52,773 nucleotides of DNA from Campylobacterales bacterium (GCA_027023405.1 JALVVN010000002.1:22658-75430), one strand, 5' to 3'; counted from the first letter of the stretch, positions 1 to 52,773 are shown. Translations and numbers: made by a program. Notes: generated by a model not told the origin, from the sequence alone.

Positions 1-626
1 CCCGATCTATTCACAAAGCGATCGACTCCTTTGATAGGCGGGATGAGATTTTCAAGTCGGTTGTGGGAACCCTTGCCTTGGAGGGTGAGTGTGAGATAGA
101 CCGGTGCAAAGGGTGCGACATCTTGGGCGCTGATCTGGGCATTGAGTTGAAAAGCTCCGATGCACTCGACCGGCTCTTTGAGCGGTTTGACTTGTAGGTG
201 TAGCGGTTCGATCTTGAGTGTGGTATCGCGGGTTTGGAGCATCTCCATCTCATCGAAACTCCCCGTGACGAAATCTTTGACACTCTCCCGACTCGCCTCC
301 TTGACGACGATGGAGAGGGGGATGGTGAGATTGCCCTCTTTGAGCGGTTTGAGGAGGTAGTGAAAGATCACCTCTTTGTTTTGGGTGCCTCGTTTTTCAT
401 CTTTGCTGAGAAGTTTGAGGGTGTAGGAGGGGCTTTTGGGAGCGTGAAAGCCGAAAAACATTGCGTTTTTGGTGCGTTTTTGGATCGCTTCGACTTTGAG
501 CCTGATCTCCTCTCCCGCATAAGGATCATGCTTACTCACCCACACTTTGACATCGCAGAGATCGTGGGCATGGAGTGTGAGCGCCAAGAGCCACAAGATC
601 AGCAGACTACCAAGGTTTTGTCTCAT
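1..626 (-). CDS. batD: BatD-like protein, N-terminal part (cut by window edge)
   Basis: The minus strand reads without a stop from an ATG at 626 to the window edge, giving 208 codons. The start MRQNLGSLLILWLLALTLHA is a signal peptide, followed by a beta-rich region with the phrases DPYAGEEIRLKVEA and YTLKLLSKDEKRG, and later VYLTLTLQGKGSHNRLENL, as in the periplasmic Ig-like repeats of BatD. BatD proteins are membrane-anchored partners of the von Willebrand (VWA) proteins BatA and BatB. Its start overlaps the end of the upstream BatB-BatC gene by 20 bases, so the genes are probably co-translated. The C-terminal half and membrane anchor lie outside. Family assignment rests on position in the bat operon and on the fold pattern. 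Confidence 0.8.
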   Translation of the reverse strand, partial: MRQNLGSLLILWLLALTLHAHDLCDVKVWVSKHDPYAGEEIRLKVEAIQKRTKNAMFFGFHAPKSPSYTLKLLSKDEKRGTQNKEVIFHYLLKPLKEGNLTIPLSIVVKEASRESVKDFVTGSFDEMEMLQTRDTTLKIEPLHLQVKPLKEPVECIGAFQLNAQISAQDVAPFAPVYLTLTLQGKGSHNRLENLIPPIKGVDRFVNRS

Positions 627-2115
627 CGATATATCCTTTGTTGATCGTATCATAAGCTTTGTAACCTAACGGATGGCTAAAAGTTCCCGCCTTAGCGGAT
701 CCGCTCTTTTTGCTGTGGCGGTTAGAACTTCCCTGTGCGCCCCCTTGCGCCTGTGAGGAGGATCGGGCGGATGTGCGCTTTTTCTTGTGCTCTTTTTGGT
801 GTGGATTTTGGGTATCTTTGTGGGCGCTTTTTGCCTTTTTGTTCGCCTCTTCGGAAGTTTTGGAGGCGGGCATATCGCGGTGATCGGCGTGTTTGGCAAG
901 GATCAGTTTGAGGTTGTGCGCGATGTCGGGGTTGGAGCCTAGTGCCAGCGCTTTGACATAATCCTCCTTAGCGCTTTCGTAAGATTTGAGTTTTACTTCG
1001 CAGTTGCCCCGCATCCATAATATCTTTTGCTTGATGATCGGATCTTTGGCTCTGAGGTTGCGATAGATTTTGAGTGCTTGTTTGTAGGATCCGGCGTGGT
1101 AGTAGCTAAGGGCGCGGTTGAGTTCGAGGGGGAGGCTTTTGTTTTTAACTGCTTCGTAGCGTTTCGCAGACTCTTTAAAGCGGTGATCTTCATACGCATT
1201 TTGCGCTTTGCCCAAATAGTACCAATCCAAAAGCCCCGCATCCGCCGATCCCGCCACAAAGGGCAGAAGCAAAAGAAGTCGTTTGGGTAGACGGACAAAG
1301 TGGAGCAGAAAGAGGATCGCGGCGAGTAGCAACGGTATCCAAAAGAGCGGTGTTTGGCGCAGTTGTGTGCGGGTCTGTGATCCTTTGGTGCTGTTGTTTG
1401 GCAGGGTGAGATCGACCTGATCATAGTCGGCATAAAAACCGCCGGTTTGTCGTGCGAGGGTGCGAAGGTTTGGGTTAAGACGGCTGAGGATGAGGTGTCC
1501 CGATGCGTCACGAAGCGGTTGTTTGTAGCGATCGTGCAGGAGTGCTCCTTTGCGGGTGGCGGTGCCGACGGCATTGATGGTGATGGCGTGTGCTTTGGCA
1601 AATTTGGCGAGTTGCATCGGATCCCAATCCTCTCCGCCGTCGCTAAAGATCAGAAGCGATTTCTCTTTGTCGGGAAGTGTGGCGATACGCTTGAGAAGAG
1701 CAAGGAGATCGGTGCCTTTGGAGAGGATATTGTCGATCTGGATCGCTTCCATGGCGCTTTGGATGAGTCGGTGATCGCTTGTGGTGGGGGAGAGGATCAG
1801 CGGGTGGGTCGTAAAGCCAAAGAGGGCGAATGAGGCACGGGGATTGCGATCGAGGATGTGTCGGATGAGATTTTTGGCGTAGGTGAAGCGATCGGGCGTG
1901 AGATCGGTGGCGCGCATCGAGTAGCTGAGATCGAGGGCGATGATGTAGTGCGATCGGGGTTGGTCGGTGTGGGTTTGGGAGGGGATCGTCGGATTGCTCA
2001 GAGCGAGGATCATCAGTGCGATTGAAGACCAAAGTAGCGTGGGGCGGGAACGGCGTTTGAGAGTATAGAGTAGCGGTAACAAAAGGAGTAAAAAGATCGG
2101 ATAGGCAAAACTCAT
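607..2115 (-). CDS. batB: BatB-BatC fusion: VWA domain plus TPR protein
   Basis: This 502-residue protein starts with two membrane segments (about 3-18 and 28-43), then a von Willebrand factor A domain (about 55-235) with an intact metal site, D62-L-S64-Y-S66. A further membrane segment near 265-290 precedes a tetratricopeptide region (about 298-415, with the repeat-like YYLGKAQNAYEDHRFKESAK), and the tail is Lys/Ser/Gln-rich and low-complexity. In Bacteroides and Leptospira these parts are usually separate: BatB carries the VWA domain and BatC the TPRs. The gene overlaps batA by 4 bases and batD by 20. Bat proteins are linked to aerotolerance and envelope stress; the exact role here is inferred. 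Confidence 0.88.
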   Translation of the reverse strand: MSFAYPIFLLLLLPLLYTLKRRSRPTLLWSSIALMILALSNPTIPSQTHTDQPRSHYIIALDLSYSMRATDLTPDRFTYAKNLIRHILDRNPRASFALFGFTTHPLILSPTTSDHRLIQSAMEAIQIDNILSKGTDLLALLKRIATLPDKEKSLLIFSDGGEDWDPMQLAKFAKAHAITINAVGTATRKGALLHDRYKQPLRDASGHLILSRLNPNLRTLARQTGGFYADYDQVDLTLPNNSTKGSQTRTQLRQTPLFWIPLLLAAILFLLHFVRLPKRLLLLLPFVAGSADAGLLDWYYLGKAQNAYEDHRFKESAKRYEAVKNKSLPLELNRALSYYHAGSYKQALKIYRNLRAKDPIIKQKILWMRGNCEVKLKSYESAKEDYVKALALGSNPDIAHNLKLILAKHADHRDMPASKTSEEANKKAKSAHKDTQNPHQKEHKKKRTSARSSSQAQGGAQGSSNRHSKKSGSAKAGTFSHPLGYKAYDTINKGYIDETKPW

Positions 2116-3011
2116 ACGATCTCCTCCTCACGCCCCAAGAGCCAAAATCCTAAAAGTGTCGCCAAAAGGAGCGGGTAGAGGAAGAGATCTTTTTTATTCA
2201 GATGGTTTTCGCTTCGTAGTCGGCTAGGGTGGAGGGTGTCGATCTCCTCATAGACTTGGCGGAGCTCTTTGCTGTTTTTGGCGTCAAACTGCTTGCCCAT
2301 GGTGGCGGAAGCGATGTGTTGCAGGAGGGGGCGATCGTAGGATTGGGGTGATCCGAGTCCGATGGTATAGACTTTGATCTTTTTTTCTTTGAGTTCGTCG
2401 ATCGCTTGATTGATAGAGAGTGAGCCGGTGTTGTTCATACCGTCGGTGAGGAGGATGATGATCTTCTCTTTTGCACGGCTAAAGGAGAGGGTGCGCGCAC
2501 TCTGATGAAGCGCGTCGGCAATAGCGGTATTTTTGCCCGCGATCTCAACCTCTAGCATATCGAGGAGCGTTTTGAGGGCTTGGTGATCGTAGGTGACGGG
2601 AGAGGCGCTAAAGGCGAAACTCCCGAAGGCGACGATGCCGATATTGTCCACCGATCGTTTGTCGATAAAGTCACTTACCAAATCTTGGACGATCTCAAAC
2701 TTGCTTTTCCCGCTCTTGTCGATCCCGCTCTCTCGCATCGAACCGCTGGTATCCAGCGCCAAGACTATCGCACGACCGGAGCGATCGGAGGGGATGATAC
2801 GGCTATATGCGATTGGCGAAGCGAGGGCAAGGATGAGTAGTACAAAGGTGGCGATCTGTATGAACTGATGATAGTTTGAGAGAGGGTTGGTATAGTCGAT
2901 CCACTCCATCTTGGGTAGGTAAAAGGGCGTACGCTCCCGCTTGCAGTAAACAAAGCAGAGCGCCAAAGGCAACAGTAGTAGAGCGAAGGGGTGCTGGAGT
3001 GTGATGTGCAT
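2112..3011 (-). CDS. batA: BatA-like VWA-domain membrane protein
   Basis: This 299-residue protein has membrane segments at about 7-22 and 52-70, a VWA domain with a perfect metal-ion site (D87-T-S89-G-S91) and a closing hydrophobic segment near 277-292. That is the BatA layout. It leads a three-gene operon (batA, batB-C fusion, batD). No MoxR ATPase or DUF58 gene, frequent companions, lies upstream; they may lie beyond the window. The ATG at 3011 is the only usual start available, because an in-frame TAA sits three codons upstream. It has no ribosome binding site, and an extended -10 element lies only nine bases upstream, so the message may be leaderless. Confidence 0.88.
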   Translation of the reverse strand: MHITLQHPFALLLLPLALCFVYCKRERTPFYLPKMEWIDYTNPLSNYHQFIQIATFVLLILALASPIAYSRIIPSDRSGRAIVLALDTSGSMRESGIDKSGKSKFEIVQDLVSDFIDKRSVDNIGIVAFGSFAFSASPVTYDHQALKTLLDMLEVEIAGKNTAIADALHQSARTLSFSRAKEKIIILLTDGMNNTGSLSINQAIDELKEKKIKVYTIGLGSPQSYDRPLLQHIASATMGKQFDAKNSKELRQVYEEIDTLHPSRLRSENHLNKKDLFLYPLLLATLLGFWLLGREEEIV

Positions 3012-3019
3012 AATGTTTT

Positions 3020-3028
3020 ATTATAGCA
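3020..3028 (-). promoter_or_regulatory. Extended -10 promoter of the bat operon
   Basis: The minus strand reads TGCTATAAT, a perfect extended -10. The last base of the hexamer is only nine bases before the batA ATG, so transcription would begin at or within a base or two of the start codon. Confidence 0.6.
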
Positions 3029-3046
3029 TAGGTTTGGTGAGAAGTT

Positions 3047-3079
3047 TAAGGGCATCTAGACTTTTTAGAGGCGCCCTTA
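3047..3079 (+). repeat. Dispersed bulged hairpin, copy 1
   Basis: Outer arms TAAGGGC and GCCCTTA (7 pairs) enclose an asymmetric bulge (A against GGC), an inner TCTA/TAGA stem and the loop GACTTTT. It lies between the deacetylase-like gene and batA. It is the most complete of four copies in the window (others at 5521, 33686 and 43034), all in the same orientation and all intergenic. It could also end transcription of the upstream minus-strand gene, but no strong T-tract follows. Confidence 0.65.
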
Positions 3080-3156
3080 TTACTAGGTTTGGATAGGCTT
3101 GAGATAGGGTTAATGTGGAGCAAGAAACAAATTTATGCTTCTTTTTCACTTAGCTT

Positions 3157-4152
3157 TTATTCGTGAAATACTTCAAAATAGGTCGTAAAGTGATGCTTTG
3201 TATGGTTATCCGCGAAAAATTTATGTAGTCCGTTTAGGGAGTAGGGTGTTTGGGCTTTGGGATGTCCCATGGCGACAAAGTTCTCTTTGTCGGAGTATTT
3301 GATATATTCGTTGAGTGTGCGCTGAAGATAGCTGATACGATAGCCGTCGATAGAGGCGACGGCGGGTGTGAATTTGGTGAGCATCTCAAGGTTGTCTTTG
3401 CCCTCTCTGCCGACACCCTTTCCATCACCCATAATGCGGTGCGCATCTTTGGCAAATTTACGCAAAAGAGCGTAACGGATATAGAAGAGGGGAGAGACGG
3501 TGGTGCTAGAGATGGGAACTTCCGCAAAATAGCCGTTTTTGACTTCAATCAGCGGATCGGACTCAAAGCGCCAAAAGGTTTTTTTGGGGAGATTGTGAAA
3601 ATCAAAATAGTGGGTGCTATTTTTCTTGTACCCTCCCTCATAGAGTGTTGAGTCGAGCCATATTTTATTGGCTTTGAGTGCCTCTTTGAGATGTGTAAAG
3701 GGTTGGATGCACCATCCACCCGCGCGGTAGGCAAAAACACGATCGCCTACCAGTTCAGTCAGCGCCTCTTTGTAGCGGGTGACGATATCCATCGTCTCCT
3801 CTTTGGAAAAAGCGTGAATACGGTAGCGAGAAGTATCCATTTGCCACTGTGTACCGTCATAGTCGGTATCTTCCCAATGAGGATGGATATGGAGTTGGAT
3901 ATCGTGTCCGTTTTGTGAGAGTGTGCGGATTTGATCGGTGATGAGATCATAATCTTTTTGGAGTTGTGGATAGCGATCTTTGTAGTGTTTGAGTCGCACA
4001 AGATAGCCGGCATCGACAAAAAAGTTGAGTTTGATCATAAAATGATCGGCGATGGATGTCAGTGCATTGGTCGGTCTGATGATGCTGTTTTCAACACTGC
4101 CGCTAAAATCTGCGAAAAAGAGTTCATAGTCGAGGGTGATAAAGATGTTCAT
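3157..4152 (-). CDS. Polysaccharide deacetylase-like protein
   Basis: This 331-residue protein begins MNIFITLDYE, where the acidic pair of LDYE matches the catalytic motif of NodB-type carbohydrate esterases (usually TFDDG). Around 88-92 it reads HIHPHW, a second metal-binding motif, and near 140 AYRAGGWC. These features fit the polysaccharide deacetylase / WbmS-like superfamily, which removes acetyl groups from surface sugars through a divalent metal. There is no signal peptide, so action on a cytoplasmic sugar precursor is likely. Its ATG overlaps the end of the CapK-like gene by 4 bases, so the two form a surface-polysaccharide operon. The substrate is unknown. Confidence 0.75.
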   Translation of the reverse strand: MNIFITLDYELFFADFSGSVENSIIRPTNALTSIADHFMIKLNFFVDAGYLVRLKHYKDRYPQLQKDYDLITDQIRTLSQNGHDIQLHIHPHWEDTDYDGTQWQMDTSRYRIHAFSKEETMDIVTRYKEALTELVGDRVFAYRAGGWCIQPFTHLKEALKANKIWLDSTLYEGGYKKNSTHYFDFHNLPKKTFWRFESDPLIEVKNGYFAEVPISSTTVSPLFYIRYALLRKFAKDAHRIMGDGKGVGREGKDNLEMLTKFTPAVASIDGYRISYLQRTLNEYIKYSDKENFVAMGHPKAQTPYSLNGLHKFFADNHTKHHFTTYFEVFHE

Positions 4153-5444
4153 GCCGTCACTTCCTCATCGACAAAGCTCTCAAAGTCCTTCTGTTTTTTG
4201 CTTTTGCCCTCTTTGTATTCGACAAACTTTACCTCAACATCAAGGTCATCTTTAAAATACTCATGTGCGGAAGCAATTAGTTTCTCTTTGGCATCTGCCT
4301 CATCGATGCTCTCATCTTTGGTAATCTCAAAGAGCATTTTCCCTTTTTCGTACTGTTTGGCGGAGTAGGCGAGTTCGATGCCATATTTAAAGGAGAGGTT
4401 TTTGAAGGTGTGATTGATATTGATTGTGGAGTAAACCCCCTCTTTGCCGTAGATTTTGCGTCCGATCCGTCCCGTCACTTCCTTGATGATCTTGTGCGAT
4501 CGACCGCAGGGACATTTGGTTTCATTGTCGAGTACGATATAGTCACCCAGTTCAAAGCGAATAAAGGGGAGTGAATAGGCCCAAAGATTGGTGATGATCG
4601 CTTTGTTTTCAATCTCCTCGACGATGACATTCTCCATGACGATATGCATATTTCCTTCGGGACACTCATAGGCGATGACACCTGCTTCGGCTGATCCATA
4701 TTCACTGGTAATCTTTCTCCCAAAGACCTCTTTGACTGCTTTGTGGTAGCTATCATAGACCTTTTCCGCCGTACCTTTGACCATTTTGATATTGTCAAAG
4801 CGGTATCCGCGCTTTTTGAAATACTCTGCCATCATATGGATAGAGGAGGAGTAACCGGCGATATAGGTTGATTCTTTGATTCGTTTTGCGGCGCGTTCAA
4901 ACTCTTCGTTGGTGTAGTCAAAAAAGCGGTATCGGTTGAGTAAAAAATCTAACAGTCGGATTTTTATACGATCTTTGAACGATTTTTTAAATCCCCAAAA
5001 GTAGAGACTCTTCTCCCAAGGCTTGATTCCGTACCAGCTATAACCGCGATACTGCGCCGCACGAAAGGAGGCATCCCAATGAATATTTTTATTAAATAGA
5101 AAGACTTCACCTGTGGTACCGGAGGTTTCTGCCTTGATAAGGCTCTCTCCCGGCGGTTCATTACGCAGATCATCGGCGTGAGCTTTGAGCTCCGCTTTGG
5201 TTAAGATAGGAATTTTTTTGAGATCATCAAGTGTCATCGTATCGATATCAATATCTTTGAGACGCTCTTTATAGAAGTGTGTGGCGTTTTTAGCGTGATG
5301 AAGAAGTTTTTTAAGCCGTTTAAGTTGGATCGCCTCTAGCTCATCGATCGTGGCAAAGTCACTTTGCATCAGCTGTGACAGATGTTTTTGGAGGTAGGGG
5401 TTCTTGATGCGTTCGCCTAGAAGATAGAGATATTTGTGAAACAT
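4149..5444 (-). CDS. CapK / phenylacetate-CoA ligase-like adenylate-forming enzyme
   Basis: This 431-residue protein carries the adenylate-forming P-loop SGTTGE (about 108-113), the EYGSAEAG block near 250 and a CPCGR pair near 312, as in the PaaK / coenzyme F390 synthetase / CapK group. Members activate carboxylic acids with ATP; those next to polysaccharide genes are annotated CapK. It is the first gene of a two-gene operon with the deacetylase-like gene (4-base overlap), which points to modification of a surface sugar. Its ATG is preceded by GAAGGAAAATAAAGT, an acceptable ribosome site. The real substrate cannot be read from sequence. Confidence 0.78.
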   Translation of the reverse strand: MFHKYLYLLGERIKNPYLQKHLSQLMQSDFATIDELEAIQLKRLKKLLHHAKNATHFYKERLKDIDIDTMTLDDLKKIPILTKAELKAHADDLRNEPPGESLIKAETSGTTGEVFLFNKNIHWDASFRAAQYRGYSWYGIKPWEKSLYFWGFKKSFKDRIKIRLLDFLLNRYRFFDYTNEEFERAAKRIKESTYIAGYSSSIHMMAEYFKKRGYRFDNIKMVKGTAEKVYDSYHKAVKEVFGRKITSEYGSAEAGVIAYECPEGNMHIVMENVIVEEIENKAIITNLWAYSLPFIRFELGDYIVLDNETKCPCGRSHKIIKEVTGRIGRKIYGKEGVYSTININHTFKNLSFKYGIELAYSAKQYEKGKMLFEITKDESIDEADAKEKLIASAHEYFKDDLDVEVKFVEYKEGKSKKQKDFESFVDEEVTA

Positions 5445-5496
5445 ACTTTATTTTCCTTCTGTAAATAGATGTAATATCGACATTTTTTAAAAATAG

Positions 5497-5505
5497 ATAA
5501 TAGCA
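5497..5505 (-). promoter_or_regulatory. Candidate extended -10 for the capK-like operon
   Basis: The minus strand reads TGCTATTAT, an extended -10 about 53 bases upstream of the ATG at 5444, in AT-rich DNA. Confidence 0.45.
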
Positions 5506-5520
5506 AAATAAAAATTGTAT

Positions 5521-5545
5521 ACTACTTTTTTAGAGGTGCCCTTAA
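5521..5545 (+). repeat. Dispersed hairpin element, copy 2 (degenerate left arm)
   Basis: The right half CTTTTTTAGAGGTGCCCTTA is nearly identical to copy 1 at 3061-3079, but the left arm (ACTA instead of TCTA, no GGGC) has decayed. It lies in the divergent gap between the capK-like gene and the porin gene. Confidence 0.55.
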
Positions 5546-5630
5546 AGAAATCTAATTTAATTTGAGAATTGATTGAATAGAAGGTTGACATTTTTAAATA
5601 ATATTTTTTTTAAGTTCTTAATAATTGCTG

Positions 5631-5639
5631 TGTTATAAT
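5631..5639 (+). promoter_or_regulatory. Extended -10 promoter of the porin gene
   Basis: TGTTATAAT is a perfect extended -10, 31 bases before the porin ATG, preceded by T-rich stretches (5591-5616) of the type that replace the -35 box in Campylobacterota sigma-70 promoters. A clear ribosome site, AAGGAG, follows near 5660. Confidence 0.7.
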
Positions 5640-5670
5640 TGCACTGTGCGAATAAAAAAAAGGAGTTAAA

Positions 5671-7026
5671 ATGAAATTTGCAAAATTAAGTTTAGCGGCA
5701 GTTGCCGTATTGGGAATGGCTTCAGGTGCGTTTGCAAGTGAGAATAAATTTACTTTCAATCCGTTTGGAAGTGCAAAGTTGTACTATGAAACAATCTCAA
5801 AAGATCATCCTAAGCAAGACTTTTTTAACAGTGAAAGTGCTAGTGGCGGAGCTTTGATGAGCCTTGGTGCTAAGGGTAAGATTAACTCTTGCTTTGGATA
5901 TGGTTTCGAGGCGATGGGTGTCAATACACTGGGTCTTGAGAATAATCTTGTAAGCGGTGTGAGAATGGGGAACGGTAATAACCACCTCAATAATAATGCG
6001 CTTCAAAATACACTTGATGCTCAATTTTGGTTCCCGCAAGCCTATATCACTTATCACCCATGTGACATGGGAACAAATACAACCTTTAAAGTCGGTCGTC
6101 AATATCTTGATACACCGTTGGCATTTACAGAGAGATGGAATCTTGCTCCAAACTCATTTGATGCGATTGTAGCGTTGAACCAAGATATTATTAATACTAC
6201 TTTAGTTGCAACTTATGTCGGTCGTGGAAACGGTGTCTTTGGTGCTGTGACAAACGGTGAAGAGTTTACTGACTACGGTTATGGTGCTGAGCAAAGTGGG
6301 AATGTTGGAAAAAGTGGTGGAGCATATGCACTTGGTGTGATTACAAGTTTGCTCGATGGTGCACTCCCAATCAGTCTATGGGGATATGATGTAAATAATG
6401 TTGCAACAGCTTTTTGGGGAGATGCAGGATATAAATTGAATCTTGGTGACGGGATGAAATTTGATATCGGTGCGCAATATGGATATATTGATCCGGATAC
6501 CGATGCAAACTCTTATGCTGCGAGTTTAGTAGGTGCAACAGCGGCTGCGGGGCTTGATACTACGACCGGTTATGGTGTTAAAATTGGTGGAAATATGAGT
6601 TTGGCAGATATAAATTTTGGACTCATGGTGGCTTACTCAAGTGTTGATGAAGATGGAACTATCGCACTTGCGAATACTGCCACTCTCAAAGGGACAGGCG
6701 GTAAAAAAACGAAGCTATATACTGCCGGAATCTATACTGACGGTACCGGTGTAGCGGTTCCGGGATCTGACGCATATAAAGTTAAGCTTACTACAAAGCT
6801 TGCGGGTATAGGTGGACTTGCTATTCAATATGTAAGTTGTGATAATGATGATAATAAACCTATGCACAATGTTGACGAGACAGATGTTATTCTCTCAACA
6901 GGTATCCTTCCCGGTGGTTTGAATACAAAACTTATCTACATAAATAGATCAGTTGATAATCCTACGAATACAGGGCTTGCACAAGACACTGATCATATCA
7001 GAGTGGTTCTTTCTAAAAAATTCTAA
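5671..7026 (+). CDS. Major outer-membrane porin
   Basis: This 451-residue protein starts with a classic signal peptide (MKFAKLSLAAVAVLGMASGAFA, cleaved after about residue 22). The mature chain alternates polar and aromatic residues, is rich in Gly, Asn and Tyr, and ends RVVLSKKF with the terminal Phe that directs beta-barrels to the BAM machinery. It resembles Campylobacterota porins / major outer-membrane proteins that let small solutes through the outer membrane. Cys pairs (CFGYG near 75, HPCDMG near 131) may bridge loops. The strong extended -10 and ribosome site suggest high expression. It stands alone, flanked by a divergent operon and a terminator hairpin. Confidence 0.85.
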   Translation: MKFAKLSLAAVAVLGMASGAFASENKFTFNPFGSAKLYYETISKDHPKQDFFNSESASGGALMSLGAKGKINSCFGYGFEAMGVNTLGLENNLVSGVRMGNGNNHLNNNALQNTLDAQFWFPQAYITYHPCDMGTNTTFKVGRQYLDTPLAFTERWNLAPNSFDAIVALNQDIINTTLVATYVGRGNGVFGAVTNGEEFTDYGYGAEQSGNVGKSGGAYALGVITSLLDGALPISLWGYDVNNVATAFWGDAGYKLNLGDGMKFDIGAQYGYIDPDTDANSYAASLVGATAAAGLDTTTGYGVKIGGNMSLADINFGLMVAYSSVDEDGTIALANTATLKGTGGKKTKLYTAGIYTDGTGVAVPGSDAYKVKLTTKLAGIGGLAIQYVSCDNDDNKPMHNVDETDVILSTGILPGGLNTKLIYINRSVDNPTNTGLAQDTDHIRVVLSKKF

Positions 7027-7039
7027 TTTTTTGAAAGTG

Positions 7040-7064
7040 TAGCTTGGGGAGCTTTCCCCAGCTA
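7040..7064 (+). terminator. Terminator hairpin after the porin gene
   Basis: TAGCT-t-GGGGA, loop GCTT, TCCCC-AGCTA: ten pairs with one bulged T. The stem overlaps the stop codon of the convergent membrane-protein gene at 7062, so it could act on both strands. The T-tract on either side is weak. Confidence 0.6.
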
Positions 7065-7601
7065 TATTGTTAGAAATAGTTCTAGCCCTATCAAGAGTAC
7101 AAAGAGGTACTCAAAAAATCGTTTCTCTTTTTTCAGAAACGAAATTCTAAATCTTCGAATCGAATCTGAACGCCCCCCTCGTGTCATCTTTCCATCGACG
7201 AATCGTCCAGTATGGACTTCAAGATTGTCGACCGCACTTTCACTAAGCGGTTTTTTGCCGTGGGCGACTAGAAAGAGTGAATACTCCTTATTTAAGTAGC
7301 GTGCGACTTTCGGGTTAATCTTTTTATAATTGAGTATGGCATCGAGTGCATCGGTGATAACAGTTTTTGCCTTGAGGATGTTTAACCCTAAAAAGAGGTG
7401 CATAAAGAGTGCAAAAGAGACAAGTAGCGTCTGATGATGATAGTAGATAAAACTACCCAAAAGTACTCCGACAAAGATATAAATAAAGTTACTAAAACGG
7501 TATCTGTTGATTGCGCTAAACTCTCCTAACTCTATTGTATCAGCGAGATCGAGCCACGATTGGTAGCCGACGAGTTGCTTTTTGAGTGAAAAATCCATCA
7601 A
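7062..7601 (-). CDS. Membrane protein of unknown function, 179 residues
   Basis: I do not recognise this family. The sequence has two close hydrophobic segments (about 38-56 and 58-76), a soluble middle with many Lys/Arg residues (NYKKINPKVARYLNKEYSLF), and a C-terminal hydrophobic segment (about 162-178) after a basic patch, RRFRISFLKKEKRFFEY. It probably sits in the inner membrane with a cytoplasmic middle. It is a single gene converging on the porin gene. Two ATGs in a row (7601 and 7598) follow AGAGGATATATTG, and either may start it. Confidence 0.6.
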   Translation of the reverse strand: MMDFSLKKQLVGYQSWLDLADTIELGEFSAINRYRFSNFIYIFVGVLLGSFIYYHHQTLLVSFALFMHLFLGLNILKAKTVITDALDAILNYKKINPKVARYLNKEYSLFLVAHGKKPLSESAVDNLEVHTGRFVDGKMTRGGRSDSIRRFRISFLKKEKRFFEYLFVLLIGLELFLTI

Positions 7602-7740
7602 TATATCCTCTAATAATGTAAGGGTATGATCTTATGGGTAGATCTGCCTTTTAGATCAATCGACATTTTAAGATCGGTTTCAAGAAAAACAGTCGATTTT
7701 AGTCCTAAATGTTGTAAAATGATTCATTCTGTAACAGTAA

Positions 7741-9698
<1,958 letters not shown>

Positions 9699-9699
<1 letters not shown>

Positions 9700-10010
9700 T
9701 GGGATTTTGGGGATACTTTTTGATGTATGCGGCTATTTTTACCTATTTGACTTGGGGTGTTGTGGTCGCGTTTGAGAGTGTTTTAGTGATGGCGGGGAGT
9801 GAATTTGCCATAGAGTGGGTGCGAAAGCGCTATACGCTGAAGTTTTTTATGTTTGAAGTCTATCTCTTTTTCCCATTGGTCTTTTTGGGATATCTCTTTT
9901 TGGAGTATATTCCCTATATGCTAGGAAAAAATGATCATTTGGCAAAATTTGATATTGCGCAGGCAGTGTATGATGTATTTAAAGAGGATATAGATAGAGA
10001 GGTGTTGTAG
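9699..10010 (+). CDS. Small two-span membrane protein downstream of ligA
   Basis: This 103-residue protein has two long hydrophobic segments, about 2-30 and 48-70, and a short acidic tail (DIAQAVYDVFKEDIDREVL). I do not recognise the family. Its ATG shares one base with the ligA stop, so it is probably translated from the ligA message by reinitiation. No catalytic motif is visible. Its end lies within the stem of a bidirectional terminator. Confidence 0.6.
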
Positions 10011-10034
10011 ATCGACACAAGGTTCGATCTACAA
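10005..10034. terminator. Bidirectional terminator between the ligA operon and rpsO
   Basis: A perfect 11-pair stem, TTGTAGATCGA against TCGATCTACAA, with an 8-base loop. It contains the stop codon of the small membrane protein and lies 6 bases from the end of rpsO on the opposite strand. Confidence 0.65.
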
Positions 10035-10039
10035 GTGTG

Positions 10040-10315
10040 TTAGATATTGTCTCGAATACCGAGTGATTTGATAAGCTCAATATAGCGATCGTAATCTCTT
10101 TTCTTGAGATATTTTAAGAGTCTTTTTCTTTGTCCGACAAGCTTCAAAAGTCCTAGCCGAGAGCTATGATCTTTCTTGTTGATCTTCAAGTGCTCTGTCA
10201 AATATTTAATTCGCTCGCTTAAAAGTGCGACTTGAACCTCTGGAGAACCGGTATCGTTCTCACCTCTTGCGTATTGCTTAATGATCTGCGTTTTTTTCGC
10301 CAAATCCAAAGCCAT
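10040..10315 (-). CDS. rpsO: 30S ribosomal protein S15
   Basis: This 91-residue protein matches S15 along its whole length: the [14 protein letters not shown] block (about 23-36), the [19 protein letters not shown] helix (about 49-67) and the [20 protein letters not shown] end. S15 binds 16S rRNA early in 30S assembly. An exceptionally good ribosome site (AGGAGGTCACC) lies just before the ATG. Rrf2 and flhA are a few genes away, as in Campylobacter jejuni, but with inserted genes here. S15 commonly represses its own translation; no such leader structure was identified. Confidence 0.97.
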
Positions 10316-10346
10316 GGTGACCTCCTGATTGGTAAGTTAAGACGGA

Positions 10347-10352
10347 AGTATA
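10347..10352 (-). promoter_or_regulatory. Candidate -10 of rpsO
   Basis: The minus strand reads TATACT, 32 bases upstream of the rpsO ATG and downstream of an A-rich run. No -35 is obvious. Confidence 0.4.
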
Positions 10353-10374
10353 CGATTTTTTGCTTATAGTGAGC

Positions 10375-10941
10375 TTATTTTTGGAGCTTTCCGTGATGGT
10401 AGTTCCAGCTATTTTGCAAATGACCCTGTTCATCAAACGCTTTGAGTGTGCCCTCCAATTTGCCTGCTTGATAGTGTAGTTCATATTTTGTTGTGCCGTT
10501 AGGGTAGTAGATGGTGCTCACTCCCTCTTTTTTCCCATTTTTATAGTGCCATTTTGCCTTGAGGATACCATGCTCGTATTCCTTGATGATGCCATCGAGT
10601 TTTCCTGCTTTGTAGTAAAGGTTGTAGTGCAAAAAGCCGTATCGATTATAACGGCGTGCCACGCCCTCTTTGACACCGTCTTTGTAGTGGAACTGTGCTT
10701 TTTTCGTTCCATCCTTGCGATAGAGGATTGAGAGACCGTTGAGTTTGTCATTGTGAAAGCGCCACTTAGCTTTTAGGCTACCGTTGGGATAGTACTCTGT
10801 TGTAATACCCTCTTTTTTGTTATCTTGGAGTTGATAGACGAGATGAGGGCTTTTGTTGGGATAGTACTCCGTATAAGTTTCTGCCCAAATGTATAATGAA
10901 AATAGATAAATAAGTATAGTAACTCTTATAAAAAAATGCAT
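10375..10941 (-). CDS. Secreted MORN / YwqK-like repeat protein
   Basis: This 188-residue protein has a signal peptide (about 1-20) and then a run of roughly 20-residue repeats of the form YYPNG-LK-KW-Y-NGK-EG, for example EYYPNGSLKAKWRFHNDKLN and YYPNGTTKYELHYQAGKLEG. This is the MORN-type repeat of the YwqK group, often labelled antitoxin by homology although no toxin is next to it here. The repeats form a beta-sheet ladder and are probably periplasmic or surface-exposed. GAGGAG precedes the ATG. It stands alone between rpsO and the divergent lipoprotein pair. Function unknown. Confidence 0.75.
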   Translation of the reverse strand: MHFFIRVTILIYLFSLYIWAETYTEYYPNKSPHLVYQLQDNKKEGITTEYYPNGSLKAKWRFHNDKLNGLSILYRKDGTKKAQFHYKDGVKEGVARRYNRYGFLHYNLYYKAGKLDGIIKEYEHGILKAKWHYKNGKKEGVSTIYYPNGTTKYELHYQAGKLEGTLKAFDEQGHLQNSWNYHHGKLQK

Positions 10942-10990
10942 CTTTTTTTCTCCTCGGGAATGATATTTTAACCAAACGGGATTAAATATG

Positions 10991-10999
10991 TGTTAAAAT
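10991..10999 (+). promoter_or_regulatory. Extended -10 of the lipoprotein pair
   Basis: TGTTAAAAT lies 38 bases before the ATG at 11038 and is followed by a good ribosome site (AAAAAGGAAAG). Confidence 0.55.
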
Positions 11000-11037
11000 G
11001 TAACCAAATGAAAGTAGCTGGATAAAAAGGAAAGTTC

Positions 11038-11409
11038 ATGCAAGTTCTTAGACTACTGTTTGCTATCTTAGTGACGATCCATTTTGGAGGGTGTGCAACT
11101 TCTGCACCTCCGAGTATGGCATATTCTGATGCAAAATTGGCTTTAGCAAAGAGCGATACCCCTCAGGTAAGAAAATATGGTGCGGTGGAGTTAAGAAAGT
11201 GTAAGAGAAAGTTTCACAAACTTCAAAAACTGATAGAGCACAGAGAGTATGAAGAGGCAAAATTTCTTGCAAAGGAGCTTCAGATAGATTGTCGTCTGTT
11301 GCGACAAAAGGTCAAACGAAGAGAGGTACAGGCAGAGGTTCAACAACTTCAAGGAAAGCTCAATCGTGTTGAGGAAAATTTTGTACAGATAAAAGAGGGG
11401 GAGAAATGA
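11038..11409 (+). CDS. Small lipoprotein, DUF4398-like
   Basis: This 123-residue protein has an N-terminal hydrophobic segment ending in a lipobox-like FGGC (acylated Cys at about 19), so it should be anchored in the outer or inner membrane. The rest is helical and charged (YSDAKLALAKSDTPQVRKYG, then EVQQLQGKLNRVEENF), resembling DUF4398 proteins, which often accompany OmpA-domain lipoproteins. Its stop overlaps the start of just such a gene by 4 bases (ATGA). The pair probably acts together at the envelope. The DUF assignment is from memory of the pattern. Confidence 0.72.
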   Translation: MQVLRLLFAILVTIHFGGCATSAPPSMAYSDAKLALAKSDTPQVRKYGAVELRKCKRKFHKLQKLIEHREYEEAKFLAKELQIDCRLLRQKVKRREVQAEVQQLQGKLNRVEENFVQIKEGEK

Positions 11410-12143
11410 GTCGATTGAAAAGGAGTCTTTTTCTCTTGGTAATTGCGCTCTTTTTTGGGGCATGTTCACACTCCTTGCCTAACACGCCGCGTATCGCCCA
11501 TGCACTGACGCTCTATCATCAATTTCAAAAAGATAAGAGAGTTGAGCAGTATGCGCCCAAAGATCGTTTTGAGGCGGAACAGTTTTATCATATGTTAGAG
11601 CGTGAGAAGGATGAGAAGAGGGCGGAGCATTTGGCATATCTACTCCAAAAACAGATATTTATCGCCAAAGAGCGTGTCAAAACGGCTGAATTGGAGCATA
11701 CAAAGCTTCAGCTCAAAGAGAAGCTGATGCAAAAAGAGTTGCAACATAAGGAGATGGAGTTAGCGCGCGTCAAAGCCCGAGAGCAAAATTTAATTCAACA
11801 GGCAAGTGCACCTAGTGATCTTGATGTGAAAATGACAAAACGAGGAGTGCTATTTATCTTGAATGAGAACTATTTTGAGAAAGATCGTCAGAAGCTACTC
11901 ATCAGTGCACTTGCTCCTTTAGATCGTTTGGTGGATTTTTTGAAGCAACATCCGCAAAGAAAATTGTTGATTGAAGGTTATGTCGATGAGACAAAAGGTC
12001 GTGCGAGTGCATTGGACTTGGCGGTTAGACGAGCAGAGTCGGTTGCACAGATGCTGATCTCTCAAGGTATCTCTAAAGATCGTATCGAAACAAAAGGGTA
12101 TGTGGGAAATAAAACAGATGTGGAGATAACAATACTCAACTAG
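11406..12143 (+). CDS. OmpA-domain lipoprotein
   Basis: This 245-residue protein has a lipobox FGAC (Cys near 20), a helical, charged middle that is probably a coiled coil (about 40-140, KLQLKEKLMQKELQHKEMEL), and a C-terminal OmpA-like domain (about 150-245) with the signature IEGYVDETKGRASALDLAVR-AESV and the closing ISKDRIETKGYV. OmpA domains bind peptidoglycan, so this lipoprotein likely tethers the outer membrane to the wall. It overlaps the small lipoprotein gene upstream by 4 bases, which supports a two-gene operon. Confidence 0.85.
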   Translation: MSRLKRSLFLLVIALFFGACSHSLPNTPRIAHALTLYHQFQKDKRVEQYAPKDRFEAEQFYHMLEREKDEKRAEHLAYLLQKQIFIAKERVKTAELEHTKLQLKEKLMQKELQHKEMELARVKAREQNLIQQASAPSDLDVKMTKRGVLFILNENYFEKDRQKLLISALAPLDRLVDFLKQHPQRKLLIEGYVDETKGRASALDLAVRRAESVAQMLISQGISKDRIETKGYVGNKTDVEITILN

Positions 12144-12174
12144 CAAGGAGTAGGGGATACTCCTTATGCGCCAA

Positions 12175-12453
12175 CTATTTTCTACCGCAAAAACCAAGTT
12201 TTGCAGGTTTGAGATGCTCACCCGGCTCAAGTGGAAGTGTCTCAGCTTCAGGGAACTGAGAATAATCACAAGTTGTGCAGACACATCTCTTTTTATGATG
12301 CACTCTCTTTTTGACTGTAACATGACAGCAATCGGCAGTATATGGGACGAGTGAACCATCGTCATTGACCATCATCCATCCGGCATTTGCGGATGTTGCA
12401 AAAAGCATTGTAGTAACAACTGAAGCTAAAACAAGTGTGTTGAATCGTTTCAT
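12175..12453 (-). CDS. Small Cys-rich secreted protein, 92 residues
   Basis: A signal peptide (MKRFNTLVLASVVTTMLFATSANA, cleaved after about 24) precedes a 68-residue mature peptide with a CC pair, then VHHKKRCVCTTC and a last Cys in LGFCGRK. Six cysteines and several histidines in so short a chain suggest disulphides or a bound metal in the periplasm. I do not recognise the family. AAGGAT lies upstream of the ATG, and TATAAT on the same strand about 27 bases before the start. It stands alone, converging on the OmpA lipoprotein gene. Confidence 0.65.
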   Translation of the reverse strand: MKRFNTLVLASVVTTMLFATSANAGWMMVNDDGSLVPYTADCCHVTVKKRVHHKKRCVCTTCDYSQFPEAETLPLEPGEHLKPAKLGFCGRK

Positions 12454-12479
12454 AGTGTTCTATCCTTATTTTTAAATTT

Positions 12480-12485
12480 ATTATA
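12480..12485 (-). promoter_or_regulatory. Candidate -10 of the Cys-rich peptide gene
   Basis: The minus strand reads TATAAT inside AT-rich DNA. The remaining gap (12486-12721) is very AT-rich and holds only a possible TAAAAT -10 at 12693-12698 for the Rrf2 gene; I see nothing else in it. Confidence 0.45.
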
Positions 12486-12721
12486 CATAAAAACTATAAT
12501 AATATAGTTTGATGTATTGCTCCTATATCGACAATTATTTAAATTACTTTAATATTTTTTACTATAAATTAAAAATATTTCTCATTTTATCAAAGATTTG
12601 TTACATTCTGTGATATGTGGAGAAATGTATCTTGGACGAACTGAATATTTGAATATAAGAGTAAATTTATCGTTATTCTAACTTTCTTTAGATAAAATGA
12701 GTTGAAATACACACTTAATGG

Positions 12722-13126
12722 ATGGATATGCTACTAACAAAAGCGAGTGAATATGCACTTCTCTCATTGGCGTTGATTGCCAAAGCGGATGGACCCGAAG
12801 ATGTCGATACACTCTCAAAACGGTTGGGAATCTCTCGTAGTTTTTTAGCCAAAGTCCTACAGGCATTGGCACGCGATGAGATTCTTATCTCCTACAAAGG
12901 CGCAAAGGGTGGTTTTGCACTCAACGGCAAGCCTTCAGATATCTCTTTACGACGCGTGATTGAGTCAGCTGAAAAGCGGCATTTGAATGTATTTGAGTGC
13001 TCCTCTTCTGCGGCTAATTGCTCATCTGGCAAAGGGGACTTTTGTGTGATTTGGCCCTTTTTACATAAGTTTCAAATGAAGATCGATGACTTTTTAGAGG
13101 GGATGACACTTGATGAGATCCTCTAA
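12722..13126 (+). CDS. Rrf2-family transcription regulator with three cysteines
   Basis: This 134-residue protein has the Rrf2 winged helix (MLLTKASEYALLSLALIA, then LSKRLGISRSFLAKVLQALA as the recognition region, and YKGAKGGFAL as the wing). C93, C100 and C108 follow in the usual place for an iron-sulphur cluster (spacing C-x6-C-x7-C), so it probably senses redox state, nitric oxide or iron-sulphur status. It sits just before flhA, an arrangement also found in Campylobacter jejuni. The start may be the ATG at 12722 or 12728; neither has a strong ribosome site. Target genes are unknown. Confidence 0.85.
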   Translation: MDMLLTKASEYALLSLALIAKADGPEDVDTLSKRLGISRSFLAKVLQALARDEILISYKGAKGGFALNGKPSDISLRRVIESAEKRHLNVFECSSSAANCSSGKGDFCVIWPFLHKFQMKIDDFLEGMTLDEIL

Positions 13127-13141
13127 CCGATAGGATTTTCG

Positions 13142-15298
13142 ATGTCAAAAGCCAAGCAGAGGCAAGCAAACTTTAATCTCAGTCGCCTGGTTGGTGGCTT
13201 GGGCAAATCCAAAGATTTTACACTTATCTTTTTTGTGATCGCCATCATCGCAATCATTATCGTTCCACTTCCAAGTAGTGTCCTTGATCTCTTTTTGACT
13301 ATCTCGATTGCCATCTCTGTGTTGGTGATTATGATCAGTCTCTATATTCCGAAGCCAACCGATCTAACGACCTTTCCGACGCTGATCTTGATCATCACGC
13401 TCTATCGTCTCTCACTCAATATCGCTACCACTCGGATGATCCTCTCGCACGGACACGAAGGTCCTGAAGCGGTGAGTGATATTATCACCTCTTTCGGTCA
13501 GTTTGTGGTCGGGGGTAATTATGTGATCGGAATCATTGTCTTTTTGATTTTGGTATTGATCAATTTTATGGTTATTACCAAGGGTTCGACACGGGTGGCA
13601 GAAGTCGCCGCGCGTTTTACACTCGATGCGATGCCCGGTAAACAGATGGCGATCGATGCCGATCTCAATGCCGGATTGATCGACGAAGCAACTGCTCGTA
13701 AACGACGAGAAGCGATCATCCAAGAGGCAAACTTCTACGGGGCGATGGACGGTAGTAGCAAGTTTGTCAAAGGTGATGCGGTTGCGGGTATTATTATCAC
13801 GATTATTAATATTGTCGGTGGTTTTTTGATCGGAATGTTTCAGTTTGATATGAGTGCGGCTGATTCGGCGCAAACTTTTACGATCTTGACGATCGGTGAT
13901 GGTTTGGTGGGTCAAATTCCGGCACTGATTCTCTCAACAGCGACGGGTATTATTATTACTAGGGCGGGTAAAGCAGATTCAAACTTCAATGATGATGCGA
14001 TGACACAACTCTTCTCGCAATACAAAACACTCTTTATGGTAGGTGCTATTTTACTGCTTTTTGCGATGGTACCGGGACTTCCGACACTCTCACTTGCCTT
14101 TGTGGGGTTGATCTTTTTGGGATTGGGTTATACTATTATGAAAGCAGAAGAAGAGGGCGCAGTCAGGACAGTAGGTGAAGAGGCGATCCCCGGAGAGGAG
14201 ACGAAGATCGAGGAGAAGTCGCCCGAAGAGATACGAGAAGAGGAGAACAGAGCACTCGAAGATATTCTCAAACAGGATGTCTTGGAGCTTGAACTCGGTT
14301 ATGAGCTGATCAAACTCGCTGATCCGGCGCTTAGTGGTGATCTGCTTGATCGGATACGAAGTATGCGACGAAAGATTGCTGCGGATTTTGGATTTTTGAT
14401 CCCGCAGGTGCGTATTCGTGACAATTTACATTTAGCTTCCAACCATTACCAATTTTTACTCAAAGGAGTGGAAGTAGGGCAGGGTGAGATTTACCCCGAT
14501 AAGTTTATGGCGATGGATTCGGGATTGGTGCATGAAGAGATTGACGGAATTAAGACGAAAGAGCCGGCATTTGGCTTAGATGCGATTTGGATCGATGAGA
14601 GCCAAAAAGAGGAGGCGATCATGAAGGGTTATACAGTGGTCGATCCCGCGACGGTGATCTCGACCCATTTGAGTGAACTCATCAAATCCAATGCGCAAAA
14701 TCTTCTCACTCGCCAAGATGTGCAAGTACTCGTCGACAATGTCAAGAAAGATTATCCGGTAGTGGTGGAGGATTGTATGCGTGTGGCGACGGTAGGTCTG
14801 GTGCAGAAGGTACTCAAATCGTTGCTTGCAGAGAAGATTCCTATCAAGGATATGATCACGATTCTTGAGACGATTGCTGATGTGGCGGAAGTTACCAAAA
14901 ACAGCGATATTATTGTAGAACAGGTGCGTTCTCAGCTTGCACGCGCCATCACCAAGCAATATTTGAGTGAAGATGGGTTGCTGCGGCTTGTGACTTTTGC
15001 AACACCTACGGAGCAGAAGTTACTGGAATCACTGCGAGAGAGGGGTGAGGGGTTGAAAGATTTGATGCTTAATGTCGGACAGATGAATGCACTGGTCGAA
15101 AAGGTGAGCCAAGTGGCTGCGGAGATTCTCGGTAGGGGTATTGCGCCGGTGATCTTGATCGTTGATCCGAGTTTACGAAAACCCATTGCTGATATTTTTA
15201 AGAAGTTTGGTTTGGATGTCGTGGTGCTCTCACACGCTGAGATCGATGCCAAAGCCAAATTTGAAGTCTTGGCAAATATTGAAATTGAGGAGTTATAA
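13142..15298 (+). CDS. flhA: Flagellar export gate protein FlhA
   Basis: This 718-residue protein forms the nonameric ring of the flagellar type III export gate in the inner membrane. The N-terminal half (about 25-335) holds the eight membrane spans, including LYRLSLNIATTRMIL and the conserved cytoplasmic FHIPEP-type loop region with AEVAARFTLDAMPGKQMAID. The C-terminal half (about 370-718) is the cytoplasmic domain that binds substrates and chaperones, beginning VLELELGYELI. Length and motifs are complete. It starts 16 bases behind the Rrf2 gene, and its TAA overlaps the next ATG. No other flagellar gene lies in the window. Confidence 0.97.
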   Translation: MSKAKQRQANFNLSRLVGGLGKSKDFTLIFFVIAIIAIIIVPLPSSVLDLFLTISIAISVLVIMISLYIPKPTDLTTFPTLILIITLYRLSLNIATTRMILSHGHEGPEAVSDIITSFGQFVVGGNYVIGIIVFLILVLINFMVITKGSTRVAEVAARFTLDAMPGKQMAIDADLNAGLIDEATARKRREAIIQEANFYGAMDGSSKFVKGDAVAGIIITIINIVGGFLIGMFQFDMSAADSAQTFTILTIGDGLVGQIPALILSTATGIIITRAGKADSNFNDDAMTQLFSQYKTLFMVGAILLLFAMVPGLPTLSLAFVGLIFLGLGYTIMKAEEEGAVRTVGEEAIPGEETKIEEKSPEEIREEENRALEDILKQDVLELELGYELIKLADPALSGDLLDRIRSMRRKIAADFGFLIPQVRIRDNLHLASNHYQFLLKGVEVGQGEIYPDKFMAMDSGLVHEEIDGIKTKEPAFGLDAIWIDESQKEEAIMKGYTVVDPATVISTHLSELIKSNAQNLLTRQDVQVLVDNVKKDYPVVVEDCMRVATVGLVQKVLKSLLAEKIPIKDMITILETIADVAEVTKNSDIIVEQVRSQLARAITKQYLSEDGLLRLVTFATPTEQKLLESLRERGEGLKDLMLNVGQMNALVEKVSQVAAEILGRGIAPVILIVDPSLRKPIADIFKKFGLDVVVLSHAEIDAKAKFEVLANIEIEEL

Positions 15299-16335
15299 TG
15301 AGTCAAAAGGTTTACCATCTTTCACATACGGATTTGGATGGGTATAGTTGCCAGTTAATTACCAAACGCTGTTTTGAGCATATCGATTTTTATAATTCCA
15401 ATTACGGCACAGAGATTATGGTGCGACTCGAGGCGATGATCAAAGCGATTGAAGCAGACGATTTTGATGACCATTTGCTACTCATTACAGATCTCAATCT
15501 TACGATGCAAGATGCCAAGATGCTAGTGAAGATGGTGGAAAATTCCAAATCGAAGATTGAACTGTTGTTGCTTGACCACCATAAGACAGGTGCTGATTGT
15601 GCGCAGGCGCATGATTGGTATCATTTGGATGTGCATCGTTGTGCGACTAAGATCACTTATGACTGGTTTGTGGAGCAGGGGTGCGATCTGGAGGATTTGG
15701 AGCGTTATGTTGATGTGGTCAATGCGATTGACATTTGGCTTAAAGAGAGAGATGAGTTTGAGTTGGGAAAGGTCTTTATGCGCATCGTTTCAGGTGCACG
15801 AGAGGTCAATCGTATGCTCTTTACAAAGGAGAACAGCGACTACATCTTCTATTTGCTCGAATCAGCAAAAGCGTATATCGATAAACCTGCACCGCACATC
15901 CAACTCGATGATGCGATACACGCTATCAAAAAACGCTTTTTCCAGCGGGAGAAGGATGATACACTTGAAAATCTTGTCTCTCGTTATGTGGTAGAGATGC
16001 TCACACAAAAGAGAGACGCTTTGAGTGTCTATTATGAAAACTACAAAGGGATCTTGACCTACTCGATCGGCAATGTTTCGATTATAGGTAATGACTTTTT
16101 GGTGGAGAATCCCGATTTTGATTTTTTTATGGATATTAACGGGCGAGGAAATATCAGCTTTAGAGCAAATCATAAAGCAGATGTGAGTAAAATATCAAAG
16201 GATGTTTTCGGTGGCGGAGGTCATGCCAATGCCAGCGGGGGTCGCTTTGAAGGCTTTAAGGACTCCTTTATCTACGAAGAGATTCGAACCCAAATCCAAG
16301 AAAAATTTACAATAGGAGAAAATCATGGCGCATGA
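15298..16335 (+). CDS. DHH-family phosphoesterase (NrnA/Pap-like)
   Basis: This 345-residue protein has the DHH family motifs: HTDLDGYSC (about 10-18), the aspartate ITDLNL (about 63-68), LLDHHK with D93-H94-H95, and VDVVNAIDIW. A C-terminal DHHA1-type domain ends with the glycine-rich FGGGGHANASGG that binds substrate. Relatives cleave phosphodiester bonds of short oligonucleotides, pAp or cyclic dinucleotides with manganese. Which substrate applies cannot be read here. It overlaps the flhA stop by one base and the following small gene by 11. Confidence 0.85.
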   Translation: MSQKVYHLSHTDLDGYSCQLITKRCFEHIDFYNSNYGTEIMVRLEAMIKAIEADDFDDHLLLITDLNLTMQDAKMLVKMVENSKSKIELLLLDHHKTGADCAQAHDWYHLDVHRCATKITYDWFVEQGCDLEDLERYVDVVNAIDIWLKERDEFELGKVFMRIVSGAREVNRMLFTKENSDYIFYLLESAKAYIDKPAPHIQLDDAIHAIKKRFFQREKDDTLENLVSRYVVEMLTQKRDALSVYYENYKGILTYSIGNVSIIGNDFLVENPDFDFFMDINGRGNISFRANHKADVSKISKDVFGGGGHANASGGRFEGFKDSFIYEEIRTQIQEKFTIGENHGA

Positions 16336-16567
16336 AGTGGAGATATTGACACAAGAGGTTGAGGATTTGACAATGCATTTGGCGGATATGCTTGAGGCGA
16401 TGTTACACTTTGCAGGGGTAAGTGAAGAGAATATCGAGCTGGGTGTCAAATCCTATATCGAAGCGCTGGATGAAGTGTTTGAGGATGATGAGGGGGAGAT
16501 GGGGTATAAAGAGATCATCCGTGTGGTTGAATTTTTGAAAAAGAAAAAACCGCTCCTGTTCCAATAG
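16325..16567 (+). CDS. Small acidic protein, 80 residues
   Basis: This small protein is helical and strongly acidic (EVEILTQEVEDLTMHLADML, later EVFEDDEGEMGYKEII) with a basic tail, EFLKKKKPLLFQ. It overlaps the end of the DHH gene by 11 bases and has a good ribosome site, ATAGGAGAAAATC. I do not recognise it. It may be a small partner of the DHH enzyme, but that is inference from position only. Confidence 0.65.
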   Translation: MAHEVEILTQEVEDLTMHLADMLEAMLHFAGVSEENIELGVKSYIEALDEVFEDDEGEMGYKEIIRVVEFLKKKKPLLFQ

Positions 16568-16573
16568 TCTGCA

Positions 16574-17482
16574 TTGCTAGATACAATATTCTCAATTTTC
16601 GGTATCTATCTGTTTATCGCACTGGGGTGGTTCTCAAAACGCCTTTTTGGAGAGCAAATTGATGAACGCACTCTGGTGCTAGTTGCTGTCTATTTTCTTT
16701 CACCTATTTTGGTCTTTTGGGGGTTGACGATCCGCCCTATGGAGTTTGCTGATCTTCAAGCGCCACTTATTTTTGCGTTGGTTTCGATTATTGCCTTGAT
16801 GATTAGCGCGTGGGTATCAAGGCGTCTGTTTGCTAATCAGAAGAGTCGTTCAATTGCTACGGTTGCCGCCATTATTGGAAATACGGGAAATCTCGGTATT
16901 CCCTTGGGGATCGCACTCTTTGGTGAAGCATCGATCTTCTATACCAGTGTGATCAATCTTGTCAATGTCTTTATTGTCAATACGATAGGGGTCTATTTCT
17001 ATGCTAGAGGGGAGTTCTCTTCCCAAAAAGCATTGCGTGCGATCCTGTCTCTACCGGCGATTTGGTTTGGATTTTTGGGATTGGGCTTTAATCTGTTTGG
17101 TGTGCGCGTTCCAGATGCGATTGATCAATCGCTGGAGATGGGTGCCTATGCAAGTATGGTGATTCAGCTCTTTATTTTTGGAGCGTATTTGCACGGAGTG
17201 GTCTTTCGTCAGATCGAGTATCCATTGGCGTGGTATGTGGCAGTGAGCAAATTTATTATGATGCCGATCTTAGCCTTTGGCGTATTGTCACTCTTTGGAC
17301 TGGAGCTGTTGGTTTATCATGTGATCTTACTGGAGCTTGTGATGCCACTAGCGATAATGAATGTCAATCTAGCGGCACTCTATCATTGTAAAGTCAATCA
17401 AGTGGCATTTTTGACTTTTGGCACTTCGATACTATTTTTGGTGTATCTCTTCTTTTTATTACCCTTTTTGCGTGCGGACTAG
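16574..17482 (+). CDS. AEC-family (auxin efflux carrier-like) permease
   Basis: This 302-residue protein has about ten hydrophobic spans in two halves, and the conserved GNTGNLGIPLGIALFG block (about 102-117) of the AEC / membrane transport protein family. Bacterial members move organic acids such as malate, or peptides, by secondary transport. An in-frame stop at 16565-16567 means it must start at TTG 16574 or within a few bases of it; there is no clear ribosome site, so translation may depend on coupling with the gene just upstream. Substrate unknown. Confidence 0.8.
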   Translation: MLDTIFSIFGIYLFIALGWFSKRLFGEQIDERTLVLVAVYFLSPILVFWGLTIRPMEFADLQAPLIFALVSIIALMISAWVSRRLFANQKSRSIATVAAIIGNTGNLGIPLGIALFGEASIFYTSVINLVNVFIVNTIGVYFYARGEFSSQKALRAILSLPAIWFGFLGLGFNLFGVRVPDAIDQSLEMGAYASMVIQLFIFGAYLHGVVFRQIEYPLAWYVAVSKFIMMPILAFGVLSLFGLELLVYHVILLELVMPLAIMNVNLAALYHCKVNQVAFLTFGTSILFLVYLFFLLPFLRAD

Positions 17483-17487
17483 TTTAA

Positions 17488-17646
17488 TTACAACCAACCG
17501 TCAGGATCAAAATTTTCATCACTAACAGCCGAATGATCGACCCATACCCCTTTTTCTGTGTGTGCATCCAAAAGTGATACACTACATCCTAACAATCCCA
17601 ATTTCCAAGTGAGTCCCAGAAAGTCTCTTCGATTTAAGTTTCTCAT
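17488..17646 (-). CDS. 52-residue peptide with twin-arginine signal
   Basis: The ATG at 17646 follows AAGGAGCAAATC, an excellent ribosome site. The peptide begins MRNLNRRDFLGLTWKLGLLG, a typical twin-arginine (Tat) motif (NRRDFLG) and hydrophobic core, followed by a Cys in a lipobox-like LLGC, and then only about 30 residues ending DENFDPDGWL. The start is chosen over an upstream one (17754), which would place the Tat motif too far inside. Tat export is for folded, often cofactor-bearing proteins, so a mature part this short suggests an accessory subunit carried by a partner, or the stump of a larger protein. Unrecognised. Confidence 0.6.
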   Translation of the reverse strand: MRNLNRRDFLGLTWKLGLLGCSVSLLDAHTEKGVWVDHSAVSDENFDPDGWL

Positions 17647-17719
17647 GATTTGCTCCTTATGGTCATTTCGCTTCAAAAGGCTTTTAGCCAAAAAAAGTGA
17701 AGAGATTGTGAAGAGTCGG

Positions 17720-18436
17720 TTAGCTAAGTGACAATGATTTGCCCTTAGGATCACGCACCTCTACGGTGAGGCTCATCTCATAGATCCACTCAAAGAGGGG
17801 CAGGGCATCTTCCCAAATCTCAAAGAGAAATTGATTGAGATCGTTACGACAAATCGTATTGGGTTTAAATCTTTTGTAGGCGTACATCGAAGCGTAGAGA
17901 CTCAGATGAGCAAAAGGGCTATTTTTGTCAAATCCCCTCGGATATCGTTTATATTTCGGATCAGGAAACTGAAAATCTTTCGTACGAAGATCACGCATGA
18001 TCTGCTCAAGCTCTTTAGCATGTTTCTCCTCTTTGATATACTCTCGATACCCCTCCAATGAATCCTTTGAAAAGCCCCGTATCCCCGAAGCGACAAGTAG
18101 TTCATCAGGAGAGAAGTGGAGATAAAAACTCGCACTCTGAAGCCTCTTCCCACTCCCTCGCCAAAAGATGATCCCGATCCGGCTCTTCATCGGTGTTTTG
18201 TCTTTGGAGAGACGAATGTCGCGATAGATACGAAAGAGGGAGTGATTGACCTTCGGAATCGCTTTGATGTGTGGCACAAGCGCTATAAGCTCCTCGCCCA
18301 TCTCCTCTACAAAGATCTTCGAGGGTTCAAGGATCAGATCTTCGTACTCATTGCGGTGCGCTACAAACCACTCTTTGGTGTTGTTGGCTCTTAGGTTGCT
18401 TAAAAATTTGAGTGTTTCACATCTGAAAAATTGCAT
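17720..18436 (-). CDS. DUF2461 family protein
   Basis: This 238-residue protein matches the DUF2461 (TIGR02453) pattern: FLSNLRANNTKEWFVAHRNEY near the start, LFRIYRDIRLSKDKTPMKSRIG (about 67-88), and SASFYLHFSPDELLVASGI (about 101-119). Members are small soluble proteins of unknown function found across bacteria. There is no good ribosome site before its ATG. The Tat-signal peptide gene follows 74 bases downstream on the same strand. Confidence 0.85.
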   Translation of the reverse strand: MQFFRCETLKFLSNLRANNTKEWFVAHRNEYEDLILEPSKIFVEEMGEELIALVPHIKAIPKVNHSLFRIYRDIRLSKDKTPMKSRIGIIFWRGSGKRLQSASFYLHFSPDELLVASGIRGFSKDSLEGYREYIKEEKHAKELEQIMRDLRTKDFQFPDPKYKRYPRGFDKNSPFAHLSLYASMYAYKRFKPNTICRNDLNQFLFEIWEDALPLFEWIYEMSLTVEVRDPKGKSLSLS

Positions 18437-18516
18437 AGTATCGATATTATATCAAATATATCAAAAAGAGATAAAAATTAATTATTTAAATTAATATATA
18501 ATTTTAATATAATATA

Positions 18517-18525
18517 TGATATTAT
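18517..18525 (+). promoter_or_regulatory. Candidate extended -10 of the CLC gene
   Basis: TGATATTAT lies 35 bases before the TTG start, in a strikingly AT-rich gap (18437-18550). Confidence 0.4.
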
Positions 18526-18560
18526 GATTACCATATACATTAATTATAAAGGAAAGTTGG

Positions 18561-20006
18561 TTGAAAAAGCATCTTACCGAACAGACGGCTATCTTCTTTA
18601 GTGTAACAAAATGGATGTTCTTGTCCTCATTTATCGGTGTCCTGATCGGAGGGGTAGTAACGCTTTTTTTAACTGTTTTACATATAGGAGAAGAGAGTAG
18701 AGCAGATTTACCGTTTGCATATTATTATCTTCTTCCTCTTGCTTTGGTGCTGACAGTCTGGATTGTACGCACCTTTGCACCGACAGCTGAGGGACACGGT
18801 ACAGAAAAAGTGATCGAAGCGGTACACAAAAATCACGGTAAGATCGATATCAAAGTGATCCCTGTGAAACTCTTCGCCACACTCATGACTATATTTGCCG
18901 GTGGTTCAGTGGGGAAAGAGGGGCCGGGAGCTCAGATAGGTGCCGGTGTTGCATCAGCGGTTTCTAGCCTTTTAAAATTTAACAAAGCAGATCAAAAAAA
19001 GTTGGCGATTTGCGGTATTAGTGCCGGTTTTGCAGCGGTTTTCGGTACACCGATAGCCGGTGCGATATTTGGTGTGGAGGTGTTGGTAATCGGTGTGATT
19101 ATGTATGATGTATTGTTGCCTTCCTTTATCTCCGGTTTTGCTGCATTTACGACTGCCCAATTTATGGGTATTCACTATACTTATTATGATCTCCATTTCT
19201 ATCAAAGTGTTGTCTTAGATTTGCCACTTATTAGTAAGGTGGTGATAGCCGGTCTCTTTTTTGGTCTTGTTTCGGATATCGTTGTAACCGTGGTTTCTTG
19301 GTCACATAAACAGATCAAACGACTTCCCTATCATCCACTTTTAAAAGCATTTATCGGGGGTATTATATTGGTCATTTTGGCGCTACTCTTTGGTTCAGAG
19401 TATCTTGGGCTCGGACTTGAGACCATCAAAGAGACTCTAGACCCAAATCCAATAGTTGCCCAAGATCTACCGTGGTATGCATTTATACTTAAGATTCTTT
19501 TCACTTCATTGACCTTAGGTGTTGGAGGGAGTGGAGGGATTATTACACCCCTCTTTTTTATCGGTTCAACGAGTGGACATACTTTTGCTCTACTGAGCGG
19601 GGATACTCACATCGCTCTCTTTTCAGCACTTGGATTTGTCAGTGTGTTAGCCGGTGCGACCAATGCCCCGATAGCGGCAACCATCATGGCAGTCGAACTT
19701 TTCGGACTCGATATCGCCCACTACGCAGCTCTCAGTGTAGTAATAAGCTTTTTGATTACAGGGCACAGAAGCGTTTTCCCCTCCCAGATACTCGGAATGA
19801 GAAAATCAGAAATGTTAAATGTCAAAGTAGGTGAGGTTGTTGATGGCACACAAGTCAATTTAGATGAGAATGAGATCAAAAAGATAAAAAATATTCAAGA
19901 AAGGCTCCAAAAAAGAAGAGAGCTCTTAAATCAAAAGAGAGGCAAAAAACCGAAGAATGTAATTAAAAAGGTAACAAAAGAGAAGGAGAAAGAGGACCTA
20001 GCGTAA
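18561..20006 (+). CDS. CLC-family anion channel or transporter, atypical motifs
   Basis: This 481-residue membrane protein is a CLC: the gating-glutamate motif GKEGPGAQIGAG is present (E120), as are GTPIAGAIFGVEV (about 162-174) and GGSGGIITPLFFIG. Two landmarks of the E. coli exchanger differ. The selectivity loop GSGIP reads GHGTE (78-82), and the internal proton glutamate position (second E of the IEE motif) is V174, the residue found in true chloride channels. It may therefore conduct without proton coupling or carry another anion. The tail (about 425-481) is very basic. It starts at TTG, supported by AAAGGAAAG. Its end overlaps the convergent arsB-like gene by 9 bases. Confidence 0.88.
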   Translation: MKKHLTEQTAIFFSVTKWMFLSSFIGVLIGGVVTLFLTVLHIGEESRADLPFAYYYLLPLALVLTVWIVRTFAPTAEGHGTEKVIEAVHKNHGKIDIKVIPVKLFATLMTIFAGGSVGKEGPGAQIGAGVASAVSSLLKFNKADQKKLAICGISAGFAAVFGTPIAGAIFGVEVLVIGVIMYDVLLPSFISGFAAFTTAQFMGIHYTYYDLHFYQSVVLDLPLISKVVIAGLFFGLVSDIVVTVVSWSHKQIKRLPYHPLLKAFIGGIILVILALLFGSEYLGLGLETIKETLDPNPIVAQDLPWYAFILKILFTSLTLGVGGSGGIITPLFFIGSTSGHTFALLSGDTHIALFSALGFVSVLAGATNAPIAATIMAVELFGLDIAHYAALSVVISFLITGHRSVFPSQILGMRKSEMLNVKVGEVVDGTQVNLDENEIKKIKNIQERLQKRRELLNQKRGKKPKNVIKKVTKEKEKEDLA

Positions 20007-21266
20007 CAACAATCCCCAAAGCGCTACCAAAAGCACCGGTGGAGTGATGATGAGTCCCACTTTCATATACTCTCCCCAGCCGATCTTTACCCCTTTTTGC
20101 GCTAAGACATGGAGCCAAAGAAGTGTGGCAAGTGAGCCGATCGGAGTCATTTTGGGTCCGAGATTTGCGCCGAGTATATTGGCGTATGCTAAGGCTTCGT
20201 GTCCGTGGTAGCCTAGCTGATCGATAGCGATATCCATCACCATGATGGTCGGCATATTGTTCATGATCGCACTCATGATAGCGGAGGTAAAGCCTGTACC
20301 TATGATAGATACCGCCTCTCCGTGATGCAACAAACTCTCAAGCCAGCCGGCTACGATATCGGTAAGTCCTGCATTTTTGAGTCCATAGACCACGATATAG
20401 AGTCCGATACTAAACCACACTACCTGCCATGGAGCGGCTTTGATGGTCATGATTGGTTTAGTTACTTTGTAATAGGTGGCAATCGCCAAAAAGATCAGTG
20501 CCCCGCCTAGCGCAAAGATAGAGATTGGAAGATGGTATAGTTCACCTACAAAATAACTCATCATCAAAAGAGCCAAAAAGAGCCAACTTAGTTTAAAGAG
20601 CGTTTGGTTTTTGATCACGCTTGAGGCTTCGGGCAGTAGAGAGACATCGATTGTTTTTGGTATATCTTTTTTAAAATAGAGCCATAAGATAGCGATAGAT
20701 GCGATAATACTGAGTAGATTTGGCAAAAACATCCGCTTGGCATACTCCCCGAAACCGATGTGAAAATAGTCAGCCGTTACGATATTTGTAAGGTTGGAGA
20801 TGACAAGCGGGTTTGATGCACTATCGCCGATAAATCCACCCGCCATCAAAAAGGCAAAGATCGGCAGAGGTTTCATCTTGAGGTACTTCATCTTGGCTAA
20901 CAAAATAGGGGTGAGGATGAGTGCCGCACCGTCATTGGCAAAGAGTGCCGCCACTAGAGCACCGAGCAAGAGGATATAGACAAACATTTTGTTACCGCTT
21001 CCGCCACTAAGCTTCGCCATCTTGATCGCCGCCCACTCAAAAAACCCTATCTCATCAAGTACCATAGAAAGGAGTATAATCCCGATAAACGCCAGTGTCG
21101 CATCCCAAACGATCTTGGTAACCGTTATCACATCATCAAAACTCACTATCCCTAAGATCAGGGCAATAACCGCACCGATAACGGCGGTTGTACCGATCTT
21201 TAGCCCTTTTGGTTGCCAGATGATAAAGGTAAGGGTAATAAGAAAGAGTAGTGTAGCAGTGAGCAT
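19998..21266 (-). CDS. arsB: ArsB/NhaD-type ion transporter, probable arsenite exporter
   Basis: This protein has about eleven membrane spans and the ion-transporter superfamily motifs FANDGAALILTPILLAKMKY (about 110-129), GFIGDSASNPLVISNLTNIV and, in the second half, NNMPTIMVMDIAID with ANILGANLGPKMTPIGSLAT. This is the ArsB / NhaD layout. Divergence from arsC-arsR across a shared operator favours arsenite efflux over sodium/proton exchange. I chose the ATG at 21266 (422 residues) because AAAAAAGG lies at a workable distance; a TTG at 21290 is possible. It overlaps the convergent CLC gene by 9 bases. Confidence 0.85.
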   Translation of the reverse strand: MLTATLLFLITLTFIIWQPKGLKIGTTAVIGAVIALILGIVSFDDVITVTKIVWDATLAFIGIILLSMVLDEIGFFEWAAIKMAKLSGGSGNKMFVYILLLGALVAALFANDGAALILTPILLAKMKYLKMKPLPIFAFLMAGGFIGDSASNPLVISNLTNIVTADYFHIGFGEYAKRMFLPNLLSIIASIAILWLYFKKDIPKTIDVSLLPEASSVIKNQTLFKLSWLFLALLMMSYFVGELYHLPISIFALGGALIFLAIATYYKVTKPIMTIKAAPWQVVWFSIGLYIVVYGLKNAGLTDIVAGWLESLLHHGEAVSIIGTGFTSAIMSAIMNNMPTIMVMDIAIDQLGYHGHEALAYANILGANLGPKMTPIGSLATLLWLHVLAQKGVKIGWGEYMKVGLIITPPVLLVALWGLLLR

Positions 21267-21310
21267 AATTAAGATACCTTTTTTAAACAATTTTCACTAT
21301 ATTATCCAAA

Positions 21311-21336
21311 AATACATCAATATATCTTGATGTATT
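21311..21336. promoter_or_regulatory. ArsR-type operator between arsB and the arsC operon
   Basis: A perfect inverted repeat, AATACATCAA and TTGATGTATT, is separated by TATATC. It is centred in the divergent gap (21267-21401), where ArsR-family dimers usually bind, and the cluster encodes its own ArsR. It could repress both directions at once; arsenite would release it. Confidence 0.7.
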
Positions 21337-21401
21337 AATCTTTTTTCGATATACTCCACTCGCTTAGAAAGCATATTGTATGAAATATATTTGGAGCAGT
21401 G

Positions 21402-21791
21402 ATGCAAGAGACGCTACTACACCTTTTAAATTCGCACTCGCTTTTATCCTTTTGGGGAGCGTTTGGTGTGGGAAGTTTGACGGCGGCGGCTCCCTGTTCG
21501 CTCGTCTCCGTGCCGCTTTTGGTCGGAAGTGCGGTGGCTCTCAACCAAGACCTTGAGGGGCGAAAAAAGGTGCTCTTTACCTATGCCTTTGCATCGTTGT
21601 TTGCTCTTGGTGTGGTGATCAGCTTTTCGATACTGGGGTTGATCGTGGCGAAGTTCGGAGGATTTTTCTCGGTAGCACCGCTTTTGGCGTATATTCTCGC
21701 ATCTTTGCAGAGTATCGCAATAGGGCTTTACGCCTTTGGAGTGTTTGGGGAGATCGACAAATCCGCCATCATCCAAAAGCTCATCAACTAA
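21402..21791 (+). pseudogene. Truncated ArsG / CcdA-like membrane protein
   Basis: The 129 residues match the first half of CcdA/DsbD-type membrane proteins: GAFGVGSLTAAAPCSLVSVP with the conserved Pro-Cys, and three to four membrane spans. The second half, which should bring another Pro-Cys motif and two or three spans, is missing; the frame ends in TAA at 21789-21791. Directly behind lies the tail of a thioredoxin. In related arsenic islands, ArsG-type CcdA-like permeases are paired with a thioredoxin, so one deletion has probably removed the second half of one gene and the start of the next. The ATG at 21402 is preferred over GTG 21399 for its spacing from GGAG. Confidence 0.7.
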
Positions 21792-21794
21792 TGA

Positions 21795-21902
21795 TCAGTA
21801 GCTCAAATCATCGTCGATGGAAAGAGTAAAGAGCTCTATCGTTATATGGGGTTGCTTGAATCAAAAGAGATCGAAGATTTGTTTAAAAAGTATAAGTTTT
21901 AG
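21795..21902 (+). pseudogene. C-terminal remnant of a thioredoxin-like gene
   Basis: Frame 21795-21902 encodes VAQIIVDGKSKELYRYMGLL followed by ESKEIEDLFKKYKF and a stop. This is the last beta-strand, turn and helix of a thioredoxin-fold protein (usual form PTQI-DG-GKELYR-G). The CxxC active site and start codon are gone. It is next to the truncated ArsG-like gene, so the two fragments mark the edges of a deletion. Confidence 0.65.
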
Positions 21903-21911
21903 GAGGTTACT

Positions 21912-22319
21912 ATGCCAAAGATTTTAGTACTATGCACCGGAAATTCATGTCGAAGCATCATTGCAGAAGCGTTGATTAATGCAAAGTTAGAGGGGTTTGA
22001 AGCAAGAAGCAGTGGTGTAAAGCCGAGTGGAAAGGTCAATCCAAATGCTAAAAAGGTGCTTCAAGCTCACGGTATTTGGGATGAGAGTTACCACTCAAAG
22101 GAGCTTAGTGAGTTGGAGGGGGAGGAGTTTGATCTTGTGGTGACGGTGTGTGACCATGCCAAAGAGACTTGCCCGATCTTCCCGAAACCGATACCAAAAA
22201 TTCACGAAGGCTTTGAAGATCCTGACGGCAAAGCATATGAGGCGTTTGAGAAGACTTATGAAGAGATAGAGAGCCGACTGTTGCCACGGATAGAGGCGAT
22301 ATTTAACGGTGAGAAGTAA
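21912..22319 (+). CDS. arsC: Arsenate reductase, thioredoxin-coupled ArsC
   Basis: This 135-residue protein has the low-molecular-weight phosphatase P-loop CTGNSCRS, with nucleophile C8 and R14. The other two cysteines of the redox relay are C80 and C87, matching C10-C82-C89 of the Staphylococcus enzyme. It reduces arsenate to arsenite, passing a disulphide from C8 to C80-C87 for thioredoxin to reduce. The neighbouring thioredoxin gene is destroyed, so it must rely on a housekeeping thioredoxin. AGGAGG stands before the ATG. It leads arsC, the small Cys protein and arsR. Confidence 0.93.
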   Translation: MPKILVLCTGNSCRSIIAEALINAKLEGFEARSSGVKPSGKVNPNAKKVLQAHGIWDESYHSKELSELEGEEFDLVVTVCDHAKETCPIFPKPIPKIHEGFEDPDGKAYEAFEKTYEEIESRLLPRIEAIFNGEK

Positions 22320-22339
22320 AAAAATTAAAAGGAGTCAAG

Positions 22340-22603
22340 ATGGAGAAAAAAGTTTCAAAAACAGGTGAGGGTGTGAAGATCAACTTCCAAGGTGCCGTGC
22401 AAAAAGGGCAGATCATCAAGATGGTGGAAAACTGCTCGACAGGACAGTGTGAGTGCATGAGCGATGAGACCAAAAAGAAGATCAGCAATATGCAAGTAGC
22501 GGGAAATGACGGCGATGTGGAGCTTCATCTCGAAGGGGATGTGAGTACGGAGGAGATTGAAGCGGCACTCAAACGATCAAAGGTGTTAAACAAAGATTCA
22601 TAA
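22340..22603 (+). CDS. Small protein with C-x4-C-x-C motif in the ars operon
   Basis: This 87-residue protein lies between arsC (20 bases upstream) and arsR (starting at the next base). It has no signal peptide. C32, C37 and C39 (ENCSTGQCECM) form a soft-metal-type cluster, and the ends are charged and probably helical (VSTEEIEAALKRSKVL). I do not recognise the family. Position and cysteines suggest binding of arsenite or another thiophilic metal, or passing it to the exporter; this is inference. Confidence 0.7.
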   Translation: MEKKVSKTGEGVKINFQGAVQKGQIIKMVENCSTGQCECMSDETKKKISNMQVAGNDGDVELHLEGDVSTEEIEAALKRSKVLNKDS

Positions 22604-22912
22604 ATGGAAGATTTTCTCAAAACCATCGGCGCACTTAACGATGAAACACGAATCAAGATACTCTACTTTATCGATCAAAATGAAAGAGTATGCGTCTGCG
22701 ATATCGAAAACGCCTTTGGGATGATACAGTCTCGCGTATCAAGACACCTCAAAATCCTCAAAGATGCCGGTTTTTTGCGTGTGGAGAGGGAAGGACGATG
22801 GGCATACTACGCGATCCGCTCTCCGCTAGATCGCTTTAGACTTCAGGCGATCGATGAGATACGCCATCTTGGGATAGAACTGCCGAAGTTTGAGGGAGGG
22901 TGCGAGAGGTAA
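22604..22912 (+). CDS. arsR: ArsR-family arsenite-responsive repressor
   Basis: This 102-residue winged-helix protein has the ArsR recognition region MIQSRVSRHLKILKDAGFLR (about 40-59) and the wing VEREGRWAYYAI. The metal motif reads RVCVCDIENA with C30 and C32; the third Cys of the E. coli motif (C37 of CVCDLC) is absent, and another Cys lies near the C-terminus (GGCER), which might complete the site. It is the last gene of the arsC operon and presumably binds the inverted repeat at 21311-21336. Confidence 0.9.
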   Translation: MEDFLKTIGALNDETRIKILYFIDQNERVCVCDIENAFGMIQSRVSRHLKILKDAGFLRVEREGRWAYYAIRSPLDRFRLQAIDEIRHLGIELPKFEGGCER

Positions 22913-22984
22913 TAGTACCAAAGTGCTTTTTATCCATAATTGGTTAATATTTTAGAAGAGGTAGTTGATGAATAGGAGCCAAAA

Positions 22985-23272
22985 TTGAACAGAGATATCA
23001 TTTTAGAGTATCTTAGGAGGCATAAAAATGAGTTTGTTCAAAGATATGGTATAGAGAAGATTGCTCTTTTTGGCTCTTTTGCCCGGGGGGAAGCTAGAGA
23101 AGATAGTGATATAGATATTTTTGTGAAAATGAATCCTGATCTATTTAAAATGGTTGAATTAAAAGAGCAGATAGAACAAGATTTACAAAAAAAAGTAGAT
23201 ATTATAAGAGAGCATAAGCATATCAAGCCACTTCTTCTGAAAATGATACAAAAGGATCTCATTTATGTCTGA
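22985..23272 (+). CDS. MNT-type nucleotidyltransferase antitoxin
   Basis: This 95-residue protein carries the minimal nucleotidyltransferase motif FGSFARGEAREDSDIDI: G30-S31 and the metal-binding D42-x-D44. MNT proteins are antitoxins of HEPN toxins and can AMPylate them. The start is TTG 22985, preceded at six bases by AGGAG. Its end overlaps the HEPN start by 8 bases, as in intact MNT-HEPN pairs. The HEPN partner is broken, so this antitoxin is now an orphan. Confidence 0.88.
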   Translation: MNRDIILEYLRRHKNEFVQRYGIEKIALFGSFARGEAREDSDIDIFVKMNPDLFKMVELKEQIEQDLQKKVDIIREHKHIKPLLLKMIQKDLIYV

Positions 23273-23544
23273 TAAAGAGTTGATGATTCTATCTACGCTT
23301 GAAGATATTCGATTTTCCCTTGAATTGATTTTAAAGAGATTTGAGAAAATACAAAGTAGTGATGATTTTTTAGCGAATGAAGAGGGATTGGAAAGGTGTT
23401 AAAGGGATAAGGGATATTTTGTCGCATCACTATTTTGATATGGATGCGGAAACTATTTTTAAAATTTGCAATGAACATGCAGAAGAGCTACTAGAAACTA
23501 CAAAAAAGATGATCTTAGATATAAATAGAGAAGCTAGTCAATAA
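23265..23544 (+). pseudogene. Broken HEPN toxin gene (internal deletion and frameshift)
   Basis: From ATG 23265 the frame reads MSDKELMILSTLEDIRFSLE up to DDFLANEEGLERC and stops at 23400-23402. The HEPN core continues in another frame from about 23389: WKGVKGIRDILSHHYFDMD, containing the RNase motif R-x4-H (RDILSH), to TAA 23542-23544. Intact relatives have some 40 residues between these parts. An internal deletion has therefore removed the middle helices and shifted the frame, leaving no functional toxin. Confidence 0.75.
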
Positions 23545-23547
23545 GAT

Positions 23548-24708
23548 CTACAATCTCAAATACTCCTCCACCACCCACCTAGCAAACGGCATAGAGCTTG
23601 TAAAAGCAGGGCTTACAGCATTTAATACATGTACGCTCTTGCTATCTCCCTCGACGACAAAATCTTGTAAAAGCTCTAAAGTTTTAGTGTTGAGTAGTTG
23701 TGCTCTGATGCCGGGTTTGCTCCACTCGTTAAATCCCTCTTTGTCGATCTCTTTGACCATGCTTGTCGCTAGAGAGGTAAAGTACGCTTTATGATACTTT
23801 TTCATCTCCTCAAATGCCAGTGCTCTAAAACCAAAGGCGTTAGTGGTAAAAAGTTTCAATTCATATCGCACTATCTCAAGCAACTCTTTTAGACTAAAAT
23901 TTTCAAATCCTCGATAATTCTCCCTCCAAAAAGCGGGTATCGCCGTGGGTCCGATCTTGATCGTGTTATCGACCGTGACGGTGTAGTGAACGCCCAGAAA
24001 GGGGTTTTTGAGGTTTGGGACGGGGTAGATATTGGTGTCGATGGGGTGATCGCTCTTGGTGTATTTGAGATAAATTCCTTTAAAAGGGATGATCGTGTAG
24101 TCCTTGGAAAATCCAAATGCTTTTGCGATTTTGTCGGCATAAAGTCCCGCGCAATTGATCAAGAGTTTTGCCTCTGTTTCCATCCCCTTTCGAAAAGGGG
24201 TATTGAAGCGTATCTCTACACCTTTAGCGATCAGATCTTTTTTGAGGTGTTGGAGTATCTCTAGCGGATCGACTGTGGCGGTATCGGGGGAGTAGAGCGC
24301 TTTTTGATAGGTTTGGATATTGTTAAATCTCCGATTGAGTTCCGCCTCATCGATCAGCGCTACGCTGACACCGTTTTTGATGCCTCTCTCATAGAGGGTG
24401 TGCAGACTCTTTAATTCACTCTCATCTTTGGTGACGACCACTTTTTGGCACTTGTTGATCTTCAAGCCGTTTGCTTCGCAGTATGCGGTGAGTTCTCTGT
24501 TGCCGTCTCGTGTAAATTTTGCTTTGAGAGAGTTTGCCGTGTAGTAAAATCCGGCATGAAGCACACCCGAATTTCTCCCGCTACTGTGATACCCCACATC
24601 AGGCTCCTTTTCCAAGATGAGTATCTTTGCATCAGGCTTTTTAGAGAGGAGCTCCCGTGCGATATTCAAGCCGATCACACCCGCTCCGATGATCATGTAG
24701 TCAAACAT
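23548..24708 (-). CDS. lhgO: L-2-hydroxyglutarate oxidase-like FAD enzyme
   Basis: This 386-residue protein opens with an FAD-binding Rossmann motif (MIIGAGVIGLNIARELL) and continues EKEPDVGYHSSGRNSGVLHAG, characteristic of the LhgO / YgaF group of DAO-type oxidoreductases; the FRALAFEEMKKYHKAYFTSL and GIRAQLLN blocks fit as well. LhgO oxidises L-2-hydroxyglutarate to 2-oxoglutarate and feeds electrons to the quinone pool. In a reductive-TCA organism it would recover 2-oxoglutarate. The start is ATG 24708, backed by AAGGAG; a possible upstream start at 24750 is rejected because a promoter -10 lies inside it. Confidence 0.82.
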   Translation of the reverse strand: MFDYMIIGAGVIGLNIARELLSKKPDAKILILEKEPDVGYHSSGRNSGVLHAGFYYTANSLKAKFTRDGNRELTAYCEANGLKINKCQKVVVTKDESELKSLHTLYERGIKNGVSVALIDEAELNRRFNNIQTYQKALYSPDTATVDPLEILQHLKKDLIAKGVEIRFNTPFRKGMETEAKLLINCAGLYADKIAKAFGFSKDYTIIPFKGIYLKYTKSDHPIDTNIYPVPNLKNPFLGVHYTVTVDNTIKIGPTAIPAFWRENYRGFENFSLKELLEIVRYELKLFTTNAFGFRALAFEEMKKYHKAYFTSLATSMVKEIDKEGFNEWSKPGIRAQLLNTKTLELLQDFVVEGDSKSVHVLNAVSPAFTSSMPFARWVVEEYLRL

Positions 24709-24740
24709 TATACTCCTTTGACCTCTTTTGATAGGTTTTA

Positions 24741-24749
24741 ATTTTACCA
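24741..24749 (-). promoter_or_regulatory. Extended -10 of the lhgO-like gene
   Basis: The minus strand reads TGGTAAAAT, about 32 bases before ATG 24708, and is followed by AAGGAG. On the plus strand the gap also holds TTGACC at 24772, but no well-spaced -10 for the next operon could be fixed. Confidence 0.5.
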
Positions 24750-24813
24750 TACTATTAAAAGAGTTTAGATATTGACCGATATTAAATCAATATATTCACT
24801 ATTTGGCTAGTTC

Positions 24814-25758
24814 ATGAAAATATTTTCACTTCTACTCCTATCGGTACTTTCCCTATCACAACTTTTCGGCAAAGGTGTCCGAGCCGGAACAGTGATCCAA
24901 AATATGGCGACGCTTGACTACACCATGGGAAAAAAAGAGTATCACACAAAGAGCAATGTGCAAAAGAGTATCGTTGCGCAACTGTTGGATGTCAAAGTAT
25001 CGTGGATGGATGCGCAGGATATTACGGTTGTATCGGGAGATAAAAAAAGAGTTTTGACATTTAAAGTATTAAATAGCGGAAACGGACCGGACCAATTTGA
25101 TCTTATTAAAAAATTTCTTCGTTTTCGATCCGGTTTCAAACCAAAAAGGAGCAGGATTTTTCTTGATAAAAATAAGAACTATTACCTTGATTCCGCTGAT
25201 CGCGTAAAGAGAAGTGTGACACTCCAGCCTGATGAAGAGCAGTTAGTTTTTGTTGTTTCCAATATAGGCAAACAGAAAGATGCGAAAAATGGGGAGAAAG
25301 CCTTCTACTCCCTCAAAGCTATCTCGCGCAAGGGTGGAAGTGGAGTGCCGGGGAAAGTTCACCACAAAAAAGGGGTCCAAAAGGTGGATGCCATCGATGG
25401 TCTCAGTGGTGGAGTAGGAGAGGATGAAGGAGCATACCAATTTTTAAAAGCGACATTGAAATTGAATAAGAGTGTTGAGCAGGATAGTAACGGTGTTATT
25501 ACTGTGACGATTGATATATCGGTAGAGGGTGAGGGAAGTGTGAAAAAAGTCAAAATTACTGATGAGATTCCGGATGAAACGATCTATGTCAAACATTCAT
25601 TACGACTTAACGAACGAGCTATCACGGATAGAAAAGATGGAGATGAAGGCTGGTATAAACGGCGTTCTAGAAAGGGTAAGGCTAAAATTTTTTTGAAATT
25701 AGGCGATATGGATATGATGAGCCATTACATTGTGAAATATCGGCTTAGAATCAGATAA
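24814..25758 (+). CDS. Secreted DUF11-like protein A of the barrel locus
   Basis: This 314-residue protein has a signal peptide (about 1-19). Its first part reads VIQNMATLDYTMGKKEYHTK, then DITVVSGDKKRVLTFKVLNS and SRIFLDKNKNYYLDSADRV, each with a counterpart in protein C at 26272, so the two are paralogues. DKNKN-YYLD looks like a calcium loop. The C-terminal part (about 205-314, beginning LNKSVEQDSNGVITVTIDIS and then VKKVKITDEIPDETIYVKHS) is a DUF11-type Ig-like domain. It is the first gene of a four-gene locus and has no strong ribosome site. Predicted extracellular or periplasmic; function unknown. Confidence 0.72.
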   Translation: MKIFSLLLLSVLSLSQLFGKGVRAGTVIQNMATLDYTMGKKEYHTKSNVQKSIVAQLLDVKVSWMDAQDITVVSGDKKRVLTFKVLNSGNGPDQFDLIKKFLRFRSGFKPKRSRIFLDKNKNYYLDSADRVKRSVTLQPDEEQLVFVVSNIGKQKDAKNGEKAFYSLKAISRKGGSGVPGKVHHKKGVQKVDAIDGLSGGVGEDEGAYQFLKATLKLNKSVEQDSNGVITVTIDISVEGEGSVKKVKITDEIPDETIYVKHSLRLNERAITDRKDGDEGWYKRRSRKGKAKIFLKLGDMDMMSHYIVKYRLRIR

Positions 25759-25768
25759 AGGAGTAGGG

Positions 25769-26251
25769 ATGAAGCGGTTGGTTGGTGTGTTTGTCGCATC
25801 TGTACTGATGAGTTCAAGTATAGTTGCAAAAGATACCTCTCCTATCTCATTGACAACAAAGGCATATAAAGAGGTCGTCAAAGTGGATAAGAGTGGCAAA
25901 AGAAAGAGGGCTTTGGTCGATGCAAAAAAGGTGATCCCTGGGGATATTGTTTTATATAAAAATATCATAAAAAACAACTCTAAAGCGGATGCGAAGGATA
26001 TGGTGCTTAACAATGTCATTCCAAAGCATACGGTTTATGTGCCAAATAGTGCCTCGTGTGAGGGAGGTTGTGAAATTCTATTTTCTGTTGATGGTGGAAA
26101 ACATTTTGCAAAACCAAAAAAATTGATGGTCACACGCAATGGTATCAAGAGAGTGGCTACGGCAAAAGATTATACCAATGTCAGATGGGTATTAACTAAA
26201 CTAGGTGCAAACAGGGAGACTTCTGTGAGCTTTAAAACAAAATTAAAATAA
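25769..26251 (+). CDS. Small secreted DUF11-like protein B
   Basis: This 160-residue protein has a signal peptide (about 1-20) followed by one DUF11-type Ig-like domain: KKVIPGDIVLYKNIIKNNSK, then MVLNNVIPKHTVYVPNSASC. The pair C-E-G-G-C probably forms a disulphide hairpin. It lies ten bases behind protein A with a strong ribosome site (AAAGGAGTAGGG), so the two are co-transcribed. Its domain resembles the C-terminal domain of protein C (IPGATIRYCYIVTN). Predicted to be displayed outside the inner membrane; no function known. Confidence 0.72.
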   Translation: MKRLVGVFVASVLMSSSIVAKDTSPISLTTKAYKEVVKVDKSGKRKRALVDAKKVIPGDIVLYKNIIKNNSKADAKDMVLNNVIPKHTVYVPNSASCEGGCEILFSVDGGKHFAKPKKLMVTRNGIKRVATAKDYTNVRWVLTKLGANRETSVSFKTKLK

Positions 26252-26271
26252 GTGACATATAGGGGATGAAC

Positions 26272-27357
26272 ATGTTAAAAATGAGTAAAAGATTCGCAAT
26301 GATTGCACTACTGGGGCTCGGTGCGACAAATGCGATGGCAAAGGGAACGGCATCGGGAACTTCAGTTGATACGACGGCTACATTGCAATTCACTGTCAAT
26401 GGAACGACTTCTCAGGCAACTTCAACTGAAAGTTATGTCGTGGATAATAAAGTCGATATGTCAGTGACAACGGTAGATGCGCAGGCAGTGACGGTTTCAC
26501 CGGGGAAAACAAATGTGTTGTTAAAATTTAAAGTTAGAAATGACGGTAACACCGTTCAAGACTTTCTTTTAAGCTCATTAAGCAACTCGACAACAGCATT
26601 TAGTGGAGCAAATCAAGTAACTGACAACTATGATTTGAGTAATGTAAGAGTTTTTGTTGATAAAAATGGTAACGGTGAATATGATGAGGGGACAGATACC
26701 GATACCTATATCGACGAGTTGGCACCGGATAAAGAGAAGACGGTGTTTATTGTAGCGGATGTACCGTCTGATGCGACGAATGATGCCATCGCGGTTTATG
26801 ATCTACAAGCACAAGTGGCACAAGGTGGTACTGCTTCTACCCAAGGAGATGCGATTACAAGTGATAATGCAAACCAAGCAGATGATAAAGCAAGTGTTCA
26901 AATTGTATTTGCTGACGGTGCCGGTAGTGCAGACAGTAAACATGACGGTAAGTTTAGTAGTGCAGATGCGTGGAAAGTGGTAACAGCCAAGGTAACGGTT
27001 TCAAAAGATTCTATCGTGATCGATGATCCGGTCAACGGTAAGAACAATCCAAAAAGAATTCCAGGTGCGACTATTCGATATTGCTATATTGTTACAAATG
27101 CAGAGGGTGGAGTGGATGCCAGCGGTGCATTGGTCACAGATACTTTAGATCCAAATATTCTTGATACATTCGGTCAAAGTGTTGCGATGTATAGTGGGAC
27201 CGGAACATGCGATTGTAATACACCCGATAGTGAAGCGACAGGTTCGAATGGTGCAAATGGTCAAGATCCGGATGCGCAAGGTGTTGTCAAAGTCGATTTT
27301 GATACTGTTGCAGGCGGTACGACTGAGTGCGCTTATGTAAAAGCGAAAATCAAGTAA
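26272..27357 (+). CDS. Secreted protein C, paralogue of protein A
   Basis: This 361-residue protein has a signal peptide ending NAMA-KG and a Thr/Ser/Asp/Gly-rich, low-Lys mature chain typical of surface proteins. Blocks match protein A: DTTATLQFTVNG, NVLLKFKVRNDGNTVQDFLL, and VRVFVDKNGNGEYDEGTDTD, a calcium-loop-like stretch. The C-terminal domain (about 255-361) resembles protein B and carries the tight cluster TGTCDCNT and a last Cys in TECAYV. ATG 26272 is chosen because AGGGG sits at the right distance; ATG 26266 abuts it. Acidic composition fits a major secreted or S-layer-like component, but that is inference. Confidence 0.72.
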   Translation: MLKMSKRFAMIALLGLGATNAMAKGTASGTSVDTTATLQFTVNGTTSQATSTESYVVDNKVDMSVTTVDAQAVTVSPGKTNVLLKFKVRNDGNTVQDFLLSSLSNSTTAFSGANQVTDNYDLSNVRVFVDKNGNGEYDEGTDTDTYIDELAPDKEKTVFIVADVPSDATNDAIAVYDLQAQVAQGGTASTQGDAITSDNANQADDKASVQIVFADGAGSADSKHDGKFSSADAWKVVTAKVTVSKDSIVIDDPVNGKNNPKRIPGATIRYCYIVTNAEGGVDASGALVTDTLDPNILDTFGQSVAMYSGTGTCDCNTPDSEATGSNGANGQDPDAQGVVKVDFDTVAGGTTECAYVKAKIK

Positions 27358-27372
27358 ATTTAGAGGATTTTT

Positions 27373-30300
27373 ATGAGAGTAGGATGGCTATTACTCCTCC
27401 TATTCTCTATACTTTTTTCTCCCCTTTCACTCTCTGCGTTAAATTTTAAAGATATTGTATTCCCTCCTGCCAAAGCCACCTTTGTCATAGCGGGTGAAGA
27501 GAGAGGACCAGATCAGGTGACAACCCAAACAGATGTGGTTGATACCCAACTTCATCAAGCCGTTTCGAATCATGTCAAAATTGTCGCAAAAGTGACAGAC
27601 CTCAATCAGACTTCTATTGATCCACAACCTTCACTCCTCTTTTATCGATATGATCCCTCCTCAAACTTTTTTGTGCAGATTGAGGGGGCGGATTACTTGT
27701 CGGGGGAAAGGGATTCAAGCCGCCATTTCAAGAAGTTGCCGCCACTACGATTACCCAATGGTGATACGATTGATATCGGCAAAAAGATCCCGATAGCCAA
27801 ATGCCTAATCTATCAAAAAAAAGAGCCTATATTTATCATCTACAATGATCCCACGCTTCACAAAGAAGGGGTCAAGGTCTCGATCAGCAGTCATGATGAT
27901 GAGGAGGTCATTCTTCTCAAACGAATCGAACGCAATAGTAGCAAATATATCGGATATATTAACACGACATCGGCTTGCGCGTGTAAAAAGCGATTTGACG
28001 GGAAGCTCTTTATCAAGGAGGGGGATGAGCTTGACGCTTCATTGTATGAGCCGAGCACAAAACGGAGCACCAAACAGCTCAGAAGTCTTAGCTCCAAAGT
28101 TCATGCAAAAGCCTATGTTGGGCAGAAACCTCAAAGAGTAGCCATATTGGATGAAAACCAATCGCATCCTGCAAAAGTATGGATTGATATGGAGGCTTCC
28201 AAAGAGAGGGTCGGTATAGGAGAGTTTTTTAAAGTAACGATAGCGTTGGAAAATAGCGGTGATCGTGATGTGATGAATATGAAACTTGTCAATAGACTCT
28301 CATCCGGTGCAACCTATATACAAAAGGGATTTTATCTGGATGATAAAAAGTTTCAACATGTTGTGATGGATAGGAAACACCATCGATTTAGCGTAACGAT
28401 TCCTCTCAAAGCACACCAAAGACGCACACTCTCTTTTGTCGTAAGAAACGAATCTCTCACTCCCGAGTATCTTATCGATAGTAGTGAAGTGATTTACCAA
28501 AACAACAGATCCAATAGCGCTACGATCAAGGTGAAACGAACGGATGACTTTGATGAGCGTGCCACCATCACCGGTCGGGTCTTGTTAGATGAAAATCGCA
28601 GTAGAGGAGTGGAGGGGGTGAAACTCTATTTGGATAACGGTAGAGTTGCGATCAGTGATAGATATGGAAAGTTTCATTTTGGGGAGCTTGATCCGGCTTT
28701 ACATCTGGTTTCTCTCGATTCATCCTCTATTGAGGGAAGGTATATCGCATATGAGTGTAGAGCCAATGCTAGAAGCGGTGGAAGTGCGCTCAGTAAATTT
28801 GTGGATACTTCAGCTGCTCATATAGGAGAGATAGCATTTTGTGTCAGAGAGAATAATATCACGACATCTCTCGAAAGTGAGCTCAGTTATCAGATACCAA
28901 AACCCAAAACGATTACGATGCCAAGCTATTCTGTCAATAGTTTTAGCACCTTGAAAAAAGAGCGAGTATTTCTCTGGCCAAAAGAGGGTGCTATTCCCTC
29001 CATGCCGGCAATCAAAGTTGCATTTTTGCATCACAAAAGTGACAAGATAGCACTCTTTGTCAATGGCAAAAAAGTCAATATGCTTAATTTTGACGGCTAT
29101 GTCGATAGTCAAGACAGGCAGTGGACAATCTCCAAATACCGGGGGATCGATCTGGATGATGGAGATAATCTATTGGAGATGGTGGTTAAAGATAAGAGTG
29201 GTAAAGAGGTGCGTCGAGTCAAACGAAAAGTGCACTTTTCCACTTCACCGATCAAAGCGGTTATCTTGCCTGATAGATCCTATCTTGTCGCCGATGGGCA
29301 AAATCCGCCGGTGATTGCCGTCAAAATATATGATGCCAGCGGATACCCGATTAGAAGAGGGGTTACCGGAACCTTCCAACTCTCCAAACCCTATCTCTCT
29401 TTGGCAAAGTCCAAGCTATATGAAGATGATCCGCTTCTTCACAGCGGTGAAAAAAATCGCTATATCATTGCGAATGACGGAATAGCCTATATCGAACTGA
29501 TGCCTACAACGGTGACGGGTGAGGTGAAGTTGCATTTTGAGTTTCAAGATCAGGGGCGTGAACTCACCGCATGGCTCAAACCAAAAGAGAAGAGGGAGTG
29601 GTTACTGGTGGGTTTTGCTGAAGGTAGTGTGGGATACCAAGCGATCAAAAAGCATCTTCAAAAGAGTAGCTCAAAGGAGGTCATACACAAAGGGGGGATC
29701 TCACTCTTTGCCAAAGGTTCCGTGGGAAAAGATACGCTTCTAACCATTGCCTATCAAAGTGCGAAACGCAGAGAAAACCCCAAGCGATTTATCGAAGAAG
29801 AGGTTCAAAATAGTAGACAATTTACCGTCTATGCAGATAATAGTATCGATAAGAATGAGGCGCCGACGAGTAAAAAACTCTACCTCAAGATCGAAAAAGA
29901 TCAATTTTATGCGATGTTTGGAGATTTTGAAACGGGGTTGGATAAGTTGGAATTGAGCAGATATAGCAGGAGACTAACTGGCATCAAGTCTGAATATCGC
30001 GGAGAGAAGTTTGAATATACTGCATTTGCGTCCAAGAGTGCAGGTGGCGTGAAAAGGGTGGAGATCACTCCCGATGGAACAAGCGGTCCCTACCCGATCA
30101 AAGCAAATGCCATACTTCCAGGAAGTGAGAAGGTCTATATTGAGGTGCGAGATAGGTATCGAAAAGAGCTGTTGCTAGATAAAAGAGGGTATGATGAAGT
30201 GTATGACTACTCCATCGATTATCAAAATGGATTACTCTATTTTAAAGCGCCGATCGCTTCAAGAGATCGTGCCGGAAATCCCCAAATGATTATTGTCGAG

Positions 30301-31941
30301 TATGAGATGGATGAGTCACAGCGCGATCGGATAGTAGCGGGTGGTCGAGGTGCTATCAAATTTGGAACCGGAGGGGAGATTGGGGCTAGTGCGATGACGC
30401 AAGAAAACCGCGACGATCACTATGATACGCTTTACGGTATTGACTTTAAAATGAATTTGCTGAAAAATTTGACGCTAAACGGTGAGTATGCTACAAGTAG
30501 CAAACAAACATCTAATGCAAACGCATATCTACTACGAATGCAACATTTTAATCAAAATATCCAAACCAAAGCCTACTTTCGACATCAAGAGAGAGGATTT
30601 GGTCTTGGGCTACAAAATAGTGCATTAGCCGGATCGAACCGATATGGTATCGATAGTACGATTAGCTATTTTGATAATTTTTTGTTGCGACTCTCCTACT
30701 ATGGTGAAAATGCGCTGCAAGATAAGCACAAAAAAGAGACAATGGAGAGCAAACTTCTCTTCAATCGAGGTGGATGGCTAGCAATGGTAGGATATCGGTT
30801 TGCCAAAGATAATATGCAAACCGAGGATGATGTGTCACAAATCATCTCTTCAGTACAAAAGAGATTTTTTCATAGTAAAGTGGGTATTTCGTTGGCGTAT
30901 GAAAAGAGTTTGGGGGAGAGAAGTGATGTGAAAAAGGATAGAACATTTGGGGAGATATCCTATAGATTTACCAATGCATTAGAACTTTTTGCCAATCACG
31001 AACTACTACAAGGTGCGACTAAGCGAGATGAGTTATCAAAAGTGGGTATCAAAGGTACGGCATGGAAGGGTGCGACAATACAAAGCGGTGTGAGTCAAAA
31101 ACTCGAAAATGATGAAGATAGGCTTTATGGATTTTTGGGACTCAGCCAATACTACCAAGTCAATAAAAAACTTTCACTCAACGGTGCCGTTGAAAAGCAA
31201 AAGTCTCTCAACAACAAAGCGATCCAAAAAGATTACACCTCCTATTCAATTGGGGCACACTATAAAAATAAAAAGTGGATTTACAATGGTTTGTTTGAAT
31301 ACAAAGATGGTTTTGATCGTGATAAGATCAATCTCAACTTTGGTATCTATACTGAAGTCAATAAGGATTTGGGTGTTGCGATGGGGATCAGGGAGAGTAT
31401 TAATGATGAGGTTAATAGCACCAAAGGGTATGAGGGAGAGCTCAAGTGTAGTGTCGCCTATCGAGGGGAGAGAGACTATACCCTGATGTCACAACTCAAA
31501 CTCCAGCATCAACACGATAGATTCGGCGAGAGCCAAACCCTTGTTACTGCTATCAAAGGTGTCGTCAAACCGTCGAAAAAGAGTCAAATATCCGGTCACT
31601 ATGCACTCAAAATCGAAAAAGAGAGGATCGATGATGAACCCTTCACAAGTAAGGTGGATTCGTTGGGTGTCGAAGCGATCTATGATATGACCAAAAAATT
31701 TGAGGTAGGGGCGAACGGGTCACTCTTGCATATGTGGGAGAGTGGAAATATTCGTCAGAGTTATGGTGGGTATGTGGGGTATAACCTCTTTAAAAATCTC
31801 TATTTGGGGGTAGGGTATAACTTCCAAGGTTACTATGATAGCGATCTTTCGGAGTACCTTGATAGTGCGCAGGGGCTCTATCTCAAAATGAGAATGAAAC
31901 TGGATAACGAATCGTTGCATCAACTGACAAAAAGTTTTTGA
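27373..31941 (+). CDS. 1522-residue outer-membrane barrel protein with Ig-like domains
   Basis: A signal peptide (about 1-21) precedes a beta-rich periplasmic or surface part. It includes a DUF11-type domain (about 266-380, FFKVTIALENSGDRDVMNMK) and a carboxypeptidase-regulatory / SpaA-like domain (about 397-455, ITGRVLLDENRSRGVEGVKL with SDRYGKFHFGEL). From about 840, beginning YAMFGDFETGLDKLELSRYS, the chain shows alternating aromatic/polar strands with short turns to the end and closes on Phe1522, so this is a large C-terminal barrel of some 20 or more strands. AGAGGA precedes the ATG, 15 bases after protein C. It may secrete or anchor proteins A-C. Confidence 0.75.
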   Translation: MRVGWLLLLLFSILFSPLSLSALNFKDIVFPPAKATFVIAGEERGPDQVTTQTDVVDTQLHQAVSNHVKIVAKVTDLNQTSIDPQPSLLFYRYDPSSNFFVQIEGADYLSGERDSSRHFKKLPPLRLPNGDTIDIGKKIPIAKCLIYQKKEPIFIIYNDPTLHKEGVKVSISSHDDEEVILLKRIERNSSKYIGYINTTSACACKKRFDGKLFIKEGDELDASLYEPSTKRSTKQLRSLSSKVHAKAYVGQKPQRVAILDENQSHPAKVWIDMEASKERVGIGEFFKVTIALENSGDRDVMNMKLVNRLSSGATYIQKGFYLDDKKFQHVVMDRKHHRFSVTIPLKAHQRRTLSFVVRNESLTPEYLIDSSEVIYQNNRSNSATIKVKRTDDFDERATITGRVLLDENRSRGVEGVKLYLDNGRVAISDRYGKFHFGELDPALHLVSLDSSSIEGRYIAYECRANARSGGSALSKFVDTSAAHIGEIAFCVRENNITTSLESELSYQIPKPKTITMPSYSVNSFSTLKKERVFLWPKEGAIPSMPAIKVAFLHHKSDKIALFVNGKKVNMLNFDGYVDSQDRQWTISKYRGIDLDDGDNLLEMVVKDKSGKEVRRVKRKVHFSTSPIKAVILPDRSYLVADGQNPPVIAVKIYDASGYPIRRGVTGTFQLSKPYLSLAKSKLYEDDPLLHSGEKNRYIIANDGIAYIELMPTTVTGEVKLHFEFQDQGRELTAWLKPKEKREWLLVGFAEGSVGYQAIKKHLQKSSSKEVIHKGGISLFAKGSVGKDTLLTIAYQSAKRRENPKRFIEEEVQNSRQFTVYADNSIDKNEAPTSKKLYLKIEKDQFYAMFGDFETGLDKLELSRYSRRLTGIKSEYRGEKFEYTAFASKSAGGVKRVEITPDGTSGPYPIKANAILPGSEKVYIEVRDRYRKELLLDKRGYDEVYDYSIDYQNGLLYFKAPIASRDRAGNPQMIIVEYEMDESQRDRIVAGGRGAIKFGTGGEIGASAMTQENRDDHYDTLYGIDFKMNLLKNLTLNGEYATSSKQTSNANAYLLRMQHFNQNIQTKAYFRHQERGFGLGLQNSALAGSNRYGIDSTISYFDNFLLRLSYYGENALQDKHKKETMESKLLFNRGGWLAMVGYRFAKDNMQTEDDVSQIISSVQKRFFHSKVGISLAYEKSLGERSDVKKDRTFGEISYRFTNALELFANHELLQGATKRDELSKVGIKGTAWKGATIQSGVSQKLENDEDRLYGFLGLSQYYQVNKKLSLNGAVEKQKSLNNKAIQKDYTSYSIGAHYKNKKWIYNGLFEYKDGFDRDKINLNFGIYTEVNKDLGVAMGIRESINDEVNSTKGYEGELKCSVAYRGERDYTLMSQLKLQHQHDRFGESQTLVTAIKGVVKPSKKSQISGHYALKIEKERIDDEPFTSKVDSLGVEAIYDMTKKFEVGANGSLLHMWESGNIRQSYGGYVGYNLFKNLYLGVGYNFQGYYDSDLSEYLDSAQGLYLKMRMKLDNESLHQLTKSF

Positions 31942-31965
31942 TACAATACTCTCAAAGGAGTATCA

Positions 31966-33663
31966 ATGGAAAATTTTTCACAAAAGATAACTACTCTCGA
32001 AGAGATGGCACAACACGCTGATTACTCACTGATAGAAACACTCACCCCTGATCCCCAAGCGACCCACGAGGGCGAGGATCATAACCCACGACAAGTCTTT
32101 AGTGGGCACTATGTACCCGTCAAACCCTCTCCGATCTCGCATCCCAAATATGTGATTCATAGCAAAACGCTCTTTGATGAATTGGGGCTAGATGATACAC
32201 TGGCAACTTCCAACCCTTTTATAAAGATGTTTAGCGGTGACACTTCTGAACTTCCGGAGCCGATGCGCCGAGTAGGGTGGGCGACGGGGTATGCGCTCTC
32301 GATCTACGGTCGGGAGTATTACAATCAGTGCCCCTTCGGTACGGGTAACGGCTACGGCGACGGACGGGCGATATCGATCTTTGAGGGCGTTTTAAACGGC
32401 AAACGGTGGGAGATGCAACTCAAAGGCGCCGGACGCACACCCTACGCCAGAGGCGGTGACGGGAGAGCGGTGCTACGATCGAGTATTCGAGAGTTTTTGG
32501 CGCAGGAACATATGCACGCGCTTGGCATACCCACTACCCGATCCTTGAGTCTCTATACTTCGATGACAGAGCGTGTCAAACGCCCCTGGTTTCGTGAGGA
32601 TTCGCGATCTTTTGATCCCGATGTGATGATCGATGAGCCGACCGCTATTGCGACGCGTGTGGCTCCCTCCTTTTTGCGGGTAGGGCAGTTGGAGCTTTTT
32701 GGTCGTCGCGCACGCAAAAGGGAGCACCCACAGGCGCTAGAGGAGCTTGCGCAGATCGTCCTCCACGCGATCAAGCGAGAATATGCGGATGAGGTCGATA
32801 GCTCACTTCCGTTTAGTGAACAGATCTTGCGCTTTGCGACCGCTTTTAGAGAAAGACTGACGGCACTGGTGGCAAACTGGATACGCGTCGGATACACGCA
32901 GGGGAATTTCAATAGCGACAACTGTGCGATCGGCGGATTTACGCTCGATTTTGGTCCCTTTGGGTTTATCGAAATGTTTGCACCCGACTATCAACCGTGG
33001 ACGGGTGGCGGAGAGCACTTTGCATTTCTCAATCAGCCCAATGCCGCAGAGAGAAACTTTGCGTCATTTTGCAATTCGCTCAAACCGCTACTGGAGAGTG
33101 AGCCGGCGGCATTGTCGAGGTTGGAGGCGATAGAGAGTGATTTTGCCATCACCATGCAACGAAAGATGATTGAGATGTGGTCAGCTAAATTGGGGTGGAA
33201 TCGTCTCAATGTGCCCCTCTTCAATGACCTGATGAAGCTGATGATAGAGACGGAGGTCGATTATACGATCCTCTTTCGTGAACTCTCTTCGATACCGGAT
33301 GAGATGACACCGCTCATGAAGAGTTTTTACTCTGAAGATATCGATAAGAATCTGATGATGAGGTGGAAGGAGTGGCATCAAAAGTGGCGTGACTCACTAG
33401 AGATCGCCACACCGCAAGCCAAAGAGGAACTCTCCCAAAAACTCAAATCCATCAACCCCAAATATATCCTCAGAGAGTGGATGCTCGTCCCCGCCTATAA
33501 AAATGCACAATCAGGAGACTACACCCTGCTGTATGAGCTTGAGGAGGTGATATCCGATCCCTATGCGGAGCAGAGTAGAGAGATCGAGGAGAAGTATTAC
33601 CGCAAAAAACCGAGTGAACTGTTTGATATCGCCGGCATATCGTATGTGAGTTGCTCATCCTAA
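31966..33663 (+). CDS. selO: Protein adenylyltransferase SelO (YdiU family)
   Basis: This 565-residue protein is a SelO pseudokinase, which transfers AMP from ATP to Ser/Thr/Tyr of target proteins. Visible marks are [20 protein letters not shown] (about 144-163), the ATP/metal region [18 protein letters not shown] with the DFG-like [10 protein letters not shown], and the C-terminal VSCSS. That last Cys is the position of selenocysteine in eukaryotic SelO and of the redox switch in E. coli. The QGNFNSDN form differs from the E. coli type (NTDN) and marks a subfamily. AAAGGAG precedes the ATG. It follows the barrel gene by 24 bases, perhaps sharing a transcript. Confidence 0.92.
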
Positions 33664-33685
33664 GATATTTTCTTTACACTATATA

Positions 33686-33714
33686 AGTGTCTAGGGTTTT
33701 TAGAGGTACCCATA
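33686..33714 (+). repeat. Dispersed hairpin element, copy 3
   Basis: The inner stem TCTA-GGGTTTT-TAGA and the following GG bulge are conserved, but the outer arms (AGTG against TACCC) pair poorly. It lies six bases before the long inverted repeat, so two repeat families are adjacent here. Confidence 0.55.
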
Positions 33715-33719
33715 GGGTA

Positions 33720-33781
33720 AACCCAAAATTTGCATTAGAGATTCACAAACTTTAGTAAATCTCTAATGCAAATTTTGGGTT
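33720..33781. repeat. Perfect 24-base inverted repeat with 14-base loop
   Basis: Arms 33720-33743 and 33758-33781 are exact reverse complements, the left one beginning AACCCAAAATTTGCATTAG. The loop is 33744-33757. It sits between selO and purE and is followed by TAATTTTCTG, so it may end selO transcription. Its first 13 bases recur in the palindrome at 40448-40464. Confidence 0.85.
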
Positions 33782-33856
33782 AATTTTCTGCTCTTAGTTT
33801 TTTCCCAAGCTCCTTTGGGTATCATATCAATTACTATTTTTCCCAAGGAGTCTGTC

Positions 33857-34351
33857 TTGAAGTTTGTGTCGATCATCATAGGAAGTAAGAGCGATCATGA
33901 GGTGATGAATGAGTGTGTCAAGACACTAGATAAGTTTGGGGTGTTGCATGAGCTGATCATCTCGTCGGCACATCGTAGCCCTCAACGAACGCACGACTAT
34001 ATCAAAGAGGCGGAAGCCAAGGGTGCTAAGGTCTTTGTCGCAGCTGCGGGTATGGCGGCGCATTTGGCGGGTGCGGTCGCGGCAAACACGACCAAGCCGG
34101 TTATCGGTGTACCGATGAAAGGGGGTGCGATGGACGGTATGGATGCATTGCTCTCTACCGTTCAGATGCCCTCTGGGATACCGGTCGCTACCGTCGCCAT
34201 CGGCAAGGCGGGTGCGGTCAATGCCGCCTATTTGGCGATGCAGATCTTAGCACTCGAGGATGCGGATCTAGAGGCTAAGCTCAAAGAGGATAGAATCCTC
34301 AAAGCCAAAAAGGTCGAGATCGACTCAAATGAAGTCGAGATAAGGCTCTAA
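33857..34351 (+). CDS. purE: N5-carboxyaminoimidazole ribonucleotide mutase PurE
   Basis: This 164-residue enzyme of purine synthesis moves the carboxylate of N5-CAIR to give CAIR. Motifs: IIIGSKSDHEVM near the start, ISSAHRSPQRT with the catalytic His, AAAGMAAHLAGAVAA, and GVPMKGGAMDGMDALLSTVQMP. The best start is TTG 33857, six bases after AAGGAG; starting from the upstream ATG at 33815 would add a stretch with no family similarity and bury the ribosome site. It is followed by a coiled-coil gene at a one-base gap. Confidence 0.93.
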   Translation: MKFVSIIIGSKSDHEVMNECVKTLDKFGVLHELIISSAHRSPQRTHDYIKEAEAKGAKVFVAAAGMAAHLAGAVAANTTKPVIGVPMKGGAMDGMDALLSTVQMPSGIPVATVAIGKAGAVNAAYLAMQILALEDADLEAKLKEDRILKAKKVEIDSNEVEIRL

Positions 34352-34352
34352 A

Positions 34353-34685
34353 ATGCAGACCAAAGAGGCGCTTGAAAAGCTCAAACAAGCCAAGCTCAAA
34401 CAGGCTGATACCGACTCCTTTGTCAAAGAGAGCTTTCGAGCGCTTTTACAACTGCATGAGGAGATCTTGTGGGAAAAAGATGCCCGTATCAATGCACTCA
34501 AAGAGGAGAATGATTTTCTCAAAGAGTCGCTCTATGCCGTGCAGAGTGTCTATGATGAGGATAAAACGACTATCAAACTTCTACAAGATCAACTCGCGCA
34601 GACACAGAAAGAGCTTGAATTTGTCAAGCGAAAATATAAAATGATGTGGAATAAGGCGGTGGAAAATTATGGAAGAGAAAAGTAA
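34353..34685 (+). CDS. Coiled-coil protein, 110 residues
   Basis: The whole chain is helical and charged with leucine heptads (EALEKLKQAKLKQADTDSFV, later DQLAQTQKELEFVKRKYKMM), so a dimeric coiled coil is likely. There is no signal peptide or known domain. It is placed between purE and a glutaredoxin gene, overlapping the latter by 17 bases, inside a housekeeping operon leading to glyQ. Function unknown. Confidence 0.7.
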   Translation: MQTKEALEKLKQAKLKQADTDSFVKESFRALLQLHEEILWEKDARINALKEENDFLKESLYAVQSVYDEDKTTIKLLQDQLAQTQKELEFVKRKYKMMWNKAVENYGREK

Positions 34686-34926
34686 AAAACGACAAAAACG
34701 CGTAGTTCTATTTAGCTCTCCGAGTTGTAGGTGGTGCACAGTCGCCAAACAGCACTTCAAAAAGCATGCGATCCGTTTTAAAGAGATCGATATCACAAAA
34801 GATCCAAAGGCGGCGGCAGATTGTGAGCGGCACGGATGTCGCGGTGTACCGGTCGTGTTGATCGGGAGTCGCTGGATCTGCGGATTTGACCAAAAGAAAA
34901 TTGACAAAGAGTTAGGGATCGGATGA
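34669..34926 (+). CDS. Glutaredoxin-like protein
   Basis: This 85-residue protein has a thioredoxin fold with the active-site pair C20-R-W-C23 ([16 protein letters not shown]), the cis-proline region [16 protein letters not shown], and an extra Cys pair (CERHGC) in between. Glutaredoxins reduce disulphides or bind iron-sulphur clusters; the two-Cys site fits a dithiol oxidoreductase. It overlaps the coiled-coil gene upstream and glyQ downstream (ATGA, 4 bases), so it is part of the same transcript. Confidence 0.85.
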
Positions 34927-35825
34927 ATCAAAAAAAAGATGTATTGAATTTTTCACAAATGTTGCTCAAACTTCAGAGCTATTGGGCTAATCAGGGGTGC
35001 GCGGTGGTACAACCGTATGACCTGCCTGCCGGTGCGGGTACTTTTCACAACGCGACCTTTTTACGCACGCTTGATCCGTCGCCGTGGGCAGCGGCGTATG
35101 TGGCGCCGAGTCGCCGACCGACCGACGGTCGATACGGTGAGAACCCCAATCGTTTGGGTGCTTACTATCAGTTTCAAGTGATCATTCAACCAAGCCCCGA
35201 CAATATCCAAGAGCTCTATCTCAAATCGCTTGAGGCACTGGGGCTTGATCTCAAAAACCACGATATCCGTTTTGTCGAGGACAACTGGGAGTCTCCGACA
35301 CTTGGCGCATGGGGTCTGGGATGGGAAGTGTGGTTAGACGGTATGGAGGTGACGCAGTTTACCTATTTTCAGCAAGTAGGTGGATTTGAGTGCGATCCGG
35401 TGGCGGTGGAGATCACCTACGGTACGGAGCGCTTGGCGATGTATCTCCAAGATGTTGATAGTGTCTATGATATTGTCTGGAGTGAAAATGAACTTGGTGT
35501 GACCACTTACGGCGATGTACACAAGCGAAGTGAGTATGAGTTTAGCAAATACAACTTCGAGATCGCCGATACTAAGATGCTCTTTACGCATTTTGACGAC
35601 TATGCGAATGAGTGTCGTCGCTGTTTGGAAGCAAAACTCCCGCTTCCGGCGTATGACTACTGTCTCTTGGCGTCTCACACCTTCAATACGCTTGATGCCC
35701 GCAAGGCGATCTCCGTCACTGAACGCCAAAACTATATCCTAAAAGTGCGCGATCTTGCCAAAGGGTGTGCCGAAGTCTATATTGAGACATTAACTAAAGA
35801 TGATGAAGCTCAAAAATCTTCTTGA
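34923..35825 (+). CDS. glyQ: Glycyl-tRNA synthetase alpha subunit
   Basis: This 300-residue protein is the catalytic alpha chain of the bacterial alpha2-beta2 glycyl-tRNA synthetase. The sequence matches throughout: [59 protein letters not shown], and [20 protein letters not shown]. The beta subunit (glyS) is not in the window, as is common in Campylobacterota. It overlaps the glutaredoxin gene by 4 bases and the Nif3-like gene by 26. Confidence 0.97.
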
Positions 35826-36531
35826 GATCCTAGATGATCTGAGCCCCTTTGAGCGTCAGGCGGAGTGGGACAATAGCGGTCTGTGTGTCGGTGATCTGGA
35901 GGCACAGATCGATGCAGTCTATGTGAGTCTCGATGCCGATTTAGAGCTACTCGAATCGCTTCCCGAACACACTGCGCTCATTGTCCACCATCCACCGATC
36001 TTCAAAGGGCTCAAAAACCTCAGCTATCACGGCTACCCCAACCAACTGCTCATCCGTGCCATCCAAAAAGATATCGCGATTATCGCGATGCATACTAACT
36101 ATGATCTTAGCCATCTCAATTGCTATGTCTTGCAAGAGGTGTTGGGATATGAAGTGATTGAGGAGGAACCCTTTGTGCTCTACTTTACGGTGAATGAAGC
36201 GTTTGAAAGTTTTGCACAGAAGATCAAAGAGAAGTTTGAGCTGGATCGGTTGAGTGTTGTCGAAGCAAATGACTATGTGAAAAGGGCAGCGCTGACGACG
36301 GGATCGGGAGCCGATCTGATTGCGACGGTCGCACCCAAGGTGGAGTGCTTTTTGACCGGTGACATCAAGTATCACGCCGCCAAAGAGGCGCAGGAGATCG
36401 GTTTGTCGTTGATCGATATTCGCCACTACGAGAGTGAGCGCTATTTTGCCCCTTCACTCAAGCAACTCTTGCAAACTAAAGCTATACATGCTATAATCGC
36501 CCATTCAAAAAACCCATTTCGCACCATATAA
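35800..36531 (+). CDS. Nif3-like dinuclear metal protein
   Basis: This 243-residue protein belongs to the Nif3 / YbgI family, ring-shaped hexamers with a two-metal centre. Metal ligands are visible in [10 protein letters not shown] (about 61-70), [15 protein letters not shown] (about 96-110) and the C-terminal [10 protein letters not shown]. Some relatives are listed as GTP cyclohydrolase 1 type 2 homologues, but the function is not settled. The start is one of two ATGs (35800 or 35803) inside the end of glyQ. Confidence 0.88.
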
Positions 36532-36546
36532 AGGAAATATAGATAG

Positions 36547-37290
36547 ATGAATGAGTATCTTACCCAACTAATTGAACTCTCCAAGATCGATAAAAGTATC
36601 GACTCGTATGAGCCAAAGATCGAAGCAATTCGCGCCACACTCGATGCACAGCTTCAAAAAGAGCAAGAGATTCAAGCACAAATTCAGAGCAACAATGAGC
36701 TTTTGGAGAGTAATGAATTGACGATTGCTAGAAATGAACAGCATCTCAAAGAGCTTGCAGAAAAGCTCAAAGAGCTCTCCAAAAAGAGTGCCGCGGTCAA
36801 GACGGAGAAGGAGATGAAAGCACTCCAACTCGAAGAGGAGATCGCCAAAGAGCAGATCGACTTTGCCAATGAAGAGATTGAGCGATTGGAGAAGATCAAA
36901 GAGCAGAAACTCGCTGAAAACGAGGAGCTCCAAGCCAAGATCGAACAGATGCAGGCTGAGACAGAAGAGATCAAGGCGCAAACGGAAAAAGAGATGGCAG
37001 AGCTTGAAAAAGATCGTATGCAAGTCTATGAAAAACGCCAAGCGCTTATGAGTAAGATGAACCAAAATATCATTGTATTCTACGAAAAGATCAGAAGGTG
37101 GGCAAAAAATACAACGGTTGTACCGGTGAAGAAACAGGCATGTTATGGTTGTTTTATGCGCTTAAATGATCACACTTATGCATCTGTCATTAGCGGTGAA
37201 GAGATCACGACATGCCCTCACTGCGGACGCATTCTCTACATCGAAAGAGAGGAGGCGAAAGAGGAGAGTGAGCAAGAGGCAAGTGCCTAA
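36547..37290 (+). CDS. HP0958-like coiled-coil zinc-ribbon protein
   Basis: This 247-residue protein has a long coiled coil (about 5-175, for example EQHLKELAEKLKELSKKSAA) and a C-terminal zinc ribbon with CYGC and CPHC pairs. The layout is that of Helicobacter HP0958 and Campylobacter Cj0706, which bind flagellin mRNA or stabilise RpoN and are needed for flagella. It follows the Nif3-like gene by 15 bases with an AAAGGAAATATAG ribosome site. Together with flhA it implies a flagellate organism. Confidence 0.9.
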   Translation: MNEYLTQLIELSKIDKSIDSYEPKIEAIRATLDAQLQKEQEIQAQIQSNNELLESNELTIARNEQHLKELAEKLKELSKKSAAVKTEKEMKALQLEEEIAKEQIDFANEEIERLEKIKEQKLAENEELQAKIEQMQAETEEIKAQTEKEMAELEKDRMQVYEKRQALMSKMNQNIIVFYEKIRRWAKNTTVVPVKKQACYGCFMRLNDHTYASVISGEEITTCPHCGRILYIEREEAKEESEQEASA

Positions 37291-37295
37291 GATCG

Positions 37296-38444
37296 GTGGA
37301 TCTCTTTACGCTTTTCTACCTTGGAGTTGCTACACTCCTTTGGGTGATAGCACTCCCCTTTTTACTCCTGCTTAGTTTCAAGCAAAAGTACCGTATCTCT
37401 CTTCCTAGACGATTTTTCCTCTATAAAAATCCACCCTTTGAAGAAGAGGGTATTTGGTTTCATGTCTGCTCATTTGGCGAGGCACGATCCATCGTACCTC
37501 TGTTGCGTGATCTGCGTACTCCGAGCAATATCAGTGTCACGACGCAAACCGGTTTTGAAGAGGCGAGTAAGCAGAAGGGGGTATCGGTGCGTTATCTCCC
37601 TTATGAGCTATGGCTTTTGTGGTGGACGCGAAAGCAGAAGCTTTTGGTTGTGAGTGAGGCAGAGCTGTGGTATATGCTCTTTTGGAGCGCCAAACGAAAG
37701 GGAGCAAAAACAATGCTTATCAATGCGCGTATCTCCGATAACTCGTATAAAAGTTATCAGCGGTTTGCCTTCTTTTACCGTAGGATTTTTGCCAATATCG
37801 ATCTCGTCTTTGCGCAGAGTTACAAAGATAAAGAGCGACTTGAGGAGTTAGGAGCTAAAGGGGTGAGGGTATGTGGAAATATCAAAGCCTACGGCGTTTC
37901 CAAAGCGACCAAACACTACCCAAAACCGCAGAAGAGGGTGATCACGCTTGCCAGTACCCACGAGGGAGAAGAGAAGTTGATCTTGGATCAGATCGCTGTG
38001 AGTGACGAGATGAAGATCATCGTCGTACCGCGTCATCCGGAGCGATTTGATGAAGTGGCGCAGCTGCTCAAAGAGTTTGCTAATCGTAAGCATTTGAGTT
38101 TTTCTCGATTTAGCCAAAGCGGTCACTTTGAGAGGGATATCACGCTTGTTGATAGTATGGGAGAGTTGGTCAATATCTATGCGATCAGCGATGTAGTGCT
38201 ACTAGGGGGGAGTTTTGTCCAAGGGGTCGGTGGACATAATCCACTCGAATGTGCTGCGTACGGGACGAAGATCATCAGCGGTCCCTACTACTTCAATCAA
38301 GAGGCGCTCTATGAGTTGGTGGAGAATATCGAAGTTGTCGATGTGAGTGATATACCGCATGCACTCTCTATCGCACAACCTACCAAAGTACATCTGGATG
38401 TTGATATCGAACCGATTAAAGAGGAGTTGGCAAATGTGGTATGA
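37296..38444 (+). CDS. waaA: Kdo transferase WaaA
   Basis: This 382-residue membrane-anchored glycosyltransferase adds 3-deoxy-D-manno-octulosonic acid to lipid IVA in lipopolysaccharide synthesis. It has an N-terminal membrane segment (about 5-27), IWFHVCSFGEARSIVPLLRD with the catalytic Glu, SEAELWYMLFWSAKRKGAKT, NARISDNSY, VPRHPERFDEV and GGSFVQGVGGHNPLECAAYG. The start is GTG 37296, five bases after the zinc-ribbon gene; the ribosome site is weak, suggesting coupling. Confidence 0.93.
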   Translation: MDLFTLFYLGVATLLWVIALPFLLLLSFKQKYRISLPRRFFLYKNPPFEEEGIWFHVCSFGEARSIVPLLRDLRTPSNISVTTQTGFEEASKQKGVSVRYLPYELWLLWWTRKQKLLVVSEAELWYMLFWSAKRKGAKTMLINARISDNSYKSYQRFAFFYRRIFANIDLVFAQSYKDKERLEELGAKGVRVCGNIKAYGVSKATKHYPKPQKRVITLASTHEGEEKLILDQIAVSDEMKIIVVPRHPERFDEVAQLLKEFANRKHLSFSRFSQSGHFERDITLVDSMGELVNIYAISDVVLLGGSFVQGVGGHNPLECAAYGTKIISGPYYFNQEALYELVENIEVVDVSDIPHALSIAQPTKVHLDVDIEPIKEELANVV

Positions 38445-38736
38445 GCGAGGCGAAGGGTGGGTACGCATCTATGTCCGTGCACTGCCAAATTCGAGTAAAA
38501 ATCAGATTGTCGGGGTGATGGAGGATGCCCTCAAGATCAAGATCAAAGCCCCTGCTGTTGAAGGTGCGGCCAATAAAGAGCTGGTGAAGTTTCTCTCCAA
38601 AAGCTTCAAAGTACCCAAATCCTCAGTCTCGTTTGTCAGCGGTGAGACAAGCAAACGAAAACGAATTGAACTACCGCTGAGTGAGAAACTAGAACAATTT
38701 TTGAAAGAGAGTGACGATGCAAGAGAAAGCCTATAA
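38434..38736 (+). CDS. DUF167 (YggU) family protein
   Basis: This 100-residue protein matches DUF167: IYVRALPNSSKNQIVGV near the start, LKIKIKAPAVEGAANKELVK (about 30-49), and FKVPKSSVSFVSGETSKRKR. The fold is a small alpha/beta domain of unknown role. ATG 38434 is chosen because GAGGAG stands before it and the family starts there; upstream in-frame codons lie within waaA and show no similarity. It overlaps waaA by 11 bases and rluA by 20. Confidence 0.9.
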   Translation: MWYERGEGWVRIYVRALPNSSKNQIVGVMEDALKIKIKAPAVEGAANKELVKFLSKSFKVPKSSVSFVSGETSKRKRIELPLSEKLEQFLKESDDARESL

Positions 38737-39439
38737 ACTACTAGCGATCCAAGAGGGGATCACCAACCGATCCGCCAAGGATCTTATCGATCGTGGCGTC
38801 GTTTATAGTGGAGGGAAAAAGGTGGTGATGGCACGCGCACTGATGAATGCCAAAACAAAATTTCGTGTCGAAAAGATTCAAAAGATGCGGGTAATCTTTG
38901 AGGATGAAAAGCTCATTGCCATTGACAAACCCGCATTTATCACCAGTGAGCAGATCGCTAAAAAGTTTCACACACCACTCCTGCATCGTCTTGACAAAGA
39001 GACGAGCGGGGTGTTGCTTTTGGTCAAAGATGAGGCATTTCAAAAAAAGGCGATTGAAGCGTTTCGTACGCATCAGGTTGAAAAGATTTACCATGCGTGG
39101 GTGAGCGGTGTCATTGCGGAGCCGTTGGAGATCGATACCCCGCTTGTGACACACAAAAAGAGCAACCGCGCCTATACCAAAGTAGCACGGGATGGACTCG
39201 AAGCGCATACCCGTATCGAACCGCTGATAATCGAGGGGAAATATACCAAAGTCAAAGCGACCATCCTCACAGGGCGTACCCATCAGATCCGCGTACACCT
39301 CAAGAGTGTGGGGTTCCCAATCGTTGGTGATACGCAGTATGGTACCAAATCGCATAAGCGACTGTTGCTACACGCTCACGAGATCGCGCTCTTGGGGTAT
39401 CGCTTTACAAGTAAGGAGCCTAGAGATTTTCACCTCTAG
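38717..39439 (+). CDS. RluA-family 23S rRNA pseudouridine synthase
   Basis: About 240 residues. An S4-like N-terminus (LAIQEGITNRSAKDLIDRGV) is followed by the catalytic domain with LLHRLDKETSGVLLLVK, whose Asp attacks the uridine, and the closing GRTHQIRVHLKSVGFPIVGD. RluA-type enzymes convert uridines in rRNA or tRNA to pseudouridine; the site is not predictable. ATG 38717 is preferred over GTG 38711 because AAAGAGAG precedes it. The stop codon sits in a hairpin shared with the convergent gene. Confidence 0.92.
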   Translation: MQEKAYKLLAIQEGITNRSAKDLIDRGVVYSGGKKVVMARALMNAKTKFRVEKIQKMRVIFEDEKLIAIDKPAFITSEQIAKKFHTPLLHRLDKETSGVLLLVKDEAFQKKAIEAFRTHQVEKIYHAWVSGVIAEPLEIDTPLVTHKKSNRAYTKVARDGLEAHTRIEPLIIEGKYTKVKATILTGRTHQIRVHLKSVGFPIVGDTQYGTKSHKRLLLHAHEIALLGYRFTSKEPRDFHL

Positions 39440-39440
39440 G
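39419..39440. terminator. Hairpin between rluA-type and yfdX-type genes
   Basis: A 7-pair perfect stem, CCTAGAG and CTCTAGG, with loop ATTTTCAC, sits at the junction of two convergent genes. No T-tract follows on the plus strand, so it may be only a weak bidirectional terminator. Confidence 0.45.
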
Positions 39441-39441
39441 A

Positions 39442-40350
39442 TTACTTCGCTTTTTCGCTAAATATTTTATCTTTGAAATCCTTGAGCTCTTTTTTGAGTT
39501 TTTCAAAAAGTTTTTCTGCTTTGTTTGCACCTTTGATCTCTTTCTTGACCGCTTTGATCGATTTTGCTAACGCTTCATAGGTGGTATCGGATTTGCTGAC
39601 ATATCCCAAGGTTTGAGCGATATCAAGCTGATCTTGTGCACTGTTGAGATATTTGAGCGCCTCCTCTTTTTTTCCATCTTTTGCCAATGCTTGAGATGCA
39701 GCGATGAGATCAGTTGCCTTGAGTAGAGGGATAGGGATCACATGTGTGATACGATCAAAGGTACTTAAAGCAATAGAGAGTACCCCTTTGGCTTTATCAA
39801 GTTGTCCATCATGAATATATCTTGATGCGAGTTTCAGTGCATCCGGATAGGTAGCAAGAGGTAGAGAGACGATAGTTAAATCAATTTCGCTTCGAAGGGT
39901 ATTTAGCAACTCTCTAGCTACTTGTACCTTGTGATCATCGAGTAGTTCTTTGACCTTTTTGACAGAAGTTTTGATATCCTCTTTACTACCGATATATTCA
40001 TACGAAATAAGATTGTTTTCAATTGGCAAGAGTTTCGGTGCATCCTTTGCACTAAGGGTAACTTCCAGTTTGCCCAACGCCTTTTCGATATCGCTTTTTG
40101 CACTTTTAGGATCATTCTTATCCAAATCTTCTAGCGCTTTTGCGGTATATTTGAGTGAATCGATCGCTTCTTGGACAAGTTGTTTAGCATCTTTTTTAAT
40201 CTCTTTTTTTCCCTCTCGAACTGCTTTATTTCCCACCTCTTTGATACTACTTACTTGACTCTTTTGTGTGATTTTAAGATCCTCTTTTGCGTAGATCGCA
40301 CCTTGTGTGAGTGCAGTCGCAACCAATGCTGATAGTAGTAATTTTCTCAT
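39442..40350 (-). CDS. YfdX-type periplasmic protein
   Basis: This 302-residue protein has a signal peptide (MRKLLLSALVATALTQGAIY, cleaved near 21) and an all-helical, Lys/Ala/Asp-rich chain. The pattern AVREGKKEIKKDAKQLVQEA, then ALEDLDKNDPKSAKSDIEKA, and LPIPLLKATDLIAASQALAK resembles the YfdX family, whose E. coli member is induced by the acid-resistance regulator EvgA and may act as a periplasmic chaperone. It is a single gene with its own TATAAT at 40382-40387 (minus strand) and an AAGGAG ribosome site. Family assignment is moderately sure. Confidence 0.72.
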   Translation of the reverse strand: MRKLLLSALVATALTQGAIYAKEDLKITQKSQVSSIKEVGNKAVREGKKEIKKDAKQLVQEAIDSLKYTAKALEDLDKNDPKSAKSDIEKALGKLEVTLSAKDAPKLLPIENNLISYEYIGSKEDIKTSVKKVKELLDDHKVQVARELLNTLRSEIDLTIVSLPLATYPDALKLASRYIHDGQLDKAKGVLSIALSTFDRITHVIPIPLLKATDLIAASQALAKDGKKEEALKYLNSAQDQLDIAQTLGYVSKSDTTYEALAKSIKAVKKEIKGANKAEKLFEKLKKELKDFKDKIFSEKAK

Positions 40351-40381
40351 TTTTTTCTCCTTGATTTGTTTTTGTGGCGGT

Positions 40382-40387
40382 ATTATA
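40382..40387 (-). promoter_or_regulatory. Candidate -10 of the yfdX-type gene
   Basis: The minus strand reads TATAAT, 31 bases before ATG 40350. A six-pair hairpin TGCCAC-CAAA-GTGGCA lies upstream at 40409-40424 and might be an operator in this divergent gap. Confidence 0.4.
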
Positions 40388-40436
40388 AAATAGTTTGCAA
40401 CTCACTTCTGCCACCAAAGTGGCATAATCGATCTTT

Positions 40437-40445
40437 TGGTATGAT
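40437..40445 (+). promoter_or_regulatory. Candidate extended -10 of the methyltransferase gene
   Basis: TGGTATGAT is an extended -10. The predicted transcript start falls within the palindrome at 40448-40464, so a protein bound there could block transcription. Confidence 0.4.
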
Positions 40446-40447
40446 AA

Positions 40448-40464
40448 AACCCAAAATTTGGGTT
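40448..40464. repeat. CCCAAAATTTGGG palindrome before the methyltransferase gene
   Basis: AACCCAAA-A-TTTGGGTT, 17 bases with a single central base. Its left 13 bases equal the start of the long inverted-repeat arm at 33720. It ends 15 bases before the ATG at 40480. Confidence 0.6.
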
Positions 40465-40479
40465 AAAAAAGGAACCGCT

Positions 40480-41058
40480 ATGTCACAAGCCGATCGTCAA
40501 AAATGGAATGAGAAATTTAGACAAAATCCTGCTCTCATCGCTCCTAGAGCCCCCTCTAAATTATTGGCAGAGTTTATTGAAAGTAGTGATTTCAAAAATG
40601 CCAAGGCGCTTGATCTTGCCTGTGGTGGCGGTAGGCATACGATCTATTTAGCACAAAAGGGTTGGTATGTGGATGGGGTGGATATCTCCTCGGTGGCGCT
40701 TGAGAAGTTGGCTGATAGGGTTGATTTGAAGAGGGTAAAGTTGATCGAAGCGGATTTAGATAATTTTAAAGTAGAAGATGCGTATTATGACCTGATCGTA
40801 ATGAGTAATTTTCTCGATCGTGAGCTCATCGATCGTGCCAAAAGATGGCTCAAAAGAGGTGGCTACTTTTTTGTCGAAACCTATATGGCGGATGAAGCGA
40901 ACCAAAAAAAGGATTCCAATCCCGACTATCTGCTAAAAGAGGGTGAACTCAAGAGGCTTTTGGGTGATTTTGAGATGATTGAGTATCGAGAATTTTGGAA
41001 TGAGTCTTATGAAAAGTATCGGATGAGAAAGCAGGGGATCTTAGCGCGTAAGCGCTAA
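40480..41058 (+). CDS. SAM-dependent methyltransferase (TehB-like)
   Basis: This 192-residue class I methyltransferase has motif I as ALDLACGGGRHTIYLAQKGW (about 43-62), the acidic YVDGVDISSVAL loop that binds SAM ribose, and YYDLIVMSNFLDREL. Such small TehB/Tellurite-resistance-type enzymes methylate metalloids or small molecules; the substrate is not predictable. ATG 40480 is chosen because AAAAAAGGAACC precedes it and the upstream in-frame codons cover the promoter and palindrome. It ends inside a terminator stem. Confidence 0.85.
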   Translation: MSQADRQKWNEKFRQNPALIAPRAPSKLLAEFIESSDFKNAKALDLACGGGRHTIYLAQKGWYVDGVDISSVALEKLADRVDLKRVKLIEADLDNFKVEDAYYDLIVMSNFLDRELIDRAKRWLKRGGYFFVETYMADEANQKKDSNPDYLLKEGELKRLLGDFEMIEYREFWNESYEKYRMRKQGILARKR

Positions 41059-41068
41059 GTGTTTTATC
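41041..41068 (+). terminator. Intrinsic terminator after the methyltransferase gene
   Basis: TTAGCGC-GTAA-GCGCTAA is a perfect 7-pair stem followed by GTGTTTTAT. The stop codon TAA is the last part of the stem. Confidence 0.65.
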
Positions 41069-43007
41069 CCTTTACGATTCCCTCGATCGTAGGTACGATG
41101 GTGGGATCTTCGAGTGTGGAGGTGTCTTGGGTAATCGCTTCCCCTTTGGCGATAGATCGCAAGATGCGTCGCATGATCTTACCGCTTCGTGTCTTGGGTA
41201 CATCAGGTACAAAGACCACTTCGTCACAAAGTGCGATGGCACCGATCTCCTTTTTGAGTACACTGTTGATCTCAGCGATCATCTCCTCCCCCGCGTGATC
41301 GGGATCTTTGAGGACGATATAGGCGAAGATTCCTTCTCCCTTGATGTCGTGCGGTTTGCCGACGACGGCGCTGACGGCGATCTTATCGATCTTTTTGATA
41401 GCAGACTCGATCTCGGCGGTACCGATTCGGTGTCCGGAGACATTGATCACATCGTCTGTTCGTCCCGTGATAGTGATGTAGCCATCCTCATCGATCATCG
41501 CACCGTCACCGGAGAAGTAAACCGGTTTGCCCTCTTTTTTGCAGTCACCGAAGTAGGATTTTTTGAAGCGCTCAGGATCGCCCCAGATAGTGCGGATCAT
41601 ACTTGGCCAAGGTTTGGTGATGCAGAGGAAGCCTTTTTCACCGACGGGAGTAGGGGTACCATCCTGCTCAATCACCTCTGCCATGATACCCGGAAGCGGG
41701 AATGTCGCGCATCCCGGTTTGATCGGTGTTGCTCCCGGAAGTGGGCTGATCATGTGACCGCCCGTCTCCGTCTGCCACCAAGTATCGACGATAGAGGCTT
41801 TGCCGTTTCCGACCACCTCATAGTACCACTTCCATGCCGGCGGATCGATAGGTTCACCGACGGTACCGAGTACTCTGATGCGACTGAGATCATACTTTTT
41901 GGGTTCATCCTCTCCCATCTTGTGGAGGAGACGGATTGCCGTCGGTGCGGTGTAGAACTGTGTGATCTTGTGATCTTGTACCATCTGCCATGCGCGCCCC
42001 GCATCGGGATAGGTCACGACACCCTCAAACATCACCGTCGTCGTACCTGCCGCCAAAGGACCATAGACGATATAGGTGTGCCCCGTGATCCAGCCGATAT
42101 CCGCCGTACACCAGTAGACATCTCCCTCTCGTAGATCAAAGACCCATTCCATCGTCATTTGTGCCCAGAGAATATAGCCGGCGGTAGAGTGCTGTACCCC
42201 TTTGGGTTTGCCGGTACTTCCGGAAGTATAGAGGAGGAAGAGGGGATCTTCACTATCCATCATCTCCGCTTCGCATTCGTCTGAGTAGTTGCCGATGAGT
42301 TCATTGTAGTTGTGATCACGACCCGCTTCCCAGTGAATCTCTTCTTGATTTCGTTGCACCACTAAGACCGCTTCGACACTCTCCACACCCTCTTTGAGTG
42401 CCTCATCGACGACCGGTTTGAGGAGGTAGGGTTTCCCTTTGCGATAAGCGCCGTCGGCAGTGATGACCAATTTTGCCTCGGCATCTACGATCCGATCTTT
42501 AAGTGCCTCTGCACTAAATCCGCCAAAGACGATTGAGTGAATTGCACCGATCCGCGCACAGGCGAGCATCGCATAAGCCGCTTCGGGGATCATCGGCATA
42601 TAGAGTACGACTCGATCACCTTTTTTGATTCCAAACTTCTCCTTGAGGAGATTGGCGAGACGATTGACCCTTTGGCTGAGATTGTTGTAGGTGATATGCT
42701 CCACATCGCCCCGATCCCCCTCAAAGAGGATAGCCGTCTGATCCCCGCGCGTCTTGAGATGCCGATCGATACATTGGTTGCTGACATTAAGCTTGCCCTC
42801 AGTAAACCATTTGTAAAACGGTGCGTCACTCTCATCTAGCACCTTCGAATAGGGCGCATACCAGTTGATCTTCTCATCGGCATATCGCTTCCAAAAGCCT
42901 TCATAATCGCTCTTGGCTTCCTCCATCAGGGCATGATACTGATCCATCGAATTGATTCTTGCATCTTTAGCAAAGTCCGGATTTGGGTAGTAGATCTTTT
43001 CTGACAT
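41064..43007 (-). CDS. acs: Acetyl-CoA synthetase
   Basis: This 647-residue AMP-forming enzyme turns acetate, ATP and CoA into acetyl-CoA. Motifs: [20 protein letters not shown] (P-loop), [40 protein letters not shown] at the domain hinge, and the C-terminal [13 protein letters not shown] with the lysine that is acetylated to regulate the enzyme. Length is normal. In an autotroph it lets the cell assimilate acetate beside ATP-citrate lyase. AAGGAG lies upstream of the ATG, and a repeat hairpin lies in the predicted leader. Confidence 0.97.
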
Positions 43008-43033
43008 TATGTAATACTCCTTGTGTGGTTTAT

Positions 43034-43060
43034 GAGCATCTAGGGCTTTTAGAGGTGCTC
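43034..43060 (+). repeat. Dispersed bulged hairpin, copy 4, in the acs leader
   Basis: GAGCA-TCTA-GGGCTTT-TAGA-GG-TGCTC, followed by TTTT on the plus strand. Compared with copy 1 the outer stem has changed on both sides (GGGC/GCCC to GAGC/GCTC), so pairing is kept. On the minus strand it falls at the predicted 5' end of the acs message. Confidence 0.65.
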
Positions 43061-43067
43061 TTTTGAT

Positions 43068-43076
43068 ATTTTAACA
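43068..43076 (-). promoter_or_regulatory. Extended -10 of acs
   Basis: The minus strand reads TGTTAAAAT, about 60 bases before the acs ATG. Transcription would start near 43061, at the base of the repeat hairpin. The rest of the acs-serC gap (43077-43234) is AT-rich with nothing else recognisable. Confidence 0.55.
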
Positions 43077-43234
43077 TAATATAAACGAATATCGGCAAAT
43101 TTTTGTAAAAGTTGGAATGGTTGTTATCAGGCATATTATTCAAAAAGATTATATCAAATTTAATCTCATTTATTGCTTTATTTTGATGATATGTAAATTG
43201 GGCTAGATTAGTAGGAGGAGTGACAACAACATTA

Positions 43235-43243
43235 TGTTACAAT
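43235..43243 (+). promoter_or_regulatory. Extended -10 of serC-serA
   Basis: TGTTACAAT lies 42 bases before the serC ATG and is followed by the ribosome site AAGGAG. Confidence 0.55.
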
Positions 43244-43285
43244 AGCCCCCTACAACAAACGATAAAATCATAAGGAGCATCTATA

Positions 43286-44365
43286 ATGGGTAGAGTATTT
43301 AATTTCGGTGCGGGACCCTCTGCGATACCGCTAGAGGTTTTGGAAGAGGCGCAGAGAGAGCTTGTGGACTTTAAAGGAAACGGCTTGTCGATCATGGAGG
43401 CGTCGCATCGATCCGCGATGTATGATGAGGTGCACAATGAGGCGCTTACTCTGATACGAGAGCTATATAAAGTGCCGGAGGAGTTTGATATCCTCTTTCT
43501 TCAAGGAGGTGCTTCGACACAGTTTGCAATGGTACCGATGAATCTATCTCAAGGTGGTGTAGCAGAGTATGCCGATACAGGTAGCTGGTCTTCAAAGGCG
43601 ATCAAAGAGGCTCAGATACAGGGGATTGACTACAAGGTCGTCGCTTCATCCAAAGAGAGCAACTATAATCATATTCCGGAAGTCAACTTCAGTGATGATG
43701 CTGACTACTGTCATATCACCTCAAACAATACTATCTACGGTACCCAGTATCGAGAGTTTCCACTCACCAAAGCACCGCTGATCATTGATGCTTCAAGTGA
43801 TATCTTCTCTTATCCGGTTGATTGGAGTCGGATTGATCTTCTTTATGCCGGTGCACAAAAAAATGCGGGACCTGCCGGTGTGACGATCGTCATCATCAAA
43901 AAAGATCTTCAAGATCGCGTCAAGGATAGTGTGCCGACGATGCTTCGATACAAAACTCATGCTGAGAAAAATTCACTCTACAATACTCCTCCTACATTCG
44001 GGATCTATATGCTCTCACTTGTGATGAAGTGGATCAAAGGGCAGGGGGGAATAGAAGCGATCGCCAAGCGCAATGAAGCCAAAGCAAAACTCCTCTACGA
44101 TGCCATCAATCAAAGCAACGGCTTCTATGTCGGTCATGCGAGAGAGGATAGTCGAAGCTTGATGAATGTTTCATTTAATATCAAGGATAAAGATAGCGAT
44201 CTTGAAGCAAAGTTAGTCAAAGAGTCTGAAGAGGCAGGGATGATTGGGCTCAAAGGGCATCGAAGTGTTGGCGGTCTAAGAGCTTCAATCTACAATGCGA
44301 TGAGTATGGAGGGAGTTGAGGCATTGGTCGCCTTGATGCAGGATTTTGCAAAACGACACGCATAG
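43286..44365 (+). CDS. serC: Phosphoserine aminotransferase
   Basis: This 359-residue PLP enzyme makes 3-phosphoserine from 3-phosphohydroxypyruvate and glutamate. It begins VFNFGAGPSAIPLEVLEEAQ, has LFLQGGASTQFAMVPMNLSQ, the PLP-lysine region LLYAGAQKNAGPAGVTIVII, and GLKGHRSVGGLRASIYNAMS near the end. Length is normal. It is followed 11 bases later by serA, so the first two steps of serine synthesis from 3-phosphoglycerate share an operon. Confidence 0.97.
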   Translation: MGRVFNFGAGPSAIPLEVLEEAQRELVDFKGNGLSIMEASHRSAMYDEVHNEALTLIRELYKVPEEFDILFLQGGASTQFAMVPMNLSQGGVAEYADTGSWSSKAIKEAQIQGIDYKVVASSKESNYNHIPEVNFSDDADYCHITSNNTIYGTQYREFPLTKAPLIIDASSDIFSYPVDWSRIDLLYAGAQKNAGPAGVTIVIIKKDLQDRVKDSVPTMLRYKTHAEKNSLYNTPPTFGIYMLSLVMKWIKGQGGIEAIAKRNEAKAKLLYDAINQSNGFYVGHAREDSRSLMNVSFNIKDKDSDLEAKLVKESEEAGMIGLKGHRSVGGLRASIYNAMSMEGVEALVALMQDFAKRHA

Positions 44366-44376
44366 GAGGCGGATAG

Positions 44377-45543
44377 ATGTATAAAATTCAAACACTCAAT
44401 AAAATTTCTCCTAAAGGACTCGACCTTTTCCCACGAGAGAGATATGAAGTGGCAAGTGAGATTATCGATCCTGATGTGATTGTTGTCAGAAGTTTTAAAA
44501 TGCATGATATGGAGTTGAGCTCCAATCTCAAGGCGATTGCAAGAGCAGGTGCGGGTACGAATAATATCCCGATCGAGAAGTGTAGTGAAAAGGGGATCGT
44601 CGTTTTTAATACACCCGGAGCCAATGCAAATGCTGTCAAAGAGATTGTCTTAGCATCGATGCTTCTTGCTTCACGAGATATCATCGGCGGTGCGACTTGG
44701 ACGCAAAGTATCAAGGATGAGGGGGAGAATGTTCCTTCACTGGTCGAAAAAAATAAATCAAACTTTGCAGGCTGTGAGATCAAAGGTAAAAAGTTAGGTG
44801 TCGTCGGGCTTGGTGCAATCGGTGCCTTGGTGGCAAATAGCGCACTTGATCTCGGTATGGAAGTGATAGGTTATGATCCCTATCTCTCTGTCGATGCGGC
44901 GTGGGAATTGAGTAGTAAAATCACTAAGGCGACTGGGCTGGAGACACTGCTTTCGCAGGTAGATTATCTGACGATCCATGTACCACTATTGGATAGTACG
45001 AAAAATTTTATCAATGCTGAAAAGTTTGCGATGATGCGTGAGGGTGTGAAGATCATCAACTTTGCTAGAGGTGGACTTGTGGATAATGATGCGCTCAAAG
45101 AAGCACTCAAAAGCGGTAAGGTTTCGACCTATGTGACTGATTTTCCAAGTGCGGATATTTTGGGTGTAGAGGGGATTATTGCGATCCCTCATCTGGGAGC
45201 GAGTACGAAAGAGAGTGAGGAGAATTGCGCCGTTATGGCAGTCGAGCAAGTGAAAGATTATCTTGAAAATGGAAATATCAAAAACTCTGTCAATCTCCCT
45301 CATGCCTCTATGCCTAGAAATGCCGGTACGACACGGATCACAACCATCACCCAAAACATTCCAAGCATGATCACACAGATAAGCTCGATTATGGCTGAAG
45401 AGAGTCTCAATATCAACGATATGCTCAATAAGAGCCGAGGAGATCTTGCCTACAATATTATAGATGTCTTAGGAGATGTGACAGATCAGACGCTCTCAAA
45501 ATTGTCGCAGATCGAAGGCGTCATAGCGGTCAGGGTAGTGTAG
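44377..45543 (+). CDS. serA: D-3-phosphoglycerate dehydrogenase
   Basis: This 388-residue NAD-dependent enzyme opens the serine pathway. It has the NAD-binding LGVVGLGAIGALVANSALDL, the INFARGGLVDNDALKEAL block with catalytic Arg, and the His of PHLGASTKESEENC. A short C-terminal ACT domain (about 318-388, TRITTITQNIPSMITQISSI) may sense serine. The gene is of the short type without the extra intervening domain. AGGAGG precedes the ATG. It is coupled to serC upstream, and the patatin-like gene follows within 12 bases. Confidence 0.96.
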   Translation: MYKIQTLNKISPKGLDLFPRERYEVASEIIDPDVIVVRSFKMHDMELSSNLKAIARAGAGTNNIPIEKCSEKGIVVFNTPGANANAVKEIVLASMLLASRDIIGGATWTQSIKDEGENVPSLVEKNKSNFAGCEIKGKKLGVVGLGAIGALVANSALDLGMEVIGYDPYLSVDAAWELSSKITKATGLETLLSQVDYLTIHVPLLDSTKNFINAEKFAMMREGVKIINFARGGLVDNDALKEALKSGKVSTYVTDFPSADILGVEGIIAIPHLGASTKESEENCAVMAVEQVKDYLENGNIKNSVNLPHASMPRNAGTTRITTITQNIPSMITQISSIMAEESLNINDMLNKSRGDLAYNIIDVLGDVTDQTLSKLSQIEGVIAVRVV

Positions 45544-45555
45544 GGAGGAGAGGTG

Positions 45556-46425
45556 ATGAGCCGTCGTGTTTCTCTTGTACTAGGAAGTGGTGGTGCGAGA
45601 GGCTATGCCCATATTGGTGTGATTGAAGCGCTTTTAGAGAGTGGATGTGAGATTGGATCTGTGAGTGGGTCATCAATGGGTGCGCTGATTGGTGGGCTTT
45701 ATGCTTCAGGTAAGCTTGATAGGTACAAATCGTGGGTTTTGGGGCTAGATCTCATTGATGTGGCGAAGCTACTTGACTTTACTTTTGGCGGTGCGGGGAT
45801 TATCGAAGGGGAGCGGGTCTTTGAGAAGCTAGAGGAGATGATAGGTGATGTGAAGATCGAAGAACTCCCGATTCCATTTACTGCTGTAGCGACTGATCTG
45901 ATGCGCCAAAAAGAGGTGTGGATCCAGCAGGGTAGGCTGATTGATGCGATTCGCGCTTCGATCGCCATTCCGACACTCTTTACTCCAAAGAAACTGCATG
46001 GACGCTACTTGGTAGATGGGGGTCTGCTCAATCCACTGCCCATCGCACCGACATTGGCAAGTAACGGTGATCTTACAATTGCCGTGAGCCTTAACGATCC
46101 AAATACAAAACTTCCCAAAATTGCACTCCCAAAAGTACAGATCGAACGAAAGAGTCTCTTTGAAGAGTGGCTAGATGATATGCGACAAAAAGCGCTTGAT
46201 TTTGTTGCAAGAGAAAAAAAGACCAATGTTGAGGAGATGGGACCGTTTGATATCGTCGGGCGTAGTATTGATATCATGCAAAATGCGATTCAAGAGTCAA
46301 AGATGGCGGGATATACACCCGATATCTTAATCCCAATCCCCAAAGAGAGTTGCGGCTTTTATGAATTTCATCGCGCTTATGAACTTATAGAGATCGGGAG
46401 AGTTTTAACTAAAGAGCGACTCTAA
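45556..46425 (+). CDS. Patatin-like phospholipase (RssA type)
   Basis: This protein of about 289 residues has the oxyanion motif GSGGARGYAHIG, the serine-elbow GSSMG and the Asp of VDGGLLNPLP, a complete Ser-Asp dyad. Bacterial RssA-type patatins are soluble or membrane-associated lipid acyl hydrolases. ATG 45556 is chosen over GTG 45553 because of the spacing to GGGAGGAG. It follows serA by 12 bases, and its substrate is unknown. Confidence 0.9.
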   Translation: MSRRVSLVLGSGGARGYAHIGVIEALLESGCEIGSVSGSSMGALIGGLYASGKLDRYKSWVLGLDLIDVAKLLDFTFGGAGIIEGERVFEKLEEMIGDVKIEELPIPFTAVATDLMRQKEVWIQQGRLIDAIRASIAIPTLFTPKKLHGRYLVDGGLLNPLPIAPTLASNGDLTIAVSLNDPNTKLPKIALPKVQIERKSLFEEWLDDMRQKALDFVAREKKTNVEEMGPFDIVGRSIDIMQNAIQESKMAGYTPDILIPIPKESCGFYEFHRAYELIEIGRVLTKERL

Positions 46426-46445
46426 AGAGAGTATTTAATTCTCTT
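46425..46445. terminator. Weak hairpin between convergent genes
   Basis: AAGAGA and TCTCTT flank a 9-base AT-rich loop at the junction of the patatin-like gene and the small conserved gene. Confidence 0.35.
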
Positions 46446-46827
46446 GTTTGAGTGCACTTGTCCACATTACCATGGTCTCATGCGCTTTTTCTGAAGGTGC
46501 TTCCATAAATTCGATCACAAATTGCGACTCTAGTTCACAGATACCGATAGATCGAGGTCGTACCGCAGCGACTTTTGTGTTTGGAATTTCCGGACCAAAA
46601 CAGAAGATAAGATTTTGCATGGCTTTGATTTCAGGCGCTATATTACCCCCGATTTTTTGTGTGTGACTATAGTGATCGAAAGTTGCGATATAGGTAGCAA
46701 TAGGATGCGCCTCGATCTTATCCTTAAAGTAGCTCAATAGCTCCTCAACACTTTGTTGTTTTACTTCATGCTTCTCTAATGTGAGTGACCAAACCGGATA
46801 TTTATCTTTAAATGAACTTTGTTTCAT
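46435..46827 (-). CDS. Conserved small protein (DUF6858-like)
   Basis: This 130-residue soluble protein starts MKQSSFKDKYPVWSLTLEKH and continues YIATFDHYSHTQKIGGNIAP and MQNLIFCFGPEIPNTKVAAV. The pattern resembles a small family common in sulphur- and hydrogen-oxidising Campylobacterota (DUF6858, from memory). No catalytic site is evident; a conserved His/Cys surface is possible. It has its own promoter: TATAAT at 46858-46863 on this strand, and AGGGGAAAAG before the ATG. Function unknown. Confidence 0.65.
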   Translation of the reverse strand: MKQSSFKDKYPVWSLTLEKHEVKQQSVEELLSYFKDKIEAHPIATYIATFDHYSHTQKIGGNIAPEIKAMQNLIFCFGPEIPNTKVAAVRPRSIGICELESQFVIEFMEAPSEKAHETMVMWTSALKQEN

Positions 46828-46857
46828 TCTTTTCCCCTATATTAAAATTAAGATGTG

Positions 46858-46863
46858 ATTATA
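46858..46863 (-). promoter_or_regulatory. Candidate -10 of the DUF6858-like gene
   Basis: The minus strand reads TATAAT, 31 bases before ATG 46827. Confidence 0.45.
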
Positions 46864-46938
46864 CTTTAATTTAATGAAAAAAAGCTTTTATGTAGAAGTT
46901 AAGTCCTCTCAAACAAACAATATAGTATTATCCTCTTT

Positions 46939-47508
46939 ATGATACTTATGATAGATAACTATGACTCATTTACTTATAATATTGTTCAATACTGCCGAGA
47001 ACTTGGTGCCAATCTCAAGGTCATTCGCAATGATGAAATGGAAGTAAGACAGATTGAAGCACTCAATCCTGAAAAGATCATCATCTCTCCCGGACCGGCA
47101 ACACCGGATGAAGCGGGTGTAAGTCTGGATGCGATCGGACATTTCAAAGAGAAGTTACCGATTTTGGGTATCTGTCTTGGGCATCAAGCGATTGCCCAAA
47201 GTTTTGGAGGGAAGGTAGTTCGCGCCAAACGAATGATGCATGGTAAAACTTCGATGATTGATAAAGTTAAAGAGACAGCAGTATTCAATGAACTCCCTAA
47301 GCAATTTCGTGCGACTCGTTATCACTCTCTTGTGGTGAGTCAGGAGAATCTTCCAGCCAATATTGTACCTACTTCATATAGTGCCGATGATCACGAAATC
47401 ATGTCGCTGGAGATTGAGGGGTATCCTATCTACGGTATTCAATTTCACCCTGAATCGATTATGAGTGAGTATGGGCATGAGATGCTTGATAACTTTTTAA
47501 AGATTTAA
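46939..47508 (+). CDS. trpG: Anthranilate / aminodeoxychorismate synthase glutaminase subunit
   Basis: This 189-residue class I glutamine amidotransferase releases ammonia from glutamine for anthranilate (trpG) or aminodeoxychorismate (pabA) synthesis. The triad is visible: Cys in LPILGICLGHQAIAQSFGG, and His-Glu in YGIQFHPESIMSEYG. The start MILMIDNYDSFTYNIVQYCR is typical. No trpE or pabB is adjacent. ATG 46939 has no ribosome site, and -10-like hexamers (TATAGT 46921-46926, TATTAT 46926-46931) lie so close that the message would have almost no leader. Confidence 0.92.
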   Translation: MILMIDNYDSFTYNIVQYCRELGANLKVIRNDEMEVRQIEALNPEKIIISPGPATPDEAGVSLDAIGHFKEKLPILGICLGHQAIAQSFGGKVVRAKRMMHGKTSMIDKVKETAVFNELPKQFRATRYHSLVVSQENLPANIVPTSYSADDHEIMSLEIEGYPIYGIQFHPESIMSEYGHEMLDNFLKI

Positions 47509-47511
47509 GGC

Positions 47512-48705
47512 ATGGATCGCATGAGAATTGCTATCTTTGCGATCGTACTTGTAGACTTACTTTTCTTGTTGTACGGTGTTTCTACACTCTCTATCTCCTA
47601 TAAAGAGGCACAGATCTATTTTGAGGGGAGGGGATTTTTACATACGATTGTCCTGCTCTCTACGAAACTTTTAGGCAAGAGTGATTTTACGCTTCGTCTC
47701 CCTTTTATCCTTTTTCATCTAGGAAGTTTGTGGCTCTTTTATGAGATTAGCCGATTTTACCTCTTTCGACAGAGCGATCGGGTTTTGGCCCTTTTAGTAT
47801 TTGTTCTGATGCCCGGCATTGTCAGCTCGGCGCTTCTTGTCAATAGTGCTTCTGTTGTACTCTTTTTTACACTACTATTTCTCTATCTCTATCTTCATAA
47901 GCGAGAGAACCTCTATGCTCTCGTATTGCCACTTTTTGTCTTTGTCGATGATGCCTTTAGCGTGTTATATTTGGCACTTTTTGCTTATGGTGTTTATCGT
48001 AAAGATCGCTTTTTGGCGTCATTGAGTGCGCTACTCTATCTGGTATCACTTTACCTCTACGGTTTTGGCGTACACGGTAAACCTAGAGGTTATTTTTTAG
48101 ATACTTTTGCCGCCTATTCACTCATCTTCTCACCACTGATTTTTCTCTTTTTTTTCTATACGATGTATCGCATTTTGGTACGCGAAAAAAAGAGCATCTT
48201 GTGGTTTATCTCTTTTACGGCGCTGATCTACTCACTGCTCATCTCCTTTCGACAGCGTATTGTGATTGAGGATTTTGCCCCTTTTTTAGTTGTCTCTATT
48301 CCTTTGATGGTAAGACTTTTTTTGCGAAGCTATCGTCGCCGATTACCTGCTTTACGACGCACACACAAACTCTTTTTTATGCTGGTTTTTGGATTTTTGG
48401 CGATCAATTTTTTAGCGACCTATTTTAACCAATATTTTTATCGGTTTTTGAGTGATCCCAAAGAACATTTTGCTTATAAATACCACATTGCAAAAGAGTT
48501 GGCACAGAAGTTGAAAATGGCAGGGTATGAAGAGATCAATAGCACAGATTCTCACCTTGCACAACGGTTACGCTTTTATGGAATTAACGCTTCAAATCAT
48601 TATCAACTTCAAAAAGGAGAAGATGAGAACGCACTCAAAAGTGTTACTATTCGTTACATGAATCAGCCGATTGTTACCTATAGTGTTACGAAAGTAAACA
48701 ATTAG
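47512..48705 (+). CDS. GT39/PMT-like membrane glycosyltransferase
   Basis: This 397-residue protein has about ten hydrophobic spans. An acidic residue in the first loop (SISYKEAQIYFEGRGFLHTI) and the TLRLPFILFHLGSLWLFYEI block match the GT39-type (ArnT/PMT-like) polyprenyl-linked sugar transferases. The C-terminal soluble part (about 320-397) is short. It lies three bases behind trpG with a weak AAGG site, so translation may be coupled. Donor and acceptor are unknown; envelope glycosylation is likely. Confidence 0.72.
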   Translation: MDRMRIAIFAIVLVDLLFLLYGVSTLSISYKEAQIYFEGRGFLHTIVLLSTKLLGKSDFTLRLPFILFHLGSLWLFYEISRFYLFRQSDRVLALLVFVLMPGIVSSALLVNSASVVLFFTLLFLYLYLHKRENLYALVLPLFVFVDDAFSVLYLALFAYGVYRKDRFLASLSALLYLVSLYLYGFGVHGKPRGYFLDTFAAYSLIFSPLIFLFFFYTMYRILVREKKSILWFISFTALIYSLLISFRQRIVIEDFAPFLVVSIPLMVRLFLRSYRRRLPALRRTHKLFFMLVFGFLAINFLATYFNQYFYRFLSDPKEHFAYKYHIAKELAQKLKMAGYEEINSTDSHLAQRLRFYGINASNHYQLQKGEDENALKSVTIRYMNQPIVTYSVTKVNN

Positions 48706-48758
48706 TTCACCTTATTGACACTATTTGGTGCAATATCAAGTCAAGCTTAAAGCATCTA

Positions 48759-48767
48759 TGATACAAT
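48759..48767 (+). promoter_or_regulatory. Extended -10 of aclB-aclA
   Basis: TGATACAAT lies 28 bases before the aclB ATG, followed by the ribosome site AAAGGAG. Confidence 0.6.
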
Positions 48768-48794
48768 AATCGGGAATTTTTTAAAGGAGAAACG

Positions 48795-50132
48795 ATGGCG
48801 CAAAAGGCGATACGAGAATATGATGCAAAATCTATTCTGGCAAGACATTGGGATAAATATTTTCCAAATTTTACCTATGCTTATGAAACAGTTTTGGTGG
48901 AGAGTGGAGATGAGCTCAAAAAATTAGCTGAGCAAAAGCCTTGGTTAAAAGAGAAACCGCTTGTTGCAAAACCTGATATGCTTTTTGGAAAACGAGGAAA
49001 AAATAATCTAGTACTTTTTAGAGATCAAAAACCGGGTGATGTGACACTAGAAAAGGCAGCTAGCTGGATCGATGAAAAATCTAGCAGTGAGCAATCTGTC
49101 TATTTTTCATTTGACGGAGATACACCTACCGGTGAGCCCAAAACCGATAGATTGACACACTTTATAGTGGAGCCTTTTACGCCACATACGCAAGAGGAAG
49201 AGTACTATATCTCTGCAACTTGCGTAGGAGATGAAGATGTTCTTTATATGTCAGCTGAAGGTGGTATGGAAGTCGAAGAGGGCTGGGATGAAAAAGTAAC
49301 AGAAGTAGCATTTAAAATCAATGAGTCTGAAGAGGAGATTGCTCAAAAGATTCGTGCGAATGTACCTGCAGATGTGGCAGATAAAGACAAAGAAGCATTT
49401 GCAGAGTTTGCGATCGGGTTTTTCAAAGCCTATCGAGATCTCAACTTTGCATATCTTGAGATCAATCCATTTGTACTTCAAGGTAATAAGATCGAGCTTT
49501 TGGATATGGTTGCAAAACTCGATGATACTGCCGGTTTTATGATGGCTCAAGAGTGGGGTGATATTGAATTCCCTACGGCTTTTGGTATGGAAGATAAATC
49601 TCCTGAAGTTTTGGCGATCGAAGAGGCAGATGCGAAAACAGGAGCTTCGCTTAAGCTTACACTGCTCAAACCTGAAGCGCGAATCTGGACGATGGTTGCC
49701 GGTGGTGGTGCGTCAGTGGTTTATGCCGATACGATTGCCGATATGGCGGGGATTGATGATTTGGCAAACTATGGTGAATATAGTGGTGGACCTACAACAG
49801 GTGAGACAAAGTTCTATGCTGAGACTATTTTTGATCTAATGACACGCCAAAAAGATCCGCAAGGAAGAGATAAGATCCTTATCATCGGTGGTGCGATTGC
49901 GAACTTTACCGATGTTGCAAAAACATTTACGGGAATCATTCAAGCACTTGAAAACTATGCGGATAAGCTCAAAGATGTGGGTGTGAAGATATATGTTCGT
50001 CGTGGTGGACCAAACTATGAAAAGGGTCTCAAGGATATCAAAGAGGCGGCAGATCGGCTAGGATTACCTATCGAGGTTTATGGACCTGAGACACATGTTA
50101 CCGATATTGTTCGTATGGCACTAGAGAAGTAG
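48795..50132 (+). CDS. aclB: ATP-citrate lyase, beta (AclB) subunit
   Basis: This 445-residue protein resembles succinyl-CoA synthetase beta chains: an ATP-grasp domain with KPLVAKPDMLFGKRGKNNLV (about 53-72), YLEINPFVL, and a CoA-ligase domain with WTMVAGGGASVVYADTIADM and GEYSGGPTTGETKFYAETIF. With AclA it cleaves citrate with ATP and CoA to acetyl-CoA and oxaloacetate, the key step of the reductive TCA cycle. It is nine bases before aclA and has its own promoter. Confidence 0.95.
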   Translation: MAQKAIREYDAKSILARHWDKYFPNFTYAYETVLVESGDELKKLAEQKPWLKEKPLVAKPDMLFGKRGKNNLVLFRDQKPGDVTLEKAASWIDEKSSSEQSVYFSFDGDTPTGEPKTDRLTHFIVEPFTPHTQEEEYYISATCVGDEDVLYMSAEGGMEVEEGWDEKVTEVAFKINESEEEIAQKIRANVPADVADKDKEAFAEFAIGFFKAYRDLNFAYLEINPFVLQGNKIELLDMVAKLDDTAGFMMAQEWGDIEFPTAFGMEDKSPEVLAIEEADAKTGASLKLTLLKPEARIWTMVAGGGASVVYADTIADMAGIDDLANYGEYSGGPTTGETKFYAETIFDLMTRQKDPQGRDKILIIGGAIANFTDVAKTFTGIIQALENYADKLKDVGVKIYVRRGGPNYEKGLKDIKEAADRLGLPIEVYGPETHVTDIVRMALEK

Positions 50133-50141
50133 GGAGAAGAG

Positions 50142-51956
50142 ATGTCAAGACTATTTACAAAAGATACACAAGCAATTTTTTGGAACAACAACAAGAGTGC
50201 GATCCAGAGAATGTTGGATTATGACTATACAATTAAGAGAGAAACACCTTCAGTTGCAGCAATTGTAGCGCCAACAAGCAATAACAAGTTTGAGAAGTTC
50301 TTTTGGGGTGGCGATGAGATTATGGTGCCACTTTACAAGAGTACGGCCGAAGCAAAAAAGGCACAACCTCAAGCAGATGTACTACTCAACTTTGGATCAT
50401 TTAGAACGGCCTATGATGTGACGATGGAAGCACTTGAGCTAGGTGGTTTCAAGACGATTATGATTACTGCAGAGGGTATTCCGGAGAGACTCGCACGAAA
50501 GATGAATCAAAGTGCTCGAGATGCAGGTGTTACGGTGATTGGACCTGCAACGGTTGGTGCGATTAGCCCGGGTGCATTTAAGATCGCAAATGTTGGTGGT
50601 ACGATTGAGAATATTATTAACTCAAAACTTCACCGTGCGGGAAGTTGCGGTCTTGTAACACGATCAGGCGGACTTTTCAATGAACTTTCAAATATCATCG
50701 CGATCAATGCTGACGGTATTGCGGAGGGTGTTGCGATCGGTGGTGACCGATTTGTCGGATCTGTCTTTATCGACAACTTGTTGAGAATGCAGGATAACCC
50801 CGATGTCAAATATATGATCCTCCTTGGTGAGGTTGGTGGTACCGAAGAGTACAAAGTGATTGAAGCGGTGAAGAGCGGTAAGATCACAAAGCCGGTTATT
50901 GCGTGGTGTATCGGTACGATCGCAAAATATTATGACAGTGGTGTGCAGTTCGGTCACGCGGGTGCCAGTGCCAATGCCGAAGCTGAAACAGCAGCAGCTA
51001 AAAACAAAGCAATGGCAGAAGCGGGTATCCATGTGCCGGAATCTTTCAATGATCTACCGAGAGTGATCAAAGAGGTTTATACCAAGCTCTACAATGAAGG
51101 TACGATTTTAGAGATTCCTGAGCCGGAGATCAATACCGTACCAAAAGTGCGAAGACCAAAGCAGTTTATCTGTACGATTAGTGATGATCGAGGAGAGGAA
51201 GCGACCTATGCAGGCTTCCCTATCTCTAGTGTTGCGACGCCTGATACAGGTAAAGGTATCGGTGATGTGATTTCACTCTTGTGGTTCAAGAAACAGTATC
51301 CAAAATGGGCAACAGAGTTTATTGAGACGGTAATGAAAACTGTTGCAGATCATGGGCCTGCTGTTTCGGGTGCGCACAATGCAAAAGTAACAGCAAGAGC
51401 AGGAAAGTCAGTCGTTGAATCACTTGTAACCGGTCTTTTGACCATCGGCCCTCGTTTTGGCGGTGCGATTGACGGTGCGGCGAAATATTTTAAATATGCC
51501 GATGATAACAACCTCTCACCCGCAGAGTTTTTGTCTTATATGAAGAAGCAAGGTGTTCCGATTCCAGGTATCGGACACAGAATCAAATCGCTCAAAAACC
51601 CTGATCTTAGAGTAGAGGGACTCAAGAAATTTGCCAAAGAGCATTTCCCGAGTCATCCATTGCTTGACTACGCATTGACAGTTGAGCAATTAACAACCAG
51701 CAAAAAAGAGAATCTCATCCTCAATGTGGACGGTACGATCGGTATCTTGATGGTCGATATGTGGAGATCATTAGGATACAGCGAAGAGGAGATCGATGAG
51801 TTTATCGAGAGTGGTACACTTAACGCCTTCTTTATCGTAGGTAGAAGTATCGGATTTATCGGACACATTCTTGATGAAAAACGACTTGCAATGCCGATGT
51901 ATCGACATCCAATGGATGATATTCTCTATGATGTACAAAAAGCAGAAGAGATTTAA
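50142..51956 (+). CDS. aclA: ATP-citrate lyase, alpha (AclA) subunit
   Basis: This 604-residue protein joins a succinyl-CoA synthetase alpha-like domain to a citrate-synthase-like C-terminal domain. The phosphorylated His lies in SGVQFGHAGASANAEAETAA (about 266-285), and the citrate-binding part shows TARAGKSVVESLVTGLLTIG, GAIDGAAKYF and PIPGIGHRIKS. It forms the catalytic complex with AclB. GGAGAAGAG precedes the ATG. No terminator of standard form follows; a bulged hairpin at 51974-52012 may serve. Confidence 0.96.
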   Translation: MSRLFTKDTQAIFWNNNKSAIQRMLDYDYTIKRETPSVAAIVAPTSNNKFEKFFWGGDEIMVPLYKSTAEAKKAQPQADVLLNFGSFRTAYDVTMEALELGGFKTIMITAEGIPERLARKMNQSARDAGVTVIGPATVGAISPGAFKIANVGGTIENIINSKLHRAGSCGLVTRSGGLFNELSNIIAINADGIAEGVAIGGDRFVGSVFIDNLLRMQDNPDVKYMILLGEVGGTEEYKVIEAVKSGKITKPVIAWCIGTIAKYYDSGVQFGHAGASANAEAETAAAKNKAMAEAGIHVPESFNDLPRVIKEVYTKLYNEGTILEIPEPEINTVPKVRRPKQFICTISDDRGEEATYAGFPISSVATPDTGKGIGDVISLLWFKKQYPKWATEFIETVMKTVADHGPAVSGAHNAKVTARAGKSVVESLVTGLLTIGPRFGGAIDGAAKYFKYADDNNLSPAEFLSYMKKQGVPIPGIGHRIKSLKNPDLRVEGLKKFAKEHFPSHPLLDYALTVEQLTTSKKENLILNVDGTIGILMVDMWRSLGYSEEEIDEFIESGTLNAFFIVGRSIGFIGHILDEKRLAMPMYRHPMDDILYDVQKAEEI

Positions 51957-51973
51957 TTAAAGATATTGAAACT

Positions 51974-52012
51974 TTGACCGATATATAGGGAAGATAATTC
52001 CCCATCGGTCAA
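51974..52012 (+). other. Nested hairpin between aclA and the pseudopilin gene
   Basis: Outer arms TTGACCGAT and ATCGGTCAA (9 perfect pairs) enclose an inner GGGAA/TTCCC stem. The right arm ends two bases into the AAGGAT ribosome site of the next gene, so folding could both end acl transcription and hide that site. No T-tract follows. Confidence 0.55.
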
Positions 52013-52021
52013 GGATTGTTA

Positions 52022-52654
52022 GTGAAAAAAGCAATGACGCTAGTAGAACTAGTATTTGTAGTCATTATAATAGGTATCCTCTCTGCCGTTATGGCACCAA
52101 ATTTTCAAAGAAGCAGTACCCAAGAAGCCGCAAATCAAATAATGTCGCATATCCGTTATACGCAACACTTAGCGATGATGGATGATAAATTTAGTAATAC
52201 TGATCAAAATTGGTTTAAAAAAAGATGGCAGATTGCTTTTTCGCAAGTTGATTCAAAATGGAGATATGTAATATATAGTGATCTTACGCTCTCAGGTAAT
52301 CCTAATAGCAAAAGAGAAGTCGCGAGAAACCCCGCAAATCCTAATGAATATTTGATTGGCTGGAGTACAAGCGGTATAACACCAACGAAAAAACTCAATC
52401 TTACAGCATCATTTGGTATAAAAGATGTCAATGGTATCAGGGGTGTCAATTTCCAAGGTGGATGTTCAAGAGCACAAAGAATAAGCTTTGATCATATGGG
52501 TCGTCCTTTTCAAGGAAATCCCCAATCTCAAACAAGCGCCTATGATAATCTTCACTATATGACTGCACAATGTAGAATCACTCTGACTGGTAATGATGGA
52601 AAAACTCTCACAATTGCAATAGAACCAGAAACAGGTTATGTTCATCAACTTTAA
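52022..52654 (+). CDS. Type II / type IV pseudopilin-like protein
   Basis: The start at GTG 52022 gives the prepilin leader MKKA with cleavage before MTLVELVFVVIIIGILSAVM, a perfect N-methylation segment with Glu at mature position 5; the residue before the cut is Ala rather than the usual Gly. The remaining part (about 180 residues) is a globular pseudopilin domain with two cysteines (GGCSRAQRIS and AQCRITLTG) that may pair. It could be a GspH-type minor pseudopilin of a secretion or pilus machine; no companions are visible. AAGGAT stands before the GTG, six bases away; a TTG at 52016 is less likely. Confidence 0.82.
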   Translation: MKKAMTLVELVFVVIIIGILSAVMAPNFQRSSTQEAANQIMSHIRYTQHLAMMDDKFSNTDQNWFKKRWQIAFSQVDSKWRYVIYSDLTLSGNPNSKREVARNPANPNEYLIGWSTSGITPTKKLNLTASFGIKDVNGIRGVNFQGGCSRAQRISFDHMGRPFQGNPQSQTSAYDNLHYMTAQCRITLTGNDGKTLTIAIEPETGYVHQL

Positions 52655-52744
52655 CAAAATTTAACCCAAAAAACTACCCAAAATAAAAATGAAACATTAA
52701 GCGAAATTTCTTAGAAATTAAGCTTTTATTAAGGGTTGTGGCAG

Positions 52745-52750
52745 TATACT
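52745..52750 (+). promoter_or_regulatory. Candidate -10 for the next gene beyond the window
   Basis: TATACT follows a T/A-rich stretch at the right edge, pointing out of the window. The gap 52655-52744 holds two CCCAAAA motifs (52674 and 52678) and no gene. Confidence 0.35.
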
Positions 52751-52773
52751 TTCGGCTCCCAACAACAAAGGGA

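Follow-up and report, generated by a model that had tools for sequence, protein, structure and literature searches.

Adhesins of the usher pathway and cargo proteins of the type IX secretion system (T9SS) are both laid out as a variable head joined to a constant C-terminal domain. T9SS cargo is marked by a signal in the form of an Ig-like C-terminal domain, the key residues of which lie at the very C-terminus (PMC4804311), and this signal is recognised within the giant SprA pore (PMC10994853). Here we describe a four-gene locus, A-B-C-D, in a stretch of 52,773 nucleotides of Campylobacterales DNA (the window), which encodes three small secreted proteins with Ig-like domains followed by a giant protein predicted to end in an outer-membrane barrel. 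The four genes very likely belong and work together. The cassette is best described as a candidate outer-membrane barrel system for the export or assembly of surface proteins, and possibly as a categorically new pathway. No description of such a locus was found in the open-licence literature.

The host genome is 2.03 Mb in 44 contigs and 99.9% complete. The tight locus of signal-peptide proteins proposed in the initial annotation was recovered where it had been placed (Table 1): all four ORFs lie on the + strand and are separated by intergenic gaps of 10, 14 and 15 nt. The longest ORF of C opens at 26266 and its second Met is at 26272; since close homologues start at the second Met, this position is as likely as the first to be the start. 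Sec-type signal peptides are present on all four proteins, and a lipobox Cys, read by eye, is absent in all four. The locus in the window has no E gene (see below), and no energy source or chaperone for the cassette is evident. The selO gene located 24 nt downstream of D was considered as a further member of the cassette and rejected, because different genes occupy that place in other cassettes. Promoter-like matches were near the shuffled expectation (24 vs 17, sd 3.7) and terminator-like matches were fewer than expected from shuffled sequence, and none of either was used. Structured RNA families and tRNAs were not found in the window.

Table 1. Features of the A-B-C-D locus, in nucleotide positions of the window and residues of the encoded proteins.
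Feature	Nucleotides	Strand	Residues	Remarks
Protein A	24814..25758	+	314 aa	Secreted; paralogue of C as judged by sequence
A domains				AGT-type N-terminal Ig, middle Ig-like, C-terminal DUF11-like
Protein B	25769..26251	+	160 aa	Secreted; strongly basic, pI ~10; single DUF11-type domain
Protein C	26266..27357	+	363 aa (361 if Met at 26272)	Secreted; strongly acidic, pI ~4.2
C domains			last ~125 aa (constant domain)	Two Ig-like beta-sandwiches; constant domain common to E proteins of sister lineages
Protein D	27373..31941	+	1522 aa	Signal peptide, Ig/DUF11/SpaA-like domains, predicted C-terminal beta-barrel
D, modelled portion	28534..31941	+	388-1522	Modelled by AlphaFold
D, N-terminal AGT-like domain, then DUF11			~270-360 (DUF11)	From profile searches
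D, SpaA-like domain			~395-460	Seen in homologues
D, Ig-like region			~530-770	
D, first strands and plug-like insert			~790-970	Conserved
D, C-terminal beta-barrel			to ~1508	Predicted; short tail follows

Scans of the window proteins against Pfam and NCBIfam gave sub-threshold DUF11 matches in A, B and D and a sub-threshold GEVED match in C. Among the four, only B exceeds a curated cutoff (TIGR01451, 31.9 bits vs 24); A lies slightly under it with 22.1 bits, and C and D are also under it. As A-D are nearly invisible to profile libraries, automatic annotation would not explain the finding. Searches of solved structures by sequence, using profiles of the four proteins, yielded no meaningful match.

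The initial annotation regarded the three small proteins as divergent copies. For A and C this view is well borne out, with 30% identity over 186 aa in BLASTP (E 1e-19) and a profile-profile alignment of 317 columns (E 6e-31), and by sequence comparison the two are full-length paralogues. For B it stands in part. The proposed resemblance between B and the C-terminal domain of C is not significant when the two window proteins are compared directly (E 1.2; profile E 0.08), but it is seen when B is compared with the C profile in other genomes (E 4e-7 to 2e-8). As a divergent copy B is thus a weak case; its DUF11-type domain matches the A profile at the final domain (E 4e-7). A pair of Cys residues is conserved in most B homologues.

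The AlphaFold model of C (pLDDT 86.8) contains two Ig-like sandwiches that look complete and ordered, and past the signal peptide it has no disordered N-terminal extension. Foldseek searches with this model returned generic multi-domain Ig matches only, with integrins at the top and low TM-scores. The charge of two of the small proteins is conserved: C is acidic in all 18 homologues compared (pI 4.1-4.2) and B is basic in 17 of 18 (pI 8.9-10.4), while the charge of A varies across the set. Two congeners carry the cassette at the same site in the chromosome. Between them, identity is only ~20-30% in the middle domain of C, compared with ~65-70% for the start of C, 76% for its DPxN..NPKRIPG stretch and 72-83% for A, B and D. 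This pattern looks like the exchange of an exposed domain.

Of the DUF11- and SpaA-like domains previously attributed to D, DUF11 is sub-threshold in the window (18.2 bits) and clear in D homologues, where it reaches 36-41 bits against a cutoff of 24.6, and a SpaA/SdrD-like domain is detected in homologues. That the barrel protein carries the domain types of A was likewise supported, the N-terminal half of D being related to A with a profile-profile E of 4e-8. The match of D to NCBIfam GalA (16 bits vs a cutoff of 900) was discarded, as it stems from an Ig-like domain.

The AlphaFold model of residues 388-1522, built from 21 homologues, is of moderate quality (pLDDT 74.7, pTM 0.51). It runs from Ig-like domains through a low-confidence linker to the barrel strands, of which 32 with at least 8 residues are located across residues 970-1508, and ~3 more at residues 845-889. 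Foldseek searches with D gave MtrB, Deinococcus SlpA and the S-layer deinoxanthin-binding complex (SDBC), LptD, TonB-dependent receptors and SprA among the better matches, with low TM-scores to these known barrels of ~0.2 or less over the query. The strands of the model and the matches to solved barrels agree with the proposed C-terminal outer-membrane barrel, and the predicted structure of the last 680 residues is a barrel. D is predicted to be an unusually wide outer-membrane barrel of ~32-36 strands. The insert at ~890-970 between early strands is among the best conserved parts of D and would suit a plug, and the start of the Ig-plug-barrel region is the most conserved part of the protein. 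The final Phe of D was considered as a barrel signal and rejected: the last predicted strand is located at residues 1501-1508 (GLYLKMRM...), and the short helical tail that follows it varies among homologues, ending in F, W, K, R or H.

Among 397 near-complete genomes sampled evenly from the phylum, 8 have full-length D; C occurs in these and in no others, and B in all of these, with one weak partial match elsewhere. Within the family, 13 of 22 genomes encode a D homologue (30-67% identity), accompanied by C in 12; the contig of the thirteenth starts inside D. At the loci inspected, a homologue of A was found wherever the contig extends far enough to include it. The genes follow the order A-B-C-D, C-A-B-D or C-B-A-D, on a single strand and with mostly short gaps, and D is always last after the small genes. 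In addition, the four proteins have diverged in step, as their pairwise distances are correlated (r 0.61-0.93, Mantel p <= 0.0005, 16 loci). Presence in the same 8 genomes, the kept packing and the correlated divergence all support a single system made up of these genes. Wherever the neighbourhood of a full-length D homologue is intact, the small proteins are present; members of the wider barrel family can lack them, and are then located beside a large SdrD/DUF11 partner.

The regions flanking the cassettes are mostly unrelated between loci and the gene order varies, so the cassette appears to be one portable module. Loci L028 and L035 do share their flanks, with neighbouring genes that are 73-85% identical, but identity between their cassettes is only 32-48% and the gene order is not the same; this suggests that the cassette was replaced as a unit. 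Versions of the cassette are also found outside the phylum. A Sulfuriferula MAG (betaproteobacteria) contains A-B-C-D-OmpA-E, and the Novosphingobium plasmid pTHN (alphaproteobacteria) contains A, C and D, with broken frames in C and D, followed by an E-like gene. In a set of 72,556 plasmids, C is found in a single record, together with D, A and an E-like gene. Plasmid p4 of Acinetobacter haemolyticus (gammaproteobacteria) bears a more distant version, and in a Smithella MAG D has a homologue whose contig is too short for its neighbours to be seen. The one large contig scan was queried with D alone and gave two relatives, so that spread outside the phylum is under-sampled.

A fifth gene, E, is present in a sister family (f4, L077-L082), where it directly follows D with an overlap of 4-7 nt. 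The N-terminal regions of the E proteins vary: two contain PA14, one a lamin-tail domain (LTD) and one a MAM-like domain, and a nidogen-like (NIDO-like) region is weakly matched in others. Their last ~125 residues, by contrast, match the C-terminal domain of C. The arrangement suggests that E is an adhesin joined through a C-type domain in these sister lineages, and its likeness in layout to usher adhesins and type IX cargo is an analogy. A, B, C and E all stop at the last strand of their terminal domain with the ending [YF]-x-[VAT]-x-[ILV]-[KRNQ]-COOH, loosely in some, and this ending spans four groups; the exception is a B-like protein of Acinetobacter, which extends 3 residues past the strand. 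The motif may also simply be the way in which DUF11/Ig domains end.

The host genome contains a second barrel system (G000:C31), consisting of a 3100-aa SdrD_B protein and a 1169-aa barrel that matches D residues 739-1049, and DUF11 matches in this genome are confined to the two barrel systems. In relatives of the second system the partner protein ends in a D-like DUF11/SpaA region followed by an OmpA-type domain, which scores above the Pfam cutoff in 3 of 5. The Smithella homologue of D has an OmpA-like remnant immediately before its Ig-barrel part, and in Sulfuriferula and Acinetobacter a separate OmpA-family gene follows D. OmpA domains bind peptidoglycan. Because such domains stand beside it in relatives, the run of Ig, DUF11 and SpaA domains in D is most simply placed in the periplasm, which is its most likely location on these comparisons. 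D itself looks like a fusion of the terminal region of such a partner with the barrel, which suggests that the two halves interact.

We put forward, with even confidence for and against, that A-B-C-D is a self-contained, horizontally mobile surface module in which D is the exporter or anchor for A, B and C, and for E where it is present. According to this proposal, Sec would carry A, B and C across the inner membrane, the N-terminal domains of D, its pore, or both would recognise their C-terminal Ig/DUF11 domain, and the barrel would pass them outward or hold them at the outer surface. Acidic C would probably be the main exposed, diversifying subunit with its exchangeable middle domain; basic B and A could serve as adaptors displayed with C, and E, where present, would be an adhesin attached through its C-type domain. 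The conserved positive charge of B could equally reflect lipopolysaccharide binding. We lean slightly towards D exporting A, B and C to the surface, while recognition of their C-terminus as a signal by D is suggested only tentatively. A, B and C would be located at the surface and may act in adhesion, and the product would possibly be an adhesive layer or fibre made by an undescribed pathway. In its widest form, the proposal is of an undescribed outer-membrane pathway: one barrel with over 30 strands would recognise the C-terminal Ig/DUF11 domain of interchangeable Ig-like surface proteins and would also assemble them, with neither the usher chaperone nor the type IX motor. Such a pathway would have spread among the phylum and the alpha-, beta- and gammaproteobacteria; this we hold to be conceivable, with the balance against it.

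D could also be a surface anchor on which A, B and C, having arrived by another route, are docked as an S-layer-like coat. SlpA of Deinococcus and its S-layer deinoxanthin-binding complex rank 3, 6 and 8 among the Foldseek matches of D (TM ~0.2), no better than many other barrels, and a coat could be built from acidic C and basic B. The OmpA domains beside D-like domains in relatives argue for the periplasmic side, no other export gene is conserved alongside the cassette, and C is a small partner in a multi-subunit set, unlike a large S-layer protein. Together, this makes docking of a separately exported coat unlikely.

A special form of the exporter or anchor proposal is a chaperone-less fibre, in which C, perhaps with A, would form a linear pilus on D through strand exchange, tipped by E where present. 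It would account for the presence of several Ig-like substrates, for the common subunit domain of the adhesin-like E and for the exchange of the middle domain of C. However, the Ig domains of modelled C look complete and there is no free N-terminal extension, so that donor-strand polymerisation is not supported by the model. Moreover, the usher family (PF00577) was not matched in D, its homologues or the genome, nor PapD (PF00345) in the genome, and the E. coli controls were positive for both. We judge a strand-exchanged pilus to be about as improbable as the docked coat.

Less probable still is that D behaves like an autotransporter, with its own 780-residue N-terminal Ig region as surface passenger and A, B and C as accessory periplasmic or surface partners. 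The order from passenger to barrel fits, and the Ig, SpaA and DUF11 domains are of kinds typical for adhesins at the cell surface. Known autotransporter barrels have 12 strands, far fewer than the 32-36 predicted for D; the OmpA domain of relatives, placed either between SpaA-like region and barrel or at the end of the partner, indicates the periplasm; and the Ig-plug-barrel start is the best conserved part of D, which would be unusual for a passenger. Autotransporter barrel and FhaC/POTRA-type families were not found in Pfam/NCBIfam scans of D and its homologues. Finally, a role of D as a receptor for the uptake of nutrients or metals, with the Ig proteins as surface decorations unrelated to it, is very improbable, since the automatic annotation of distant relatives as 'TonB-dependent receptor' is set against the lack of any TonB-dependent receptor or plug family in D in Pfam or NCBIfam and the near-perfect co-occurrence of D with the Ig proteins.

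If D exports or assembles the Ig-like proteins, the cassette would constitute an outer-membrane route in the style of the usher or type IX systems that is built from the parts of neither, and which occurs in several bacterial groups under labels like 'DUF11 domain-containing protein' or 'TonB-dependent receptor'. The DUF11 domain, which is common and poorly understood, would gain a testable role in Gram-negative bacteria, namely recognition by, or attachment to, a partner barrel. If true, the proposal would also account for modular adhesin-like proteins with PA14, lamin-tail or nidogen-like heads on a constant C-terminal domain. The cassette is compact and could be transferred to a laboratory strain.

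Of the related systems, the two-gene arrangement of a giant SdrD_B/DUF11 protein and a barrel of ~1170 aa, present in the host genome and on alphaproteobacterial plasmids, has a barrel homologous to D residues 690-1100 and a partner that bears the DUF11 and SpaA domains of the N-terminal half of D. It differs in having one large partner instead of three small ones, with OmpA in the partner, and lacks A, B, C and E. The operon on p4 of A. haemolyticus (LIS44_16285 to 16330) also encodes small DUF11 proteins, followed by a giant DUF11 protein resembling D and an OmpA protein, and includes a DUF11 protein with the same terminal-strand ending; however, its D is more divergent and has 2009 aa, the OmpA gene is extra, the E-like protein is larger, and the operon has no named function.

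Membership of the chaperone-usher pathway was rejected on the failed family tests for usher and PapD. The likeness is one of arrangement: a barrel with a plug-like insert and N-terminal domains of periplasmic type, several Ig-like substrates, and an E whose C-terminal domain equals a subunit domain. The differences are that no incomplete Ig fold was seen in the model of C, the one small protein modelled, and that the predicted barrel of D is larger than those of PapC and FimD and unrelated to them in sequence. Type IX membership was similarly rejected, as SprA_N was not matched in D or its homologues in Pfam scans, nor Por_Secre_tail in A, B, C or the genome, for which the control itself scored only below the cutoff. 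Shared with type IX are the giant barrel and the varied N-termini on a constant C-terminal Ig-like beta-sandwich, whereas here the putative substrates are encoded beside the barrel, and no motor or PorV gene was apparent among the neighbouring ORFs listed. By analogy, the principle by which D would act as exporter or anchor resembles that of an usher or of the type IX translocon, carried out with different parts.

Comparison of loci L028 and L035 revealed that the same genes, which are 73-85% identical, flank cassettes (the A-B-C-D gene set) of two different types, which are 32-48% identical and differ in gene order, an apparent case of cassette replacement between common flanks. Another comparison concerns protein C, one of the small secreted Ig-like proteins. 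When the C protein of L079 is compared with those of L078 and L080, cassette loci of congeners in a sister family that occupy the same chromosomal site, the flanking parts are conserved and the middle domain differs; this domain appears to have been exchanged between the congeners.

A C-type gene and a gene whose product weakly resembles B were also found alone (Table). The lone C-type gene possibly encodes a satellite subunit; its genome also carries a complete cassette as well as a second fragment of D (L033, L092). No cassette is present near the B-like gene. On plasmid pTHN of Novosphingobium sp. THN1 (L084, about 5900-12700), the C and D homologues are split into several frames; the cause is either errors in the sequencing or decay of this copy.

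The small nucleotidyltransferase encoded in the window has no obvious HEPN partner directly downstream. Besides the window cassette, the same genome holds a second barrel system (L037), in which the repeat protein and barrel ORFs overlap by 4 nt; its relatives occur in at least five genomes of the family.

Table. Positions of the individual genes
Feature	Location	Coordinates	Length (aa)	Remarks
MNT-type nucleotidyltransferase	window	22985-23272		GSFARGEAREDSDIDIFV motif
Lone C-type gene	L091 (G018:C100)	1468-2553		neighbours unrelated
Isolated B-like protein	L090 (G412:C134)	9314-9865	183	minus strand; weak resemblance
SdrD_B repeat protein	L037 (G000:C31:16000-29154)	71-9373	3100	
D-related barrel	L037 (G000:C31:16000-29154)	9370-12879	1169
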